Assembly: GCA_002205965.3 (NCBI GenBank)
Contig: NADL03000682.1
Location: forward strand, 186,001 to 250,000
Origin: Kappaphycus alvarezii
Taxonomy: Eukaryota > Rhodophyta > Florideophyceae > Gigartinales > Solieriaceae
Reading direction: 5' to 3'
DNA: 64,000 nucleotides
Made by a program: the position numbers and the translations under genes. Positions 1 to 64,000 of this stretch are shown here, one piece after another. The notes beneath the pieces were generated by a model. It did not search any database and was not told the DNA's origin. It saw only the letters and a program-made list of their open reading frames with translations. Position 1 is the first letter of the stretch. Every line of letters starts with the position of its first letter.

Positions 1-384
1 GGAGATATTTTCTAAGACTAAAACACCAAAATATTCTCTCTATTATATTTAACGGTGTTCAAAACGGAAGCTGTGCCTCTTCATTGCCATTCTAGTAGTC
101 TACAATCGGCTGACAGTATTATGTTACCCTAAAAGTGAACCATCTAGTAGCAATTGTAATATAATGGGCCAATAGATAGTGACTTTGTCTATATTTTGGT
201 ATTCAAATTTGTTTACGTTTTTTAAAGTAAAAAGTTTTCCATGGTACTTTTTGTTGAGTTGAAGTTGTTCAGCATAATCCTCTGACTTTTTTTTACGAAA
301 TTGTCTACCAAGCTAGCATAGTTCTAAATAAATATACAGTACAGGAATAAATTTTATCTATTATGAGGACAGTTGTGCATTATT
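1..384. other. AT-rich spacer, nothing recognised
   Basis: No ORF with family resemblance, RNA gene or repeat was recognised here. It is the left flank of solo LTR A; the exact LTR start is uncertain by tens of bases. Confidence 0.5.
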
Positions 385-1830
385 TGCTGTTATGAATTCT
401 TTCCTTTCTGGTGGAGGGCGGTCCTCTCAACAAACTTCTGTCTTCTCCATCTTTAACCTCTGGGGTTTCAAAAACAACTCTTCCCACGAATCTATTCTAC
501 AAAAAAATCATGAAACTAATTTCTCTTTTGAATAAAAATTCACTTTACAACTCCACTTTCATTTTATCTCTGAGGATTTTGGTCCTCGTTTTTCAAAAAA
601 GAAATAAACCCACTCATGATATGCTTTGTCCTTCAAATTCAGTTCTGATGTTTTATCAAGTAGATTTTTAGATATTGCCTCGATTGCACACAAATTCAAA
701 ACTGCGGCATTGCCTGGCATTTTGATTTCGACCTAGGTCGTGAAATTTCTCGAAGACTTCGCCTTATTTAAAGCTCATAATCACCATCATTGAGGCAAAA
801 ACCCCGCCATAAGCTACCATTTCGGATCACCCCCTTTTTTGCTTTCAACTTGACCAAACTTCACTCGTCCCTCACTATTGCTATTTAATCCCGAGGCCGC
901 CACTCTCTCAATGCCCTGGCCTTGATGACAAATATACCAAGCGGATATGATGCTTATTGCAGAAAAAATGGATTGCGAACGCTTTTGGAAGTGAGTCTGC
1001 TGGCAATGCTTCGAGGAGGCAGAGGAGGCAAAGGAGGAGCTAGCGAAAGAGAACACAGAAGAAGAGGCAGAAGATGAGGAGCTTTAGGCTGAGGTGGAAT
1101 CATGGGAAGGTGAGAATTGCTGGGTGTATTCTTGGGAGCACCTAGTGTACAACGGTGGAGGAGTTGCTCTATAGAACAGAAGGGAGATTGAAGGAATAAT
1201 CGGTATTTATGATTCTTATGAAAGTTGTAAAATGTATAATGAAAGCTATGAGGAGTGATTGCAAGATCCGGATACGTCCAAGTGGGATATTTATAATTCC
1301 GGGACGTTCGACAGAATTTGTATGGAATGCTTGGGGGGTATTAATATGGAGGAATTGTTTAGCTGTGATCTCGAGGACTACGATTTTAAAGAAGAATATA
1401 GATATTTATTCAGATAGTACCCGATAGAAGCTTTTCTCGCTGACAAGATTACATTTGATTGATATTGCGGTATTTGGTGTACTTGTCTGAGACTTCAGGG
1501 TGAACCAAAAAATTATATATGAGCTTAGTAAATTGCTTTCCCTTGTGAAGGTAAAGCAAGTTAGTAGGTAGCTCTACGCAAGGTCCCGAGTGGTAGAAAG
1601 CTAAGAATTGTAGTTGTGGAAGCAAGAATTATGATTTTACGTTGGTCACAAGGCACCACTTGTAGTTCTTGCACCTTCTATACTTTTTTGTAGCCCTCTC
1701 ACGCGTCCTCTTTACCCACCCCTTTTTGTTCGCTCAACCACACTGCGTTAGAACTTTTCTCATTTGCGAAATATTCTTCGTGGGGTAATCGGTTCTGAGA
1801 ATATCTCGTCCAGACGATTTACCCCTTTCA
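385..1830 (+). mobile_element. Solo long LTR A of Ty3/gypsy family (ORF-bearing)
   Basis: The segment aligns by eye over its length with the long LTR D at 23305-24827. It starts near a TGTT with a GGTCCT-containing repeat, has a TATTTAAA box near 765-772, an acidic ORF relic, a second TATA box (TATATAT, 1514-1520), and an R/U5-like part ending ACCCCTTTCA at 1830. No primer-binding site or gag follows, so it is a solo LTR. I could not find a convincing 5-bp target duplication, and the left end is approximate. Confidence 0.65.
838..1417 (+). pseudogene. LTR-borne acidic protein, relic copy A
   Basis: This is a decayed copy of the acidic protein encoded inside the long LTRs. In successive frames it shows a YDAYCR stretch, an E/A-rich run, a WEHLVY block matching WxAPELVY of copy C, and an intact end with ICMECL, EELF and DLEDYD before the stop at 1415-1417. 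That end aligns with ICGDCLD...EELF...DLENRK of copy C. Several stops and shifts interrupt it. The function is unknown and no database family is recognised. Confidence 0.6.
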
Positions 1831-2157
1831 ACATGCAAGGAAAATGGTGAACTTCGGAGTGTGTATGCAAAGACATTTCACCACCTGGCGGTTATAATCA
1901 TAAGAATATATACTTATCTTAAGGATAAATTCGAGACTTTTCAGCTTTACATGTCTACGGAAATGTGATGAACACTAATACATCCAAGATTATTTATTCA
2001 TTAATGCGGATAAAAACGATCTTAGGTATGAAGTAAGGAAAGAGATAAATAAACACAAAATTTTTTTCATAGTAAATATCCTCTCTGAGTCCATCGCAAA
2101 GTGCAACCAAAGAAAATATCAATCCTTTTTCACGATCTGCACCAGAGGTAGGCTCGT
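1831..2157. other. Spacer without recognisable feature
   Basis: AT-rich, with no credible ORF. Nothing was recognised between LTR A and the LINE tail. Confidence 0.5.
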
Positions 2158-2476
2158 GAATGGGCCAATCTCAACTCTTGAAGGGTAGCACTCAGATGTA
2201 TGTGCAGTGCTGAATAACGTGACAAGGACCGTGGACATGATGTTATTGGAGACGTACGGAAAGGCTCGGAGGATTTACGCAAAGGTACGCCGCAGAAGCC
2301 GTCACGTCCAATGCGGCCTGCTTGATGGCTGGCCTGAAAGTAGCTTTTTGAGGAGGGCATTTCCTTCCCCAATACTGTCTCATTTTGCCCTTTTGAGTCG
2401 ATTGTGGTTGTCTGGAAAATCATGGGGTAGATCGGATATATACTTCAGGAGGAAAACAACCAAAATTTCCTCTACT
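2158..2476 (+). mobile_element. LINE 3' end, L2 subfamily
   Basis: A 5'-truncated LINE copy. The first part is a decayed version of the LINE C-terminus (compare HAAA.VMSNAACLLAG at the end of the ORF at 43306-44544). It is followed by the L2 3'UTR, with TTTTGAGTCGATTGTGGTTG and a final AAAACAACCAAAATTTCC-like tail. The same piece recurs at 8790, 12164 (reversed), 46950 and 49185. Confidence 0.7.
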
Positions 2477-4258
2477 AAAAGATAATCCCAACAGAAATGG
2501 AATCAAGCTTATTTATGGGCTAGGATAATGTTTTCTAAAAATGAGGTAATTCGAGAATATAACCATGCAGAAATGTTTGTCTTTTTCTAGTTCTTGAAAA
2601 TATGTGATATAATATCTTTCCGTAAAGTACATATAGTGAACTGGCTTTAGATAAAGTTATTTGTTCCAGTTTGGAACCGTAGTTGAACTGCAACCAATAT
2701 GTAGATATTTTTGTTCCGTGAAACACAAAAAAATAAGAAAATTTTTCTTGGTATTATTGGATTGCATTGAGTAGTTTTAATTCAAAGATGGAAATCCTAT
2801 AAAATACTCTGCCGATAACGAGATCTAAACAAAAATAATAGCATTTTTAAATTTCTTTCAATGGATCCATTTGGGTGGAAACTATAATTCTTAATTCCCA
2901 CAAAAAGAGGTAGATTTAATTATAGAAAAGTATTTATAGAGAAACATATATGTATATGAGAAGTGCTTTTTACTACTGCATGTTACTGGAACCAATTTCA
3001 AACTTAAAAGACGTGATTTTTCCAGAATACCTGTTACCACTTGTCCCCAGTAAAACATTTACACCCGAGTTTTCTCTACCCATCGCATGTTGTGCTGTGA
3101 AATCTTCTTATCTAAATCTTGAGAATGTTGCGCTACATGATTATATAGCTCAGTTGAAGTTTCGGGACGTGGTTTCCGTTTTAGATGAAATTTTGAAACA
3201 TTTTTCGCTTCAGATATCAAATTTCATTTTCATGACTGTCTTTATGCTCCTCTAGAATAACGTTTTTATTCCAGGACCTAATAGGTATATGATGGTTTGA
3301 TACACTGAAAACGAGGTTTGATATTCAATATGATTTTTTTTTGATTTAACAGGATGTCTTACAGAAATATGCGTTGCATTACAGCTACAAAGAATGAAAA
3401 AAAACTACTTACGATAAACAAAATTATGGAACCCTACTTTTTTAAATTCTGGAATATTTTAATTGTAGGCAAACGACGTTTTGTCGGTAATAGTGAGAGA
3501 GAAGGTCCGGGAAGAAATGAGATGAGGCAAAACACACGGAACGTAGTCTCAAATGAGGGAATTTACTCAGCGAAGGTGAAAAGAGTCGATCCGTTGCTTC
3601 CAAGCCAGTAATTTGCCAGGACTATCAGGCTCATAAGTAAACACATTTCGGCTAAATCCTTGCTAGCGGCTAATTAATTGAGAGAATATTTCTTTGTGGG
3701 AAAATCTTCAGAGAAGCCCACAAGAAGTGCTTATATACTGACGGAAATGCAGCCAAATGTTCGGATTCAGGAGCTTCCGTTCCGAACTAATCATATAGGA
3801 GGGAATGATAGAGAACTTCACTTCTTTATTTTGCTCTTCTAGTTTGGGACATCAAACCGGAGTTTGGCGAGAAGTAAAATAGATCAGAAAAGAAATTACT
3901 CATTTCAATGTATCAAGAAATGAGTAATAAAGACCCAAGAGGAATGAAAAGTGCAAACCACACGCGAACTTGAAAGAAGCGAAGATTTGGCTTTTTAATA
4001 TTCAAAATGTGTGGTTGGGCTATCTTCTGGTGTATGCTAAGCGACAAAACTTTAAAAATATCTCTATCCTAAAATATAATAGACCCAGTACAGGCCAGGA
4101 TGAGGGTTGTTGTGGACTAAAATTAATCCCTACCTCCCGGCGGCTATGTGCGACCCAATACGGTTTTCAGGGGATTCTGTCAGATGTGCGCGAATCTGCA
4201 CAGATTTTTTTTGTAGTTTTCATCGAACACGATTTTCTTTACTGCAGTATTTTTTATT
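2477..4258. other. AT-rich spacer with one unassigned ORF
   Basis: Mostly AT-rich. An ORF of 101 codons at 2950-3255 (plus) has a globular-looking hydrophobic pattern but no family I recognise and no repeat partner in the window, so it may be chance. Bases ~4000-4060 loosely resemble the L5-type LINE tail region near 38270. Confidence 0.35.
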
Positions 4259-5642
4259 GTTCAAAATTGCTTGTTTTTTGGTCCTACTTTACCGTCCCTT
4301 GCTCTAAGGACCTCTTGGGGGTGAGTATCTCTCCTTCTTTATCCTTGGTTATCATTAGCGCGGTCCTCTCCAAGGTCATTTTCATTTTATCTACATATGT
4401 AAATTCTTTATATACTCCCTCCGAATCAATTCCAAAATCAATTTTTTTTCCTCTTCTTCCTTACTTTCTTTTCCAAATACGGTTTTTCGTACATTCCCAC
4501 TGAAATTTATTTTATCTGTATCATATTTATATAATCCACCCAAAGTATCTCTTTTAAGCCCCTCTCTACTGAGTTCCAAACCCCTCCTCATCATTTCCAC
4601 TATCCCTTTATTTTCTACTCAATCGACACACTTTCAATCGCCTGCCTCTCCGTAAATTTCACCAAAATGAACAACCTATGTTTCTCCAGCATCGTTTCCA
4701 AGACTCGCGGCCCGAGCTCCTTAAACCTCATTCCTCTACTCCCTTTGAGCCTTACTGAACGCGATGAGTATCCCCCTGACAAACCAAGAAGAAGATGATC
4801 GTGTTTGCTCATCGCTTATTCATCTAGGAAGGTGAGTGGCAGAAGGAGGAGGTCGAGGATGGATTTTGCTAGACGTTTGAGAAGTGGGCGGCCCTTGAAT
4901 TGGTTCAAGGAAACGGGAGGAGGAAGGAGGACGGCGAAGAAAAAGAGAAGAACTAAGAAGAGAATGACGATAATGAGGGGTATGGAGACACGGAAAGTGT
5001 TAGAATGATGTGATGGGGGCTGAGCAGTATGGAACATGTATTCCCTATGATGGCATCGGATGGGCATATATTCAGTGGCTTAGAACTTCTCTTGGAAGTA
5101 AATAGATAATTATGAGCCATTAGCGGATATTTGTGGGGACTGCTTCGTTATAATTTATGTTTTGAAGCAATTTTTATAGGTCAGATGCAGGCGATGGTAA
5201 ATTAAAAGATTATAACCATTGTTCGTTTCTCAAATGTCTTTTGTCTATAGTGTAAAGTCCAGACAAAATGTCTCCAGTCATTTCCTGGATACTTTTGTAT
5301 TTTGTTAGGAAGTCTAAATAAGCTGGGTAAACTGCTTCCTTTGTTTTATTTCCGCTTGGAAAAGTCAAACAGGCTGACAGAGATCTTCAGATCAAGTCCT
5401 GAGTAGTTAAGAAGTTTACGATCAATTTCAGACCCTACAAATATTTTTCTTACGCTGGCCACAGAGCAACAGTGGTAAACCCTGCCCCTTCTGTACTTGC
5501 TTCTAGCCCTCTCAACAGTTGTCCTTACCCACTTCTTTCTGTTCGCCCAACTCTACCAAAGTAGCACTCTTTTTGCTTGCAAGACTTCTATGTCGGAGTA
5601 ATTTCTTCTGAGTATCTCTTTCTCCGACGCTTTATCCCTGTT
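4259..5642 (+). mobile_element. Solo long LTR B of Ty3/gypsy family
   Basis: Collinear with LTRs A, C and D: a GGTCCT-rich start, a TATTTATATAA box near 4525, an acidic ORF relic, then an R/U5-like segment (AGTAGCACTCTTTTTGC region) ending TTTATCCCTGTTA at ~5642. Internal sequence does not follow. The left end is approximate and the copy is strongly diverged. Confidence 0.55.
4667..5163 (+). pseudogene. LTR-borne acidic protein, relic copy B
   Basis: It starts at the ATG at 4667 with MNNL, as the other copies start with (S/T)NLRP. It then shows HRLFI, FEKWAALELV (matching FEEW*APELVY of copy C) and a charged run rich in Glu and Lys. The C-terminal part corresponding to FADICGDCL survives only as shifted DNA around 5128-5160. 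Frameshifts and stops make it non-functional. WAALELV is open here, which suggests that the stop at this position in copy C is secondary. Confidence 0.5.
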
Positions 5643-8600
5643 AAAATCTTCATATTACCCAACTGGATATATATTAGGATGGATCTTTTAAAGTAAAGAG
5701 GGACGAATGCCCTTCTAATCAGATTTGGACTCGAACAGATTGGAATTACTTAATCTAAAACAACGTACTGATACCAAATGCGTCTACCAGAATTAACCTC
5801 TTCCATTACGCTATATTCGAGTCCCAAACAGAAGTTAGGTCTTGTACTGCCTGATGAATTGCCTCCGTCAATTTCTTTGGGATGTTGTTTTTGGTTGACA
5901 AATCACGCTGGACTGCATACTCCTAGACGGCAGGCAAAAATGCGACAACCTCTAACGAGCGTCTGCAGTTGCTTCGTGTGTTCCTGGCGCTTTAATAGGA
6001 GCTGGTAATTAGATAGGTGAGTGAAATGAGCACCTTCCACGCAGTCGTGCAAACCTGTAGATCCTACAGGAATATGTTTGTAGAGAAAATTATAAGCGCA
6101 GTACTAGACAATAATACTCTAGCAACATAGAAGAGAGGGTAGATCACCTCTATGAATTTTATTTACTATCGCAAGAAAGACACTGATCAAACGCCACGTT
6201 TTGATAATTATAGGCCCATAAAAATCGTGTAGCTTTCCGTCGTGGCTGGGTTTTACTTGGGACCCTTGAGCACCACCCTAGACCGATGGGTGCGGAAACA
6301 GGAAACCGTATGCATCCGCAGTGCCTCTGCGGGGGGCGTTTCACGATACTTTGCAAACCTCAAACATACATAAGATCAACAAGAGAGTACAAGAGATTTT
6401 TTTGCATGCTCAGCCGTAAGGACGTGAAAGGGATCAATAATAGCCTACACCTGACAGTAATGTTCGGTCCATTGAGAGTGTACAGGTTTTTGTCGACATG
6501 ATGTACAAAAACCCTCTCGCAGTCGTATCTGACATGTTTCAAGACTTTCTACCTTTACATATCACCAGAATTAAGAAAGCTTCAAGAATTTTGAATCCAA
6601 CTCTGAGGCGCAAACGCCAACATTTAGCTCTAATTGTACACATGATATGCTCTCTTAGACAGTGGGCGGATTCATTCTGTTGAAAAATGCCGGTGCTGAT
6701 AGCAAAGATCGTTTCTACTGGACAACCCTGTAACCAGAGATTAGAAGCTATCGTGTTATTCTACCACTAGAGAATAATTTTCAGCCGAGTCCTACTAGTC
6801 AATCGTGTCGGTGCTCAGGCAATGATATTAAATGAAAGCCAAGGTAAAATTTTCTATTAAGTCTCCCTCGGCCAATTACTCCCAGCTTATGACTCACGGC
6901 CGTCCTTCAGCCCATCCGAAGGGCAGAAAAAGCCGAAATAGAATCATGAAACGACCCCCAAAACTGAAGGCCAAGATCTAATGACACTAATGCGGACCGC
7001 TTGGACACTTGAAGGACATCGACAAAAAAACTGGGTTTTTGATACGGGGAGTAGTATTCTTGGACAACCCGAGCGATTGTGATAAACAGAACAGGATACT
7101 AAGTTTCAATATGGCCCAGAAAGATCGCGCGTTTGTTTCAGAGGGGGAGCTTTACATACCGTGGCGAGTACTTCCAGACGATGATGCACCGTAGATTGTC
7201 ATTAGAGCCACAGAAATCAGTCCAATCGCGAGATCATTGTGTCCAACACGGAACGTGCAGCTGAAACCGATCCTTGCGGCAGTCTCGAACTACTGTTTTG
7301 ATCGTAGGGGATAAGGAGGGACAAAATTCAGGCTTAGTGGTTACTGGGATCGATCGTGCTTGAAGCTGGAATGGACTAAGGTTATCCAATACGCATGAGT
7401 CACTTGGTCATCCGGTCTTTCTCGCAGCGGTTTGTCGACTGAAATTTACCTCGTCCTTGCCACATAATTCAGAAGAGTCAGAACAAATTTGTGCTATCGC
7501 TAGATTGTACTAGTGCTTCTTCATGGTTGATCGTCCTCGTCGACCATAGCTTGCACACCTATATCCCACATTCATTGTTCAATTTCGACGCTGGCCTATT
7601 AAAGAAGAAGCCAGACCTACGCTTTTATGTGCCGCCACAACAGTTGCAAAATACAACCTCAAGCCGAGGCGTGAAACAAAAAAGAGCGTGGACATGGTCA
7701 ACAGGCACATTGCGGTCATTCGACGTACAAGGACATCAAGTTTATGCTGCAATATATCGGCATCCGGGACGACTTTGTGGACAAATACTTGCAGTCCTTA
7801 CTGGAGAGGTATATTAACTTTAGGAGGACCTTCAGGGGTCCTGCAACCCGTAAGTTATCATTTCACTGGATGGACTGATTACTTAAAAGAGTTCTATGCG
7901 TCGACCACATCTACCTTGACAACACTGCGTCGTGCACATCATGGAAACAGCTTCGCGGTTCTCTACCGGCGCAATGTTTGAAGACACATCAATGGTCAAC
8001 GTCATATTCGTGTTATGCGCACACTAGATAACACCCACCACGAAACACTTTTTTGCCTAATTACATCTTATGCAAGCACAAATAACATTTTTTAATTTGA
8101 TCAATCAAATAGAAAACACAGGGTTTTCATTGTCCTTTTAGGGTACTCTTCCAATATCCAAAAAGTTCCGCAAAGGCAGTGAGGATCTTGAAAGTAAACC
8201 CTCTCAACAGAAGTTTGATTTAAGGCCAACTTGCCATTAATATTTCTTATATTTTTTTTCAAAAAGCCCGCCATAGTTGAAACTAATAATGTCATATACT
8301 GTGCACAGTATATTTGATTTATCCAAATTGCCGGCTGCAAGCGAAAGTTTCAACGCCTGTACAAGCATAAGTTTGCTTTTTACTGTAACTGAACGGACAC
8401 CACCTCCTTGCTTTTAACATTGCCTCAAAACATTAAGAGACAAATGGCGAATGTATTGATTTCCATGCGATTTCCATGCGATTTCCATGTGATTTATCAA
8501 TCCATCACTGTCAAACCTAATTGCAAAATACTCTCTGTTTATACCTTCTCCTGTGCCTAGAAACAATAAATGTTGCATTTGCTGATGCCATGTTTCATTG

Positions 8601-8789
8601 CATATTGTGATGAATATAATGATTAAGGACAACGTTTTCTTCGACAAATATCAATGAGACGCCTCTACATTACATCGTACCATACTATATACAAATGCAT
8701 CAAAACCCTCTGAACCAAATAACTGTAAAGTCGGGGAACGCGACAAAGTCCTCAAGTCCGCCCATGTTCCGCGTTTGGTAGACGCCCTC
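5643..8789. other. Long spacer with gene-like scraps
   Basis: No complete gene was recognised. In one frame, 7720-7880 (plus) reads as a protein-like stretch (KDIKFMLQYIGIRDDFVDKY and onward) without a start; 7009-7194 is a short unassigned ORF. Bases 8456-8490 hold about three tandem copies of the 11-mer GATTTCCATGC. These may be remains of old genes, but nothing identifies them. Confidence 0.35.
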
Positions 8790-9060
8790 GATGCTCACCG
8801 AATTTGGTCTAAATCCTTCCTGCTTACAGTCAAGGATTCTTCCGTTCAGTGCCCTCGCAAACGACACTCATGCTGCAGCAGCCGTCATGTCCAATGCGGC
8901 TTGCTTGCGTGTTGATGGCTGGCTTGAAGGTAGCACTTTAGGGAGCGTAGTTCCTTCCCCATTACTGTGTCGGTATACCCTTTTTGAGTCGATACTGGTT
9001 GTCTGGAAAACCATTGGATAGATCGGATATATGTTCCAAGAGTAAAACACCCAAACGTTC
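8790..9060 (+). mobile_element. LINE 3' end, L2 subfamily
   Basis: It contains the decayed C-terminus (AVMSNAACL-like), the TTTTTGAGTCGATACTGG stretch and a tail AAAACACCCAAACGTTCC. It is a close relative of the copies at 46950 and 49185. Immediately downstream and in the same orientation lies a LINE coding fragment (9061). Confidence 0.75.
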
Positions 9061-9238
9061 CACGGAAGCAATCCACGAGGCTGTGCAAGACGGTATATCT
9101 CTCAAAGACGCTAGTAGGCAGTCTTTTCGTGCTCCAATGGCGCTGTTAGGGGCGAAGAGATGGATGCACTGCTATCCATGCCCCGGGCTGAAGACTAATA
9201 TTGACGCTCTGGAATTCTCGACATGGCTTTCATATTAG
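9061..9238 (+). mobile_element. LINE ORF fragment (L1-like) joined to an L2 tail
   Basis: In frame it reads TEAIHEAVQDGISL, FRAPMALLGAK, CPGLKTNIDALEFSTWL. This matches TEAVYAAVQEEIPL, FRSSMGLPGAK, CPGLKTNIDAREFSVWL of the L1 ORF at 43306-44544. Its 5' end sits directly on the 3' tail of the preceding L2 copy. From ~9236 it runs into an L5-type tail (CACTTTTTAAACATCAAAGA). Confidence 0.7.
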
Positions 9239-9821
9239 CCGAACCGCACTTTTTAAACATCAAAGAACCAAAGCGATTTTTAACACGACCTTCAAGTTCC
9301 GCTTTTCGCTCCGGACACACCGTGCCCGAGGAGAAGTTGCCCAGAAACACTTGATTGCTTCCGAGACCATCTCTTGCACTGTGATAGGGGTAAATCGGCG
9401 GGGGAGGAGATCCTCAGAACCAATTACCCTGAGAAGGAGGTGTTGCGAGCGACAAAAGTGCTGCCGTGGTATTGTTGAACGAACAAAAGGGAGTGTATAT
9501 AGAAGAGAGTTGAGGAAGCTACAAGCAAGAAGAAAGGGGCAGGGTCTACCACCGACGCTCTGCGACTAGCGTAAGAAAAAGTTTTCTTGGGTCTGAAGTT
9601 GACTCTCAACTTCCTACTACTCGGGACTTGGCTTGAAGTTGTCTGCCAACTTGCTTGACCTCTCCATGAGGAAGCAGTTTACTCAGCTTATATAGACTTT
9701 TGGCTACCCCTAAAGTCCGAACAAAACTACAGAAGATACCAAGAAATGCATAAAATACTTTGTGTGGACAATATACTCTAAGCAAAAGATACTTAAGAAA
9801 CTAACAATTAATTTGGTCCTA

Positions 9822-10415
9822 TTATTTCCGATTCTCTAAATCAGATCCAAACAACTCCTCTAAATTATCCATGCTGTCCAAGCAGTCCCCACAAATATCT
9901 GCGAATGGCTCACAGCTCTCTATTTCCCCCTGGGAGATATCTAGACTACTAAAGATATCTCCATCCGGTTCCATCGTGGGCACAACTTGATCCATACTCT
10001 CTATTTCAGGCCCCACCAGTCCAACACTTTCCATGCCCCCTGTTCCCTCATCCTCCTCCTCCTTTTCCTCCTCCCCATCCTCCTCCTCCTCTTCCTCCTC
10101 TCCATCCTCCTCCTCCTCCTCCTCCTCTTCTTCCTCCTCCTCATCTTCCTGAGCCTCGTACACTAGCTCAGGGGCTTACCATTCCTCGAAGGACTCCCCG
10201 CTCTCCTCCTCGACCTTCTCAGCCTCTCCCGGACTTACCTCCCTCGCTTCTTTTTCTATGAAGAGGCGGCGAACGAACTCGATAATTTGCTTCTTTGTTT
10301 GCCGCCGGATGTAGTCGTCGGCATCGGTTGGCCCGTAGGCGGCGAGACGAAGGCCATTGATGGAACGGGAAGGGCGGTTTTTGGAAATAGGGACAGAGGG
10401 GCGAAGGTTGCTCAT
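9822..10415 (-). CDS. LTR-encoded acidic protein, copy C (one internal stop or 90-nt intron)
   Basis: This is the best copy of a protein encoded within the long LTRs. From the ATG at 10415 it has a basic N-terminal block (NLRPSVPISK, then DYIRRQTKKQIIEFVRRLFI), an acidic stretch, a poly-Glu/Asp region of ~40 residues, and a conserved end with SLDIS, EPFADICGDCLD and LEELFGSDLE. An in-frame TAA follows GESFEEW (10176-10178), and the same frame then continues to 9822. Alternatively, a 90-nt intron, GTAAGT at 10238 to CTCAG at 10149, would remove the stop in frame. Copies A and B keep a W...LV block there, so exonic sequence plus a nonsense change is also possible. A TATA-like box lies ~110 bp upstream. 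No signal peptide or membrane segment is seen. Role unknown; an acidic regulator is only a guess. Confidence 0.6.
10149..10238 (-). other. Candidate 90-nt intron in acidic ORF C
   Basis: On the minus strand, AG|GTAAGT at 10238 matches the eukaryotic donor consensus, and CTCAG at 10149-10153 could be the acceptor. The length is a multiple of three, and removal deletes the only stop. Copy E keeps the donor, but its acceptor reads CTCGG. This is inference only. Confidence 0.35.
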
Positions 10416-10872
10416 TGTGATAGACGTTGGGGAACGGGAGGCAATGTAGGGTGTTTTGGGTGTGTGGGGGGAGAGGGGTGATGAGTAAAATGATCGCGGG
10501 CATTTGGAACTTAGAATAAAGAGGTTTAAATAGGCTCCCAGGGCAGGTTCTATAGATTAGGAATAGGTAAAATAAATCTGCAAGGGATTTTGCAGTAGTG
10601 CATTTGCGCCCTTCTTATCAAAAAAGGCGAATTTGGAGAGGAGGTAAGCTAAAAGGGAAAAGGGACTTGATTCGGGGTCGATTCAAAAGGTTAAATACAG
10701 TATAAAAATATCTAGATAAATGGAAGTAAATTTGGAAATGACAGTGGGAGAAGTTAGGGGCGGGATCGTTCTAGGTTGCTGGATTACACGAGGGGAGGAC
10801 TATTTCCTGTATTACGTGAAGGGAGGACCATTTCCTGTATTAAATGAGGGGAGGACCATTTTTTGTATTACA

Positions 10873-10915
10873 AACACCTTCAAAAAATTAAAATAACCCA
10901 ATATTTTCCCGTTGT
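10873..10915 (+). mobile_element. LINE 3' tail fragment (L1 type)
   Basis: It contains TTAAAATAACCCAATATTTTCCC, the terminal part of the L1 3' tail, wedged between LTR C and an L4 LINE. Confidence 0.6.
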
Positions 10916-11930
10916 AGTGGATATGAAGAAGAAGACTTTACTAAGCAGGAAAGGGTGGGCTAGCGGCCCTCACAAGGGGAAAAATTTATCCGAGCCAGGA
11001 GCGGTTGAGTTTTCGTCGGTTGATCGCGACAGAAGTTCGTTGTTTGTATGAGCGAGCTTATGAACGTGAACAAGCGATCGCGCTCGAAGGCAGGGCTACT
11101 GCCTTTCCGTTGAGCGATGCACTCACCAACTCTGGACAGACCTTGTTTCGCACCGGGACTGGCAGACCAGTACATATCGAAAGCTATCGGGTAGAAGTGG
11201 ATACGTAGTTCGGCGCAGAGGTGGCCATAGCGGAGAGATTTTGCGCGCTCAGATGCAAAAAGGGCAGCGAGGGGCGTGTGAATCCGCTGTTGGGTTTTTT
11301 TGTATTTTTCGTTAATTTATGAAAACCCTCCGCACGCCTCTGTGCGACATTGTACAACCCATAAAGATTTACCACAACTTTGGGCGTATGGGGCGGAGTG
11401 GGGTCTGATGACAGTGACGTCGTAGCCCTGCGGGACGGGAGAGAACTGAACATCATCGATGTAGATGTCGAGGCGACGGCGGGAGTTGGAGGGTCGGGGC
11501 AAGTCTAGCGGGAAGGTCCATTCCCGGACTGGGCGAATCCCAATTGATAAGCGTGATACCTCGGAAATGAGGGGGTCGCGAACACAATTGTGGCGCCGAA
11601 TGGAGCCGTCGGCGCAGGGACAGACAGAGGCATGGTGTCCGTAGGAATCCAGGGTGGAGACAGTGCGGAAGTGGGCGGTGGCGCAATAGGTGCAGGGTTG
11701 TGTGCCAGATAAGATGGGGACACCAAAACGGAGGCAATCCATGGTTCGCCAGACTTCAGGAGCGGCGCGGGTACCGAGATGGCTCTGTGGTAGGTTGTGA
11801 AAGGGACGGGAGGCGCGGGAAGAAGCGATGGAAGCCTGGCGACGGAGTAGCCGGGAGCCTTCGGAGGAGGAGATCGACTGAAGAGAGAAGTTTAGCTCGA
11901 AGCGCCTTTGCGTGCGGTAAAAGTAGCTAG
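10916..11930 (-). mobile_element. LINE L4 fragment, C-terminal domain, interrupted
   Basis: On the minus strand this encodes the C-terminal part of a LINE protein. It has a Cys-His knuckle (CTYC...HHASVC, then IRRHNCVRD) followed by RRLDIYIDD...YDVTV, which resembles the catalytic block of restriction-like endonucleases in early-branching LINEs. Further on are AYERE/DALTNSGQ-type remnants. A second copy lies at 39617-40239. An L3 tail interrupts it at 11295-11379. The 5' end, with the RT, is missing. Confidence 0.7.
11295..11379 (+). mobile_element. Very short L3 LINE tail inserted in L4
   Basis: It carries the L3 3' terminus (ACCCTCCGCACGCCTCTG ... AAAGATTTACCAC) in the opposite orientation to the host L4. 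It is flanked by TTGGG at 11290-11294 and 11380-11384, a plausible 5-bp target duplication. The uninterrupted L4 copy at ~39990 reads straight across (GTTGGGCGTATGG). Confidence 0.75.
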
Positions 11931-11982
11931 AATAATTAAGAACTCGATTTCAAAATACTCCATGAACAAAGTACCGTTTATT

Positions 11983-12412
11983 CACCCTCTAGGATATTCA
12001 TGGCCACATCCGATCAGATCACTCAAACATTAAAGCACCCTAAATTACGCACCCCACCATTCGACTTTACTAAATTTCAACCATTGGCAGCATATCTGTC
12101 ACAGTTAATGGACACACGCGGTTCCCCTCTATGAACAAATATAGCTAAATGAGGGTAATGTGGGGGAAACGTTTGGGTGTTTTACTCTTGGAAGGTATAT
12201 CCGATCTATCCTATGGTTTTCCAGACAACCACAATCAACTCAAAAAAGGTATACCGACACCGTAATGGGGAAGGAACTACGCTCCTTAAAATGCTACCTT
12301 CAGGCCAGCCATCAAGCAGGCCGTAATGCAGGTTAATGTGGGGTGCTTTAATGTTTGAAAGATATGGTCGGATGTGGCCTGGAATATTCTAAAGGGTGTT
12401 AAATTTAAGTTG
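11983..12412. repeat. Inverted pair of LINE tails around an L2 tail
   Basis: A ~75-bp tail with CAAACATTAAAGCACCC at 11983-12060 (plus) recurs inverted at 12337-12412. Between them, 12164-12335 is an L2 3' end on the minus strand (TTTACTCTTGGAAGG, CCAGACAACC). The inverted arms could fold into a hairpin in a transcript. Confidence 0.65.
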
Positions 12413-12650
12413 TAGTACAAATTGCGGTACTGATTGCAACAAGCTTTTCACCTGTTAATACTAAAGAAGAAAAGTGTGGCGCAGTTTACGTTTTGATGCT
12501 TGCCGGCATTGAACCAGCCCTGTAAGGAACGATATTTAGTGTTGTAGTACCCAGTGACGACTTGTCCCGCGCAAATCACTTCTAACGGCTTGGATACAAC
12601 CGACGACATCTTCCGTACATTAAAATATCCCTAAACCTCCCCTCTTTGAA
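12413..12650 (+). mobile_element. Diverged L1 LINE 3' end
   Basis: Recognisable pieces are GCCGGCATTGAACCAGCC, CAGTGACGACTTGTCCCGC, GATACAACCGACGACATC and a TTAAAATATCCCTAAACC tail. They align with the L1 3' end at 44508-44664 but are diverged. Confidence 0.65.
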
Positions 12651-13053
12651 AGATATCGTGGCTGTTGTACAGTATTTCTGAATACGCTTAGCACACTTTC
12701 GTGGTTTAGAACTCGTAAAAAGTTTCCGTTTTGTTATCTGGCGTCATAATTTCGCGGGGGAGCCTAACTGATAGAAAGCCAAAATGAACACCCATATTGA
12801 CCCTGGTGTTGTCCGCCGCCGTATCTACCAGCCACTGGGTTGCACTCCCAGGTCATCCATTGCTCAAGCTATCCTGTCCCGAGCTCCGATGCGCATGGAC
12901 GACGAGGTATATCCGGTTGGATCTTAGCCGTATATTTATGGCGTGCGCGGTCCTCAGTAGATAGTGAATGCATTAAACTTATTCTCTTACTAATCACTTT
13001 ACTGCATAACGTATTAGCCTCGTGGATATAACCGACAACATCTTCCATGCATT
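12651..13053 (+). mobile_element. L1-type LINE 3' end, left half (split by YR element)
   Basis: The last part (CGTATTAGCCTCGTGGATA ... CTTCCATGCATT) is the L1 3'UTR. It stops at 13053 and resumes at 18322 with AAAATAACCCAAAAATTCC. The complete tail seen at 44620-44664 therefore gives the empty site. The rest (12660-12990) is not assigned. Confidence 0.75.
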
Positions 13054-13073
13054 GAATTAAAACAATAGAGAAA
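13054..13073 (-). repeat. Split direct repeat B2 of YR element
   Basis: GAATTAAAACAATAGAGAAA forms the left edge of the element and recurs at 14098-14117 (B1), where it touches A2. Confidence 0.7.
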
Positions 13074-13825
13074 CACATAACACTTTATCAAAGCAAATAG
13101 CTAACAGCAACAGGGATAACTAAATAAGTACGCATTACAGCAAACAGGGATAACTTATGCAGCTTACTTGCTCCAGTAGTTGGGATTGATTTGAACCTTC
13201 GTGTTGAACGTTTGCTCGAGACAGAACTGGTGAAGGCAGGGTTAAAAACGCTTGATCACTCGAATCTCCGGATGCTGCTGTACAGCGGCTATGGGCGCGG
13301 GGCGCTTCTTCCGGGGATGGTACCTCAAAGGGGTGTAGTGTGACAGCTTCCGTTTGGTGCCAACCTTACTTGTCTTGAGTGCACGTACGCTGCCAGCAAT
13401 GGCCGGCCTTGGGAGGCACACGTAGGGGAGAAGATGTTCCAGCGAGAGGGCAGGTGAGCTGTGGACAGAGACATATGACCGGGAGTAATGGATTGGTGGA
13501 ATTGGATGAGTTGATCGGCGTGTCTCCCCAGACGATGAGATCCTTGTCCGGTTCCATTCGTTCCATCATGCGTACGCTTGGGTAAACTCTTTAGATTTGG
13601 TGTGTTCGCGTCGCAAGAGTTGTAAGGAGAGTAGCGCGGTCATACGCCCGTGACCATTATGCGTGATGATCCTCTGGCCAGAACCAAATCAAACTTCCAC
13701 CAGTTGCTGCGTTTGCGTAATCAGAATTCCATAAATAACGAATCATAAATAAAGCATAACATAAATCAAGAACAAAAGACGGCTTGTGATTGGGCCATGA
13801 AGGATGAGTGGAGGGAGGGAGGCGG
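13074..13825. other. Non-coding part of YR element between B2 and A2
   Basis: No domain was recognised. Two short ORFs here (for example 13366-13569 minus) have no resemblance to known proteins. AACAGGGATAACT occurs twice near 13100-13155. Confidence 0.4.
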
Positions 13826-14097
13826 GAGAACAAGCGACGACTTGAGGGACCAGAAGTTGTGCCAAAGGTTTCCAAGTTGTCGGTTATATAGACCTGTCCG
13901 ACGGGTTCTGATCGCACATCAAGTCCTTGAGCAACGGTACGCTGCCAACGTGGCCTTATCTCGAGTGGCTTACAGTCTGGCGGATGCAAATGCAACCGAG
14001 ATGCAGACGTGACAGCGTGACTTGCTTCCAGTTGTGGATCACAGCCACGTCGAAGCCCCCCTATCATATTCACCCATAATTTTCCAATCATTCCACC
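13826..14097 (-). repeat. Split direct repeat A2 of YR element
   Basis: 272 bp, matching 18050-18321 base for base by eye. It includes TTATATAGACCTGTCC, a possible TATA-type promoter element. Confidence 0.85.
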
Positions 14098-14155
14098 GAA
14101 TTAAAACAATAGAGAAAACCAAATGTACCGTAGGTACGTGATAACGAGAGTGAGG

Positions 14156-15085
14156 TCACAGCAAGTGACCGAAGAAAAAGAACGAATCATCACATTGCAT
14201 CACCCTAGCATCCAGATAAGACTCGCGGAATGTGCGTCCAGCCGACCAATCCCCCCATATCAATATCCGATATTCCTGAACCCCAATCGCTGCACATTCT
14301 GATGCGGCACCCATGCGCAGCGAGTGCGAAGACCAAGAGACTTGAGGCGGAGGTGTGACTTGAGCACGGCGAGACAAGATGTAGCCAAAGAGTAATGGTT
14401 CTTGCGCTCGTAGAAAGACGAGTCCCAGGTAAAGCCCAATAGTACTTGCTCCCGGATCGGTTCGAGCGGCGTAGGGTATCATAACGACAGACCAGGTCGA
14501 TCACGCTGGTATCGAAGCGAGGATTTCGGCGGTAAGCAAGAGTATGAGCAACCCGGTTACGATTCTTGCGTAGTGCGATGGCGACGTTGATTGAATCCGG
14601 AGTGACAGAGATGTTGGTCAGCAACAGAGACACCCCAGCTTCGCCACGTTCAAAGAAAATGTAGCTGACGAGTACGGCACAGGCGTTGCGTAGAAATTCG
14701 AGATCAGTGTCCGGAGACGCGAGTGCGAGAGCGAAGATTCGACGAGCAACTGAGCTTGGCAGAGCACGCCGCTCTGTAAGCGGGTCTGAGAGCAACTTTC
14801 GGTCCCTGTCCCCTTGTTGAAAGGCATCCACAGCCAATTGAATGAGTGGTGTGAGTGCCAGAGACCGCCCAATACGAGTATGCGCCGTAGTGACAGCCGA
14901 GAGGTAGTTGCGTACTGAACCCGCACTAATCTTGTTTTCCTCGAAGAGCCAACCCAGATACCGAAGGACAGCACCTTCATTTCCAGAGAGCGGGTCATAC
15001 CATCTTGAGAACAGAATACCAGCCATTTCTTCCACAAAATTTCATTTGATCTCCACGTGTTCGGTGCTCTCGCTTTCGGCATCAG
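14156..15085 (-). CDS. Tyrosine recombinase of YR element (frameshifted)
   Basis: This is the integrase that would insert the circular cDNA of the element. The N-terminal core-binding part reads ARAPNTWRSNEILWKKW in one frame. It continues in the frame of 14205-15035 (ALRYLGWLF-like, SVRNYLSAV, then YIFFERGEAG with the first catalytic Arg). The C-terminal part is in the frame of 14156-14482, with HSLRMG (His53 and Arg56 of that frame), WGDW and the Tyr nucleophile in RESYLD (Tyr89). So the R, H-x-x-R and Y residues are all present, across at least two frameshifts (~15010 and ~14400-14480). It lies directly downstream of RNase H and ends ~60 bp before B1. Confidence 0.75.
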
Positions 15086-15186
15086 ACGAGCGATCGTGGT
15101 ACCCCCATTAGTCGCTCCAGCCCCGGCCACTGTAAGCACCGACTGTTGTAGCGTAACAGCAAGAGGTATAGTACGAGCTTCTTCTG

Positions 15187-16060
15187 CTAGATTTTCCAGA
15201 CGGCCAATTTCCACGGAGGAGTGGGCATTGTTTGCGGGGCCCAAATTGGCGGGAGGTAAAGATCTTCTGCGGCGAAAACGTGCGGACGAGCCAAACGGAG
15301 CAATTTCGTGTACCATTGCTGAGCGGGCCAGCAAGGCGTGACCAGTATTCCCTTTGCCTGTTCGTGGCAGATCTTGTTGACGACGAGTGGAATCAACTTG
15401 AGAGGAGGATTCCAAAAATTGAGCTCTGAACGCCAGTCTTGTTGTAGCGCGTTGATCCCCAGGGAGCCAGGACACGCGAATTCGCTGTTGAACTTGGCGC
15501 AGACCTTGTTGCTGCTGTCGGCGAACCGGTCGATAGTCGGATGGTATGATTCGAGCAGCGGTTGGAGTGTCTCCTGATTGATTCTCCAGTCGTCGAGGGT
15601 GTGTAGTCGTGACAACCGATCTGCGAAACGATTGACTGCTGACGGGAGGTAACGTGCTTCTATGGAGATTCCCAGCTTCTGTAACAAGCGGTGTAACACG
15701 CGGAGTTCTTGCATGAGTGGTCGGGACTTGGTTGTCATAGCGTTGAGAATTGCCACGACTGCTTGGTTGTCCTCCCATACTCTGAGGTGAGTCCCTGACT
15801 TGAGCATGTTGGCGAACGACCGGATGTTGTCCGTCACGGCGCGGAGCTCCAAGAATGTTATTGGCTTGACGCGAAGAAGAGGATCCCATAAGCCACGAGC
15901 TTCCCACGTTCCTTGGGTTCCTGGTTGCAAATTGGAGCCCAAGGTTCCCCTTGACCAATGGTCGTCGATGCGTCCGAGTGGAGCGCCAACGTAGGGATGG
16001 GGTCGACACGGGCCTCTCTGGCGGACTGTGAGCTAGATCGCGCCAGTGTTTGAGGTCCCG
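15187..16060 (-). CDS. RNase H-like region of YR element (frameshifted)
   Basis: It removes RNA from the RNA-DNA hybrid during reverse transcription. ALHSDAST (first Asp) is in one frame near 16000. FLELRAV (Glu) and WEDNQAVVAIL (Asp) follow in the frame of 15187-15942, then ADRLSR. A WPAQQWYTKL motif typical of DIRS-group polyproteins comes after. Two frameshifts (~16035 and ~15945) split it. It continues from the RT ORF and leads into the recombinase. Confidence 0.75.
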
Positions 16061-17107
16061 AATCGCTGAGTGAAGCAGCTTCACCCGTTTCCCTGAGTTG
16101 GATGTGTTCAGCTTGAGCGAATCGTAGATGGATCGGGTGTAGAACCGTGCGAGTGGCATGGCCAGGGAGCATGATATTGCCACTCCTGCGAAGTGGCGTA
16201 ACAGTTGGACGTCGACCAGGCGGCGGTTCCGACGTGCTTGGCGGAGCAACTGTTGCGAGATACCCTTGAGTTTTTCCATTCGCTTTGCGGTTATTCCAAA
16301 CATCATACGAGTGGTATCGATAGTAAAACCGAGATGTTCGATACACTGCGTTCCGGCCCAGTTTCCCTTGTCTTCCTTGCGAAGTAGTCCGCAAGCCTTC
16401 AAGAGACGATCGATTTGCACACGAGCCTTGTGAAGACGAGAGCGTCGGCGAACCGCGACCAGAAAGTCGTCCATGTACGGGTGCATACGCAGACGAAGGC
16501 GATTTCGGACGAAGCGGACGAAGGGTCTCATGAGCTTGATAAAATATGCCGGCGAAAGCTTCCATCCAAAAGGGAGGGCGATACAGCGGAAATATCGGTT
16601 GTCCACCTTGAAAATAAACCAGTTGCGAATATCGGGATGCAATCGAAAATGGTAGTAGCCCTTCGCGATATCGAACGAGAAAAGGTAGTCTGAACGCTTG
16701 AGATCCAGAGCGAACCCTTCCAGGGTTTCCATTTTGACAGGCATGTCTCGAAATAATGTAGACTGGCGGGAAAGGTTTACAACCAACCGCTGTTTTTCCC
16801 CGGTAACTGCGACGAATGCGTTGGAAATCGGGTAGCCATCCTTGTGCAGACGAAGAGCTTCGGCAGCTGAGATTTCTTCGTACGTTCGACGGTGAAGAGC
16901 GTCTTTGATTGCGTCGTCGAAGAATTCCCGGTCGGACGGTTCGATAGGGATTTGAGAGAGGCGGAATTGAGTGTCTGAAAGGGATGTTTTCACCGGGCGC
17001 TCGTAAACTTCAAAACGGAGTGCCCGAAGAAGGAATTCGGAGGCCTGAAGGGTTTGGGACCAAAAGGGAGCGGCGCGTTGGGTGTTGCGCCACAGGACTT
17101 GAGACAT
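16061..17107 (-). CDS. Reverse transcriptase of YR element
   Basis: The ATG at 17107 opens an ORF whose first ~320 residues are an RT. Motif A is FSFDIAKGYYHFRLHP (Asp146), motif B ALPFGWKLSPAYF, and motif C HPYMDDFLVAV (Asp213, Asp214). RLVVNLS and the LG(F)TID block also fit. The YMDD box and the Y-F-H pattern are of the DIRS type rather than the Ty3 type. The formal ORF extends to 14618, but beyond ~16060 it is out of frame with RNase H. It starts ~30 bp after the gag-like stop. Confidence 0.85.
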
Positions 17108-17136
17108 AGGACAAAACGACGGCGGAGATGACCGCT

Positions 17137-17982
17137 TTACTTGCGACTAGGCTTTTCGGCCGGACCAGGCTGGTTCCTTCCAGGTCCCTTCGGAGGGCGG
17201 CGATTTCCGGCGGCTTGTTGCTTGTTGAACTCCTTTGCGTAAGCTTGCGAACGGAGCTCGGCGAACTTGTGTTTGGTATTTCGATACAAATCGGATGCGT
17301 AGGGGAAGTCGTCTTCTCTGAGGTACTTCTGGAGAAGAATAGCCTCTGATTTACCGGATTCCAAGGAGTCGGTGAAGAAATCAACTCGTTCCAATACCCT
17401 GGAATAGGAAGCTTCAAGAAAGTGATGTAGAACTGCGAAGGCCTCGGTAGCGGCTTGGACGTCCTTCGCAGCCAGGGCCTCGGTGACTCGATGGGCACTG
17501 GCGAGGGCGTTTTCACAGTTGTTGCCCACGTTCCAGAGGACTTCAGCTTCCCACCCGTCCCTCTGATCGGCTGTCTTGATGCGTCCAAACAGGCCTTCAG
17601 GTTCCGGAATGAACCTTTTTGCGGGAAAGGGAGCGACGGAAAGAGGTTTCTCGAACTTGTTGAGCTTACCGGTAGCGGCGTAAGCTCGCCGAGTGGCGAA
17701 GGTTTCGCCCACCTGCTCGGCACTTGGGAGCGGCAGTGAAAACTGCAGTTGCCCAACCTTGAAGGCCTCGGCGGCGGCCGTGGCTTGATCGGCGGGATCC
17801 GACGGCGGATCTGCGGCAGCGGAGGGCCCAGCGGCGGGAGCGGCTTGGGCGGAAGGACCGGCACCACCCTTGAGCAAATTGACGACTTCAGAGAGTTGAT
17901 TCTCGAGGGTTGAAAACTTGTTTTCGAGGGCGTCGATACGGGAACCGGTTGATGCAGCAGAGGAGGACTCAGCATTAGACAT
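17137..17982 (-). CDS. Gag-like protein of YR element
   Basis: 281 residues from the ATG at 17982 (MSNAESSSAAST), chosen because upstream codons lie in repeat A1. Residues ~15-35 (RIDALENKFSTLENQL) form a heptad pattern that could be a coiled coil. A Pro/Ala-rich linker follows, then a helical middle part, and a basic Lys/Pro-rich tail. There is no zinc knuckle. Its position before RT and the architecture fit the first ORF of DIRS/Ngaro elements; sequence similarity cannot be tested here. The ORF is uninterrupted. Confidence 0.65.
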   Translation of the reverse strand: MSNAESSSAASTGSRIDALENKFSTLENQLSEVVNLLKGGAGPSAQAAPAAGPSAAADPPSDPADQATAAAEAFKVGQLQFSLPLPSAEQVGETFATRRAYAATGKLNKFEKPLSVAPFPAKRFIPEPEGLFGRIKTADQRDGWEAEVLWNVGNNCENALASAHRVTEALAAKDVQAATEAFAVLHHFLEASYSRVLERVDFFTDSLESGKSEAILLQKYLREDDFPYASDLYRNTKHKFAELRSQAYAKEFNKQQAAGNRRPPKGPGRNQPGPAEKPSRK

Positions 17983-18049
17983 GGTAAGGGTGTTGTGTTG
18001 TGTGAATGTCGGCCTACACGGTGATTCGTCTGGAGCTGGTTCGAAGGAT

Positions 18050-18321
18050 GAGAACAAGCGACGACTTGAGGGACCAGAAGTTGTGCCAAAGGTTTCCAAG
18101 TTGTCGGTTATATAGACCTGTCCGACGGGTTCTGATCGCACATCAAGTCCTTGAGCAACGGTACGCTGCCAACGTGGCCTTATCTCGAGTGGCTTACAGT
18201 CTGGCGGATGCAAATGCAACCGAGATGCAGACGTGACAGCGTGACTTGCTTCCAGTTGTGGATCACAGCCACGTCGAAGCCCCCCTATCATATTCACCCA
18301 TAATTTTCCAATCATTCCACC
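18050..18321 (-). repeat. Split direct repeat A1 of YR element
   Basis: Outer 5' repeat; identical by eye to 13826-14097. It contains TTATATAGACC, a possible promoter for the genomic RNA. Confidence 0.85.
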
Positions 18322-18345
18322 AAAATAACCCAAAAATTCCCCCCT
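18322..18345 (+). mobile_element. L1-type tail, right half
   Basis: AAAATAACCCAAAAATTCC and following C residues continue the LINE tail broken at 13053. Confidence 0.8.
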
Positions 18346-18439
18346 TTACTGCAATGCTGGCAGTAAATGCGGCCACGAGGGCAAAGAAGATCTTCTCGAG
18401 AGCCATAATGGTCCTCATGCATATACACGCAGCGCAAGC

Positions 18440-18660
18440 TGTACTGTGTAATGCCGCATGCCTCCTCGCCTTCCTAGACCCGTTGATGTAGTCACATTGT
18501 CACGGAGGAACAGACTCGTTTCTGTGTTCTCCTTTCCTTCTCTCCAAACTCCATTAACATTCCTCCCACTAGAAGTGTCACATGACGAGCTAAACTACCC
18601 CATCACTCCCTCCTTCAATGCATTTGTCAGGGGTGATCAAAGTTCTGCTCCACTTTCAAT
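18440..18660 (-). pseudogene. Repeat of the MYB-like gene's 3' part
   Basis: About 180 bp align with 31600-31790 (shared TTCTCCTTTCCTT, TCCAAACTCCATT and the following codons). The minus strand reads GKENTETSLF versus GKEKTETGLP at the other locus. This second copy lacks the MYB-like motif and is broken. Confidence 0.5.
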
Positions 18661-18717
18661 ATCATCGTATTTGTCTGGAAAACTTTAGGATTGATCGAAT
18701 ATATCTTGTAACAGAGG
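18661..18717 (+). mobile_element. L2-like tail scrap
   Basis: TTTGTCTGGAAAACTTTAGG and GATCGAATATATC match the L2 3'UTR (GTCTGGAAAACCATGGG, GATCGGATATAT). Heavily decayed. Confidence 0.45.
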
Positions 18718-20667
18718 GGGAATTGGGTTTACTTGAATGGGTTGGTATACTTAATTTTCCTGCTAAGAGCAATCGCACACTAGGACTACTGTAAGTAGGG
18801 TAACCACTTACTGAACATACCCTCGGAACGGAGGTTTTTCTGGAATACATTGTATACACAATTTCAAGTTGCGGCCTAAGTGTCGCTCAAAACTCCTTCC
18901 AACAAACAACTGGCGTTATTCTGGACGAGTCTCGCCGCGTGACGAGCGAACAATGTTCGCTGCGCATCAGCAATCGGAATGGCTGCCCGCGCGGCAATAC
19001 CAGTCGTAACCCGGTTGGCGAAGTTCCGAGCGGAAGGATGCCAGCCCCCCAACGTGGAGAGCGGAAGGGCAATGAAGCGATTCCCAGGACCCTTGGAACG
19101 TATTTACTCGGCAAAGAGAGTGTCCTTGCACACGCGAGCATGGTTAAGTGGCTTGAGTGGGCATCGCGCCAGGGAGGGAAGGCGGGCGGGGGTCAGGGGA
19201 TGGATAACGGTTACGTCATAATAGTCCGTGCCCCCGTTCTCTGCAAGCACCTTGATGTCCGGGCGAACTGCATGGCCGGGTTGTGGCGGCTCGAGGACAG
19301 GGTGTCGGGTAGTTTTGGAGAGATCTGCAGCAAACAAACGTGTCTGCCAGTCATGCCGCCACCCGCGTGTGGATCCATAGGCACAGCACAGCGCGTGGTC
19401 ACCATACTGATACATGAGGGTCGCGCATCCCGCATTTGTGACATTTCGAAGCTGGAGGAAACAATGGCACCCTGCAATAGAACTGCAACCACGTCTTGTA
19501 ATTGCGGTCCGGGATGTAGGTACCCAACCCCAGAGCCAGTTGGCACACAGCCAGTCCTTGCAACCCTCCACTGATAACGAGGCTCGGAATGCAACAGTCC
19601 TCTCATCTCCCTTTGGCATGTCATCAAAAGCCTTTTCCTCAACTGGGCGGACGAGTTGCCCCTGCCCAAACCTCTGCACTGAGTCGATAGCCGTGAAATG
19701 GACCACCTTCTCGGGTGCCACTTGAGTGTTCCAGTCGTCGTGCGCCCGAACTGCGGATTTGTATGAATGAAGAGCAGTGTTCGGTAGCACAGCCAGAAGG
19801 GTAGAGCAAAGGGCACGGGTGAGGGACACGGAGGAAATGAACGCAGCCGCCGCACTGAGCTTCGCAGAGCGAAGCCCAATGCCAAAAGTTGGCTTGAGGG
19901 GGCCGAAGGGCGCCACAGGGAGTTGCAATTCCCGAAAAGTATTGCTGTCCAGAACCCGGCCCATCAACCCCCGCAATCGAATTGCGCAGCCCCTTTAGCA
20001 GTGGAATGAGGGGTGACTACACGTAGGAGGTAGTTAATGCGACATACGCCGAAGCAGGTCCGTAGTAGATGGAGAGCTACTTGAGTATCCTCCAGGGTTA
20101 CCAAAGCGCTGAGGAGAGGCTTCAGCGAAGCGACATGCTTTGAGAACTCCCGCTCCACGAATAGGTCCGATCCGATTGGGGCGCGGAGCACTTGTGTCCC
20201 TTCACTATAGTCCTGCCGAAGGTCGGCTTGGAAGGACTGCTGAACAGACGGGGGGGAGCGGGTGGCCACCAGACGGCACACTTATTCATGCGGAGGTGCA
20301 AACCCAAAGCGCGCACCTCCACGGAAGAGAGGAACTCTAGTGCAGTTCCAATGGCTTCGTGGGTGCCCACTATGTACCCATCGTCCAAGTACAACAGCTG
20401 AAGGTGTGCAGAAGGCCTGCCTGTGGCGTCGCCCACATTTTCCAGGCGGGTTTTGTGTTCCCGCGTCACTTTTTGCAGCACAAGGGAGAAGAAAAGTGGA
20501 CCCAACGGACCCCCTTGCTGCACGCCTACCACGCTCCGGAGCATATCATCCCCACACCACAGATGACCCGGGTTTACCGTGTACGTGTAATTGACCCAAG
20601 GTAAGAGCTCTGGGAACCTCTGCTCGACCTCCTTCAAAAAGGCACTTCGGCTGACCAGATTGAATTG
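18718..20667 (-). mobile_element. LINE L7, 5'-truncated
   Basis: A minus-strand LINE with RT (20668-~20000), a C-terminal knuckle/endonuclease-like region, a C-terminal ST(L)GGWHP block near 19020, a stop near 18880, and a 3' tail ending AAGTAAACCCAATTCCCC at 18718. Its 5' truncation point (20667) touches the 3' tail of another, same-orientation LINE. Confidence 0.75.
18880..19976 (-). CDS. LINE L7 C-terminal knuckle and endonuclease-like region (frameshifted)
   Basis: NTFRELQLPVAPFG, GIGLRSAKL and, further on, a Cys/His segment (CATLMYQYGDHALCC). Then RPDIKVL...GGTDYYDVTVIHPL, a PD...D block like that of LINE restriction-like endonucleases. The end (LSTLGGWHPSAR ... NNASCLLEGV) is in the frame of 18887-19141. 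Interrupted by frameshifts. Confidence 0.65.
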
Positions 20668-20668
20668 G
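20122..20668 (-). CDS. LINE L7 reverse transcriptase (partial)
   Basis: A partial RT with the LINE-type motif B VQQGGPLGPLFFSLVL and motif C LYLDDGYIVG (both catalytic Asp present). NLVSRSAF before it matches NLCSRTAF of L1, so coding sequence continues up to ~20664 where it is cut by the 5' truncation. The thumb and downstream regions continue in other frames (IGSDLFVEREF, LLRTCFGVCRINYLLRVV at 19964-20281). There are at least two frameshifts. Confidence 0.75.
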
Positions 20669-21181
20669 GGAATTGGGTTGGCTTACTGTGAGTAATGGAA
20701 AGGTTAGGAGTCCGCTGTACTTGTAATGAAACCATTGGCAGGACATATATTGCAAGTGCTCGAGCGTGTGTACCAACTATATTGTAATAAATGTGTAAAT
20801 GGGGGGTTAATTTACTGTGGTAGATATGTGGGTTGGTATCCAGTAAATTTGTACCGGAGCGTAGATATCGTATCATTGTCAAGCCAATTGCGAAACCGTA
20901 CGATGCGTCGAAAGCTGTGGATGGCACTCCAATCTACCAGAAGGTGGAAGGGAGGCCAGCCAGCAACATATTGTAATATATTGTAACAGTAAAAATACCC
21001 AAAATATTCCACTTTTTAATGGTGGTGGTGGTAGATTTTTATTTGTCGTACAATTTTTTTAATGCTATATAGAGTTTTATCATGGTGGACGGAAATTGGG
21101 TTGCTTTACTTATTGGCGGTTTCATTACAAGTAAAGAGGACTCCTAACCTTTCCATTACTCGCAGTAAACCAACCCAATTG
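20668..21181. repeat. Inverted LINE tails flanking an L1' 3' end
   Basis: 20670-20734 and 21117-21181 are ~64-bp inverted copies of the same tail (ATTACTCACAGTAAGCC and its complement), each ending in AACCCAATT. Between them, 20795-20965 is the 3' end of an L1' LINE on the minus strand (same sequence as 33605-33735 and 45005-45165). 21016-21055 is an L3-type ACCACC tail. Confidence 0.7.
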
Positions 21182-22083
21182 AAATCCAAAGCTATAGTAT
21201 AATAAGTGAGAACATGACAGGTACATGCTTCGGTGTTTTGTTGATTTAATGTGAAGACGGCTCTAATTGTCACCTGTGAAGGCCGGATATTTCGAGAACC
21301 GTGTTAGCCACGGAGGCTGCATTTGAATGTTTCCTGGTCGAGGACGGTGACTGCTGTGTGAGTCTTGTGTAGTATTGTAGAGCATAACTGGGGGAAATTT
21401 GGGGTGTTTTTAATCCATGAAAAATATGGTCAGCTGTTCCCTGAGGGATATCGTGATGTGGGTGAAGTCTTTCAAAGTAAAGGATTGGCGGGAAGCGGTC
21501 AAAACGCTAGGAAACTGGCTGGAGGCTGCTCATTGGACGGCCTGTTCTGATCTCAACTCTTCGGACGGCGACGACGTCGGTGAGGTCATTGCCGATCTGG
21601 AGGGGTTAGAAGTTGGTCATAACTTAGTGTCCCAAAGGGTAATATCGTTTTGTTTCGTACCACCAATAAGAAGGACACTCTTAAGAGTATTTATAGTCTT
21701 AAAATTTGTCCATGTTTAAGCAGTCTCCGGGTAACAGGCCTTTGATATATTTATATCCTAAGCAACCCGTATGTAGTTAGTGGGCCACATCCACCACAAG
21801 TTTTTTTACGAAAGAGTCTCGCCAGAAGGTAAACTGTGTTCGTTTAGCTTGTCACTGCAACTTTTTGCTACTCTTAAACAGACTAGGCGGTATGCTTCAT
21901 CCCAAGACAACGATGGAGCGCACAATTTTGTCGCTATCGTTCACTACTTAAGTCGCCACCGTTTGGATATCAACCAAAAGTAAAACACTCAAACCTTTCC
22001 CAGACTTTTGGAGTGTGGGCATAAGTGGCCCAATACTTCTTTTACAATTCTTCCTTTCTTAAAGCTTCCTTCGCAGTACTGAA
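21182..22083. other. Spacer with LINE tails and an SDLNSSDGDD repeat
   Basis: 21394-21450 is a minus-strand tail (GGGGGAAATTTGGGGTG). 21520-21615 (plus) encodes SDLNSSDGDDVGEV and is repeated at ~50255-50325. 21970-21995 resembles an L2 tail. No gene was recognised. Confidence 0.45.
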
Positions 22084-22659
22084 ATGCCCAGTAAAAACGT
22101 CCCCCTTTTCCAGAATTGTGCAGCAGGTATGACTTGCTCAAATGACTCTTCTCTTCCGAAACCTCGTCGCAACCGTTGTTCCCGCTGCGGCGAAACTGGT
22201 CACAACGTTCGATCCTGTCCCCAATCTATCTCTTCTCCCTCTGCATGGTTTTCCCAGCGTTGTTCTGTATGCGGAAATTCAGGTCATAACGCTCGGAAAT
22301 GCCCGTCTCGAAGCTCTGGAAAATGCTTTGTCTGTAACGGCTCGCAACGTGTAGTTTGTAGCAAATGCGCGGGTAATGGCTTTCATAAGCTTGAATATGG
22401 CTGTCTTGGACATTCCCAACATGCTGGTCATCATGAGTCGAGAATGGAAAAGCGGGAATCATTACATTCCAAGCAGAAACAAACGGCAGAAAGGGCTAGA
22501 AGTCGAGCCAGATTCTTGTTGAGTCGGGGAGGGGAAGTTATGGGAAAAAGCTTGGTTGAAGGAAAGCACTGGGGTTTGCTTGAAGAAAAAAGCAATGAAT
22601 TGATATGCTCGAGATGCACGGGTCGCGGATATTTAAACTGTGTGGCTTGTGACGAATAG
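22084..22659 (+). CDS. Zinc-finger protein with two CCHC knuckles and DnaJ-type CxxCxGxG fingers
   Basis: An uninterrupted 191-residue ORF, the best host-gene candidate. Knuckle 1: C32, C35, H40, C45 (CSRCGETGHNVRSC). Knuckle 2: C60, C63, H68, C73. DnaJ-type arms: C81/C84 (CFVCNGS), C92/C95 (CSKCAGNG), C175/C178 (CSRCTGRG), C186/C189. The knuckles suggest nucleic-acid binding; the CxxCxGxG module is known in DnaJ and small chaperone-like plastid proteins. The combined function is inference only. The middle (115-170) is basic and helical. The GHNxRxC form is common in plant and algal nuclear proteins. The first ATG was chosen; there is no in-frame upstream Met close by, and no intron signal is needed. 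The flanks are LINE tails, and no transposon ORF continues into it. Confidence 0.75.
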   Translation: MPSKNVPLFQNCAAGMTCSNDSSLPKPRRNRCSRCGETGHNVRSCPQSISSPSAWFSQRCSVCGNSGHNARKCPSRSSGKCFVCNGSQRVVCSKCAGNGFHKLEYGCLGHSQHAGHHESRMEKRESLHSKQKQTAERARSRARFLLSRGGEVMGKSLVEGKHWGLLEEKSNELICSRCTGRGYLNCVACDE

Positions 22660-23304
22660 AGGTCATTCCGTATCGTAGAGATTTTATTCTTCTATGAATG
22701 TGGAACACTTTCACGGAGAATACTTGAGTCAGCTGCGATGTTCACTACTACAGAAGTGAATGGGTCTTCACAGGGGAAGTATAAACCAAACAGGATATAA
22801 AAAGCCGTGTACCATGTCCAAAAGACTAAGGTATACACGATTAGAACTCATCGAGCAAACGGGCCTACATATCAGAGCGATAAAGAATGCAAGGGGGTAG
22901 TAGAGATATCAAAGTTGCTCGTTGGGATTATTTCCTCCTGTTGCACAGCTACGTCAAATTCTTCGTCATCGTAACCACAAGGCGACCTTTTAGGGGAACG
23001 TTTAGTTAGTTTACTGTGAGTAAAACCTGGAGTGCAATTCCCAATAGCGTTTGCAGTGTGGTGGCCGCGGAGAAAACACTATAGTGAAAATGGCCATGCC
23101 CTGAAAGAGCGACTAGTTGCTGCGAGCTCTGTCAGCAGAACTGCTGCGTTCGAAGCAACTATTAACGCGGAGAGGGGGGTAGTTTGGGAGATTTACTTAG
23201 AAAATATACATTCAATCTATCCCATAGTTTTCCAGACAATTACAATCGACTTAAGTTGTATATACACAATAATGTGGGAGAAGCTACTCTACCTGAAAGG
23301 ATAC
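22660..23304. other. Spacer with two LINE tails
   Basis: 22997-23035 is a minus-strand tail (ACTCACAGTAAACTAAC on the other strand). 23176-23290 is a decayed minus-strand L2 3' end (TCTATCCCATAGTTTTCCAG). 22660-22996 shows nothing recognisable. Confidence 0.5.
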
Positions 23305-24827
23305 TGTTGTTACAAAAACGGTCATTTCTGCAGAAAGGCGGTCCTAACCACAAACACGTATCTTCTCCTCCCCTGTGAGTCATCAAGAACAGCTCTTCGC
23401 ATCAATTTTCTCTTACGAACGAAATCATGGAACGAATTCTTCCCCATGAATTTAGATTCACTATGCAACTCCATTTCTATTTTTTCTTGAAGCATTTTGG
23501 TCATCCTTTTTTAAAAAAAGAAATCTTTCGACTTGTGATCCGCTTCATCCTCCAAATTCAGTGAAGACATTTCACCAAGCAGATTTTTACTTATTACCCT
23601 GATTTCATGCAAATTCAAAGCCGCGGCATAGCCTCAATTTTTTTAATCTTATCCGAAGACATGAGAAACTTTTATAGAAAGTTACCATAGTTAAAGTTCG
23701 AAACCGACGCCGTTGAAAACCCCTTGCCATCAACTATACCATCGGCTCACCCCTTTTTTGCCATCAACAATACCAACCTCCGCCCATTTGTCACCATCGC
23801 AAAGTCACCACGAGGCCGCTGCCCCATCGTCGCACTGGATCTGATTGCAAATAGACCACCCAAGTATGATGCTTACTGTAGGAGAATGGACCGCGAACTT
23901 GTTCAGAAGTGGGTCCGCCGGCACTGCTTTGAGGAGTCACAAGAAGCAGAGGAAGAAACAGAGGAAGTGGAGGCGGAAATAAGGATGAAGAAGAGGACTG
24001 ATTGGACCTGTAGGAGCCACTAAAGTACAGCAAGGGGCGAGCTATTGTTGAGAACGAAGTGAAGACTGAGAGTAAAAAGTGATCTCTGACTGCTCTGTCA
24101 AGGATGAAGTGGAGGAAGAACCGAAGAACAAGGAGAATAAAAGGAGGAGGAGGTATATGAGGGAGAGAGATTCATGGAAAGTGCTGGAATGGTGGGAAGG
24201 GGGCCAAACAGTATGAACCAGGTGGTCCGGATGCGGCCACTGGATGGGGCATGTTTAGTAGTTTAGATATCTCCCGGGAAAATAATAGAGAACTGTGAGC
24301 CGTTCGTGGATATTTGTGGGGACTGTTTGGGTGAAATGCATATTTTTGGGTAATTTTTGGCTCTGATGCCGAGGAGTAAGATATTACGGAAGCAATATCG
24401 ATATTTATCCTGAGAGTACCTGCTGTTATTTTTTCTCGTTCACAAGATTCTATTTGATGCATTTGCCGGTTCAAAGTTCGTTTGCTTGAGACAGAATAGT
24501 TAGCCAAAAAATATTTACACGCTGAGTAAACTGCTTCCTCTTGTGGAGGTCAAGCAACTTGGCAGACAACTGCAAGTCAAGTCCCGAGTTGTAAAAAATT
24601 GAGAGTGAACTTCAGACCAAAGAACCATTTTTCTTACGCTGGTCACAAAACATCAGTAGTAGACCCCGCCACTCCGATACATGGTTGCAGCACTCTCAAA
24701 CTTTGTCATTTTCCAAACCTTTTTGTTCGTAGAACTATACCACGGTAGCACTTTCGTCGCTTGGAACACCTCCTTCTTGAGGTATTTGGTTCTGATTATC
24801 TCTTCTCCCGACAATTTATCCATACCA
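23305..24827 (+). mobile_element. Long 5' LTR D of decayed Ty3/gypsy element
   Basis: It begins near TGTTGTTACAAAAACGG, carries the acidic ORF, has a degenerate TATA region in the GCTGAGTAAACTGC context, and ends TTTATCCATACCA at 24827. It is immediately followed by a primer-binding-like TTTGGTGCTC and by gag, so the acidic ORF lies upstream of the R/U5 that borders a real internal region. The copy aligns with solo LTR A over ~1.45 kb. Confidence 0.7.
23724..24350 (+). pseudogene. LTR-borne acidic protein, copy D
   Basis: The open part, 23724-24023, reads TNLRPFVTIAKSPRG, then YDAYCRRMDRELVQKWVRR and an E-rich run. After frame changes, MESAGMVG and FSSLDISRE (24176-24290) and CEPFVDICGDCL (~24300-24350) match copy C in order. 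So N- and C-terminal blocks are conserved although the frame is broken. The variable middle differs in length from C. Confidence 0.65.
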
Positions 24828-24850
24828 TTTGGTGCTCACGTGGAGGTTGC
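24828..24850 (+). other. Primer-binding-site candidate of element D
   Basis: TTTGGTGCTCACGTGGAGG directly follows the LTR. The complete element has TTTGGTACTCTTGTGGAGG at the matching place (60407 downward, minus strand). The TGG two bases inside the LTR end is where a tRNA 3' CCA would pair. The tRNA is not identified. Confidence 0.55.
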
Positions 24851-24914
24851 TGCACCAGAGGTATCCGAAATGTGAAGTGTTAGGGAACACTTAAGTTTTA
24901 TTTTTTCTGTAACC

Positions 24915-25850
24915 ATGGATCTCAACGCTGTTCATATAACGTTCACAGGGGGCACGAGTGAAGACGTTGAGGAGTTTTTGTATAAATAGGTTAATGTTTA
25001 AATGCGTGAGAAGGGCAATGAAGCGAATGCCGCGAGTATCTTCGTCTATCTTTATGGTGACGAAAAACACAAATGTAAGGCCAACTTTATCGACAGGTGG
25101 TCCCTTAATGGGAGTAGGCGTAGCTTCGGTGAGTTATTGTGAGTGGCTTGTCAAATAATATGCCAATGAGGTAAAGCCAGATGAGATAATTTGTACCGCT
25201 ATAGAGGCCTGGCTCAAACTCACCGACTTGCTGAGCTTATTTTTATACTTATGTGATCTCAATGAAAAAGCTGGATTCAACGCCCAAGTCAACTACGAAA
25301 TGTTTCGTAAGGCGGCGATAAGGGATAAGCAGTCCCCGCATTTCCTCCTCATCAAGGTCCTTCACACTTTGAATGAACTGAAGGCTGCCATAGTAGAATT
25401 TGTCAAAAACGCGGAGACATTTCAATCACTGAGTGAGGTACGTAGAGAAATCCGTACATAGATATCTATCTTAATTTCTGAAAAGAATAATTAAAGGCAG
25501 GATACTATTGCAGCGGAATCAGAATCTGCCAAAGGCGATGTCCAAAGCTTGATAAACCGGCAGAAAACCGATTAGATAATCAATTTGGCATGAGCACCTA
25601 CCGTTTGGGGAGCATTACTCTTACCATTAATGATAACAAGTCTGGGACCCCTAACGCCGCAAAAGTCTGCTTCTTCTTCCACAAGCCTGGACACTTTGCA
25701 AATGGATGTCCTGAAACTCCACATAGAAACACTGGCTGTGAAAAGTTCGGTCGAGACGGGCATCGTGAAAATAACTGCTGTACTATAGACTACAGAGGAG
25801 CAATTTTATCGGACGCGAGTGAAGAATCAGAACCAGAGGTGAAAATGTTT
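24915..25850 (+). pseudogene. Ty3/gypsy Gag relic (element D)
   Basis: It starts MDLNAVHITFTGG at the ATG at 24915, matching the Gag of the complete element, with an early stop after EEFLYK. LTDLLSLFLYLCDLNEKAGF, EFVKNAETFQSLSEV and the knuckle region follow. Both knuckles are damaged: CFFFHKPGHFANGC and CEKFGRDGHRENNC each have the second Cys replaced by Phe. Nucleocapsid domain of a dead element. Confidence 0.8.
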
Positions 25851-26694
25851 CAAAACAGGAAGGATAGAAGGTTGACGGATGCCGGTAAAGTATCCATCGC
25901 TGAAGAAATTAGTCAAGTCAATGTGACAGAAAGGGACGGAGAAGGGAAAATTTTATCAAAGAAACCTCGGCTAGATTATGGAATGCTAGAGCATATCCCA
26001 GCACCTGTACCTCTCTGGTCCAAGAGGTCTGATCAAGCTGTTCTAGGAGTATTAATCATCGGCCGAGAAAATAAAAAAGAATAAGAAATTCAAGAGTACC
26101 ACGAAGGATGAAATATAGTATGTGAAGAAGAACAATTTGGTAGTTGAGCTTGTATAGGCCTCAACCGGAAAAGCATTAGGTCAAGTTGAAGAAAAGACAT
26201 AAAAGAAGCGAAAAAGAACTCAAAAAAATATAAGGTCTACTTTGTATGCTAAGGGTAAGAAATCGTTTTTTCAATCGGCCAAGACAGCACCAAGACGTCT
26301 TGAGCTGTTACTAGTCAAGGTGTTAAGGATGAAAATCCAGGCAGTTTTCAATTCGGTTGCAGTTATAACTCTCATTTCAGAAAGTTTGTTGATGTATCTA
26401 GGTCTCGAAATAATTCCAATTACTCGAAGAATAACTTTTATGGATATAACCGTACCAAAAACCATGGGCACTGTTGAAAAGGTCTCCAAGTTCTCTAAAG
26501 ACTCCAAAATTGATGTCTACTTTCTTGTCGTGCCTGATCTGCCTTTTGATGCAATCATTGGTTCCCATACCATAGAAAGGATAGGTAAATGTATTGTCTT
26601 GTGCAATCGAAGTGTGTCATTTAGTATTGACCGTAGAACGGTGAAGATGTCACTAGACTTCGAAAAAGGCACATATCCGGAAGATTTAAGATAA
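25840..26694 (+). pseudogene. Ty3/gypsy protease-region relic (element D)
   Basis: It matches the protease-containing ORF of the complete element (KDRRLTDAGKVSIAEEIS, HIPAPVP, then VKVLRMKIQAVFNS in place of VKVLGMKTQALFDSG). The DSG active-site triad has become NSV, so it is inactive. VPDLPFDAIIGSHTIERIG near 26540 is well kept. Confidence 0.75.
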
Positions 26695-27099
26695 ACAGTT
26701 AGTGAATATTTCACTCCTAGCTATGAAAGCGAAAATTACGAACCAAATAAAACTTTCGGAAATGGAAAAGCGTATGCTGGAGGAATATTGAATATGGCAT
26801 CGGATGATTGTGAGTCTTGGTTTGAAGCCAATGAAGACTAGAATTCTAGCAAAAGTGGGATCCGAATGTGTTTCCTTTTGCGATAATCTCGAATCGAACG
26901 AATTTACTCGGAATATGAAAAACGGAAATCCTTCCAAAAAGAATACGAATATGTAAAATTCCATATCTGAAGATATGAGTACATCGAAAGAGGTTCTTTG
27001 AAACAATAAGGGTAAGGATCACGAATAGTAAGAGGGAAAGATCCCACAAAGTCAAGAAAAAGTGCAGCACCTTCCCGCTCTCGTATCGAAGAAAATATC

Positions 27100-28150
27100 T
27101 GATATATTAACATCTCCCGAAGTATTTGCATGGTGCGTTTCAGATCTAAGACAAAAGAGTGTATCGGTCCCTCATGCATTTGAACTTGCCGACACTCACC
27201 CAGTTTTAAATAGATCTTCACGCAAGACGCAAAAAAATTAACAATTTATCTAATAAAATGGTGCAAGTATGTACATCACTTGATCTTTACACTGGCTACT
27301 GGTAGACTCAGTTGGATGAAAAATGTAAGGAAGAAAAGAACTTTACCAGCAAACCTCTGTACCTTCAGATTCGACGTGACACCTTTTGGTTTCATAAATG
27401 CACCAGCTAGATTCCAAAGAATGATGAAAGGGGATTTGACGGGACTTCTATTTGCAAGAGTTTATAGCGATGGTGTAGTTATATTCTCAAAAAACTTGAA
27501 TCACCGCATATCGCATGTGAAGACTGTGGTGGATAGGATATTGGCAAACAGCCTGAAAACTAAGTTGAGCAAATGCTTCTTCGCAAAAAAACACGTATCC
27601 AATTACTCGGTCATATCGTCGATCAAGTGGGAATTAAAGTTAATCCAAAAGAATCGAAAAAAGTCAGGTTGGTTCTCTGGACCGCTCCATAGACGGAAGT
27701 TCGAAGCTTCTTGAGACTGTCCCCATATGAATATATTTATCAGATATTTCACCGAGACGGCATAGCCATTACATGCCAGCACTACGAAGAGCGGAACGTT
27801 TTTCTGGAGCAAGGAAATACAAACAGAATTTGAGGAGCTTAAAGATAATCTACATGGCTAGCTTTTCTCTTCGCAATGAGAAATTTTCGCGAGTACCTTT
27901 TATCACTGGAGAGATTGTCTTAAAAGCTCATCACCAGAACTTAGAAAGATGTTCATCCCCGCTTGGCTCAATTGCTCGACATTTTTGCAAAATATCGATC
28001 TGAAATTTTCTATAGACGCGGACGCAGTAATTATTCTGCTGATTACCTATCAGTTTTGAGGGATCCAATGAATCCAAGTGAAAAACTTCCAAGGACATCG
28101 TCGTATGTTACAGGGTGCAAGTCACAAATGGTAACGAATACTAACCTAGT
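27100..28150 (+). pseudogene. Ty3/gypsy RT/RNase H relic (element D)
   Basis: A section from upstream of RT to motif A is missing (jump near 27235-27265). LDLYTGYW follows, then TPFGFINAPARFQRMM, and YSDGVVIFS replaces YIDDVVIFS, removing a catalytic Asp. RNase H and the downstream RYRSEIFYRRGRSNYSADYL block (near 27980-28050) survive in pieces. Confidence 0.75.
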
Positions 28151-28239
28151 CTGCAGGGTCTAATGAAACTCCTTAAAGGACTATAAATGAGAAAAGTTGA
28201 TTTTGAATACGGAAATTGAGTACACAAGAATCAAAAAAG

Positions 28240-28755
28240 CTTTCAGGAAGTGGGATGGAAACTATTTCGACACTCTAAAGCTGGTCTCCATCTCGTTGTC
28301 CCTTTGAAAGATATAATGAGGACTTTATGGACCTTTCATGACGAGTTAGCGCATTGGGATCTCGAAATAACAAAAACATTTATTGCAGAGAGATTCCAAT
28401 GGACGAGTTGCCGTAAAGAAGTCTACAGTTTCGTAAAGCTGCAATAACTGTAAAACATTTTACTCCGATCTGAAAGTACAAGAGAACTCTAAGTTTCTAG
28501 TTTTCCATCTTTTTGAAGCCTTCTCAATCGACTCGGCCTTCCAATTCAAGAAACAAGTATCTCTTTATTCGTACGAGTGCAACATCTTAATGGATGGCCA
28601 ATAGCGGTTGCAGCTGAGGAGATCAATGCAGAGTTGACCTTGGGGCTCATCGCAAAAGAAATAATTGAGCCAATTGGTCTTCCTAAAAGTATGATATTGG
28701 ATAACGGCCTTTGCTTTACTGTAATTTTAATGCTTCGCTTTTTCCAGATATGATC
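28240..28755 (+). pseudogene. Ty3/gypsy integrase relic (element D)
   Basis: It reads WKLFRHSKAGLHLVVPLK, FHDELAHWDLEITK (the His pair of the HHCC finger), then SIDSAFQF-like and EIIEPIGLPKSMILDNGLCF around the second catalytic Asp. Homology ends at ~28755 inside the catalytic core. The C-terminal tandem domain and a 3' LTR are absent, so the 3' half of the element is lost. Confidence 0.75.
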
Positions 28756-30495
28756 TTCACGTCTAGAAAGCTCAAGCTCTGACAAATAAGACATGTAAAA
28801 CTGTCTTGCTACATTCTTAGTGACACCTGTAAACCTCATGTCTTATCTTAAATGTGGATTTTTTTGAGTTACAGAAGGATACGCAGAGTCTGCGAAAGCA
28901 AGCCGATTTGAATGAGTAATGATATGAGAAAAATGAGACTCTTAGCGCAGATCACTGCAGTCAGGTAATGACAAAACAATCTCCAAATTCAATCCAATTC
29001 CACTGAAATCACAGCAAGACGAATAGAAATAGCAATACCATGATAGAAATTAGCCTCGTAGCTACAATCACTGCTGTCAGATAATGACAAAAAAAGGTCC
29101 AAACTCAATACAATTCCACTGACACCGCAGCAAGCAGTCTTAATTTTACATCAATGTTTAGCCTCACGGTCCATACCGACATTATTCGGGATTCCATCTG
29201 ACGTCCAGTTTCCTCTAATTCCGTAGCAGTGCAACATGCTTTCAACCACGCAAATCCTCTCCGATGGCGATCCTTATGACCTCCAATTCCTTAATATGGA
29301 CTGAACGAATCCACTCACAAAAAAAATCTACTGTCAGTGCCTTCAGATCCGTGAAGCGGCTGAAAATAATACATGAGACCAGTGCTTCGAAACTGTTCCT
29401 CGAAGTTATTTTTCCAAACATCGTGAATGGAATGTATTTAGATGTAGACTGTATACTTCAAAGTGACCTTCTGCTTGTGAACTCGTATTTTCATCGCAAT
29501 ATGATAATTCAAAAAAAAGTTAAAAATTCAAGAGCTGTTGCGTTTATGTGCCCGCCAGTACCGAATTTCCGGTTTATTAGTTTGGTAATTCTAGAAATGT
29601 GTTCGAGGGGAACGTGCAAAGGAAAAAAATCTTAGGAGGTCTTCTCGTACCTGATATGATCTTGATTGTACGTGTTACCCCGTCCGACCAGTTACCTTCC
29701 ATTGCAGATGTGTCGTTGATCACTTCAACGATAATTATATCTCCCGATTGGTCCAAATTTTTCCATGCACTTCTTTCATACCCCTCTTACTCCGATCATC
29801 ATATTGGCTTCTTATCGAGGCTCTTCTTCTGAAAGTTGACCACTCGGTAGCCAGACCATGGCCGCCAATGCTTCTATTTCACTGGATGATGCTATGCCAT
29901 CTTCAAATGCTTCTCCTGGCTGGTATTGACAAGTTATACGGAGACAGGGTTTGTCCGGTCTCAAATAGACCAGCTTGGGGTGATATTAGTCTGATGTCTT
30001 CCAACATATGTTTCAATTTCGATGCTAATCAAAGTTCCTTTGACGCGCTTAATTATTCAAAGATAACAGAATAGTCGCTTACACTCAGCCGCCGACATAA
30101 CAAGGGTTGCTCGAGTTTTGACAAGGTTTCCGGGCTGTGGGTGGGGTTAATTTGTATTTTTCATTTTATGTTGAAATTTGGGATGTTCACGGACTTATTG
30201 TATAATCGGTTGAATACTTGAGGTATAAACTCCGACGTTTTGCACTGATGACTATCTAAAGCTGCTCCTGGATGTAGTGACAAGCTAATGGTGTCATCTT
30301 TTAATTTGCTGTATAAAACTTTCCCTTCAGAACTATGGACTTATATGAGTAAATTTGAAGTCTTGAGGGTAACATTGCCCTCCGGATTTTAGGAAATATT
30401 ATTTCAGAAAAGATATTTGAGTAGTCACTTTGTTAACTTAGACATTGTTTTCTAGCTGGTGGGAGGTCACTCAGATTGAGAAGCAGTTTCTAATG
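28756..30495. other. Spacer with one local duplication
   Basis: 28955-29025 and 29064-29135 are two diverged direct copies (CACTGCAGTCAGGTAATGAC / CACTGCTGTCAGATAATGAC) ~110 bp apart. No gene was recognised; the ORFs at 29264-30074 have no family resemblance. Confidence 0.45.
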
Positions 30496-30860
30496 AGGGT
30501 ACTCATAGATGACCAGAACCTTCAAGAGAGTCCGCGCGTAATCAAAATATGTAGAGGGTTCCCATCTTGAAACATATAGGGGAAATGGTTTCACGAAAGT
30601 AACATCAAAGTAATCTGTGCTGCCGGCTGCGCTCATTGTCTTGGATTACGGTCTCTTCTTTTGTTCTCTCGTGACCAGAGCATGATGGCGTCATGCTTTG
30701 CTCCGAGGCTGAGATCGTGATCCAGTTAGGTGACTTGGTCATCGTGGCATTCGACCACTGGGAGCCATATATGCAATGGTTCAGGTGGTCGCCGTAGACG
30801 TCTAGAGTTTCCAGACTCATGGCCCTGGCGCACGGGGTCCCTGGTTCAAACAATACGAGG
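30496..30860 (-). mobile_element. LINE L1' fragment (knuckle region)
   Basis: Minus-strand FEPGTPCARAMSLETLDVYG and DHLNHC match APGTPCPKAGSHEMLDIYG and DHFLHC of the L1' LINE (34410-35079). The Cys-His knuckle is preserved; the reading frame then decays, with STDYFDVTF recognisable near 30605. Confidence 0.65.
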
Positions 30861-31190
30861 TGATAGAAAATAGAGGGGTCTGGAATGTCAAAAAATCTAT
30901 CTTTTTTTTATTTTGTTTAGTGCTTTCTGCAATTCATCTGCTTATACAGCATACAGAAAAACGACGACTGTTAATATGCATAAACAAATAACTTGATGCA
31001 ATAGGATTCAATATGAGTTCGTTGGAGTCAATATTAGCTTCCATGCTTCAACAGGAGGCCTAACAGAAGTATTTGAACCGAGAAATTTTACTTTCTAATG
31101 GAAGTCCATAAATCTGCTGTCGGGAGATAGCGAGCTAATTCAGTTGCACCCAGGAGGAGGACTACTGATCCCCGCAAAGCATTCATTACA
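30861..31190. other. Spacer, nothing recognised
   Basis: AT-rich; no ORF, repeat partner or RNA gene seen. Confidence 0.45.
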
Positions 31191-31430
31191 GGCATGTCTT
31201 CGCAGCTGTCATGTCCAGTGCGGCCTGCTTGGTAAATAGCCTTTGATGTTCGTAGATCTTTACGATACAGTATGGCACAGGACCGTGAGGAAGGTATTGC
31301 CTTTGAGGGAGAGCAGTTTGTCTCAATTTCTATGTTGGAATACTCTTCTCACTCAATTGATGTTGTCTGGAGTTCTTTGGGATAATTTCAAATATATTAT
31401 CAAAGAATAAAACCCCGAAACCTCCCCCTC
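31191..31430 (+). mobile_element. Decayed L2 LINE 3' end
   Basis: CTGTCATGTCCAGTGCGGCC (AAVMSSAACL), then TTGATGTTGTCTGGAG and a tail AATAAAACCCCGAAACCTCC. Confidence 0.6.
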
Positions 31431-31647
31431 CGTTGTAGTGATTTATTTTATTTGTCGAAGTTTGGCAAAAGGAGGCTGTCAACTTTTTTGCGGAGATATT
31501 CTTCACACAGGAACCATCAGAAAAGTCCATGTCGCTGAGTTCTTTGAAAGTGCCCGAGTATAAATTTTCGCTCTCTATAAACATCACTGGTCGGTCTATC
31601 TCTGCCTCCTCGCCTGCCTTGACCCGTCGATTTAGTCTCAGGATCAC

Positions 31648-33211
31648 TTAAGGCAGACCCGTTTCTGTTTTCTCCTTTCCTTTTATCCAAACTCCATTTA
31701 GATAGCCCCAGCCAGAACTGTCAGACGACGAAGTAAACTGCCTCACCATTCCCCCATCTATTTCTGCATTTTCCGCGGCTTCTGCAATCAGATTCATCAA
31801 TTCATCAATATTTGTAAACCTGTATATGTATAACGATTTTCCAATCACTTCCCCGATACTTTCAACCCACTCACCTCCCTCAACGCAGCCATCTCCGCCA
31901 AACGTAGAAGGTATGAACCACTGCTCGCCACTGCTACTAGAGGGAGGCTTGTGCCTATCCCAATATCCACCCTCGGAGGCCGGCACCCAGACTCGTATGC
32001 GGTGCTAACCGATGTCGCGCGGAAAGTGGCCGTTCGAGCGATGGAGACCTATGGGATGGTTAGAGCGGTGCTTACTCAAAGGCACGCTGCTGCGGTCGTC
32101 ATGTCCAACGCGGCATGCCTGCTCGCCGGCATTGAGCCGGCTCTGTAAGCAAGGTCATTTACTGTAGTGTTACCCATCAGCGACGACTTGTCCCGCATAA
32201 CGCATTAGCCGCGTGGATATAACCGACCACATCTTCCATGCATTAAAATAACCCAACATTTTCCCTTCCCCGATATCAACGTCCATTGGTTCTAATAAAA
32301 GGGCCTGAGTAGTCCCTCGATCCAAATTTTCCGTCTGCTCATGATTCTTACTGCCACCTATTTTTCTTTCATTCTCACTTCTCACCACAACATTCTTCAC
32401 ATTCGACACTGCTGTATCTGATGCCTCATTCTCCAGTGGATCTGCTGGTCTTTTTAGCTTAAGTTGGTACTTAGGTGCATGAGTTTTCACCTGTCTTGGA
32501 ATCCGTGTTCCAACATATTGGCTGATAGCATCGTGGTTGTTTGGCCCAAAAGCTTTGTAGCGTAGATAAAGAGATCATACTCCGTCTTAGTCCAATATTT
32601 TGTCTGTGGAATGTTTCTTTCGTTTGGATTTGGATTTGTTTTCAATCCAGCAGGACCACTTATCGTTTGTCCAATTTTCCTTCCCCCGTACACAGTCAGT
32701 CCGTTCCCGTCTTTCCCTGTACCTTTTTCCATGCCACTTAAGCTCAAAATGTTTCTGGCATTATTTTCATGTGAGGAATGTAATGCATGTGAACCACCTA
32801 GCTGTACTGAAGAATAGTCCAGGAGTATATCAACACTTACGTGGCTGTCCTGCAGAGGCGGATTATCAAATTGGCTTGAATGTAATTGCAACCCAGACCA
32901 CGCTGCAGCTGAAAGAACTGTAGAGGAAAATGACTTCATTACGGCTCGATGGGATTCGTACTCATAACGATGAAGCGGGAAAAGTTTTGACTCATGCTGA
33001 CCAAGATCTGCGCGCAGTTCATAATGCGTTTTAGCTGGCTGTTGACAATCTCTTCATACAGAAGTTTTGCCGTGGTGTCTGCCATTGGATCCGTAATGGA
33101 AGAAAATTGAACGAGGTCTTGATTACGGAAGGATAAAACAGAATGTGAATGGAGGTATGAGATTACGGCAAATACTCCAAATGAAATGCATAAAAGCATG
33201 TTTGCCTTCAA
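31648..33211 (-). pseudogene. MYB-like (SHAQKY-type) gene, frameshifted and split by a LINE
   Basis: Three minus-strand ORFs (33211-32939, 32939-32487, and 32490 onward) run in order, with one- or few-base overlaps. At the second junction YWTKTEYDLFIYATKLLGQ continues, after a single-base shift near 32495, into RQVKTHAPKYQLKLKR. This resembles SHAQKY-class MYB repeats (first Trp, then R..QV.THAQKY.L.L), which bind DNA; plants, red algae and other protists have them. An L1 LINE lies between ...MDVDIGE and VIGKSLYIYR; without it the frame continues to a stop at 31648. The first ORF has a hydrophobic N-terminus and may be a separate gene. A broken partial copy is at 18440. No transposon hallmark is visible inside. 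Confidence 0.45.
31859..32264 (+). mobile_element. 5'-truncated L1 LINE inserted in MYB-like gene
   Basis: It begins inside the LINE C-terminus (NPLTSLNAAISA-equivalent), runs through LAGIEPAL*, the 3'UTR and a tail AAAATAACCCAACATTTTCC. It is flanked by the 11-mer CTTCCCCGATA at 31848-31858 and 32265-32275. The coding part is close to L1 at 44250-44544. Confidence 0.85.
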
Positions 33212-33735
33212 GCATGTACAAGTACTTGCATTTTTCAGCGAGTAAAGTGCTAAAAAAGCTAGAGCCTACTCCTGTTTACAAAGATAAAAATAGGAGTTGT
33301 GTTTAGTGCGAGAACTATTAGTGCCAAACCTGGGGTAGGGTCAAGGTAGGCGTTGCGTTATGTTCAGAATCTATCGTCTCGATATCGATTCCAGGCCGAC
33401 GATAGTGTTTCTTGATTTATCCTGACAAAGTCCTAATGAGCGTGATGAGACACACGTGTCTTTTCTTGCTGCCAGTCATTTCAGGGGCTCACTGTACTGT
33501 AGAATGCGTGAGATGTACTTTAGTGTATCGGAGCAAGAGAAAGGAATAGGGAGGGGACAATTTGCGCTTGACCCACTCTCGGAAAAGATCAAGCGCAACA
33601 TTGCTGTAAATGGGGGGTTAATTTACTGTGGTAGATATGTGGGTTGGTATCCAGTAAATTTGTACCGGAGCGTAGATATCGTATCATTGTCAAGCCAGTT
33701 GTGAAACCGTACAATGCGTCGAAAGCTGTGGATGG

Positions 33736-34409
33736 TGATATAATGAAAATTGTAGATATTCCTTGGCATGCTGCGCTGGCTGAGTTGGCTGCGCTGGCTG
33801 AGTTGGCATGCTGCGCTGGCCGATTTGGCATGCTGTGCTGGCCGATTTGGCATGCTGTGCTGGCCGAGTTGGGATTCTGCACTGGCCGAGTTGGCATGCT
33901 GCGCTGGCTGAGCTGTCACTGTACTTACAATTATATTTTTAGTTATTTTTAGAGGGATGCTTTGCACTGTACTGTGGCGGTGCAGATTTGGCACATAGGT
34001 ACTGTATAGGTGCTACAGAATGTGAGGGTTGAAAACTCTATATAAGGGGCTGTTTGCATGAAATGGTAGGACTACTTGGGAGCCAGCATACCCGAGCGGG
34101 GCGCTCAACAAGTTAAGTCAAACACAAAGCATAAAGGAAGTTGGCACACAACTTCGAGTCAAGTCCCGAGTAGTAGGAAGTTAAGAGTCAACTTCAGACC
34201 CAAGAAAACTTTTTCTTACGCTAGTCGCAGAGCGTCGGTGGTAGACCCTGCCCCTTTTTTAGTTGCTTGTAGCTTCCTCAACTGTCTACCCTATCCACTC
34301 CTTTTTGTTTGTTCAACTTTACCACGGTAGCACGTTTGTCGCTCGCAACGCCTCCTTCTCAGGGCAATTGGTTCTGAGAATCTCTTCTCCCGCCGATTTA
34401 TGCCTATCA
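33736..34409 (+). mobile_element. Solo LTR with 22-bp minisatellite, 5-bp target duplication
   Basis: It starts TGATATAATG and ends TGCCTATCA, flanked by GATGG at 33731-33735 and 34410-34414. The last ~270 bp match the R/U5 of the short Ty3/gypsy LTRs. A TATATAAGG box is near 34038. The U3 holds a 22-bp tandem repeat (33769-33920). The uninterrupted host sequence (GTGGATGGCACTCC) is seen at 20925 and 45132. Confidence 0.85.
33769..33920. repeat. 22-bp minisatellite in LTR U3
   Basis: About seven units of CTGCGCTGGCCGAGTTGGCA plus two bases, with single-base variants and one shortened unit near the left end. It is not a CRISPR: the units are contiguous with no spacers. Confidence 0.85.
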
Positions 34410-34414
34410 GATGG

Positions 34415-35345
34415 CACTCAAATTTACCAGAAGGTGGAAGGGAGGCCAGCCAGCAAACAGCGGCAATGGAGGTTACTGTCAAACCGGAGTGCCGCTGTAA
34501 AAGAATGCCTGTAACCTTCAAAACCCTTTCCATTGTGCGGGTGGGAACGGTTCTCGCGAGTTCCTTGACGACGGAGAACGCCGCCGGATGCCATCCTCCA
34601 AGCGTTGAGATGGGAACAGGAACCAGCCTGTTTCTTCCAGGCAGCTCAGCAAGAAACCATTGGTATTTTCGCTGCTTTTCTGCGTGAGCTGCGTTGAGGC
34701 TTGTGAGTGGGTTGAAAGCCCTGGCTCTTGCGTGGGAGGGGGCGAGCGGGTTGACAAAGGTTACATCGAAATAATCCGTGCCACCGCCGGCTTCCATCGC
34801 CCTGATATCCGGCCTCGTCCTGTTTTTGTAATGTAGACGAGGTTCGATGAATGGACGTCGGGCGGCTCTTGCAAGGTCGATCCCAAGTAAAGTCACCTGG
34901 TTTTTGTGGTGAGTATTCCGCTCGCAGCCAAAGCGACAATGTAGAAAGTGGTCCCCGTAGATATCCAGCATTTCATGGCTCCCTGCTTTGGGGCAAGGGG
35001 TACCTGGGGCGAATAAAGGGGTTTGACAAAAGTACTGGAACCACAGGGAAAAGTCTTTGCTCTTGATGTGCGCCCTCAATCCAGGGTAAGGTGCGCAGTA
35101 TACCCAGCGTTGGCACCGAGGAGGGACATGCTAGCGCGGAAGGCGCGGTTGCGGATGTTTCCGAGCAACAAGGCCTCTTGCGCAGCCATATGAATTGCAT
35201 CTATTAGCTTCATCTGCCATGGTGGGTTGGATGAGCAGAAATTGCAAAACAGAATTCGTTCTGAGGGTCGATAAGAGGCGCTCCATGTGGTAAAGGCAGC
35301 TGTAGCATCCTCGTACTGCGTCAGGTCTTGAACACAGGACGGCAA
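34415..35345 (-). CDS. LINE L1' C-terminal region (frameshifted)
   Basis: It follows the RT ORF after a frameshift near 35350. TTWSASYRPSERILFCNF, FRASMSLLGANAG, then APGTPCPKAGSHEMLDIYG, DHFLHC (Cys/His knuckle), RPDIRAM...GGTDYFDVTFVNPL (PD...D endonuclease-like block intact) and VPVPISTLGGWHP. The listed frame reads on into the inserted solo LTR, so its last ~40 residues are not LINE sequence. Confidence 0.7.
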
Positions 35346-35357
35346 AGACGTCTCGCA

Positions 35358-36569
35358 TCACTGCTGCGTCGCGGCGCTAGACGCAAGAAACGAAGCGGTG
35401 GCGACATCTCGCGTGGAGGAGAGGCCGATTCCCAAGTTCGGCTTCTTCTCCTGTAGTGCCTTAATGGGCAGCTGCAACTCCTTGAATATACAGCTGTCTA
35501 GCATTCCACGGGCTAAAATGCGGCGGCACCTCTCGATTAAGCTGTCGAAGTATTCGGCCCCTTTCCGTGTACAGGAGGGCGGCACAACTCGCAAGAGGTA
35601 TTCCACTTTGCAAACCCCAAAGCAGTTGCGTAGTAGTTGGAATGAAGCGTGCGCGTCCTCGATTTCCATGACAGCGTGAAGTAAAGGCTCAAGGGAGTAT
35701 ACATGGTCCAGGAAGTATTGTTCCATGAACGGTTGGGAGCCGATTGGCGCGTTCAAACCCGAAGTACCAGCACTGTATTCCTGCCGTATATCACAGGGGT
35801 ATGCGGCCTGAACCGACATGGAGGGGGCGGTGGGCCACCATACTTTGCATTTCGAGACTGCCAGATGGAGACCACGACGTTTGGCCTCGGGAGAAGACGG
35901 AACCTCGATTACCTTGGGTATATCCTCGTGTTTGGCTACAATGTAGCCATTGTCGTGATACAAAAGCTCCAAAAGCAGTGTGTCTAACCCTGTGTCCTCG
36001 TCGGGGGATCCCGACAATAGCTCTTTGATCTTTAGGGCGATGGGGTGGAGTACAAGAGCGAAAAGCAATCCGCTGAGCGGGTCTCCTTGCTGAGTACCCA
36101 CAACACTCCGTATAGTCTCGAATCCCGTCCAGAGGAACGCTGGGTCGTGGTTGTAGCAATACAGTACCCAAGGGAGCAACTGGGGAAAGAGGTTCCGGAC
36201 TGCGTTAAAAAAGGAAGCACGGCTGCACAGGTTGAACGCATTCTTCTGGTCGACCGACAAGAGCGCATATTCAGAGCGTGTACCGAACTTGTTCACGATG
36301 CGACGAACACCGTGAACTACTGCATCTGTTCCTGACTTTGTAGCGATACCAACCTGAAGAGGCTGGAAGTAGGTAGCAGCCTTCTCATTGAACCGAGTAG
36401 CAAAGCAGCTACTAACTAGCCGTCGCAAAGTCTCTCCCACTCCAATGGGGCGCGGAGTCATGTCTTTCTTCGCAAGTGGTGTGAGTGGGGCTCCAGAAAT
36501 CCACGGGGTGAGGGCAGAAGGAGCTTTTCCGGAAGCCAGGACGTTCAGAAGTTCTATTAATGAATCCAA
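35358..36569 (-). CDS. LINE L1' reverse transcriptase, active-site mutant
   Basis: A 403-residue uninterrupted RT. It has PLTPLAKKDMTPRPIGVGETLR (fingers), SVDQKNAFNLCSR (motif A; Asp present), VVGTQQGDPLSGLLFALVL (motif B), and LLYHDNGYIVAKH at motif C, where L1 has YHDD. The second catalytic Asp is therefore Asn, a change expected to abolish polymerisation. The thumb region (QLLRNCFGVCKVEYLLRVV) is well preserved. The ORF is otherwise intact, so the substitution or a read error deserves attention. The frame shifts after 35358 into the C-terminal region. Confidence 0.8.
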   Translation of the reverse strand: MDSLIELLNVLASGKAPSALTPWISGAPLTPLAKKDMTPRPIGVGETLRRLVSSCFATRFNEKAATYFQPLQVGIATKSGTDAVVHGVRRIVNKFGTRSEYALLSVDQKNAFNLCSRASFFNAVRNLFPQLLPWVLYCYNHDPAFLWTGFETIRSVVGTQQGDPLSGLLFALVLHPIALKIKELLSGSPDEDTGLDTLLLELLYHDNGYIVAKHEDIPKVIEVPSSPEAKRRGLHLAVSKCKVWWPTAPSMSVQAAYPCDIRQEYSAGTSGLNAPIGSQPFMEQYFLDHVYSLEPLLHAVMEIEDAHASFQLLRNCFGVCKVEYLLRVVPPSCTRKGAEYFDSLIERCRRILARGMLDSCIFKELQLPIKALQEKKPNLGIGLSSTRDVATASFLASSAATQQ

Positions 36570-36897
36570 GAATTTCCCCTGCGAGAAGATGTGGGTGTCC
36601 GTAGAAGCTCTTCGACGTGAGAGGGACGTAGTCCGGATTCCCCCGGGGCTGAACCGGGTTTGAAAGAGCGAACTGCCCGTAAAACCCCATCCTTTGTGAT
36701 CGTTGAGATGCCGGAGGGTGCGGAAGGCGGTTCAAAGTGTTCCTCATCCTCCCGGGAAGGTTGAAAAGGTTTAGCGCAACATTGAAGAAGCGGTTTTTCC
36801 TGCGCCGTACGGCGCTAGCGGCCTCCTGAGTATTGATCAGGTATTGCTTTCCTTTTTCCCGGGGTTTTCGATGGTTCTTTATTTCTGCTCATGGGGG

Positions 36898-37618
36898 TGA
36901 TAGGGGTAAACCGGCAGGGGAAGATATCCTCAGAACCAATTACCCCAGGAAGGAGGTATTGCAAGCGACAAACGTGCTACCGTGGTAAAGTTGAACAAAC
37001 AAGAAGGAGTGGATAGGGAAGACAGTTGAATGGGTTGCAAGCAAGTGTGAAAGGGGCAGGGTCTACCACCTATGCTTGGTGACTAGCGTAAGAAAAAGTT
37101 TTCTTGGGTCTGAAGTTGACTCTCAACTTCCTACTACTCGGGACTTGGCTTGAAGTTGTCTGCCAACTTGCTTTACCTCCACTAAAGGAAGCAGTTTACT
37201 CGGCTTATATAGACTTTTGGCTACCCTAGAAGTCTCACACAAACATACTAATAACCATAAAATGTATTCACGGTAATCGTGTGAACCAGAGAGACTATTA
37301 GGAGATATTTTCTCAAGGTAAATATCTCAGTGCCATACCCATGTCAGCCACCCATCGGCCAGGGGTGGGAATTGATGTGGCCATTATATAGACCTTTCAG
37401 AGCTACTTGTAGTATCACCCACAAACTGGAACTGTACTGACATCTACTATGACTGCGTGTCCTAAAATGAAAAAATCAACCGACGAATTTGCCACACTCA
37501 CCCAAATTAAAAATATCTTGCAAATTCAAAAACTGTAAAAATATCTTCCCAATTCCGATACTGTATACAATTATGGTCCTCATCTAGATTTTTTTCGTGT
37601 GCGAATTTGCGCACATCA
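36898..37618 (-). mobile_element. Solo short LTR of Ty3/gypsy family
   Basis: 721 bp, TGATAGGGG ... GCACATCA, nearly identical to the LTR at 53605-54325 and in the same orientation. Two TATA boxes (TATATAG context) ~180 bp apart are kept. The flanks read GGGGG (left) and CGGGG (right), an imperfect 5-bp duplication. It abuts an L1 tail on the right. Confidence 0.85.
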
Positions 37619-37785
37619 CGGGGAGTTTTCGGGTTAATTTAATGCATGGAAGATGTGGTCGCTTATATCCACGCCGCTAATGCGTTATGCGGGACGAGTC
37701 GTCACTGATTGGTAACACTACAACACATGACCTTCCTTACAGGGCCGGCTCAATGCCAGCCAACATGCATGCCGCTTTGGACAGG
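37619..37785 (-). mobile_element. L1 LINE 3' end
   Basis: Reverse complement of the L1 3'UTR: GGGGAGTTTTCGGGTTAATT, GCATGGAAGATGTGGTCG, TTATGCGGGACGAGTCG, and GGCCGGCTCAATGCCAGC encoding the LAGIEPAL end. Confidence 0.75.
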
Positions 37786-38115
37786 ACACCCGCGCATTGT
37801 AGAACCCATTCCACAGTATTTCCACTAATGCCTTCCGAACAGCGACTCGTCTCCCGGCGCGCTGTGTCTCTCGCCGAGCACGCGAACGTCTCACGCTACG
37901 GCGACCACTGGGACGCCAAAAGGTATATTACTGGTGCCAGTCGGAATCGATACTTATGATTAGCTAGGGGAGATTGGTTATAAGTTTTTTCGCCTCCTCG
38001 CGTCTTTCGCTGCCAACCGCCGACATTCCTCCGCCACGCTTGAGTTCCGGGATTTTGTTACTCATTTTTAATTCTGTGTTCAAGGGATTCAAGGTCGCCA
38101 GGTGAGCCCCCGTCA
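37786..38115 (+). mobile_element. L3-like LINE C-terminal fragment
   Basis: AEHANVSRYGDHWDAKRY and FRLLASFAANRRHSSAT-like codons correspond to AEREKHRHYGTYCNRND and FFRRLASFAASRRGSSP of L3 (40306-41300). Frameshifted. Confidence 0.6.
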
Positions 38116-38229
38116 TCTACTTGAGCAGTATTTCTTCAATGACTTCTGCTCGTCTGAGTGCTTTGTTTCATACTTATAAAGGTTTCCATTACAGTGTGTT
38201 CCGAGCCACAAACGGCCATATCTTTCAAA

Positions 38230-38577
38230 TATGGGGAGAATGATTTGGTTCTTTAATTTTTGAAAAGTGCGGTTCAGCTATCCCCCGGTGTATGCTAGAC
38301 ATGCTCAGGATAATGGGTAATGTGAGTCATGTGCCTAAATGGCTGGCTCGGAGCCTGTCAGCAGGCAAATATTCAAATAGGCTTTCAAATATTGAAGCAC
38401 CCAAAATTCCGACCGTCATGAGTAACGAGCCAAGCCTGCTCGCTGGCATTGAGGCGGCCTTGTATGGGTATGTTATTTAGTGTTACCTAGCAGTGACGGC
38501 TTCTCTCGCACAACGCACTAGTGGCGTGTATACAACCAACTACATCTTCCATACGTTAAAATAACCCAAAATTTCCC
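38230..38577. mobile_element. L5 tail (minus) inserted in an L1 3' end (plus)
   Basis: 38230-38390 is the reverse complement of the L5 3' end seen at 46060-46200 (GGTTCTTTAATTTTTGAAAAG, CCCGGTGTATGCTAGAC). From ~38410 an L1 3' end follows (GCTCGCTGGCATTGAGG, tail TTAAAATAACCCAAAATTTCC). Confidence 0.65.
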
Positions 38578-38810
38578 CCACATTCACCCCTTGTCCGCAG
38601 TGCTACTCACAGCTTGGACCCTTCAAACGCTTCTAGGGCCTATAGTTTGTCTACAATGTTCCGCCGAATGCCACGTTGCCCGTCAGGTGGGGTCCCACCA
38701 GGCAGAGATTGCATTTATTCGCTGACAAAGTTTTTCGAACTCTGGTTGAAAGGAGACCTCCCGGCGCCATGCCAGCCGTATTTCTCTTGAAGCCGTCTAT
38801 ATTGCGTTGG
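38578..38810. other. Spacer, partly open on both strands
   Basis: ORFs on both strands (38651-38944 minus, 38676-39062 plus) overlap and include the palindrome below. Neither is recognised, and mirror coding through an inverted repeat makes both doubtful. Confidence 0.35.
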
Positions 38811-38885
38811 CGAAGCCCAACGAGGAATCCGTCCTGCGATGGGACGGATTCCTCGTTGGAATCCGTCCCATCGCAGTCGGGCTTC
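38811..38885. repeat. Nested perfect inverted repeats (alternative hairpins)
   Basis: Arm 38817-38834 pairs with 38842-38859 (18 bp, 7-nt loop). The central segment 38835-38850 also pairs with 38860-38875 (16 bp, 9-nt loop), so the hairpins exclude each other. An outer pair GAAGCCC (38812) / GGGCTTC (38879) encloses both. Confidence 0.9.
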
Positions 38886-38940
38886 TTTTCCGGCCTCAAT
38901 ATCCAGGCTCTCGGCGCACAATGCTTTCCCCTTCTTTCGC

Positions 38941-39235
38941 TCATATCTTTAGCATCATCAGCTCGGGGTAGGCGTCAAGAACGGCACCAATGCGACCGAT
39001 CATTTCTTCCATCCTCTTCCCCAACGCGTAGAGATCCGCGACCACGTATTGCTTCAGATTGACATCGACAACGAATTCAATGGCAGTTTTCGCCAGCACA
39101 TTCTCGAAGCAGTATCTGTCCCAGATCTTGTACGTTAGGTGCACCATTGTTACGGTGCCACTACGAAGCTTGCTTTCGACCTCTACTACTTCTGAAGTGC
39201 CGAGGGATCTCAGAAACAGTACTGTCTCGGCATAC
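38941..39235 (-). pseudogene. Unassigned protein fragment next to an L2 tail
   Basis: The minus-strand ORF ending at 38941 reads LRSLGTSEVVEVESKLRSG, then AKTAIEFVVDVNLKQYVVADL and ALGKRMEEMIGRIGAVLDAY. It has helical, protein-like composition, continuous for ~95 codons. Its apparent start lies in the L2 tail on the opposite strand, so the true 5' end is lost. No family recognised. Confidence 0.4.
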
Positions 39236-39320
39236 CTTTTTGAGTCGATTGCGTTTGTCTGGAAAACTATGGATAGATCGGATACATCTTTCAAAAGTAA
39301 AACCCCCCAACCTTTCCCCT
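39195..39320 (+). mobile_element. L2 LINE 3' tail
   Basis: CAGTACTGTCTCGGCATACC, TTGAGTCGATTGCGTTTG and AAAACCCCCCAACCTTTCC. Confidence 0.65.
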
Positions 39321-39616
39321 ATTTTGCCTGCACTGCATGCATGCCCGTTAAGTAGGTCCTTTGCAAGCGTCTTTCCGATTAGTTCCTATTCTACTCTTAC
39401 TCTGCCCCTCTGACTGCTTGTCCCTAACGCCGTAAAAATTCCCCCAAGTTTTACCTGCAAGCCTTACGAGAAAATGTTGGTTATGAGCTTTAGTCGTACA
39501 ACCCCTTCGGTCCCCCCGCCTCTCTCTTCAATGACCTTCTGCGCTCCCATTGAGAACGACGGATGTGATATATAGCAAGGCTGAGGTAACTGTCTTGGAA
39601 AGTTGTCCTATATCAA
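39321..39616. other. Spacer, nothing recognised
   Basis: No ORF or repeat partner seen. Confidence 0.45.
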
Positions 39617-40239
39617 GAGTAAGAAGAAGATGAAGACTTTACCAAGCAAGAAAGGGGGGGCTAGCGGCCCTCAAAAGCGGAAACATCTATCCGAGCCAGG
39701 AGCAGTTGAGTTGTCGAGGGTTGCTCGCGACAGAAGTTCGTTGTTGTATGAGCCAGCTGATAATCGTTAACAAGCGATCGCGCTCGATGGCAGGGCTACT
39801 GCCTTTCCGTTGAGCGATGTACTCAGCAATTCTGGACAGACCTCGTTCGGCACCGGGACCGGCAGACCCGTATATATCGAAAGCCATCGGGTGGAAGTCG
39901 ATACGCAGTTCGGCGCAGAGGTGGCCATAGCGGAGAGATTTCGCGCGCTCAGGTGCAATAAGGGCAGCGAGGGCCGTCTGGATCCGTGGTTGGGCGTATG
40001 GAGCTGAGTGGGGGCTGATAACAGTGACGTCGCAGCCCTGCGGGACGGGAGAGAACTGGTCATCATGAAGGTAGATGTCGAGGGGCCGGCGACAGTTGAA
40101 GGGTCGGGGCAAGTCTTGCGGGAAGGTCCATTTACAGACAGAGCGAATCCCAATTGATAAGCGTGAAGCCTAGGAATTGAGGCGGTCGCGAACACAGTTG
40201 TGGCGTCAAATGGAGCCGTCGGCGCAGGGACAGACAGAG
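39617..40239 (-). mobile_element. LINE L4 fragment, C-terminal domain
   Basis: A second copy of the 10916-11930 LINE. The minus strand reads PLDIYLHDDQFSPVPQGCDVT, ELRIDFHPMAFDIYGSAGPG, IAEYIAQRKGSSPAIERDR. Its 3' end is near 39617 (AAGAAGATGAAGAC context shared with 10922). An L3 LINE interrupts it at 40240, and L4 resumes at 41301. Confidence 0.7.
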
Positions 40240-41300
40240 TGGTGGTAGATCTTTATTTGTCGTACAATGTCGCACAGAGGCGTGCGGAGGGTATTTATAA
40301 ATTAACTACGGATGCGGGCGGCGGGTAGAAACTTGTCGCGCCTGCATTATTTGGAGACTAAATGCAAAACGGGTAACGAAGTCGCGGAGCTCCTGTTGAG
40401 GGGAGGAACCGCGACGGGAAGCAGCGAAGGAAGCAAGGCGGCGGAAAAAAGCCTTACCGTCGTCGCCCAAGGCGCCATAGATATCAATCCCGACGGGGGA
40501 GAGGAGGATATCGTTTCGGTTGCAGTAAGTGCCGTAATGACGATGTTTCTCGCGCTCTGCGAGTGTCGCGGCGGCGCCGGCAGTAACCGTACTTGGCGAA
40601 ATGTGGCGGCGTGCGGAGGGGTGGGCAACAGTAACGTCGACGGCTATATCGGTACTGTGAAGCCCGTATGCAGCGGGTATGTAAATATCCATTCGTAGCA
40701 CGGGGGACTCCGAATGCCCAGATGAGTCGGGAACCTGGTGGAGGAGCGGATGTTCGACGAGGGCGACGATCCCAACTTCCTTGCAGTAGCGGGCAAGAAC
40801 GTTGCGGAGGATGTGGTGACGACGAGTCATTCCGTCTTCGTATTTGCAGGTCAACGCGTGTTGACCACTTGGATCTAAGACGGGTGCGATGTCGGCCGAG
40901 CGGCGGGAGCAGACCGGACAGCGAGTAGATCCAGGGAATAGCGCGATGCCGAGACGTAGAGCCAGAGCGACTTTCCAGGCGGAAGAGGACATGTACGTAC
41001 CGCGGTGGGGGTGAGGAAGCGAAGAGAAAACAGTCGATGCGGAGGATGTGCGCACGGAGAGGAGCCGTGCTCGGTCGTGGGCTGCCGCGGACGAGAACAA
41101 GCTATCGGACTTGGATAGCATGAGTTCAGTTGTGATCGCAGACTGGAGCCTTTCGCCGGGGACCGGCGATGAACAACGCTCGAAAAGAGCCGTAGCTGTA
41201 AGTGACGAAGACAGCTGCGGGTGGCGGGAGGATAAGAGCGAGATGGCAGACCGAGGGATCTCTTCCAAGTGGCGGTCCTGGGAAAGGGTAAGCAGGGTAG
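40240..41300 (-). mobile_element. LINE L3 inserted in L4
   Basis: A 5'-truncated L3 with a 3' tail at the left (reverse complement of ...AAAGATCTACCACCA). L4 sequence borders both sides: CAGACAGAG left, TGGTGTCCGTAGG right, contiguous in the other L4 copy at 11625-11645 apart from three bases. TGGTG could be a small target duplication. Confidence 0.75.
40306..41300 (-). CDS. LINE L3 C-terminal protein region
   Basis: ~330 uninterrupted codons without an RT. A helical segment is followed by CPVCSRRSADIAPVLDPSGQ, HALTCKYEDG (C-x2-C...H-x4-C knuckle), MTRRHHILRNVLARYC, then LRMDIYIPAA...DIAVDVTVAHP (endonuclease-like block; the first acidic residue is present as MD rather than PD), AAATLAEREKHRHYG and FFRRLASFAASRRGSSP. 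The formal ORF starts at 41358 inside L4 sequence, so its first ~19 residues are chimeric. The same protein is at 50640-51310 and, diverged, at 51598-52515. It would act in target cleavage or RNA binding of the LINE. Confidence 0.75.
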
Positions 41301-41340
41301 TGGTGTCCGTAGGAATCCAGGGTGGGGACAGTGCAATCAT
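41301..41340 (-). mobile_element. L4 LINE, right part after L3 insertion
   Basis: TGGTGTCCGTAGGAATCCAG is shared with 11636-11655. Confidence 0.7.
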
Positions 41341-41479
41341 AGGCGTATCATATATCAAAAAATACTAGCATTATCTCAAAAAAGTTGAAATATGAGCTTT
41401 TCCGCAGCGCGAGACTTCCAAGGTCTGAGAATCACGGGAGTTCTAGAGGTGGGCGTTTACCCACTATCCCACTGCCCTT

Positions 41480-41830
41480 CTCTCCCAAGCTGAGAACGAT
41501 AAAGATGGCAGTTACTACGCTCTGTTCGGTGAGCTCAATATTGGTTTAAACCGATTGCTTTCGATGTCTATGGTCCTGTCGATCCAGGAACCGAGGCCGG
41601 GATGCTTTGAGTTTCCGAGTATACTGCTCTCAGGGAAGGTACTAGTCCGGTTGAAAAATATCAAAGATCCCTCCTTGTTATGAGCCCATTGCTCAAGCAA
41701 CTGTGATCGCTATCAATTACCGGTGGTTGCACTCTTTGTCTCCAACAAACTGTATCCTTGGTATGTTCAGTATGTTAAAAAGGGAGTTAACACAGGGGAG
41801 CTCCATTCCTGTATCAGACATGCAGGCTGA
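41480..41830 (+). mobile_element. L4-like LINE C-terminal fragment
   Basis: Plus-strand frames read FGELNIGLN, then PIAFDVYGPVDPGTEAGM and EYTALREGTSPVEKYQRS. These match AELRIDFHPMAFDIYGSAGP and EYIAQRKGSSPAIERDR of L4. Diverged and frameshifted. Confidence 0.6.
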
Positions 41831-41889
41831 AACTCAGTTAACTTCTATAGGGGAAGGTTTCGATGTTCAAGGCCGACGTACGATCAAGG

Positions 41890-42455
41890 GCCACCTGGGG
41901 GAAAGATTTGGGTGCTTTACTCTTGGAAGATATGTCCGATCTATCCCATGGTTTTCCAGACAACTACAATCGAAACATACCTTTGAAGTGGGAGCTGTTG
42001 CGTCAATTGCGCACCGCAAGAAGGTCACTGACCTGGAATGCAAACTGTTGATTTGACTCCCCCTGCCCTTCAGTAACTCCACACAAGCCCCCAATTTCGA
42101 TTTCCAACCGCTGGCTTTCGATTCCCTGGGTTCGCCCTCCCCAGCTACTATCTCCTTCATGGGCGACCTCCTCCGGCGCATCGCGGAAATTGCATACATT
42201 TGTTGGAGTCGTCAGAAAGAGAATTTAGCGACGCATTAGTTACACGATCTGGTCGTCTCTGGCGAATGCTTTCGAGTTCCGTACACCTGTGCACGTGGCC
42301 TACGTGGACCACCCGGTTTGCACATAGCTGAGCAAAATAGTCAGTTCCCGTACTGGGCCCCTGATACTGAAGCAGTGAAGTAATATTATTTACTCTTGAA
42401 GGATATAGTCAATCTATTGTACTGGGGAATGGAGGGGATTGTTTGGGTTTACTTG
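41890..42455 (-). mobile_element. L2 LINE tails with spacer between
   Basis: 41896-41975 is a minus-strand L2 3' end (GGGGGAAAGATTTGGGTG, CCAGACAACTACAATCG). 42395-42455 is a further minus-strand tail (GGGGATTGTTTGGGTTTAC). The sequence between is unassigned. Confidence 0.6.
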
Positions 42456-42559
42456 AATGAGTTGCTCTCTCCCCTTGGATATCTGGTGCGCCCCTCACCC
42501 CGTTGGCCAAGAAGGACGGGACTCCCTGACCCATCGCCGTTGGCGAAAGGCTTCGTAGA

Positions 42560-43189
42560 TTGGTCGGCAGCTGCTTGATGAAACGAGCTACGAGAAAGGC
42601 TGCCAACTATCTCCAACCGCTGCAACTGGGCATCGCCACAAGGGCCGGCACCGACATCATCGTCCACAGTGTCCGTAGGGTTGTCGACAAGTTTGGGACT
42701 AGCTCTGACTACGCTATGCTCACAGTAGACCTCAAAAACGCTTTTAACCTGTGCAGCAGAACCGCTTTTCTGGACTCCGTCAAACGCCTATTCCCCGAAT
42801 TGCTGCCGTGGATCTCGTATTGTTACGCAAACGAGCCAGCGTACTTGTGGTCCGGCCCACACATCATTCGCAGCATGAGAGGTATACAGCAAGGGAACAA
42901 CCTCGGTGGACTTCTATTTGACCTTTTCCTGCACCCCGTCGTACTTAAGATCCAGGAGCTACTACGATCGGGTAACCAGGAAGACGACACGGTGGGTAAC
43001 TTGCTGCTCCATCTATGGTACCATGATGATGGGTACATCATCGCGCGCCACGACCAAATCGCCCGCCCCGTCGAAATACTCATCCATCGACGCCACCAGC
43101 AGGGGACTAAACCTATCCCTGCCCAAATGCAGGGTCTGGTGGCCTACAGAGCCCCGCGTCCGTTCAATGCTTATACCCGAAGGAGCTGA
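42560..43189 (+). CDS. LINE L1 reverse transcriptase
   Basis: The coding frame enters from ~42490 (PLTPLAKKDGTP, with a shift near 42525). TVDLKNAFNLCSRTAF holds motif A, GIQQGNNLGGLLFDLFL motif B (QGNN where relatives have QGDP), and LWYHDDGYIIARHD motif C with both Asp. After ~43060 the correct frame changes (GLNLSLPKCRVWWPTEPR in the frame of 42906-43202). Polymerase for target-primed reverse transcription. Compared with L1' the active site is intact, but motif B is unusual. Confidence 0.8.
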   Translation: MVGSCLMKRATRKAANYLQPLQLGIATRAGTDIIVHSVRRVVDKFGTSSDYAMLTVDLKNAFNLCSRTAFLDSVKRLFPELLPWISYCYANEPAYLWSGPHIIRSMRGIQQGNNLGGLLFDLFLHPVVLKIQELLRSGNQEDDTVGNLLLHLWYHDDGYIIARHDQIARPVEILIHRRHQQGTKPIPAQMQGLVAYRAPRPFNAYTRRS

Positions 43190-43305
43190 AGCAAGAACAT
43201 AGCGAGGGTACACGTTTCCTAAACGCCCTCGTCGGTTCCCCGGACTGGACGAACAAATTCTTCACCACTCACGTCCAGTCCCTCGAACCGTTCCTCGAAG
43301 CTGTC

Positions 43306-44544
43306 ATGGACATTAACAATACGCAAGTAGTTTTTCAGCTTTTGCGCAATTGCTTTGGGGTATGCAAGATAGGATACCTCCTTCGTGTGGTGCCACCCTC
43401 TTGCACGGCGGAGGGCGCCGCTATGTTTGACGCCATGATAGAGAAATGTCTCCGGACACTCGCCGGAGGAGTGCTGCACTCCGATATATTCCGAGAACCC
43501 CAACTACCGGTGAAAACCCAGGACCCTAAGAAACCCACCCTCGGTTTAGGGTTCACATCGGCGAAAAGCATCGCGGGGGGCGCTTTCCTGGCCTCCAGCG
43601 CAGCTGCCAACAGGCTGGCCACCGATATCTTGCCGGCACCCATCACGGATCTCACGACGTACAATGATGCCGTCTGCGCCCACCGACTATGGTCGACTCT
43701 ATGCCTGCCCTCACTACTCCTACCCTTTAGTGTATTTTGCTCAAGCAAAACACCCCCGCAAAAGACGCTAACAGAAGCAGTCTATGCAGCAGTTCAAGAA
43801 GAGATCCCTCTCAGCGACCAACGAAGGCAAGCTTTCCGGTCTTCTATGGGCCTTCCCGGCGCAAAGGAATGGATCTATTGTCCTCCGTGCCCCGGCCTCA
43901 AGACCAACATTGACGCCCGTGAGTTCTCAGTGTGGCTCCAGTACTACCTTCAGGTCCTGCTCTTCGCCCCAGGCACGCCGTGCCCACGCCAAAACTGCCC
44001 TGAGTTCCTCGACTGCCATGGGGATCACCTCATGCACTGCCTGCATGGTGGGCACCGCACCCGACGACACGACCGTCAAGTCGTCCTCCTCGCCCAAGAC
44101 CTGCAGAAGGCAGCCCGTCATCCGACTATCGAGCGGCGAGAGGGGCTTCACCGCACAAGGCCGTATATAGAGGCAATGGGTAGCAACGGAGGAACGGACT
44201 TTGTTGACGTCACGTTCGTCAATCCTCTGGCACCCTCCAATAGGAGAGCGCGTACTTCCAACCCACTCGCCTCCCTCAACGCAGCCATCTCCGCCAAAGG
44301 TAGAAGGTATGAACCACTGCTCGCCACTGCTACTAGAGGGAGGCTTGTGCCTATCCCAGTATCCACCCTCGGAGGCTGGTACCCAGACGCGTACGCGGTG
44401 CTAACCGATGTCGCGCGGAATGTGGCCGTTCGAGCGATGGAGACCTATGGGGTGGTTAGAGCGGTGCTTACTAAAAGGCACGCTGCTGCGGCCGTCATGT
44501 CCAACGCGGCTTGCCTGCTCGCCGGCATTGAGCCGGCCGTGTAA
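43306..44544 (+). CDS. LINE L1 C-terminal region with knuckle and endonuclease-like block
   Basis: 412 uninterrupted codons, the longest intact LINE ORF here. LLRNCFGVCKIGYLLRVV (thumb side), KPTLGLGFTSAKSI, VQEEIPLSDQRRQAF, CPGLKTNIDAREF, then CPRQNCPEFLDCHG, DHLMHC, HRTRRHD (knuckle), RPYIEAMG...GGTDFVDVTFVNPL and VPIPVSTLGGWYP; it ends VMSNAACLLAGIEPAV. In L1' and L7 the first motif is RPDI; here it is RPYI, so a presumed catalytic Asp is lost. The C-terminal ~80 residues recur, decayed, in the L1 and L2 3' ends of the window. Confidence 0.8.
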   Translation: MDINNTQVVFQLLRNCFGVCKIGYLLRVVPPSCTAEGAAMFDAMIEKCLRTLAGGVLHSDIFREPQLPVKTQDPKKPTLGLGFTSAKSIAGGAFLASSAAANRLATDILPAPITDLTTYNDAVCAHRLWSTLCLPSLLLPFSVFCSSKTPPQKTLTEAVYAAVQEEIPLSDQRRQAFRSSMGLPGAKEWIYCPPCPGLKTNIDAREFSVWLQYYLQVLLFAPGTPCPRQNCPEFLDCHGDHLMHCLHGGHRTRRHDRQVVLLAQDLQKAARHPTIERREGLHRTRPYIEAMGSNGGTDFVDVTFVNPLAPSNRRARTSNPLASLNAAISAKGRRYEPLLATATRGRLVPIPVSTLGGWYPDAYAVLTDVARNVAVRAMETYGVVRAVLTKRHAAAAVMSNAACLLAGIEPAV

Positions 44545-44664
44545 GCAAGGTCATTTACTGTAGTGTTACCCATCAGCGAGGACTTATTCCGGAAAACGTA
44601 TTAGCCTCGTGGATATAACCGACCACATCTTCCATGCATTAAAATAACCCAAAAATTCCCCTTG

Positions 44665-44894
44665 GGCAGAAACGGCCAGGGTTTCTTCCCACACCTTGCT
44701 TCCTTCCCTTATTACCGTCGCGGCTCCTCCCCTCAACAAGAGCTCCACGACCTCGTTATCCGTGTAGCGTTTATTCTCCAAGTAATGCAGGCGCGACAGG
44801 TTTCCACCCGCCGAGCGCTTTCGTAGCTATTTTGTGAATACCCTCCGCACGCTTCTGTGCAACACTGTACAACTCGCAAAGATTTACCACCATG
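44665..44894 (+). mobile_element. L3 LINE 3' fragment joined to the L1 tail
   Basis: It contains the plus-strand L3 C-terminal end (CCTTGCTTCCTTCCC, CTCCTCCCCTCAACAAG) and 3'UTR (ACCCTCCGCACGCTTCTG ... AAAGATTTACCACC). Its truncated 5' end follows the L1 tail without spacer. Confidence 0.75.
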
Positions 44895-45004
44895 CCAGGT
44901 AGAATCCAAACTTCAGCATGATGATCAGCCTCAAAAGTACTCACCGGCTCAGAACGTGACTACTGCCCGCTTTCAGCGCAAAAGACGGGCCAAGCCGTGC
45001 TCCT

Positions 45005-45172
45005 AATGTGTAAATGGGGGTTAATTTACTGTGGTAGATATGTGGGTTGGTATCCAGTAAATTTGTACCGGAGCGTAGATATTGTTTCATTGTCAAGCCA
45101 ATTGCGAAACCGTACGATGCGTCGAAAGCTGTGGATGGCACTCCAATCTACCAGAAGGTGGAAGGGAGTCCT
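45005..45172 (-). mobile_element. L1' LINE 3' end
   Basis: The same ~165 bp as 20795-20965 and 33605-33735 (TTAATTTACTGTGGTAGATA ... GATGGCACTCCAATC). Confidence 0.8.
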
Positions 45173-45650
45173 AATTGCAGATGCAGATGCATATAGCGAC
45201 GAGTATCTGGAAAATTACATAATTTCTTCAAGCTACGAAGGCGATGATAAGAGAGGCTCCTCTTTCCTCTTTACTGATATTTTCTATGATTCTTGCGGGT
45301 CTAACACTCTCTTTAGAATGAAAATTTTGATGTGGATGATTTAGGGAAGGTTTGAGATCTAACAGAAGCTATATCGAGGACAACTATAATATCGGGAAAG
45401 GAAGATGAGTGAAATTTATGGGACAGATGCTTTATTAGTGATGGTACAGACTTTCGAAAATGGTGAACATTAGAACTAGATTATGCGTCTAGTTGGAGAA
45501 AAGGGCCAGTCGTTTGAATCTCATGTGAGTGAGTTTGTACTGCTTTCTGGTTTTTTCCTGAGACTGCTTTCACTGCAGTTTGGGCTCAGTTTGTAATGCA
45601 AGAACTGGAAGGTGAAAATGATGCATACAAGACAGGATTACTCTAAGGAC
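45173..45650 (+). pseudogene. Unidentified gene relic
   Basis: The plus strand reads LIADADAYSDEYLENYIISS, FLFTDIFYDSCGSNTLF and, after stops, FPETAFTAVWAQFVMQELEG. Protein-like, but broken by stops and not assigned to a family. The fusion with the upstream L1' tail is accidental. Confidence 0.35.
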
Positions 45651-46059
45651 ATAATACTTCAGCAATTTCTTAGGTCTTGTGGTAGTGTGCAAAGGGTGAG
45701 AATATTTTAGCAGGAGGCCCAGACTGTACGGGTACAATAAGGAGGTTACAGTAGTTCAAAATTTTTCGGTACTTTCTTGGTCGCTAAGTTAGCCAGGATC
45801 AGTGTCTGATATCGAAACATTTTTATAGAATTCTGATTATCATATTCTGTAGCTAAACTAGCTGTACAGACAGATAGTCACAAGGACACGGGGAGCTATG
45901 TTTTGAGCACCCAGATATGTGGGCAGTATTGGTCAACAAAGGGTATCGGGAGTGTGGTAACTTTATTCAACAATCGTGTTTAAAACGAAGCCGGCGGACG
46001 TAACCTTATCGGGAGCTGAAGAGACTCGTAATGTCAAGATTTCAAGTCACCAATTAATT
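45651..46059. other. Spacer, nothing recognised
   Basis: No supportable ORF or repeat. Confidence 0.4.
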
Positions 46060-46200
46060 TTTTGATAATGTTTGCCTGCTGACAGGCTTTGAGCCAGCCA
46101 TTTAGGCAAACGAGTGACATTTCCTATTATCCTAAACACGTCTAGCATACACCGTAAGATAGCCGAATTGCACTTTTCAAACATTAAAGAACCAAATCGA
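46060..46200 (+). mobile_element. L5 LINE 3' end
   Basis: ACAGGCTTTGAGCCAGCC, CACGTCTAGCATACACCG and CACTTTTCAAACATTAAAG. The reverse copy is at 38230-38390, and the terminal part recurs at 9236. Confidence 0.6.
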
Positions 46201-46407
46201 TTGATTTTTCGGGGAGATGGGCGTGCTTTGGAACATTTTCGGTGGCAAGAGGTGTTAACAAAAAAATAATTGTGATATTATTCAAAAATCCGTGCCACTC
46301 CAATGAATTTCCACCTTCGTTAGCGTGAATTGCGAGGAGAATGGGACAGTTTTTTCATTGTATTCAAAATAGCATAAACGAGATAGGCTTGAGGCAAATA
46401 TTGAAGA

Positions 46408-46465
46408 TCAAATTTACTGGGTACCAACCCACATATCTAGCACAGTAAATTAACCCCCCATTTAC
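46408..46465 (+). mobile_element. L1' LINE tail, short
   Basis: ACCAACCCACATATCTAGCA and AGTAAATTAACCCCCCATT, the terminal ~55 bp of L1'. Confidence 0.7.
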
Positions 46466-46949
46466 TAAATATTGAAGAAGTCGGGTATTATAAAGAGGTC
46501 CAAACAGAGACGAACCGAATATCACCACAAGATCTTTGTCTTTCTGCTTATATGGATATTCAGTGCAAGACCACTGAGGCCTATTGGAGGACATTTTGGG
46601 AAAGTTTTCGCAATTTTTTTGTAAGCGATAACAATTGTTAAATAGTATAATTTAATTAATGTTGGCAATTGTTTCATAATTGCGCTACATGTTACGAGAT
46701 TCTTCGGTGTGTTAAATATATTCCGCGAACTTTTCCACACGTAGCAGTTTTTTAAAATATTTCTGGCTCATCGAGGAGTCAGTTGGTTGTCTGTAATGTT
46801 TTCACATCTTTCAACTAGAGAGAAATTATAAGATGCATGTCAAAAAGAGAAAAATAAAACAGTTTATGACAAAGAGAATTGACTGTATACTCATATATTA
46901 CTCATATATTAGAAAAATTGACAAGAGAGATTTCAACCATGGCCATAGT
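46466..46949. other. AT-rich spacer
   Basis: No gene recognised. Confidence 0.4.
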
Positions 46950-47220
46950 GTTTTATGATGTGGCAAGGAACGGGGCTGTGAGGGCACTGGAAACGTACGG
47001 AAAGGTTCGGGGGTTTTGATGCAAAGGCACGCCGCAAGCAGCCGTCATGTCCAATGCGGCCTGCTTGATGGCTGGCCTGAAGGTAACATTTTAGGGAGCG
47101 TAGTTCCTTCCCCATTACTGTGTCGGTATACCCTTTTTGAGTCGATTGTGGTTGTCTGGAAAACCATGGGATAGATCGGATATACCTTCCAAGAGTAAAA
47201 CACCCAAACGTTTCCCCATA
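46950..47220 (+). mobile_element. L2 LINE 3' end
   Basis: GGGCTGTGAGGGCACTGG, CGTCATGTCCAATGCGGCC, CCATTACTGTGTCGGTAT and a tail AAAACACCCAAACGTTTCC. Nearly identical to 49185-49500. Confidence 0.8.
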
Positions 47221-49184
47221 GTGTTTTTAATCTATTTCGACTTAGTCTCAACTTGACTTTTTGTGCGGTCTCTACGGGATTTTGGGAAGTATGTAAGAGA
47301 ATATGTAAAGGGGGATTACATATTTGCTACTTTTTGTAACATATTTCGTAAGTTTGGATAATTTCCTTCAACTAGTCTTAAATTCCTACTTAATTATAAA
47401 TTAGAGGTAATTTTTATTAAAATCTAGGTTCAAAAGGTTTTTGGTGTAGATATGGTTCCATTATGGAACTTCATGATTCTCAAGTACGTACAATAGCGAT
47501 GTTGAACTTAGACTCAAGATGGAGGTTGGGTCACGAGGGGTGATGTTTCACAAGAACAGCCGTTGGTATGTGTAAAATATAACTGTTACAAACTTCTTAT
47601 TGCATACATATGTATCAAGGGCAGTGCTAAATGTATGAATTACAAGTATATAGAGTATAATCACATGAAAATGTATCACACTAAAGTCTATACAGATAAA
47701 AGACCCCTATGCGAAGAGCTCTGTATATTTAAATCACGCTGTAACCATTCTTGGTCTCCATATACGATAAGCGAACAACAGTTCCTTTCTTGGGAGGTAA
47801 GTTTGATTTTCTGGTATTTCATTATGACTTCCTTATACACTGGGGTGTCAACTACCCTCTAATGTACAAAACTTTCCATTTGCTGTGGTTGCGTTTCTCA
47901 TGAAAGATAAACTTAAAAGCAAATTAAATCAAACATCAGTCAACTCATAACCAAAAAACAATAATAGCCTAACTTTTTGGTATTTCGAAGAAAAATAATA
48001 AGACATGCCGGCCAAACTGTGGATCATATTGCAGTTGGCTTCATTATCTTTTTATATTGAGGAATGGAATGAACCAGTAAAATAAATTAGGAAAGCGCCT
48101 CTAAATTCCACTAAAACCCTATTTAGATTATTCGACTAGGGTAAAGTTCGCAGAACCAGTTGTCTCAGAATAGAACTTTTCTGCAAGAGATAATACTGCC
48201 GTAGTATTACTGCGTGAACAAAAAGAAATGGACAAGTGTCATACTCTAAAGGGCTTTAAGTAAATACAGAAGGAGAGCGTTGTACCATCCACCCACCGCT
48301 AATTATGTAAACATAACGTTTCAAATCTCAAAAGGTGATTTTCAGCACCTTAAATATTTTGGTCTTTACTTGAAATTGTCTCCCCACTTTTTCCCCTTTT
48401 ATAAGGGAGAAAGTCAGCTGGTAAAGACGTTTCGGCTATCACGAGAGGCTTCAACAACATAATATTGATCCCAAAGTTAACTCAATTGAATTGAATTGGC
48501 GATTTGGAATAGAAGGAATGTACGTATTCAGAGGATATTTCAGGGGTTTACCCAGTTGAGCTCACCCAGTCAGCCAGGAATAGAAATATTAAGCCAGTAT
48601 GTAGAGTTTCCAGAGTCTTTATGGTTGTATTATAGCACTTTGGCGTTCATTGGCAGAAAATACTGCCACTGTGTCATCAGATAAAAGAAAGGATCTCATA
48701 ATCTGTCACGCTCGACAAAATTATTTAAACTCGTGCAAAATCAGACAGTTCACTCAAAGTTGGTACTTCATTCTGATTTTTTGTTCTATTTTTGCATAAC
48801 CTCGTTTGTATTATTTTTCTTGTGCCTTTCTGTGCAAAACAAGCATTTATCTTGTTCATCCTGGATTCACATTACACTGCTAGTGTAATGTGCTCCAAAT
48901 AAATTAGGGGATAGAATTTTCAGCTGAAATTATGAGTATTTCTAGGCTCTTGACTATCCCTGGTGAGATTTTATTCTGGGTGACTGTCATTCTCGCCAAA
49001 AGGCTCCTACACGCTAGTTGAACAATGCAAGCCACATATATTCGACATGGTAGCCATAAAATAAAACTAGCAATACAGGGTTTACGAAAACGGATTGTGC
49101 AGTTTTTGTTTCTAACATTTCACTGAAATCAATTTAATTTACCTACTTCCAAACACTCCTAGCAAAATCTCTACACGTCAATTC
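47221..49184. other. AT-rich spacer with unassigned ORFs
   Basis: 47563-47862 (plus) is a 99-codon Cys/His/Tyr-rich ORF without a recognised motif. Other ORFs are short. No repeats were recognised. Confidence 0.35.
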
Positions 49185-49500
49185 CTTCAATCTCCACTCT
49201 TGGAGGTTGGCACCCGGATGCATGTGCAGTGCTAAATGACGTGGCAAGGAACGTGGCTGTGAGGGCACTGGAGACGTACGGAAAGGTTCGGGGGGTTTTG
49301 ATGCAAAGGCACGCTGCAGCAGAAGTCATGTCCAATGCAGCCTGCTTGATGGCTGGCCTGAAGGTAGCATTTTAGGGAGCGTAGTTCCTTCCCCATTACT
49401 GTGTCGGTATACCCTTTTTGAGTCGATTGTGGTTGTCTGGAAAACCATGGGATAGATCGGATACATCTTCCAAGAGTAAAACACCCAAACGTTCCCCCCC
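49185..49500 (+). mobile_element. L2 LINE 3' end (cleanest copy)
   Basis: It encodes STLGGWHPDACAVLNDVARN, RHAAAEVMSNAACLMAGL and a stop, then the L2 3'UTR and tail AAAACACCCAAACGTTCCCC. The coding part is homologous to the L1 C-terminus, so L2 belongs to the same LINE group. Confidence 0.8.
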
Positions 49501-50480
49501 ATTCCTTCAACTTAAGCTTTCGACCATCCCGATGTTCAACTTGTCAGACGATTGCAGAGAGGAAGCAAGGACGAAGGAGACTGGGTTTTCGACAAAATGG
49601 AGGATCAAGCATCACATTTTGCGAGGACGGAGGCCGCTTGGTCGAACGTCCCGCGGAAGCTAAGCCGCCCGGAGAATCATTCCTCTATTTGCGCCTGGTC
49701 TTCTTCGCTCTAGAAAGTGATGTCCGTTCCCTGCGCTGTGAACCGAAACAAGACCTCAACGGGTTTCATGCATAGGTCAAGCACCTCGTGTTTGAACTCC
49801 AACGGTTCACCGGCCTGCACAGTGCAACTGTATGGCGTGACTATGGGATCTGTCACGTGGTGGCGGCAACCATATGCGATCTGCTACCTCGTGTGAAAGC
49901 GTCCAAGACAGCAAAGCGTGGTTTGAACCGCTCCGTGATGGTCCTTTTGTTCGCAATATTTGATGGGTTAAGGTCGGATTCTCACTTGGTCCGTCTGTCC
50001 CCCAAAGAAACAGGCCCATAGTGAACTACCCGTGGTACCGAACACTCCGCGCCCGCTACCTACTGGCAGGAAGCTCTACTGTTCCACCTTGGTAGAAGCC
50101 GCCGATTACAAAACAACAACCACCAAAGACGTCTATAGGCAGACGTCATGGGGTGAGAGTGGGATTATTACGGCCACGGAGAAGGACAGTAACCTTCCTG
50201 TGATGGGACCCTACGGTATGGAGCATTTGTAGGTGCCTGCTCGCTGGATGGACTGGTCTGATCTCAACTCTTCGGACGGGGACGACGTCGGAGATGTCGC
50301 TGCCGATCTGGAGGATTAGAAGCTGGTGGGGAAAAGGATGAGTAAGGTGCGGGCATATCTCGTGGTATGCGCAGGTAGCTTTGCTGGCAAATACGACTTT
50401 CGATCATCGGTAACCCTTTAAGATACCCCGGGCCCCAACCCACCTCATCTTTCAAACATTAAGGCACTCAAAAATTTCCC
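49501..50480 (+). other. Mostly unassigned; SDLNSSDGDD repeat and LINE tail at the end
   Basis: 49788-50021 is a 77-codon ORF without recognised motif. 50255-50325 encodes SDLNSSDGDDVGDV, repeated from ~21545. 50440-50480 is a tail with TTTCAAACATTAAGGCAC and AAAAATTTCC. Confidence 0.4.
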
Positions 50481-50545
50481 CATTTAATGAAATGATCAAA
50501 TTAGTGAAAATTGAATTTAGGCTTTTCGATTAAGTCTAATTTGTG

Positions 50546-51310
50546 GTGGTGGTAAATCTTTATGGCTTGTACAATGTTGCACAGAAGCGTGCGGAGGGTG
50601 ATCAGGAATTAGCTACGAATGGGGGAGACGATCAGAAACTTATCGCGCCTGCATTACTTGGAGACTAAACGCAGAACGGGTAACAAAGTCGCGGATCACC
50701 TGTTGAGGGGAGGAACCACGACAGGAAGCAGCGAAGGAAGCAAGGCGGCGGAAAAAACCCTTTCCATCGTCGCCCGAGGCACCATAGATATCACTCCCGA
50801 TAGCGGAGAGGAGGATATCGTTTTGGTTGCAGTGCCATAATGACGATGTTTCTCGCGCTCTGCGAGTGTTGCGGCAGCGCCTGCGGTAACCGTACTTGGC
50901 GAAATGTGGCGGCGTGCGGAGGGGTGGGCAACAGTAACATCGATGGCGATATCGGTACTGTGAAGCCCGTTTGCAGCGGGTATGTAAATGTCCATTCGTA
51001 GCGGGGGACTCCGAATGCCCAGATGAGTTGGGAACCTGGTAAAGGAGCTGACGCCCGACGAGGGCGACGGCACCAACTTCCTTGCAGTAGCGGGCAAGAA
51101 CGTTGCGGAGGATGTGATGACGACGAGTCATTCCGTCTTCGTATTTGCAGGTCAATGCGTGTTGCGCACTTGGATCTAAAGCGGGTGCGATGTCGGCCGA
51201 GCGGCGGGAGCAGACCGGACAGCGAGTATTTCCAGGGAATACCGCGATGACGAGACGGAGAGCCAGAGCGACTTTCCACGTAGAAGAGGACATGTACGTA
51301 CTAATTTCAG
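50546..51310 (-). mobile_element. LINE L3, 5'-truncated
   Basis: Close copy of 40240-41300 with the 3' tail at 50546 (TGGTGGTGGTAAATC). Minus-strand CPVCSRRSADIAPALDPSAQ, HALTCKYEDG and FFRRLASFAASCRGSSPQQ are in the frame of 50640-51332; the central block is shifted. Confidence 0.75.
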
Positions 51311-51594
51311 TAACGGTTTCAACAGGGGTCACATAACGATAATTATTGTCACATCCTCTTGCAGAAATTCGCCAAGGGTAAAAACGACAATCATATTTTT
51401 CTCATATCTATTGCGTGTGTGTAATCTTTACGGGATGCGGAAAAAGCATGTGGGAGAACATGCTGAGGGGATTTCAGAGACACTAGCATGCGAAGGGGAT
51501 GAGAGAGAAACTAATCGGAAATGCATCTGATAAGAACTTGACGCGCTTGCAACCCATGCAAACAGAACACAAAGCGCGTGATTAGGAGGTGCAG
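51311..51594. other. Short spacer between L3 copies
   Basis: Nothing recognised. Confidence 0.4.
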
Positions 51595-53375
51595 TTCCTA
51601 TTTCGGAGTGGTGCCTCGACGGGCAGCAGCGAACGTAGAGAGGCGCCGGAAGAAAGTCGCACCCTCGGCCCTAAGGGCACCGAACACATCAACACCAACA
51701 GGAAGAAGTCGTATGTCGTTCGTGTGACAGACTAGACCGTAGTGCGTATGTTTCGCACGTTCAGCCATTGAGGCAGCTGCGCCGCCAGATAGGACACACT
51801 TGGAAACGCGAGAAGTGACCTGTGGATGGGCCACTGTGACATCCAGAGCGGTATCCTTCGGGTCGAGGCCATATGCACCAGGGATATAAAGATCTATTCG
51901 AAGGGCGGACGAGGGAGAGGATGAAGGGGGAAGGGGAGGAAGCAGATGTTCAAGAGAGGCAGAAATTCCAAGCTCCTTACATTAACAATGGAGAGCGTTA
52001 CGCAAGACATTGTGGCGACGAGTCTGTCCATCATCGTACTTGCAGGTGAGGGCATGTTTGCCCAAGGGATCGAGCAACAGGGCGATGTCGTTGGAACGGC
52101 GAGCACATACCGGACATCGATCATGACCAGAGAAAATCGCGCGGCCGAGGCGTAGAGAGACAGCGACTATCCAGGCTTGCGAGCACAGATAGGTGCCGCG
52201 GTGAGGGTGCGGTAAAGTAGAGAACGCGGAACAGGAGGACGATTCACGGGCGGAAATGAGGCCACATCTGCCGTGGTCAGAGGATGAACGGAAGATCTGA
52301 TTAAACGTCAAACTGTGAAGCTCGACGAGATAGAAGACTGGAGCCGTTCGCCGGGGACCGGCGTTTGACATCGCTGAAACAGAGAAGTGGGCGACAGGGA
52401 AGTCGAAAGATCTGGATAACGGGTAGATAATAAAGAGATCGCGGCCCGAGGCACTTCCTTCGGTGTAGCTCTCCCGACAAGGAGAGCAGATCTGAGAAAC
52501 GGCTGAAAATATCAATCATCGAAGCCGCATAAGCGGACTCAGGGATTGAAGAAGCGAGAGGAATGCCGAGACCACTTTAGGAAATAGGAAGGCAGGCTTG
52601 CTCCCATTCGGAGTCGGTGCAAGGACCAAGAATCTGTGCGAAAGCCTCCAGCTGCTTCCGGTCGAAGCTGACGGCCAAAGCCGTAGATTGGTGGGGGGAG
52701 AGAGTCCGCAGCAGATAAATAACCTTACAGGCGCTCGCACAGAAACAGTGCAAGTGGTAGGCCATCTGGGCGCCATCGAAGGACTGAAGACAGGAAAAGA
52801 TGCGATCGACTGCAGCTTGACGGGTGTCGAATGCGGCGCTGACGAAGGAATCGGAACCAATGGGAGAGCCGAGAACGGTAAGGCGATCGGGCGTGGAGAA
52901 GGGCAGGGAAGAGTGAGGGGAGAAGGATTATAGGAGAGGCCGTAGACGTGGGTTTTTGTCATATTCAGTGCGAACCGATGGCTTGTCCCTGACTCTGGAA
53001 GAATTGCAAAGCCCCGAGGACCTGCGAGCGGGGAACGACCAAGTTCCCATCGTCCGCATGCCAAGCGTTGAGCGGGGGCCGGAATTGCTCCTGGAACTTG
53101 AGAACGAAAGGATGGAGAGCGAGAGTGAAAAGCAGGGCCCCCAACGGATCCCCCTGTTGAGTGCCATCGGCGCTTAGTATGGAGAATGAACCGAATGGGA
53201 GAAAAGAGGTATCCCCATGGCAGTAGTGAACCCATCGCGCAATGCCAGGTGCAAAGTCAAGAACGGCATCAAGAATGCGTTGTCGAGAAATGCTATTGAA
53301 AGCATTGTGGGCATCGACGTGGATCAATACGTGGTTCTGGAACTTGGTGTTTTGCGTTAGGCGACGATTGCAGAA
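51595..53375 (-). mobile_element. Diverged L3-type LINE with RT
   Basis: Minus strand: RT remains at 53365-52965, linker regions, knuckle (CPVCARRSNDIALLLDP, KHALTCKYDDG, TRRHNVLRN) in the frame of 51982-52515, and the end FFRRLSTFAAARRGTTPK at 51598. The 5' truncation is near 53375. Confidence 0.75.
52965..53365 (-). CDS. L3-type LINE reverse transcriptase fragment
   Basis: FQNHVLIHVDAHNAFNSISR holds motif A (VDAHNAF), TQQGDPLGALLFTLALHP motif B, and NAWHADDGNLVV motif C (ADDG with both Asp). LNMTKTHVYGLSYNPSP follows in the frame of 52516-53235. RT fingers are missing through 5' truncation; one frameshift lies just before 52965. Confidence 0.75.
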
Positions 53376-53599
53376 ATATTATGCATAAACTCTCTAATAC
53401 CAATCGTGACCTTGGAGCCCACCGAATCGAAGCATTCATCTCTTTTTGAATGCAATAGAGGGCATTCAACATATGATCTCGAGATATGTAAGAATGATTT
53501 GCAAGTAATGGAAAAATGCTTCACTTGTTTTCTGATTCTCCATGCGCAAATGAGTTTTCAAGTTTTGGAAATTATTTCTCTAAGGCTCTTTTCTTCAAT
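53376..53599. other. Left flank of the complete Ty3/gypsy element
   Basis: Unassigned. It ends in the target-site duplication CATAC (53600-53604). Confidence 0.5.
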
Positions 53600-53604
53600 C
53601 ATAC

Positions 53605-54325
53605 TGATAGGGGTAAATCGGCGGGGGAGGAGATCCTCAGAACCAATTACCCTGAGAAGGAGGTGTTGCGAGCGACAAAAGTGCTGCCGTGGTATTGTTG
53701 AACGAACAAAAGGGAGTGTATATAGAAGAGAGTTGAGGAAGCTACAAGCAAGTATAAAAGGGGCAGGGTCTACCACCGACGCTCTGCGACTAGCGTAAGA
53801 AAAAGTTTTCTTGGGTCTGAAGTTGACTCTCAACTTCCTACTACTCGGGACTTGGCTTGAAGTTGTCTGCCAACTTGCTTCACCTCCACTAAAGGAAGCA
53901 GTTTACTCGGCTTATATAGACTTTTGGCTACCCCAAAAGTCTCAAACAAACATACTAATAACCATAAAATGTATTCACGGTAATCGTGTGAACCAGAGAG
54001 ACTATTAGAAGATATTTCCTCAAGGTAAATATCTAGGTGCCATACCCATGCCAGCCACCCATCGGCCAGGGGTGGGAATTGATGTGGCCATTATATAGAC
54101 CTTTCAGAGCTACTTGTCGTATCACCCACAACCTGGAACTGTACTGACATCTACTATGACAGCGTGTCCTAAAATGAAAAAAATCAGCCGACGAATTTGC
54201 CACACTCACCCAAATTAAAAATATCTTGCAAATTCAAAAACTGTAAAAATATCTTCCCAATTCCGATACTGTATACAATCATGGTCCTCATCTAGATTTT
54301 TTCGTGCGCGAATTTGCGCACATCA
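53605..54325 (-). repeat. 3' LTR (short type, two TATA boxes)
   Basis: 721 bp. On the minus strand, TATATAATGG (~54091) and TATATAAGCC (~53912) lie ~180 bp apart. The second is followed by the R/U5 shared with the long LTRs. No ORF lies between the boxes, unlike LTRs A-E. Confidence 0.9.
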
Positions 54326-54358
54326 CGCCCTCTCGCTCAAGACGAACGTCCCGACTCG

Positions 54359-56119
54359 TCACTGCTCTTCTTCTGCTTCCGTTAGTGTTCGCTGTCTTAT
54401 TGATAAAATGTATGGTCTCTCAAACGGGTACGGATGCAACTGATTACCAATATGATGCTCTAAAAAGTAGGTTCGCATTACTGGTACCTCACTTTGTAGC
54501 ATAGCCTCATATATTGGTTTGATCACATCGAGGTGGGGTTGAATACATTCTTCTTCCGTGACTCTTCCGAATCTTCCAAGAGTGAAAAAATATATGTGAT
54601 ATGCAAACTCTTCTGGAAGATGCCGGAGGAATGGATGTCGATAAGAAAAGAAGACGCGCATCATCAAGAACGAATCTTCGTAAGATAAGTGCGGTCCATG
54701 TAGCGCCCTAAAACATAAACAGATGCTTATCATGAAATAAGAAATGACCTGCGCATCGTTCGCATCCTCGGAGATATTGCGCAGCCAAAAAGATAATCTT
54801 CTTCTTCCGACTGTATGCTGTGCATGGTTGTGAAGGAGAGCTAGAGATGAAGTTGTGGTGGACGGTCCCGATGAATGGCCGCGACCAGCTCCTGACGTAC
54901 TGGGACCTGCACGAGGTCCTCTCGGGGGACGACCGGAACCTCTTCTGGGCGGGTTGTTGTCTCCTGAAGGTCCTCCTCTGGTCATCATCACTGCTTCAGG
55001 AGGATCCTCGCCGCCTCCAACGTTCCCAATTTGTGGCGGAGAAACGTAAGGTTCCCATAGAGGATACGGGACCAGCCTGTATTCCATATCCGGGGGTAAG
55101 GCGTAACCTCTCAGTCGCACGTCTTGGTTGTTCTTGAGAAATACGTAAATTGGACGGATAATATTCAGATACGTTTGCGACAAGTCTCCAGCAGCTACCA
55201 TTCCATATCTTCCTATAGAGTAATGATATATTACCTCCACAAACTCTGGACCTGCTTCCGTGAACCTTCCGTTTTGGAATGAAAATAGAACTCTTATTAA
55301 TAGTCGGAAATCTTCTTCAGGTAGCAATGGTCCGTTCAACGTACGAAAACATAGGCATATATTAATGTAGAAATGGATGATTACGTGGAGTTCGTAGTAG
55401 TCCCGCGTAACCGAGATGATCCATTCCCAGGCCCTTTTTCCTCCCATAGGAATCATTCTATAGTTAAAGATGAGTATGCCCCGTGGTTGCGCATAGTCCT
55501 GTGTGAGAAGGAATTCTTCAGGCCTCTGATGGTAAGGGACCAGACGACGTGCATGGATGGCCCTCCTTGATCTCTTCCCTGAGCTTGAACAGAGCTGATA
55601 GTGCGGGTGTCTTTCCTCCGTGACGATGCAAGGGTTCGAGTACTTGGTTTGGAAGGCCGGCCACTTCACAGCCTGCTGCATTGCTTTTCCATGTACTACA
55701 AGTACTTTAGAGCCAACTGAAAAGGTTCTGACTGCAGGTTCTGCATCCTTATTTCTTGTCTGTGTTAGCGCGCGGTGTGATCTCCAGCCTTCGGTGGCCA
55801 GTAGTTCAACTTCCCTACTCTCTTCATCGATAATATTTGTTTCCATGTCTCTCTGTAACATTCTAGGAGCCCTTCCGTACATTAGCTCGAATGGTGAGCG
55901 TCCATTTCTTCCTCTTCTTCGACGGTAGCCGTATAACACTTTTGGTAAGGCATCTTCCCACTGGATTTCATTCTCCAACATAGTTTTCGATATTGCTCGT
56001 TTGATGGTTCCAACCATCCTCTCCGCTTTCCCGTTGGACATAGGAGCGTATGCGAGAACGGTCTTCAGCTGAATCCTTTCTCTTCCAAAAAACGAAGCAG
56101 TGAAGTTGCAGTAAAACAA
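54359..56119 (-). CDS. Integrase C-terminal part fused to two tandem unrecognised domains
   Basis: After ~19 out-of-frame residues, APMSNGKAERMVGTIKRAI carries the catalytic Glu (residue 33). WEDALPKVLYGYRRRRGRNG, SPFELMYGRAPRML and a GSKVLVVHGKA segment complete the integrase by residue ~200. Residues ~226-361 and ~440-575 are two copies of one domain: shared W, ICLCFR, a GP.L..ED stretch, RV.FS, EF...IY, GR(Y/F)G, PIY, and PYP...PY. A Pro/Gly/Arg/Ser-rich linker (362-439) separates them. There is no signal peptide or clear membrane segment, so it is not an envelope protein. The stop is 33 bp before the 3' LTR. Confidence 0.8.
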   Translation of the reverse strand: MFYCNFTASFFGRERIQLKTVLAYAPMSNGKAERMVGTIKRAISKTMLENEIQWEDALPKVLYGYRRRRGRNGRSPFELMYGRAPRMLQRDMETNIIDEESREVELLATEGWRSHRALTQTRNKDAEPAVRTFSVGSKVLVVHGKAMQQAVKWPAFQTKYSNPCIVTEERHPHYQLCSSSGKRSRRAIHARRLVPYHQRPEEFLLTQDYAQPRGILIFNYRMIPMGGKRAWEWIISVTRDYYELHVIIHFYINICLCFRTLNGPLLPEEDFRLLIRVLFSFQNGRFTEAGPEFVEVIYHYSIGRYGMVAAGDLSQTYLNIIRPIYVFLKNNQDVRLRGYALPPDMEYRLVPYPLWEPYVSPPQIGNVGGGEDPPEAVMMTRGGPSGDNNPPRRGSGRPPRGPRAGPSTSGAGRGHSSGPSTTTSSLALLHNHAQHTVGRRRLSFWLRNISEDANDAQVISYFMISICLCFRALHGPHLSYEDSFLMMRVFFSYRHPFLRHLPEEFAYHIYFFTLGRFGRVTEEECIQPHLDVIKPIYEAMLQSEVPVMRTYFLEHHIGNQLHPYPFERPYILSIRQRTLTEAEEEQ

Positions 56120-56487
56120 AGGGCGTTATCCGAGATGATCCTTTTTGGAAGACCAAACGGTTCAATTATTTCTTTTTCGATGAATCTCAGTACCACCTCA
56201 GCATTTGCCTCCTCGACTGCAACTGCTATTGGCCATCCAGTAAGATGTTCCACCCCTATAAGGAGATATTTGTTTCCGGAAGAAGTTTCCTTGAACGGGC
56301 CCGCGAAGTCAATTGAGAAGGTTTCAAAGAGACCGGAAACTGGAAAACTTAGAGTTGTCTTATACTTCCGTATTGGAGTGAATTTTTGGCAGTTGTCGCA
56401 GCTTTTCACGAAGTTATAGACGTCCTTATGGATACCGGGCCACCAGAATCTCTCAGTTACGAATTTTTGGTTGTTTCGAGATCCCAA
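56065..56487 (-). CDS. Ty3/gypsy integrase, zinc finger and catalytic core (part)
   Basis: The His pair (FHDELGHWDLETTK) lies just upstream in another frame, separated by a shift in the T run at 56464-56468. In this frame KSCDNCQKF supplies the Cys pair, FSIDFAGPFKETSSGNKYLL the first catalytic Asp, and PKRIISDNALCFTATS the second. The frame ends near 56068, where a one-base shift leads to the ORF below containing the catalytic Glu. It inserts the cDNA with 5-bp staggering, in agreement with the CATAC duplication. Confidence 0.88.
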   Translation of the reverse strand: MGSRNNQKFVTERFWWPGIHKDVYNFVKSCDNCQKFTPIRKYKTTLSFPVSGLFETFSIDFAGPFKETSSGNKYLLIGVEHLTGWPIAVAVEEANAEVVLRFIEKEIIEPFGLPKRIISDNALCFTATSLLRFLEEKGFS

Positions 56488-56545
56488 TGCCCTAGCTCAT
56501 CATGGAAAGTCCTCAAGATCTTCATTCTTTCTTTCAAAGGGGCCA

Positions 56546-58444
56546 CTAGTCGGGGACCGGCTTTAGTGTGCCGGAAAGTTTCCCATTCCACAATGTAAAA
56601 GCCTTTTGATTCCTGCGTACCCAATTTCGGTGTTCAAGATCAACCTTTCTCATTTCTAGTCCATCGAGGAATTTGATCAGTCCGTGAATATTAGCTTCGT
56701 ACTCGTTATCGTTCGGCAACTGCAACTCGGCGACTCCGACGATGTCCTCCGAAGCTTTTTCATTTGGAATCAGTGCGTCCCTCAAGCGGGATAGGTAATC
56801 GGCAGGCTGATTATTGCGTCCGGGTCTATACACAATTTCAAACCGATATTCTGCGAAAATGTCGAGCCATCGGGCCAAGCGGTGATGTACATCCTTCTTT
56901 TGGAATGCTGTTTTAAGTGCCTGGTGATCAGTTATCAAGACAAATTTCTCGAGTGATAAAAGGTATACGCGAAACTTTTTCAGCGCGAAGACGACAGCTA
57001 GCGCTTCTTTCTCGCAGACTGAGTATCTCTTTTCCGCGTCATTCAGAGTTCGGCTTGCGAATTGAACAGGGTGTAGTCTTCCGTTTTCATCTTTTTGGGA
57101 CAAAACGGCACCCAAAGACCGTTCTGAGGCATCTGTCTCCACAACGAATGGTCTCTTGAAATCTGGGTACATGAGAACTGGGGGGACACATAGCTTATCT
57201 TTAAGCTCCTGAAATGCAGTTTCCATTTCCTTGTTCCAGTAAAATTTTCCGTTCTTCGTAGTGCTGGCATGTAACGGTGCTGCAGTCTTGGCGAAATCTT
57301 TGATAAATCTTCTGTAATATGAGGCCAGTCCTAAGAAGCTTCGGACCTCCGTCTTTGAAGCGGGCCTTGGTGCCAACTTTATTTTTTTCGTTTTCTCTGG
57401 ATCCACTCTAATTCCCTCTTGGTCGACGATATGACCGAGTAATTGGATAGAAGTTTTCGCAAAGAAGCATTTGCTCAACTTAATTTTCAAGCTATACTCC
57501 GATATCCTCTCCACAACTGTCTTGACGTGCGAGATGTGCTGATCCAATGTTTCTGAGAATATGACGACATCATCGATATAGACTCTTGCGAATGGAAGTC
57601 CTTTCAAAACCTCGTTCATCATTCTTTGGAATGTAGCTGGTGCATTCATGAGACCAAAAGGCATCACTTCGAACCTGAACGTACCGGCTTTGCTGGTAAA
57701 GGTTGTTTTTTCCTTACATTTTTCATCCAATGGAATCTGCCAATAGCCAGTGTAAAGGTCAATTGAGGTGAAATATCTCCCGTCCTTCAGGTCCTCGAGG
57801 ATCTCCTCCATGTTCGGAATCGGAAATCGATCGGGTATCATTCTCTGGTTCAGTTGTCGGTAATCGACGCAAAAACGCAGCTTTCCATCCTTCTTTGGTG
57901 CGACCACAACTGGAAACGACCATGGGGATGAAACTGGTCGAATAATATCATTTTTCAGCATACTTGTAACATTTTCTGAGATAAATTGGTCATATTTTGG
58001 CGGTTGACGTCTAGGCTTGTGGTAAATCGGTTGAGTGTCGGTAAGTTCGAACGAGTGAGTAACCGGTACACTTGCTTGTCTTAAATCTGAAACGCTCCAT
58101 GCAATTACTTCGGAAGATGTTAACATGTCGGATATTTTCAGTGAGGCGGGGGCGGGAAGGTGCTGCACTTTTCCTTGGATTTCTGCCATTTGGCGCCCTT
58201 TTTCTTCTTGATCCTCAACCTCAATATTTTGAAGGACCTCTTCCGTCGTGCTCACATCTTCATATATGGAATTCGACGTATTCTTATTTTCTTTGCAAAG
58301 GTAATCTTCTTTCATGCTCCGAATTCTGTCCTTTGATTCGATATCATCGCAAAAAGAAACACATTCGGGTTTCAAACTTATCCTAGAATCCCAGTCGTCA
58401 TCTGTTTCAAACCCGGAATCATAATCGTCCCATGCCATGTTCAT
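56546..58444 (-). CDS. Ty3/gypsy reverse transcriptase-RNase H
   Basis: 632 uninterrupted codons. RT: YRQLNQRMIPDRFPIPNMEE, TSIDLYTGYWQI (Asp229), PFGLMNAPATFQRMM, RVYIDDVVIFSE (Asp291, Asp292), LLGHIVDQEGI. RNase H: VVETDASERSLGAVLS (Asp438), CEKEALAVVFALKKF (Glu480), LITDHQAL (Asp506), QPADYLSRL (Asp549). All catalytic residues are present. The N-terminal ~130 residues are acidic and variable. It ends at a premature stop after LKPVPD because of a shift near 56575; the true frame continues into the integrase His-Cys finger. Confidence 0.92.
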   Translation of the reverse strand: MNMAWDDYDSGFETDDDWDSRISLKPECVSFCDDIESKDRIRSMKEDYLCKENKNTSNSIYEDVSTTEEVLQNIEVEDQEEKGRQMAEIQGKVQHLPAPASLKISDMLTSSEVIAWSVSDLRQASVPVTHSFELTDTQPIYHKPRRQPPKYDQFISENVTSMLKNDIIRPVSSPWSFPVVVAPKKDGKLRFCVDYRQLNQRMIPDRFPIPNMEEILEDLKDGRYFTSIDLYTGYWQIPLDEKCKEKTTFTSKAGTFRFEVMPFGLMNAPATFQRMMNEVLKGLPFARVYIDDVVIFSETLDQHISHVKTVVERISEYSLKIKLSKCFFAKTSIQLLGHIVDQEGIRVDPEKTKKIKLAPRPASKTEVRSFLGLASYYRRFIKDFAKTAAPLHASTTKNGKFYWNKEMETAFQELKDKLCVPPVLMYPDFKRPFVVETDASERSLGAVLSQKDENGRLHPVQFASRTLNDAEKRYSVCEKEALAVVFALKKFRVYLLSLEKFVLITDHQALKTAFQKKDVHHRLARWLDIFAEYRFEIVYRPGRNNQPADYLSRLRDALIPNEKASEDIVGVAELQLPNDNEYEANIHGLIKFLDGLEMRKVDLEHRNWVRRNQKAFTLWNGKLSGTLKPVPD

Positions 58445-59397
58445 TACCCCCGAGGGTACCCTTTTCCACTTCCGAAAGTGTTAGTTGGTTCCGAATCTTC
58501 GCTGTCATAGCTAGAAGTGAAATCTTCACTGTCCGTTTCTTTTAAATCTTCAGGATGCGTGCTTTTGTCGAAATCCAGGGGCATCTTCACGGTTCTGCCG
58601 TCAATATTAACTGAAACCATTTGGTTGCCCAAGTCAATGCATGTCCCTAGTCTTTCCATGGTGGGGCAGCCAATGATTGCATCGAAAGGGAGATCCGGCA
58701 TGACAAGAAAGTCTACATCAACTTTAGAGTCCCCAAAGAACACGGAAACCTTGTCAACAGTGCCCATGCATTTTGAGACGGTTCCATCCGCTACAGTTAT
58801 TTTTCGAGTCGTTGGAGTAATTTCGAGACCTAGATCTGTCACCAAAGTTTCTGAAATGAGGTTTGGAACAGCACCCGAATCGAAGAGAGCTTGGGTTTTC
58901 ATACCCAATACTTTGACTGGTACCAGCTTAAGACGTCTTGGTGCTGTCGAGGCCGATTGAAGAAACAGTTTCTTACCCTTAGCGGACTTATTAGACCTGA
59001 TAATTTTTTTGAGTTCTTTTCTCGCATCCTCTGCGTCGCCCCTCAAAAGTTGACCAAACGTTATCCCAGTTGGGGCCGATGCAAGCTCAGCCACCAAATT
59101 GTACCTCTTCACATACTCTAGTACGTCCTTAGAGATACTCTTAACTTTCTTACTCTTTTTCGTCTTCTTGGCCGGAGTGACTCCCACTCCTGGAACAACT
59201 TGATCAGACCTCTTGGTTCGAGGAGGTACAGGTGCTGGGATATGCTCCAGCATTCCATACTCTAGCCTAGGTTTCTTCGATAAAATGTTCCCTTCCCCAT
59301 CCCTTTTTGTCACATTGACTTGACTAATCTCTTCAGCGATGGATACGTTACCGGCATCCGTCAACCTTTGATCCCTTCTATTTTGTAAGATTTTCAC
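58444..59397 (-). CDS. Ty3/gypsy protease region
   Basis: In frame with the knuckles upstream; the listed start is a GTG, so it is not an independent gene. A long basic linker (KKTKKSKKVK) is followed by an aspartic protease-like domain: QALFDSGAVPNLIS (Asp173-Ser-Gly), then PDLPFDAIIGCPTMERLG, the second conserved stretch of retropepsins. It ends in a TAA overlapping the next ATG (TAATG, 58444). Element D has one more base at this place, so a −1 deletion in the C run (58448-58452) may have created the split. Confidence 0.85.
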   Translation of the reverse strand: MKILQNRRDQRLTDAGNVSIAEEISQVNVTKRDGEGNILSKKPRLEYGMLEHIPAPVPPRTKRSDQVVPGVGVTPAKKTKKSKKVKSISKDVLEYVKRYNLVAELASAPTGITFGQLLRGDAEDARKELKKIIRSNKSAKGKKLFLQSASTAPRRLKLVPVKVLGMKTQALFDSGAVPNLISETLVTDLGLEITPTTRKITVADGTVSKCMGTVDKVSVFFGDSKVDVDFLVMPDLPFDAIIGCPTMERLGTCIDLGNQMVSVNIDGRTVKMPLDFDKSTHPEDLKETDSEDFTSSYDSEDSEPTNTFGSGKGYPRG

Positions 59398-60320
59398 CTC
59401 TGGTCCTGACTCACTCCTTGCTTCCGATAAATTTGCTCTTCTGTTGTCTTTAGACCAGCAGTTACTTTCATGATGCCCATATCGACCGCACTTTGCACAA
59501 CGAGTGTTTCTATGTGGATTATCAGGACACCTGTTTGCAAAGTGTCCAGGCTTGTGACAGTAAGAACAGACTTCTGCGGCTTAGGGGCCCCAGACTGGTT
59601 CTTCTTAATGGTAAGAGTAAGGCTTTCCAACTGCGAGGTTATCATGTCAAGTCGATTATCGAATCGGGTTTCCAACCTTTCTTCCAAGTTTTTGACATCG
59701 CTCCTGACAGATTCTAATGCCGCTGCACTAGTAGCCGGCCTTTGATAATTCTTTTCAGGATGTACGATAGACATCGATGTGCGGGTTTCCCTCGGTACCT
59801 CACTCAGTGACTGAAACGTCTCCGAATTTTTGACAAATTCTACTATGGTACCCTTCAGTTCATCAAAAGTGTGAGGGCCCTTGATGAGGAGGAAATCGGA
59901 GAGCCGCTTATCCCCCATAGCCGCCTTACGCAGCATTCCGTACTTGGCTTGGGCGTTGAACCCAGCCTTTTCATAAAGATCACACAAGTACACCAATGAG
60001 CTTAACAAATCGTCGAAGTTGAGCCGGGCCTCTATGGCGGTACGAATCATCTCATCTGGTTCTACCTCCTTAGCATACTCTTTCACAAGCCACTCACATA
60101 CCTCACCGAAGTTACGCCCATTCCCGTTAAGAGACCACCCGTCGATAAACTTGGACTTATATTTGTGCTTTGCGTCACCATGAAGATAGGCGAAGATACT
60201 TGCGGCCTTCTCTTCATCGCCCTTCTCTCGCATCACAACGTTGACATATGTGTAAAGAAACTCCTCAACGTCTTCAGTCTTGCCCCCTGTGAACGTTATA
60301 CGAGCAGCGTTGAGATCCAT
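59394..60320 (-). CDS. Ty3/gypsy Gag (capsid and nucleocapsid, one frameshift)
   Basis: It starts at the ATG at 60320 (MDLNAARITFTGG), the start shared with element D; the frame is open upstream to the LTR, but copy D has a stop there. The capsid-like part includes EEFLYTYVNVVMREKGDEEK, FGEVCEWLVKEY and LLSSLVYLCDLYEKAGFNAQ. Near 59571-59576 one A appears missing. After it, the other frame gives two CCHC knuckles, CSYCHKPGHFANRC and CAKCGRYGHHESNC, and runs in frame into the protease ORF (from 59397). Structural protein that packages the genomic RNA. Confidence 0.85.
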   Translation of the reverse strand: MDLNAARITFTGGKTEDVEEFLYTYVNVVMREKGDEEKAASIFAYLHGDAKHKYKSKFIDGWSLNGNGRNFGEVCEWLVKEYAKEVEPDEMIRTAIEARLNFDDLLSSLVYLCDLYEKAGFNAQAKYGMLRKAAMGDKRLSDFLLIKGPHTFDELKGTIVEFVKNSETFQSLSEVPRETRTSMSIVHPEKNYQRPATSAAALESVRSDVKNLEERLETRFDNRLDMITSQLESLTLTIKKNQSGAPKPQKSVLTVTSLDTLQTGVLIIHIETLVVQSAVDMGIMKVTAGLKTTEEQIYRKQGVSQDQR

Positions 60321-60384
60321 GATTACAGAAAAGAAATCCCCCGAAGTGTCCTTACTACTGCTCAACTCGAATACCTCGGGTGCA

Positions 60385-60407
60385 ACCCCCTCCACAAGAG
60401 TACCAAA
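60385..60407 (-). other. Primer-binding-site candidate
   Basis: On the minus strand the LTR end is followed by TTTGGTACTCTTGTGGAGG, matching TTTGGTGCTCACGTGGAGG of element D. The tRNA is unidentified. Confidence 0.55.
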
Positions 60408-61093
60408 TGATAGGGGTAAATCGGCGGGGGAGAGATCCTCAGAACCAATTACCCTGAGAAGGAGGTGTTGCGAGCGACAAAAGCTGCGTGGTATTGTTGA
60501 ACGAACAAAAGGGAGTGTATATAGAAGAGAGTTGAGAAGCTACAAGCAAGTATAAAAGGGGCAGGTCTACCACCTCGCGCAGCTAGAAAAAGTTTTCTTG
60601 GGTCTGAAGTTGACTCTCAACTTCCTACTACTCGGACTTGGCTTGAAGTTGTCTGCCAACTTGCTTCACCTCCACTAAAGGAAGCAGTTTACTCGGCTTA
60701 TATAGACTTTTGGCTACCTCAAAAGTACTAACCATACTGTATTCACGGTAATCGTGTGAACCAGAGAGACTATTAGAAGATATTTCCTCAAGGTAAATAT
60801 CTAGGTGCCATACCCATGCCAGCCATCCATCGGCCAGGGGTGGGAATTGATGTGGCCATTATATAGACCTTTCAGAGCTACTTGTAGTATCACCCACAAC
60901 CTGGAACTGTACTGACATCTACTATGACAGCGTGTCCTAAAATGAAAAAATCAACCGACGAATTTGCCACACTCACCCAAATTAAAAATATCTTGCAAAT
61001 TCAAAAACTGTAAAAATATCTTCCCAATTCCGATACTGTATACAATCATGGTCCTCATCTAGATTTTTTCGTTGCGCGAATTTGCGCACATCA
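60408..61093 (-). repeat. 5' LTR (short type)
   Basis: 686 bp. It matches the 3' LTR almost perfectly from 60780 to 61093, but shows many one- to several-base deletions in 60408-60770 relative to it. TATA boxes are at ~60698 and ~60859. Confidence 0.9.
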
Positions 61094-61098
61094 CATAC

Positions 61099-62404
61099 AT
61101 TGTAGTTTTGAAGAATATGCGAAGTTTTGTTTGCGCGCCAATGGAGCTGCCGGTGGCCAACGTGGACCAGCAGACTAGCTCGCCTCTAACACCTAGTCGG
61201 ATCATGCACCGGACTCTGCTCTACTAATGCTAAAAAATTATGAAGACATCCCTAGCACTTGAGAAAGCAAAGCTGCTCACCACCCTTATCTGCCTTGTCA
61301 TTCAATACGTTACTCTCTTCGTAGATTGCCGTCGTCTTCACTGACGGCCCTGCCAAAAGGCAGGCTGTCCTCAGTATTATGCTCTAAAAAAGTAACGCGA
61401 CCTGTTTGTGCATGAGAAAAAAATGCAGGAAAGGTTACAAAAAATGTCGCTCAGTAACCTTCTCACTTATTGAAGCCAAAGCTGGATTTTGCGTGTTTCT
61501 TGGGGGGAATCTTTTAATTTCTTCAAAAACCTGAACCATACAGGTAGTGGTTACACAAGAAGACTAAGAACATCTTCAGGCGATGGCTGCACCCACTCCA
61601 ACAAGGACAAAGAGAGGACTAAAAGAAATTCCACCATCTAAATACGGGATCGAGACAGCTTGAAAAACTATAGTGTAAGCATGACAACTTACGGAGGATG
61701 ACAACCAAGACGAAGAAACTCCGGACGAATGAACTTGCCGACACTGACAGGGCTGCGCAGACCACGTTCCTTCGGAGACTGTAACAAAGACAGTAGGTGA
61801 AAAGCGATAGGAAACAGCGAACTTTGAAACCCCTGCTCGGGTTAAAGAGCCGTCCTTAAACGTCTTTCCCAGGTCGTCTCACGTGCGGTGGGGGCGCGGG
61901 ACGACAATCCACTCGAAATTACCACCACCAACAACAGTGCAGCGAGAGATCTTGAGTCATGGTTGTTCCGTCGCCAGGACATGCGAGCGGACATAGATCC
62001 GGCGCCCGCGCCAAGTTCAGCGCGGGCGCCGAGAAGAGCGAAACAAAACTTGCGGAGGTCAGTAAGATAGGGAGGACGGTGGGAACGGTTGGTATGGTTT
62101 TGTAACTATGTGTTTCTTTGCGACAGTATCAGAACTTAATGAAAACCTTTTCTGCTCTAGATTCTTGATCTAAAAAGCAGTTTAGAAAGATACTAGTGGT
62201 AGCCGTAAACTTCACAATTTCGGTTGGTTCTCTCTTTAACATTTTGAAGTTACTAAGGTTTTACTGAAGGGAACATAAGGGCCTTATTTGCTTAAGGAAA
62301 TATACAAGCTGGCACCAACTTTACTTTCGTAGCAGTAAGGAAGTACATAGAATATACGGCATGAGCAGGCAGCATTCGATTTACAAGTCTAGGAAAAGGA
62401 GGCT
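61099..62404. other. Spacer with two hairpins
   Basis: 61344-61370 forms a stem (CCTGCC AAAA GGCAGG with flanking pairs). 62000-62031 is a perfect 12-bp GC-rich stem with an 8-nt loop. The ORF at 61888-62070 (60 codons) spans the second one and is not recognised. Confidence 0.45.
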
Positions 62405-62636
62405 GGTTCCTGTTCCTATCTCAAGGATCGGAGGCTGGCTCTGGCAGCGTTCGCCAATGAGTATGAGTCGCTAGTCGTGCGTTGGAATGTGTTTCGAAGA
62501 TGCAAGATATTCGTTTACAGCGACAATTTGCATCGTCAGTAACCTTTAATGCACCTTGCTTGCCATAAGGTATTAACCTCGTTGATATAACCAACCACAT
62601 CTCCCATGCATTAAAATAGCCCAAAAATTCCCCCTT
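62405..62636 (+). mobile_element. Decayed L1/L1'-type LINE 3' end
   Basis: LVPVPISRIGGWLW in frame, then GTTGATATAACCAACCAC and the tail TTAAAATAGCCCAAAAATTC. Confidence 0.7.
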
Positions 62637-62989
62637 GCTTCCTACCCCTCTACTTGGTTGTAGATTGAGCTACTATCAGCCCCCCCGCTATATTTCACGT
62701 TCATACACGCTACCATAAAAGTTGACTGGGTATTACCCAGCTTATCTCCGGTGGTAAGATACTACATATGTCCCCGGATAGAGGAGATGAGCAGCGTCGC
62801 TTTCTCAGATGCTGGGGAAGCGCCGTTCTTTGCAGTGATGATATTCGCTACTTGCTGAACACCCTTTTCAAAACCCCCAACAAATGCAACCGTAAACATC
62901 AATAACCATGGGGTGAACCTGAATTCCATAATGGGCCAAAGAGAGTCGTAATCACGACATTTTTGATCTCTTTTTGAATAATTTGAGGT
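62637..62989. other. Spacer, nothing recognised
   Basis: No ORF or repeat seen. Confidence 0.4.
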
Positions 62990-63240
62990 AAAGTCTAAGG
63001 ACGATTATGGTAAGAGTAATGTGGGCTGATAACGAAGACATCGAAGCCGAGCGTAGAAGCAGAAAGTCCAGAACCCGTAATGTACATGTCAAGGCGAAGT
63101 CGCGTGTAGGAGGGCTGGCATCACCCGAGTCGTGTCTTTGAGCAGCATGTCGGTGGCACTGTGCGGAAGGAGGGACGGAGCAAGGATCGGGAAGCGGTGG
63201 ATCTAGAGAACGTACCCTCGAAATATTGGATTATCGTCGT
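62990..63240 (-). mobile_element. L4-like LINE fragment
   Basis: Minus-strand LRLDMYITGSGLSASTLGFD and VFVISPH parallel RRLDIYIDDVQFSPVPQGYD and VTVIRPH of L4. Confidence 0.6.
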
Positions 63241-63285
63241 CCTAGCCATGTAAGAACACATTTTAAAAAAGAGCATTAGCGATGT

Positions 63286-64000
63286 GCAGGTTGTAATAAA
63301 AAAATGGTCCTCCCTTCATGTATACAGGAAATGGTCCCCCTTCATGTAATACAGGAAATGGTCCCCCTTCGTGTATCCAGCAAACTACAACGATCCCGTC
63401 CCTAACTTCTCCACCGCATTTCCAAATTTATTTCATTTTATCTAGATATTTTTATACTGTATTTAACTCTGAATCGACCCCGATCAAGTCCTTTTCCCTT
63501 TTAGTTACTCCTCCTAATTCGCCTTTTTGAGAAGAAGGCGCAATGCATACTGCAAATCCCTTGCAGATTTATTTTACATATTCCTAATCTATAGAGCATA
63601 TAAACCCCTTTATTCTAAGTTCAAATGCCCGATCATTTTACTCATCACCCTTCTTCCCACACACCCAAAACACCCTACATTGCCTCCGAACGTCTATCAT
63701 GATTGCCCCTCTGTCCCTATTTCAAAAACTGCCTTCCCGTCCATCAATGGCCTTCGTTCGCCGCCTACGGGCCAACCGATGCCGCCGACTGCATCCGGCG
63801 GCAAACAAAGAAGCAAATTATCGAGTTCGTTCGCCGCCTCTTCGTAGAAGAAGAAGCGAGGGAGGTAAGTGAGGAGAGGCTGAGAAGGTCGAGGAGGAGA
63901 GCGGGGAGTCGTTCGAGGAATGGGTAGCCCTGAGCTATTGTACGAGGCTCGGGAGAAGAAGGAAGAGGAGGAAGAGTAAGAGGAGGAGGAGGAGGAGGGA
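63286..64000 (+). mobile_element. Long LTR E (cut by window end)
   Basis: It aligns with LTR C (reverse orientation) from TTGTAATAAAAAAATGG through the three ~27-bp repeats (63305-63385), the CATATAAAC box (~63597) and into the acidic ORF. The R/U5 part would lie beyond the window. Confidence 0.7.
63699..64000 (+). pseudogene. LTR-borne acidic protein, copy E (incomplete)
   Basis: The DNA is near-identical to copy C from the ATG region through DCIRRQTKKQIIEFVRRLF and the GGTAAGT donor-like site, with small indels near the start that move the opening codons into another frame. A stop occurs in the acidic run (~63978). The rest lies outside the window. Confidence 0.6.

Follow-up and report, generated by a model that had tools for sequence, protein, structure and literature searches.

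A Ty3/gypsy retrotransposon family of Kappaphycus alvarezii with an acidic protein gene inside its LTRs

Long LTR copies and neighbouring features

The window, a stretch of 64,000 nucleotides from the red alga Kappaphycus alvarezii (contig NADL03000682.1, positions 186,001 to 250,000 of the forward strand), contains five copies of a long LTR, labelled A to E (Table 1). The initial annotation gave these copies one common plan, and this is confirmed, as all five lie where it placed them and align along that plan. The alignments show 68% identity for A-D, 71% over 737 nt for C-D, 68% over 706 nt for B-C and 86% over 772 nt for C-E. The termini are TG...CA in C and D, and copy C, read on the minus strand, begins with TGTAATAC at 10872 and finishes with CCTATCA at 9382. 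Copy E is broken off by the window end within the Glu-rich part of its open reading frame (ORF), with its R/U5 falling outside the window.

Table 1. Coordinates of the LTR copies, their parts and the associated gypsy bodies in the window
Feature	Position	Strand	Remarks
Long LTR copy A	385..1830	plus	ORF decayed
Long LTR copy B	4258..5642	plus	ORF decayed
Long LTR copy C	9382..10872	minus	1491 bp; ends TGTAATAC...CCCCTATCA; target duplication not found
Putative promoter box TATA2, CTATATAAG	9687..9695	minus	In the part common with short LTRs; in 37/40 copies
Acidic ORF of copy C	9822..10415	minus	197 codons and stop; one in-frame TAA at codon 80
Putative promoter box TATA1, TATTTAAA	10525..10532	minus	117 nt before ATG; in 38/40 copies
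U3 5' array of ~30-bp repeats containing GTCCTCC	10785..10872	minus	2-4 units in 38/40 family copies
Long LTR copy D	23305..24827	plus	5' LTR of an older family; ORF decayed
ORF N-terminal block in D	23769..24008	plus	
PBS-like site and gag-pol remnant of the D element	24828..28743	plus	Match to the other gypsy body stops there
Gypsy element with short LTRs, without acidic ORF	53605..61093	minus	LTRs 53605-54325 and 60408-61093
Long LTR copy E	63292..64000	plus	Ended by window edge

The long U3 has a fixed order of repeat array, TATA-like box, ORF and second TATA-like box, which is followed by R/U5. Among the 40 family copies retrieved from the genome (see below), the distance from the first box to the ATG has a median of 117 nt and a range of 115-285 (38 copies), and the second box lies 311-316 bp upstream of the LTR end (37 copies). 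Promoter activity of the U3 is predicted from these two boxes. A candidate target motif common to the long and short U3, TGGTCCTC, was dropped, as its alignment score was reached in 393 of 2000 shuffles; it has 8 matches in the window against 2.0 expected, seven of the eight being in LTRs.

Copy D was said to be followed by a PBS-like site and gag, and this holds, with TTTGGTGCTC as the PBS-like site and gag-pol directly downstream of the LTR. Up to the integrase region, this gag-pol is 74-81% identical to the window's other gypsy element. No 3' LTR of the D element was found in the window, and the window holds no complete element with two long LTRs. The ORF is interrupted by several shifts or stops in A, B, D and E. 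In copy C, the in-frame TAA (GGTAAG) was considered as a splice site and this was rejected, since other copies have a sense codon there, in frame.

The D family is old, since most of its scored copies (40 of 5379 candidates) are only 73-81% identical to D, with one at 91% and one at 100% (rounded). Its N block is found in all 150 places scored out of 3876 candidates, at 54-72% identity apart from D itself and the near-identical copy. This second copy of LTR D lies at G000:C653:1010402-1011924. An identity of 100% (rounded) in so old a family suggests that the region underwent segmental duplication.

Two further features lie between copies C and D. On the minus strand, 13657-18345 is an element that combines an RT frame (PF00078) with a second frame, recombinase-like and by eye of DIRS type; its two repeats of 284 bp (at 13826 and 18050) are 99% identical. 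At 22063-22659 on the plus strand, a frame of 198 amino acids contains zinc knuckles and CxxCxGxG-like motifs, and may be a host gene.

The acidic ORF lies within the LTR

The genome searched is the 336-Mb assembly of 884 contigs that contains the window. With LTR C as the query, it gives 45 matches, of which 40 near-full-length copies were kept and five short pieces left out; 40 is a lower bound on the family, being the number scored among 3607 candidates. Eighteen of these long LTRs are 5' LTRs followed by a PBS and 13 are 3' LTRs preceded by a PPT. One (L026) has both a PPT and a PBS and stands between two elements, four are solo and four are unclassed, the window's copy C among them. The solo copies are flanked by 5-bp target duplications (ACCTT, AACTG, CATAC and GTACT). 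A genome-wide count of the exact PPT/long-U3 junction gives 226, against 0 for a reversed control pattern.

It was proposed in the initial annotation that a search with LTR C would find full-length elements with two long LTRs. Such an element is present on contig C831, where L027 and L025 are the two LTRs; each contains a whole ORF, and GATAT flanks the pair on either side. In a pairwise alignment, the two differ by 1 substitution in 1521 aligned sites and by four gaps, and in the multiple alignment by 5 differences of 1521. The acidic ORF is thus wholly in the LTR, and in both LTRs of one element.

On the alternative view, the LTR is short, the long LTR has been misread, and the ORF is an internal gene, the third of the element. 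This view could draw on the window, where any complete long-LTR element is missing. It is refuted by the genome: the 18 long LTRs that precede a PBS and the 13 that follow a PPT have gag or pol beyond, and the 5-bp duplications of the four solo copies bound the long unit. It is given virtually no weight. The ORF lies within the LTR itself because 5' LTRs, 3' LTRs and solo copies all contain it; the opposite case, an ORF present only once and internal to shorter LTRs, was not encountered. The claim that these are Ty3/gypsy LTRs with a gene of their own is therefore supported.

The PPT/U3 junctions are in places evenly spaced at ~7.5-7.6 kb, as on G000:C335 (11674, 19221, 26802 and 34388) and C329 (21244, 28796 and 36305). 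Together with L026, this spacing probably reflects head-to-tail arrays of elements that share LTRs.

The ORF is whole in 22 of the 40 copies, which were picked by DNA, and broken in 18. A whole ORF is one that keeps its frame from MSNLRP, MNNLRP or MNKLRP to the C block; one of the 22 (L004) reads past the usual stop. About 10 of the 18 broken copies have a frame shift within the GAN-rich middle or at its end, and the rest are broken in the N or C block. A protein search of the genome, confined to the best 150 of 10781 candidates and so biased towards whole copies, gives 134 near-full-length rows, 105 of them without an internal stop by hand count. Twenty ORF stretches were fetched from rows without stops, and in eight of these (L072, L073, L074, L075, L077, L087, L088 and L090) the frame leaves and then returns. 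Such compensated frameshifts in the GAN repeat turn acidic runs into basic ones and leave the C block in frame. Some of the single-base breaks could be assembly errors.

The encoded protein is acidic and has approximately 200 residues, with conserved N and C blocks around a Glu-rich middle. The N block contains a basic helix-like stretch, RRQTKKQIIEFVRRLF. The C block, with the pattern PFADICxDCLxxMDIxxELFGSDxE, keeps MDQVVPT, PDGD, DISQ, PFADIC, DCL and ELFGSD between families. The middle of the D-type protein contains VIVISDSSDEEEE, with VIVISDSSDEEEERR in L091 and VNVISDSSDEDEERR in L092, a motif that resembles SUMO-interacting motifs. By eye, this motif is missing in the C-type copies.

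No relative of the protein was found at E 0.1 or better among 5.8 billion proteins, either with a masked C-type query (0 of 86 candidates) or with a D-type query (0 of 7652), in a set whose coverage of eukaryotes may be thin. Viral collections were scanned by pattern and by RT, and neither scan gave a relative. There is no convincing match in Pfam, PHROG or PDB, the weak or below-cut-off matches being mostly over the Glu-rich part, and no DNA-binding domain was recognised. AlphaFold models of two ORF rows have a mean pLDDT of 45.5, which is too low for a reading of the fold.

Selection on the protein and exchange of the U3

The initial annotation read the conserved ends as a sign of past selection. 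This is borne out by an excess of third-position mismatches in both blocks and by the comparison between families. In the pairs A-D and B-C, drawn from the old lineages of the window, the odds ratio of such mismatches is 1.89 in the N block (z 3.14), 2.0 in the middle (z 2.19) and 1.90 in the C block (z 2.79), whereas the flanks of the ORF give z 0.85 on the 5' side and 0.35 on the 3' side. In the single pair C-D, the excess is present in the N block (z 2.69) and absent in the C block (z 0.55).

Between families, two D-type ORFs with long open frames (L091 and L092) were compared with three hand-chosen C-type ORFs. In the N block, pS is 0.80-0.88 and pN 0.33-0.35; against the window's own D the values are 0.74-0.75 and 0.40-0.42. 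The C block gives a dN/dS of 0.21-0.25 against one D-type sequence, as L092 is cut there and D is broken. L091 and L092 differ from each other in the N block with a dN/dS of 0.75. Synonymous sites are thus near saturation between C-type and D-type while the protein ends are kept, and there has been past selection on these ends. The middle was described as fast-changing, and its diversity among the 40 LTRs is indeed 0.11 as against 0.015 in the ends.

Among recent copies, the signal is different. For the C-type family itself, 45 distinct ORFs give an N-block dN/dS of 0.82 (subgroup pairs: 0.28, 0.86 and 0.88). The C-block value is 1.18, from 42 of the same ORFs, as three with another block length were dropped. 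For variants in the 40 LTRs, pN/pS is 0.65 (N block) and 1.80 (C block). A dN/dS near 1 across all copies had been named as an observation that would refute the initial reading; it is seen within the young C-type family and not between the C-type and D-type families. A low dN/dS is not visible between recent copies, with the C block furthest from it, and recent selection is either weak or unseen. This is read here as strong long-term constraint, with the signal among copies blurred by the neutral decay that would follow each insertion. Constraint may also have been lost recently.

The window also contains a gypsy element with short LTRs, bounded by a 5-bp duplication, GTATG, at 53600-53604 and 61094-61098. 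The bodies of the long-LTR elements are 94.6-99.7% identical to that of this element over the first and last 1.5 kb at most, a comparison that covers the two ends of the body. It includes 19 of 19 flanks after the PBS and 14 of 14 before the PPT, with L026 in both sets and represented by only 445 nt on its 3' side. Long and short LTRs have their final ~370 bp in common at 95% identity, a part that begins ~55 nt ahead of the second TATA box, and no match was found between the two U3 further upstream of this common part.

The U3 is therefore an exchangeable module, with two U3 types on one body, because the short-LTR element has the same body with another, gene-less U3. Loss of the acidic gene by U3 exchange would be the simpler direction, since the long form is the one seen in all three old copies, A, B and D. 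The short-U3 element shares the body yet is without the gene, which is therefore not strictly required in cis. A third U3 type is seen at 33766-34409, where 22-bp tandem repeats (33766-33940) stand ahead of the same R/U5 (34134-34409, 91% identical to the short LTR).

The Ty3/gypsy pol matches Pfam families PF00078 (2.5e-35), PF17917 (7.6e-39) and PF13650 (2.1e-11), with a weak integrase match below the cut-off (PF13683, E 0.0051) downstream of the RT. The aspartyl protease, RT and RNase H are of Ty3/gypsy kind, and the order of protease, RT, RNase H and integrase is that of Ty3/gypsy elements. Paired TG...CA LTRs, PBS, PPT and 5-bp target duplications, within the accepted 4-6 bp, place the family among LTR retrotransposons. 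RT relatives were found in 4263 of 7974 scored candidates, with up to 58% identity among the 120 matches listed, and some of the named ones are called Ty3-G or 17.6. Three plasmid records have distant RT matches of at most 42% identity. At 54359-55400 on the minus strand, the pol frame continues past the integrase into two domains that by eye look related to each other (..HFYINICLCFRTLNGP.. and ..YFMISICLCFRALHGP..), for which there is no Pfam match up to E 5 and no PDB match up to E 1.

Models of function and related systems

A regulatory role for the protein is a guess, and it is also the leading model. The U3 of each long LTR holds a gene for an acidic protein of ~200 residues, kept by past purifying selection, or its decayed remains. 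It is tentatively proposed, at somewhat short of an even chance, that a promoter of its own, ahead of the ORF in the U3, drives this gene, and that the product activates transcription of the element. Because reverse transcription copies U3 into both LTRs, every new element would receive two copies of the gene, and each solo LTR would retain one. Each LTR would be a small self-contained gene, with promoter 1, the ORF and polyadenylation in R, and the adjoining promoter 2 would make the genomic RNA. A role in binding, to DNA or to a partner and perhaps at the ~30-bp repeats, is proposed for the basic helix-like N block. The acidic middle and the C-terminal block would together form an acidic/hydrophobic activation domain, a reading drawn from composition and from a general likeness to known acidic/hydrophobic domains. 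Elements with the short U3 would do without the protein or use it in trans. An activator with feedback on its own LTR is suggested by the basic N block and the acidic/hydrophobic C end, together with the repeat array and the second TATA box.

A fuller form of this proposal, which is possible though doubtful, treats the LTR as a complete regulatory gene, with the repeat array as operator, a promoter, the activator ORF and a second promoter in the U3. Every LTR, including solo copies, would make the activator in trans, and the U3 would be swapped as a unit between elements with the same body.

The gene could instead resemble sag or nef in its expression. In any LTR element the 3' U3 is part of the genomic RNA, and the acidic ORF would be the last reading frame of that RNA; it would be translated only from there or from a spliced form, and the product would counter host silencing or act on RNA rather than on transcription from the LTR. 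SUMO has a role in transposon silencing, and the SUMO-interacting-like motif of the D-type proteins fits such a product. This reading is rather unlikely: the C-type copies are, by eye, without the motif, and a dedicated promoter is suggested by TATTTAAA, which 38 of 40 copies have at a median distance of 117 nt upstream of the ATG. Less probable again, and poorly favoured overall, is a passenger, that is, a captured host or viral sequence that was once useful and is now decaying without present function. Dispensability in the short-U3 element, the 18 broken copies, the within-family dN/dS near 1 and the pN/pS values of the two blocks would all agree with this. Many copies are nonetheless whole, constraint acted between families, and the blocks are less diverse (0.015) than the flanking LTR before (0.024) and after (0.028) the ORF in the 40 LTRs. 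Neutral changes after insertion also raise dN/dS in any family.

The model of a self-encoded activator can be set beside known systems with genes in or near the LTR. The sag gene of mouse mammary tumour virus (MMTV) is located in U3, and hence in both LTRs, and is like the acidic gene by position only. It is a betaretrovirus gene, whereas the acidic gene belongs to a Ty3/gypsy element. In one report, sag is described as an LTR-encoded protein and a type II transmembrane superantigen (PMC11998498). The acidic protein, in contrast, has no hydrophobic run by eye; no superantigen family or structure occurs among its listed Pfam and PDB matches, and no sequence relation to sag was found.

The tas gene of foamy viruses lies mostly upstream of the 3' LTR and not wholly in U3, whereas the acidic ORF is wholly within it. 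The likeness is one of model, as the proposed protein would also be a self-encoded activator feeding back on its own LTR. No sequence relation to Tas was found, and no such Pfam family is among the 25 of 37 weak matches listed. Two studies describe Tas (Bel1) as a self-encoded activator of the LTR and of a second promoter (PMC517496, PMC4929722). The acidic family is placed with neither sag nor Tas, and membership is not claimed.

In HIV and SIV, the coding region of nef overlaps the U3 of the 3' LTR, is only partly in U3 and is not whole in the 5' LTR. The overlap of coding region and U3 is alike, and the protein is unrelated. With ordinary Ty3/gypsy elements, the family has in common the order of gag, protease, RT-RNase H and integrase, the PBS and PPT, the TG...CA LTRs and the 5-bp duplications. 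It differs from them in that its LTRs reach ~1.5 kb and contain a conserved gene, and in the two exchangeable U3 types on one body. No report of such an LTR gene in a Ty3/gypsy element was found in the open-access literature searched.

Retroviruses such as MMTV are known to have genes within LTRs; the gene described here is in a plain Ty3/gypsy retrotransposon and encodes an orphan protein conserved between old families. The junction count gives at least 226 gene-bearing elements in the genome. Recombination between LTRs, the usual route by which a genome disposes of such elements, would leave this gene in place, and elements may cheat by the acquisition of a gene-less U3. For annotation, it follows that 1.5-kb "solo LTRs" in this genome can be genes.
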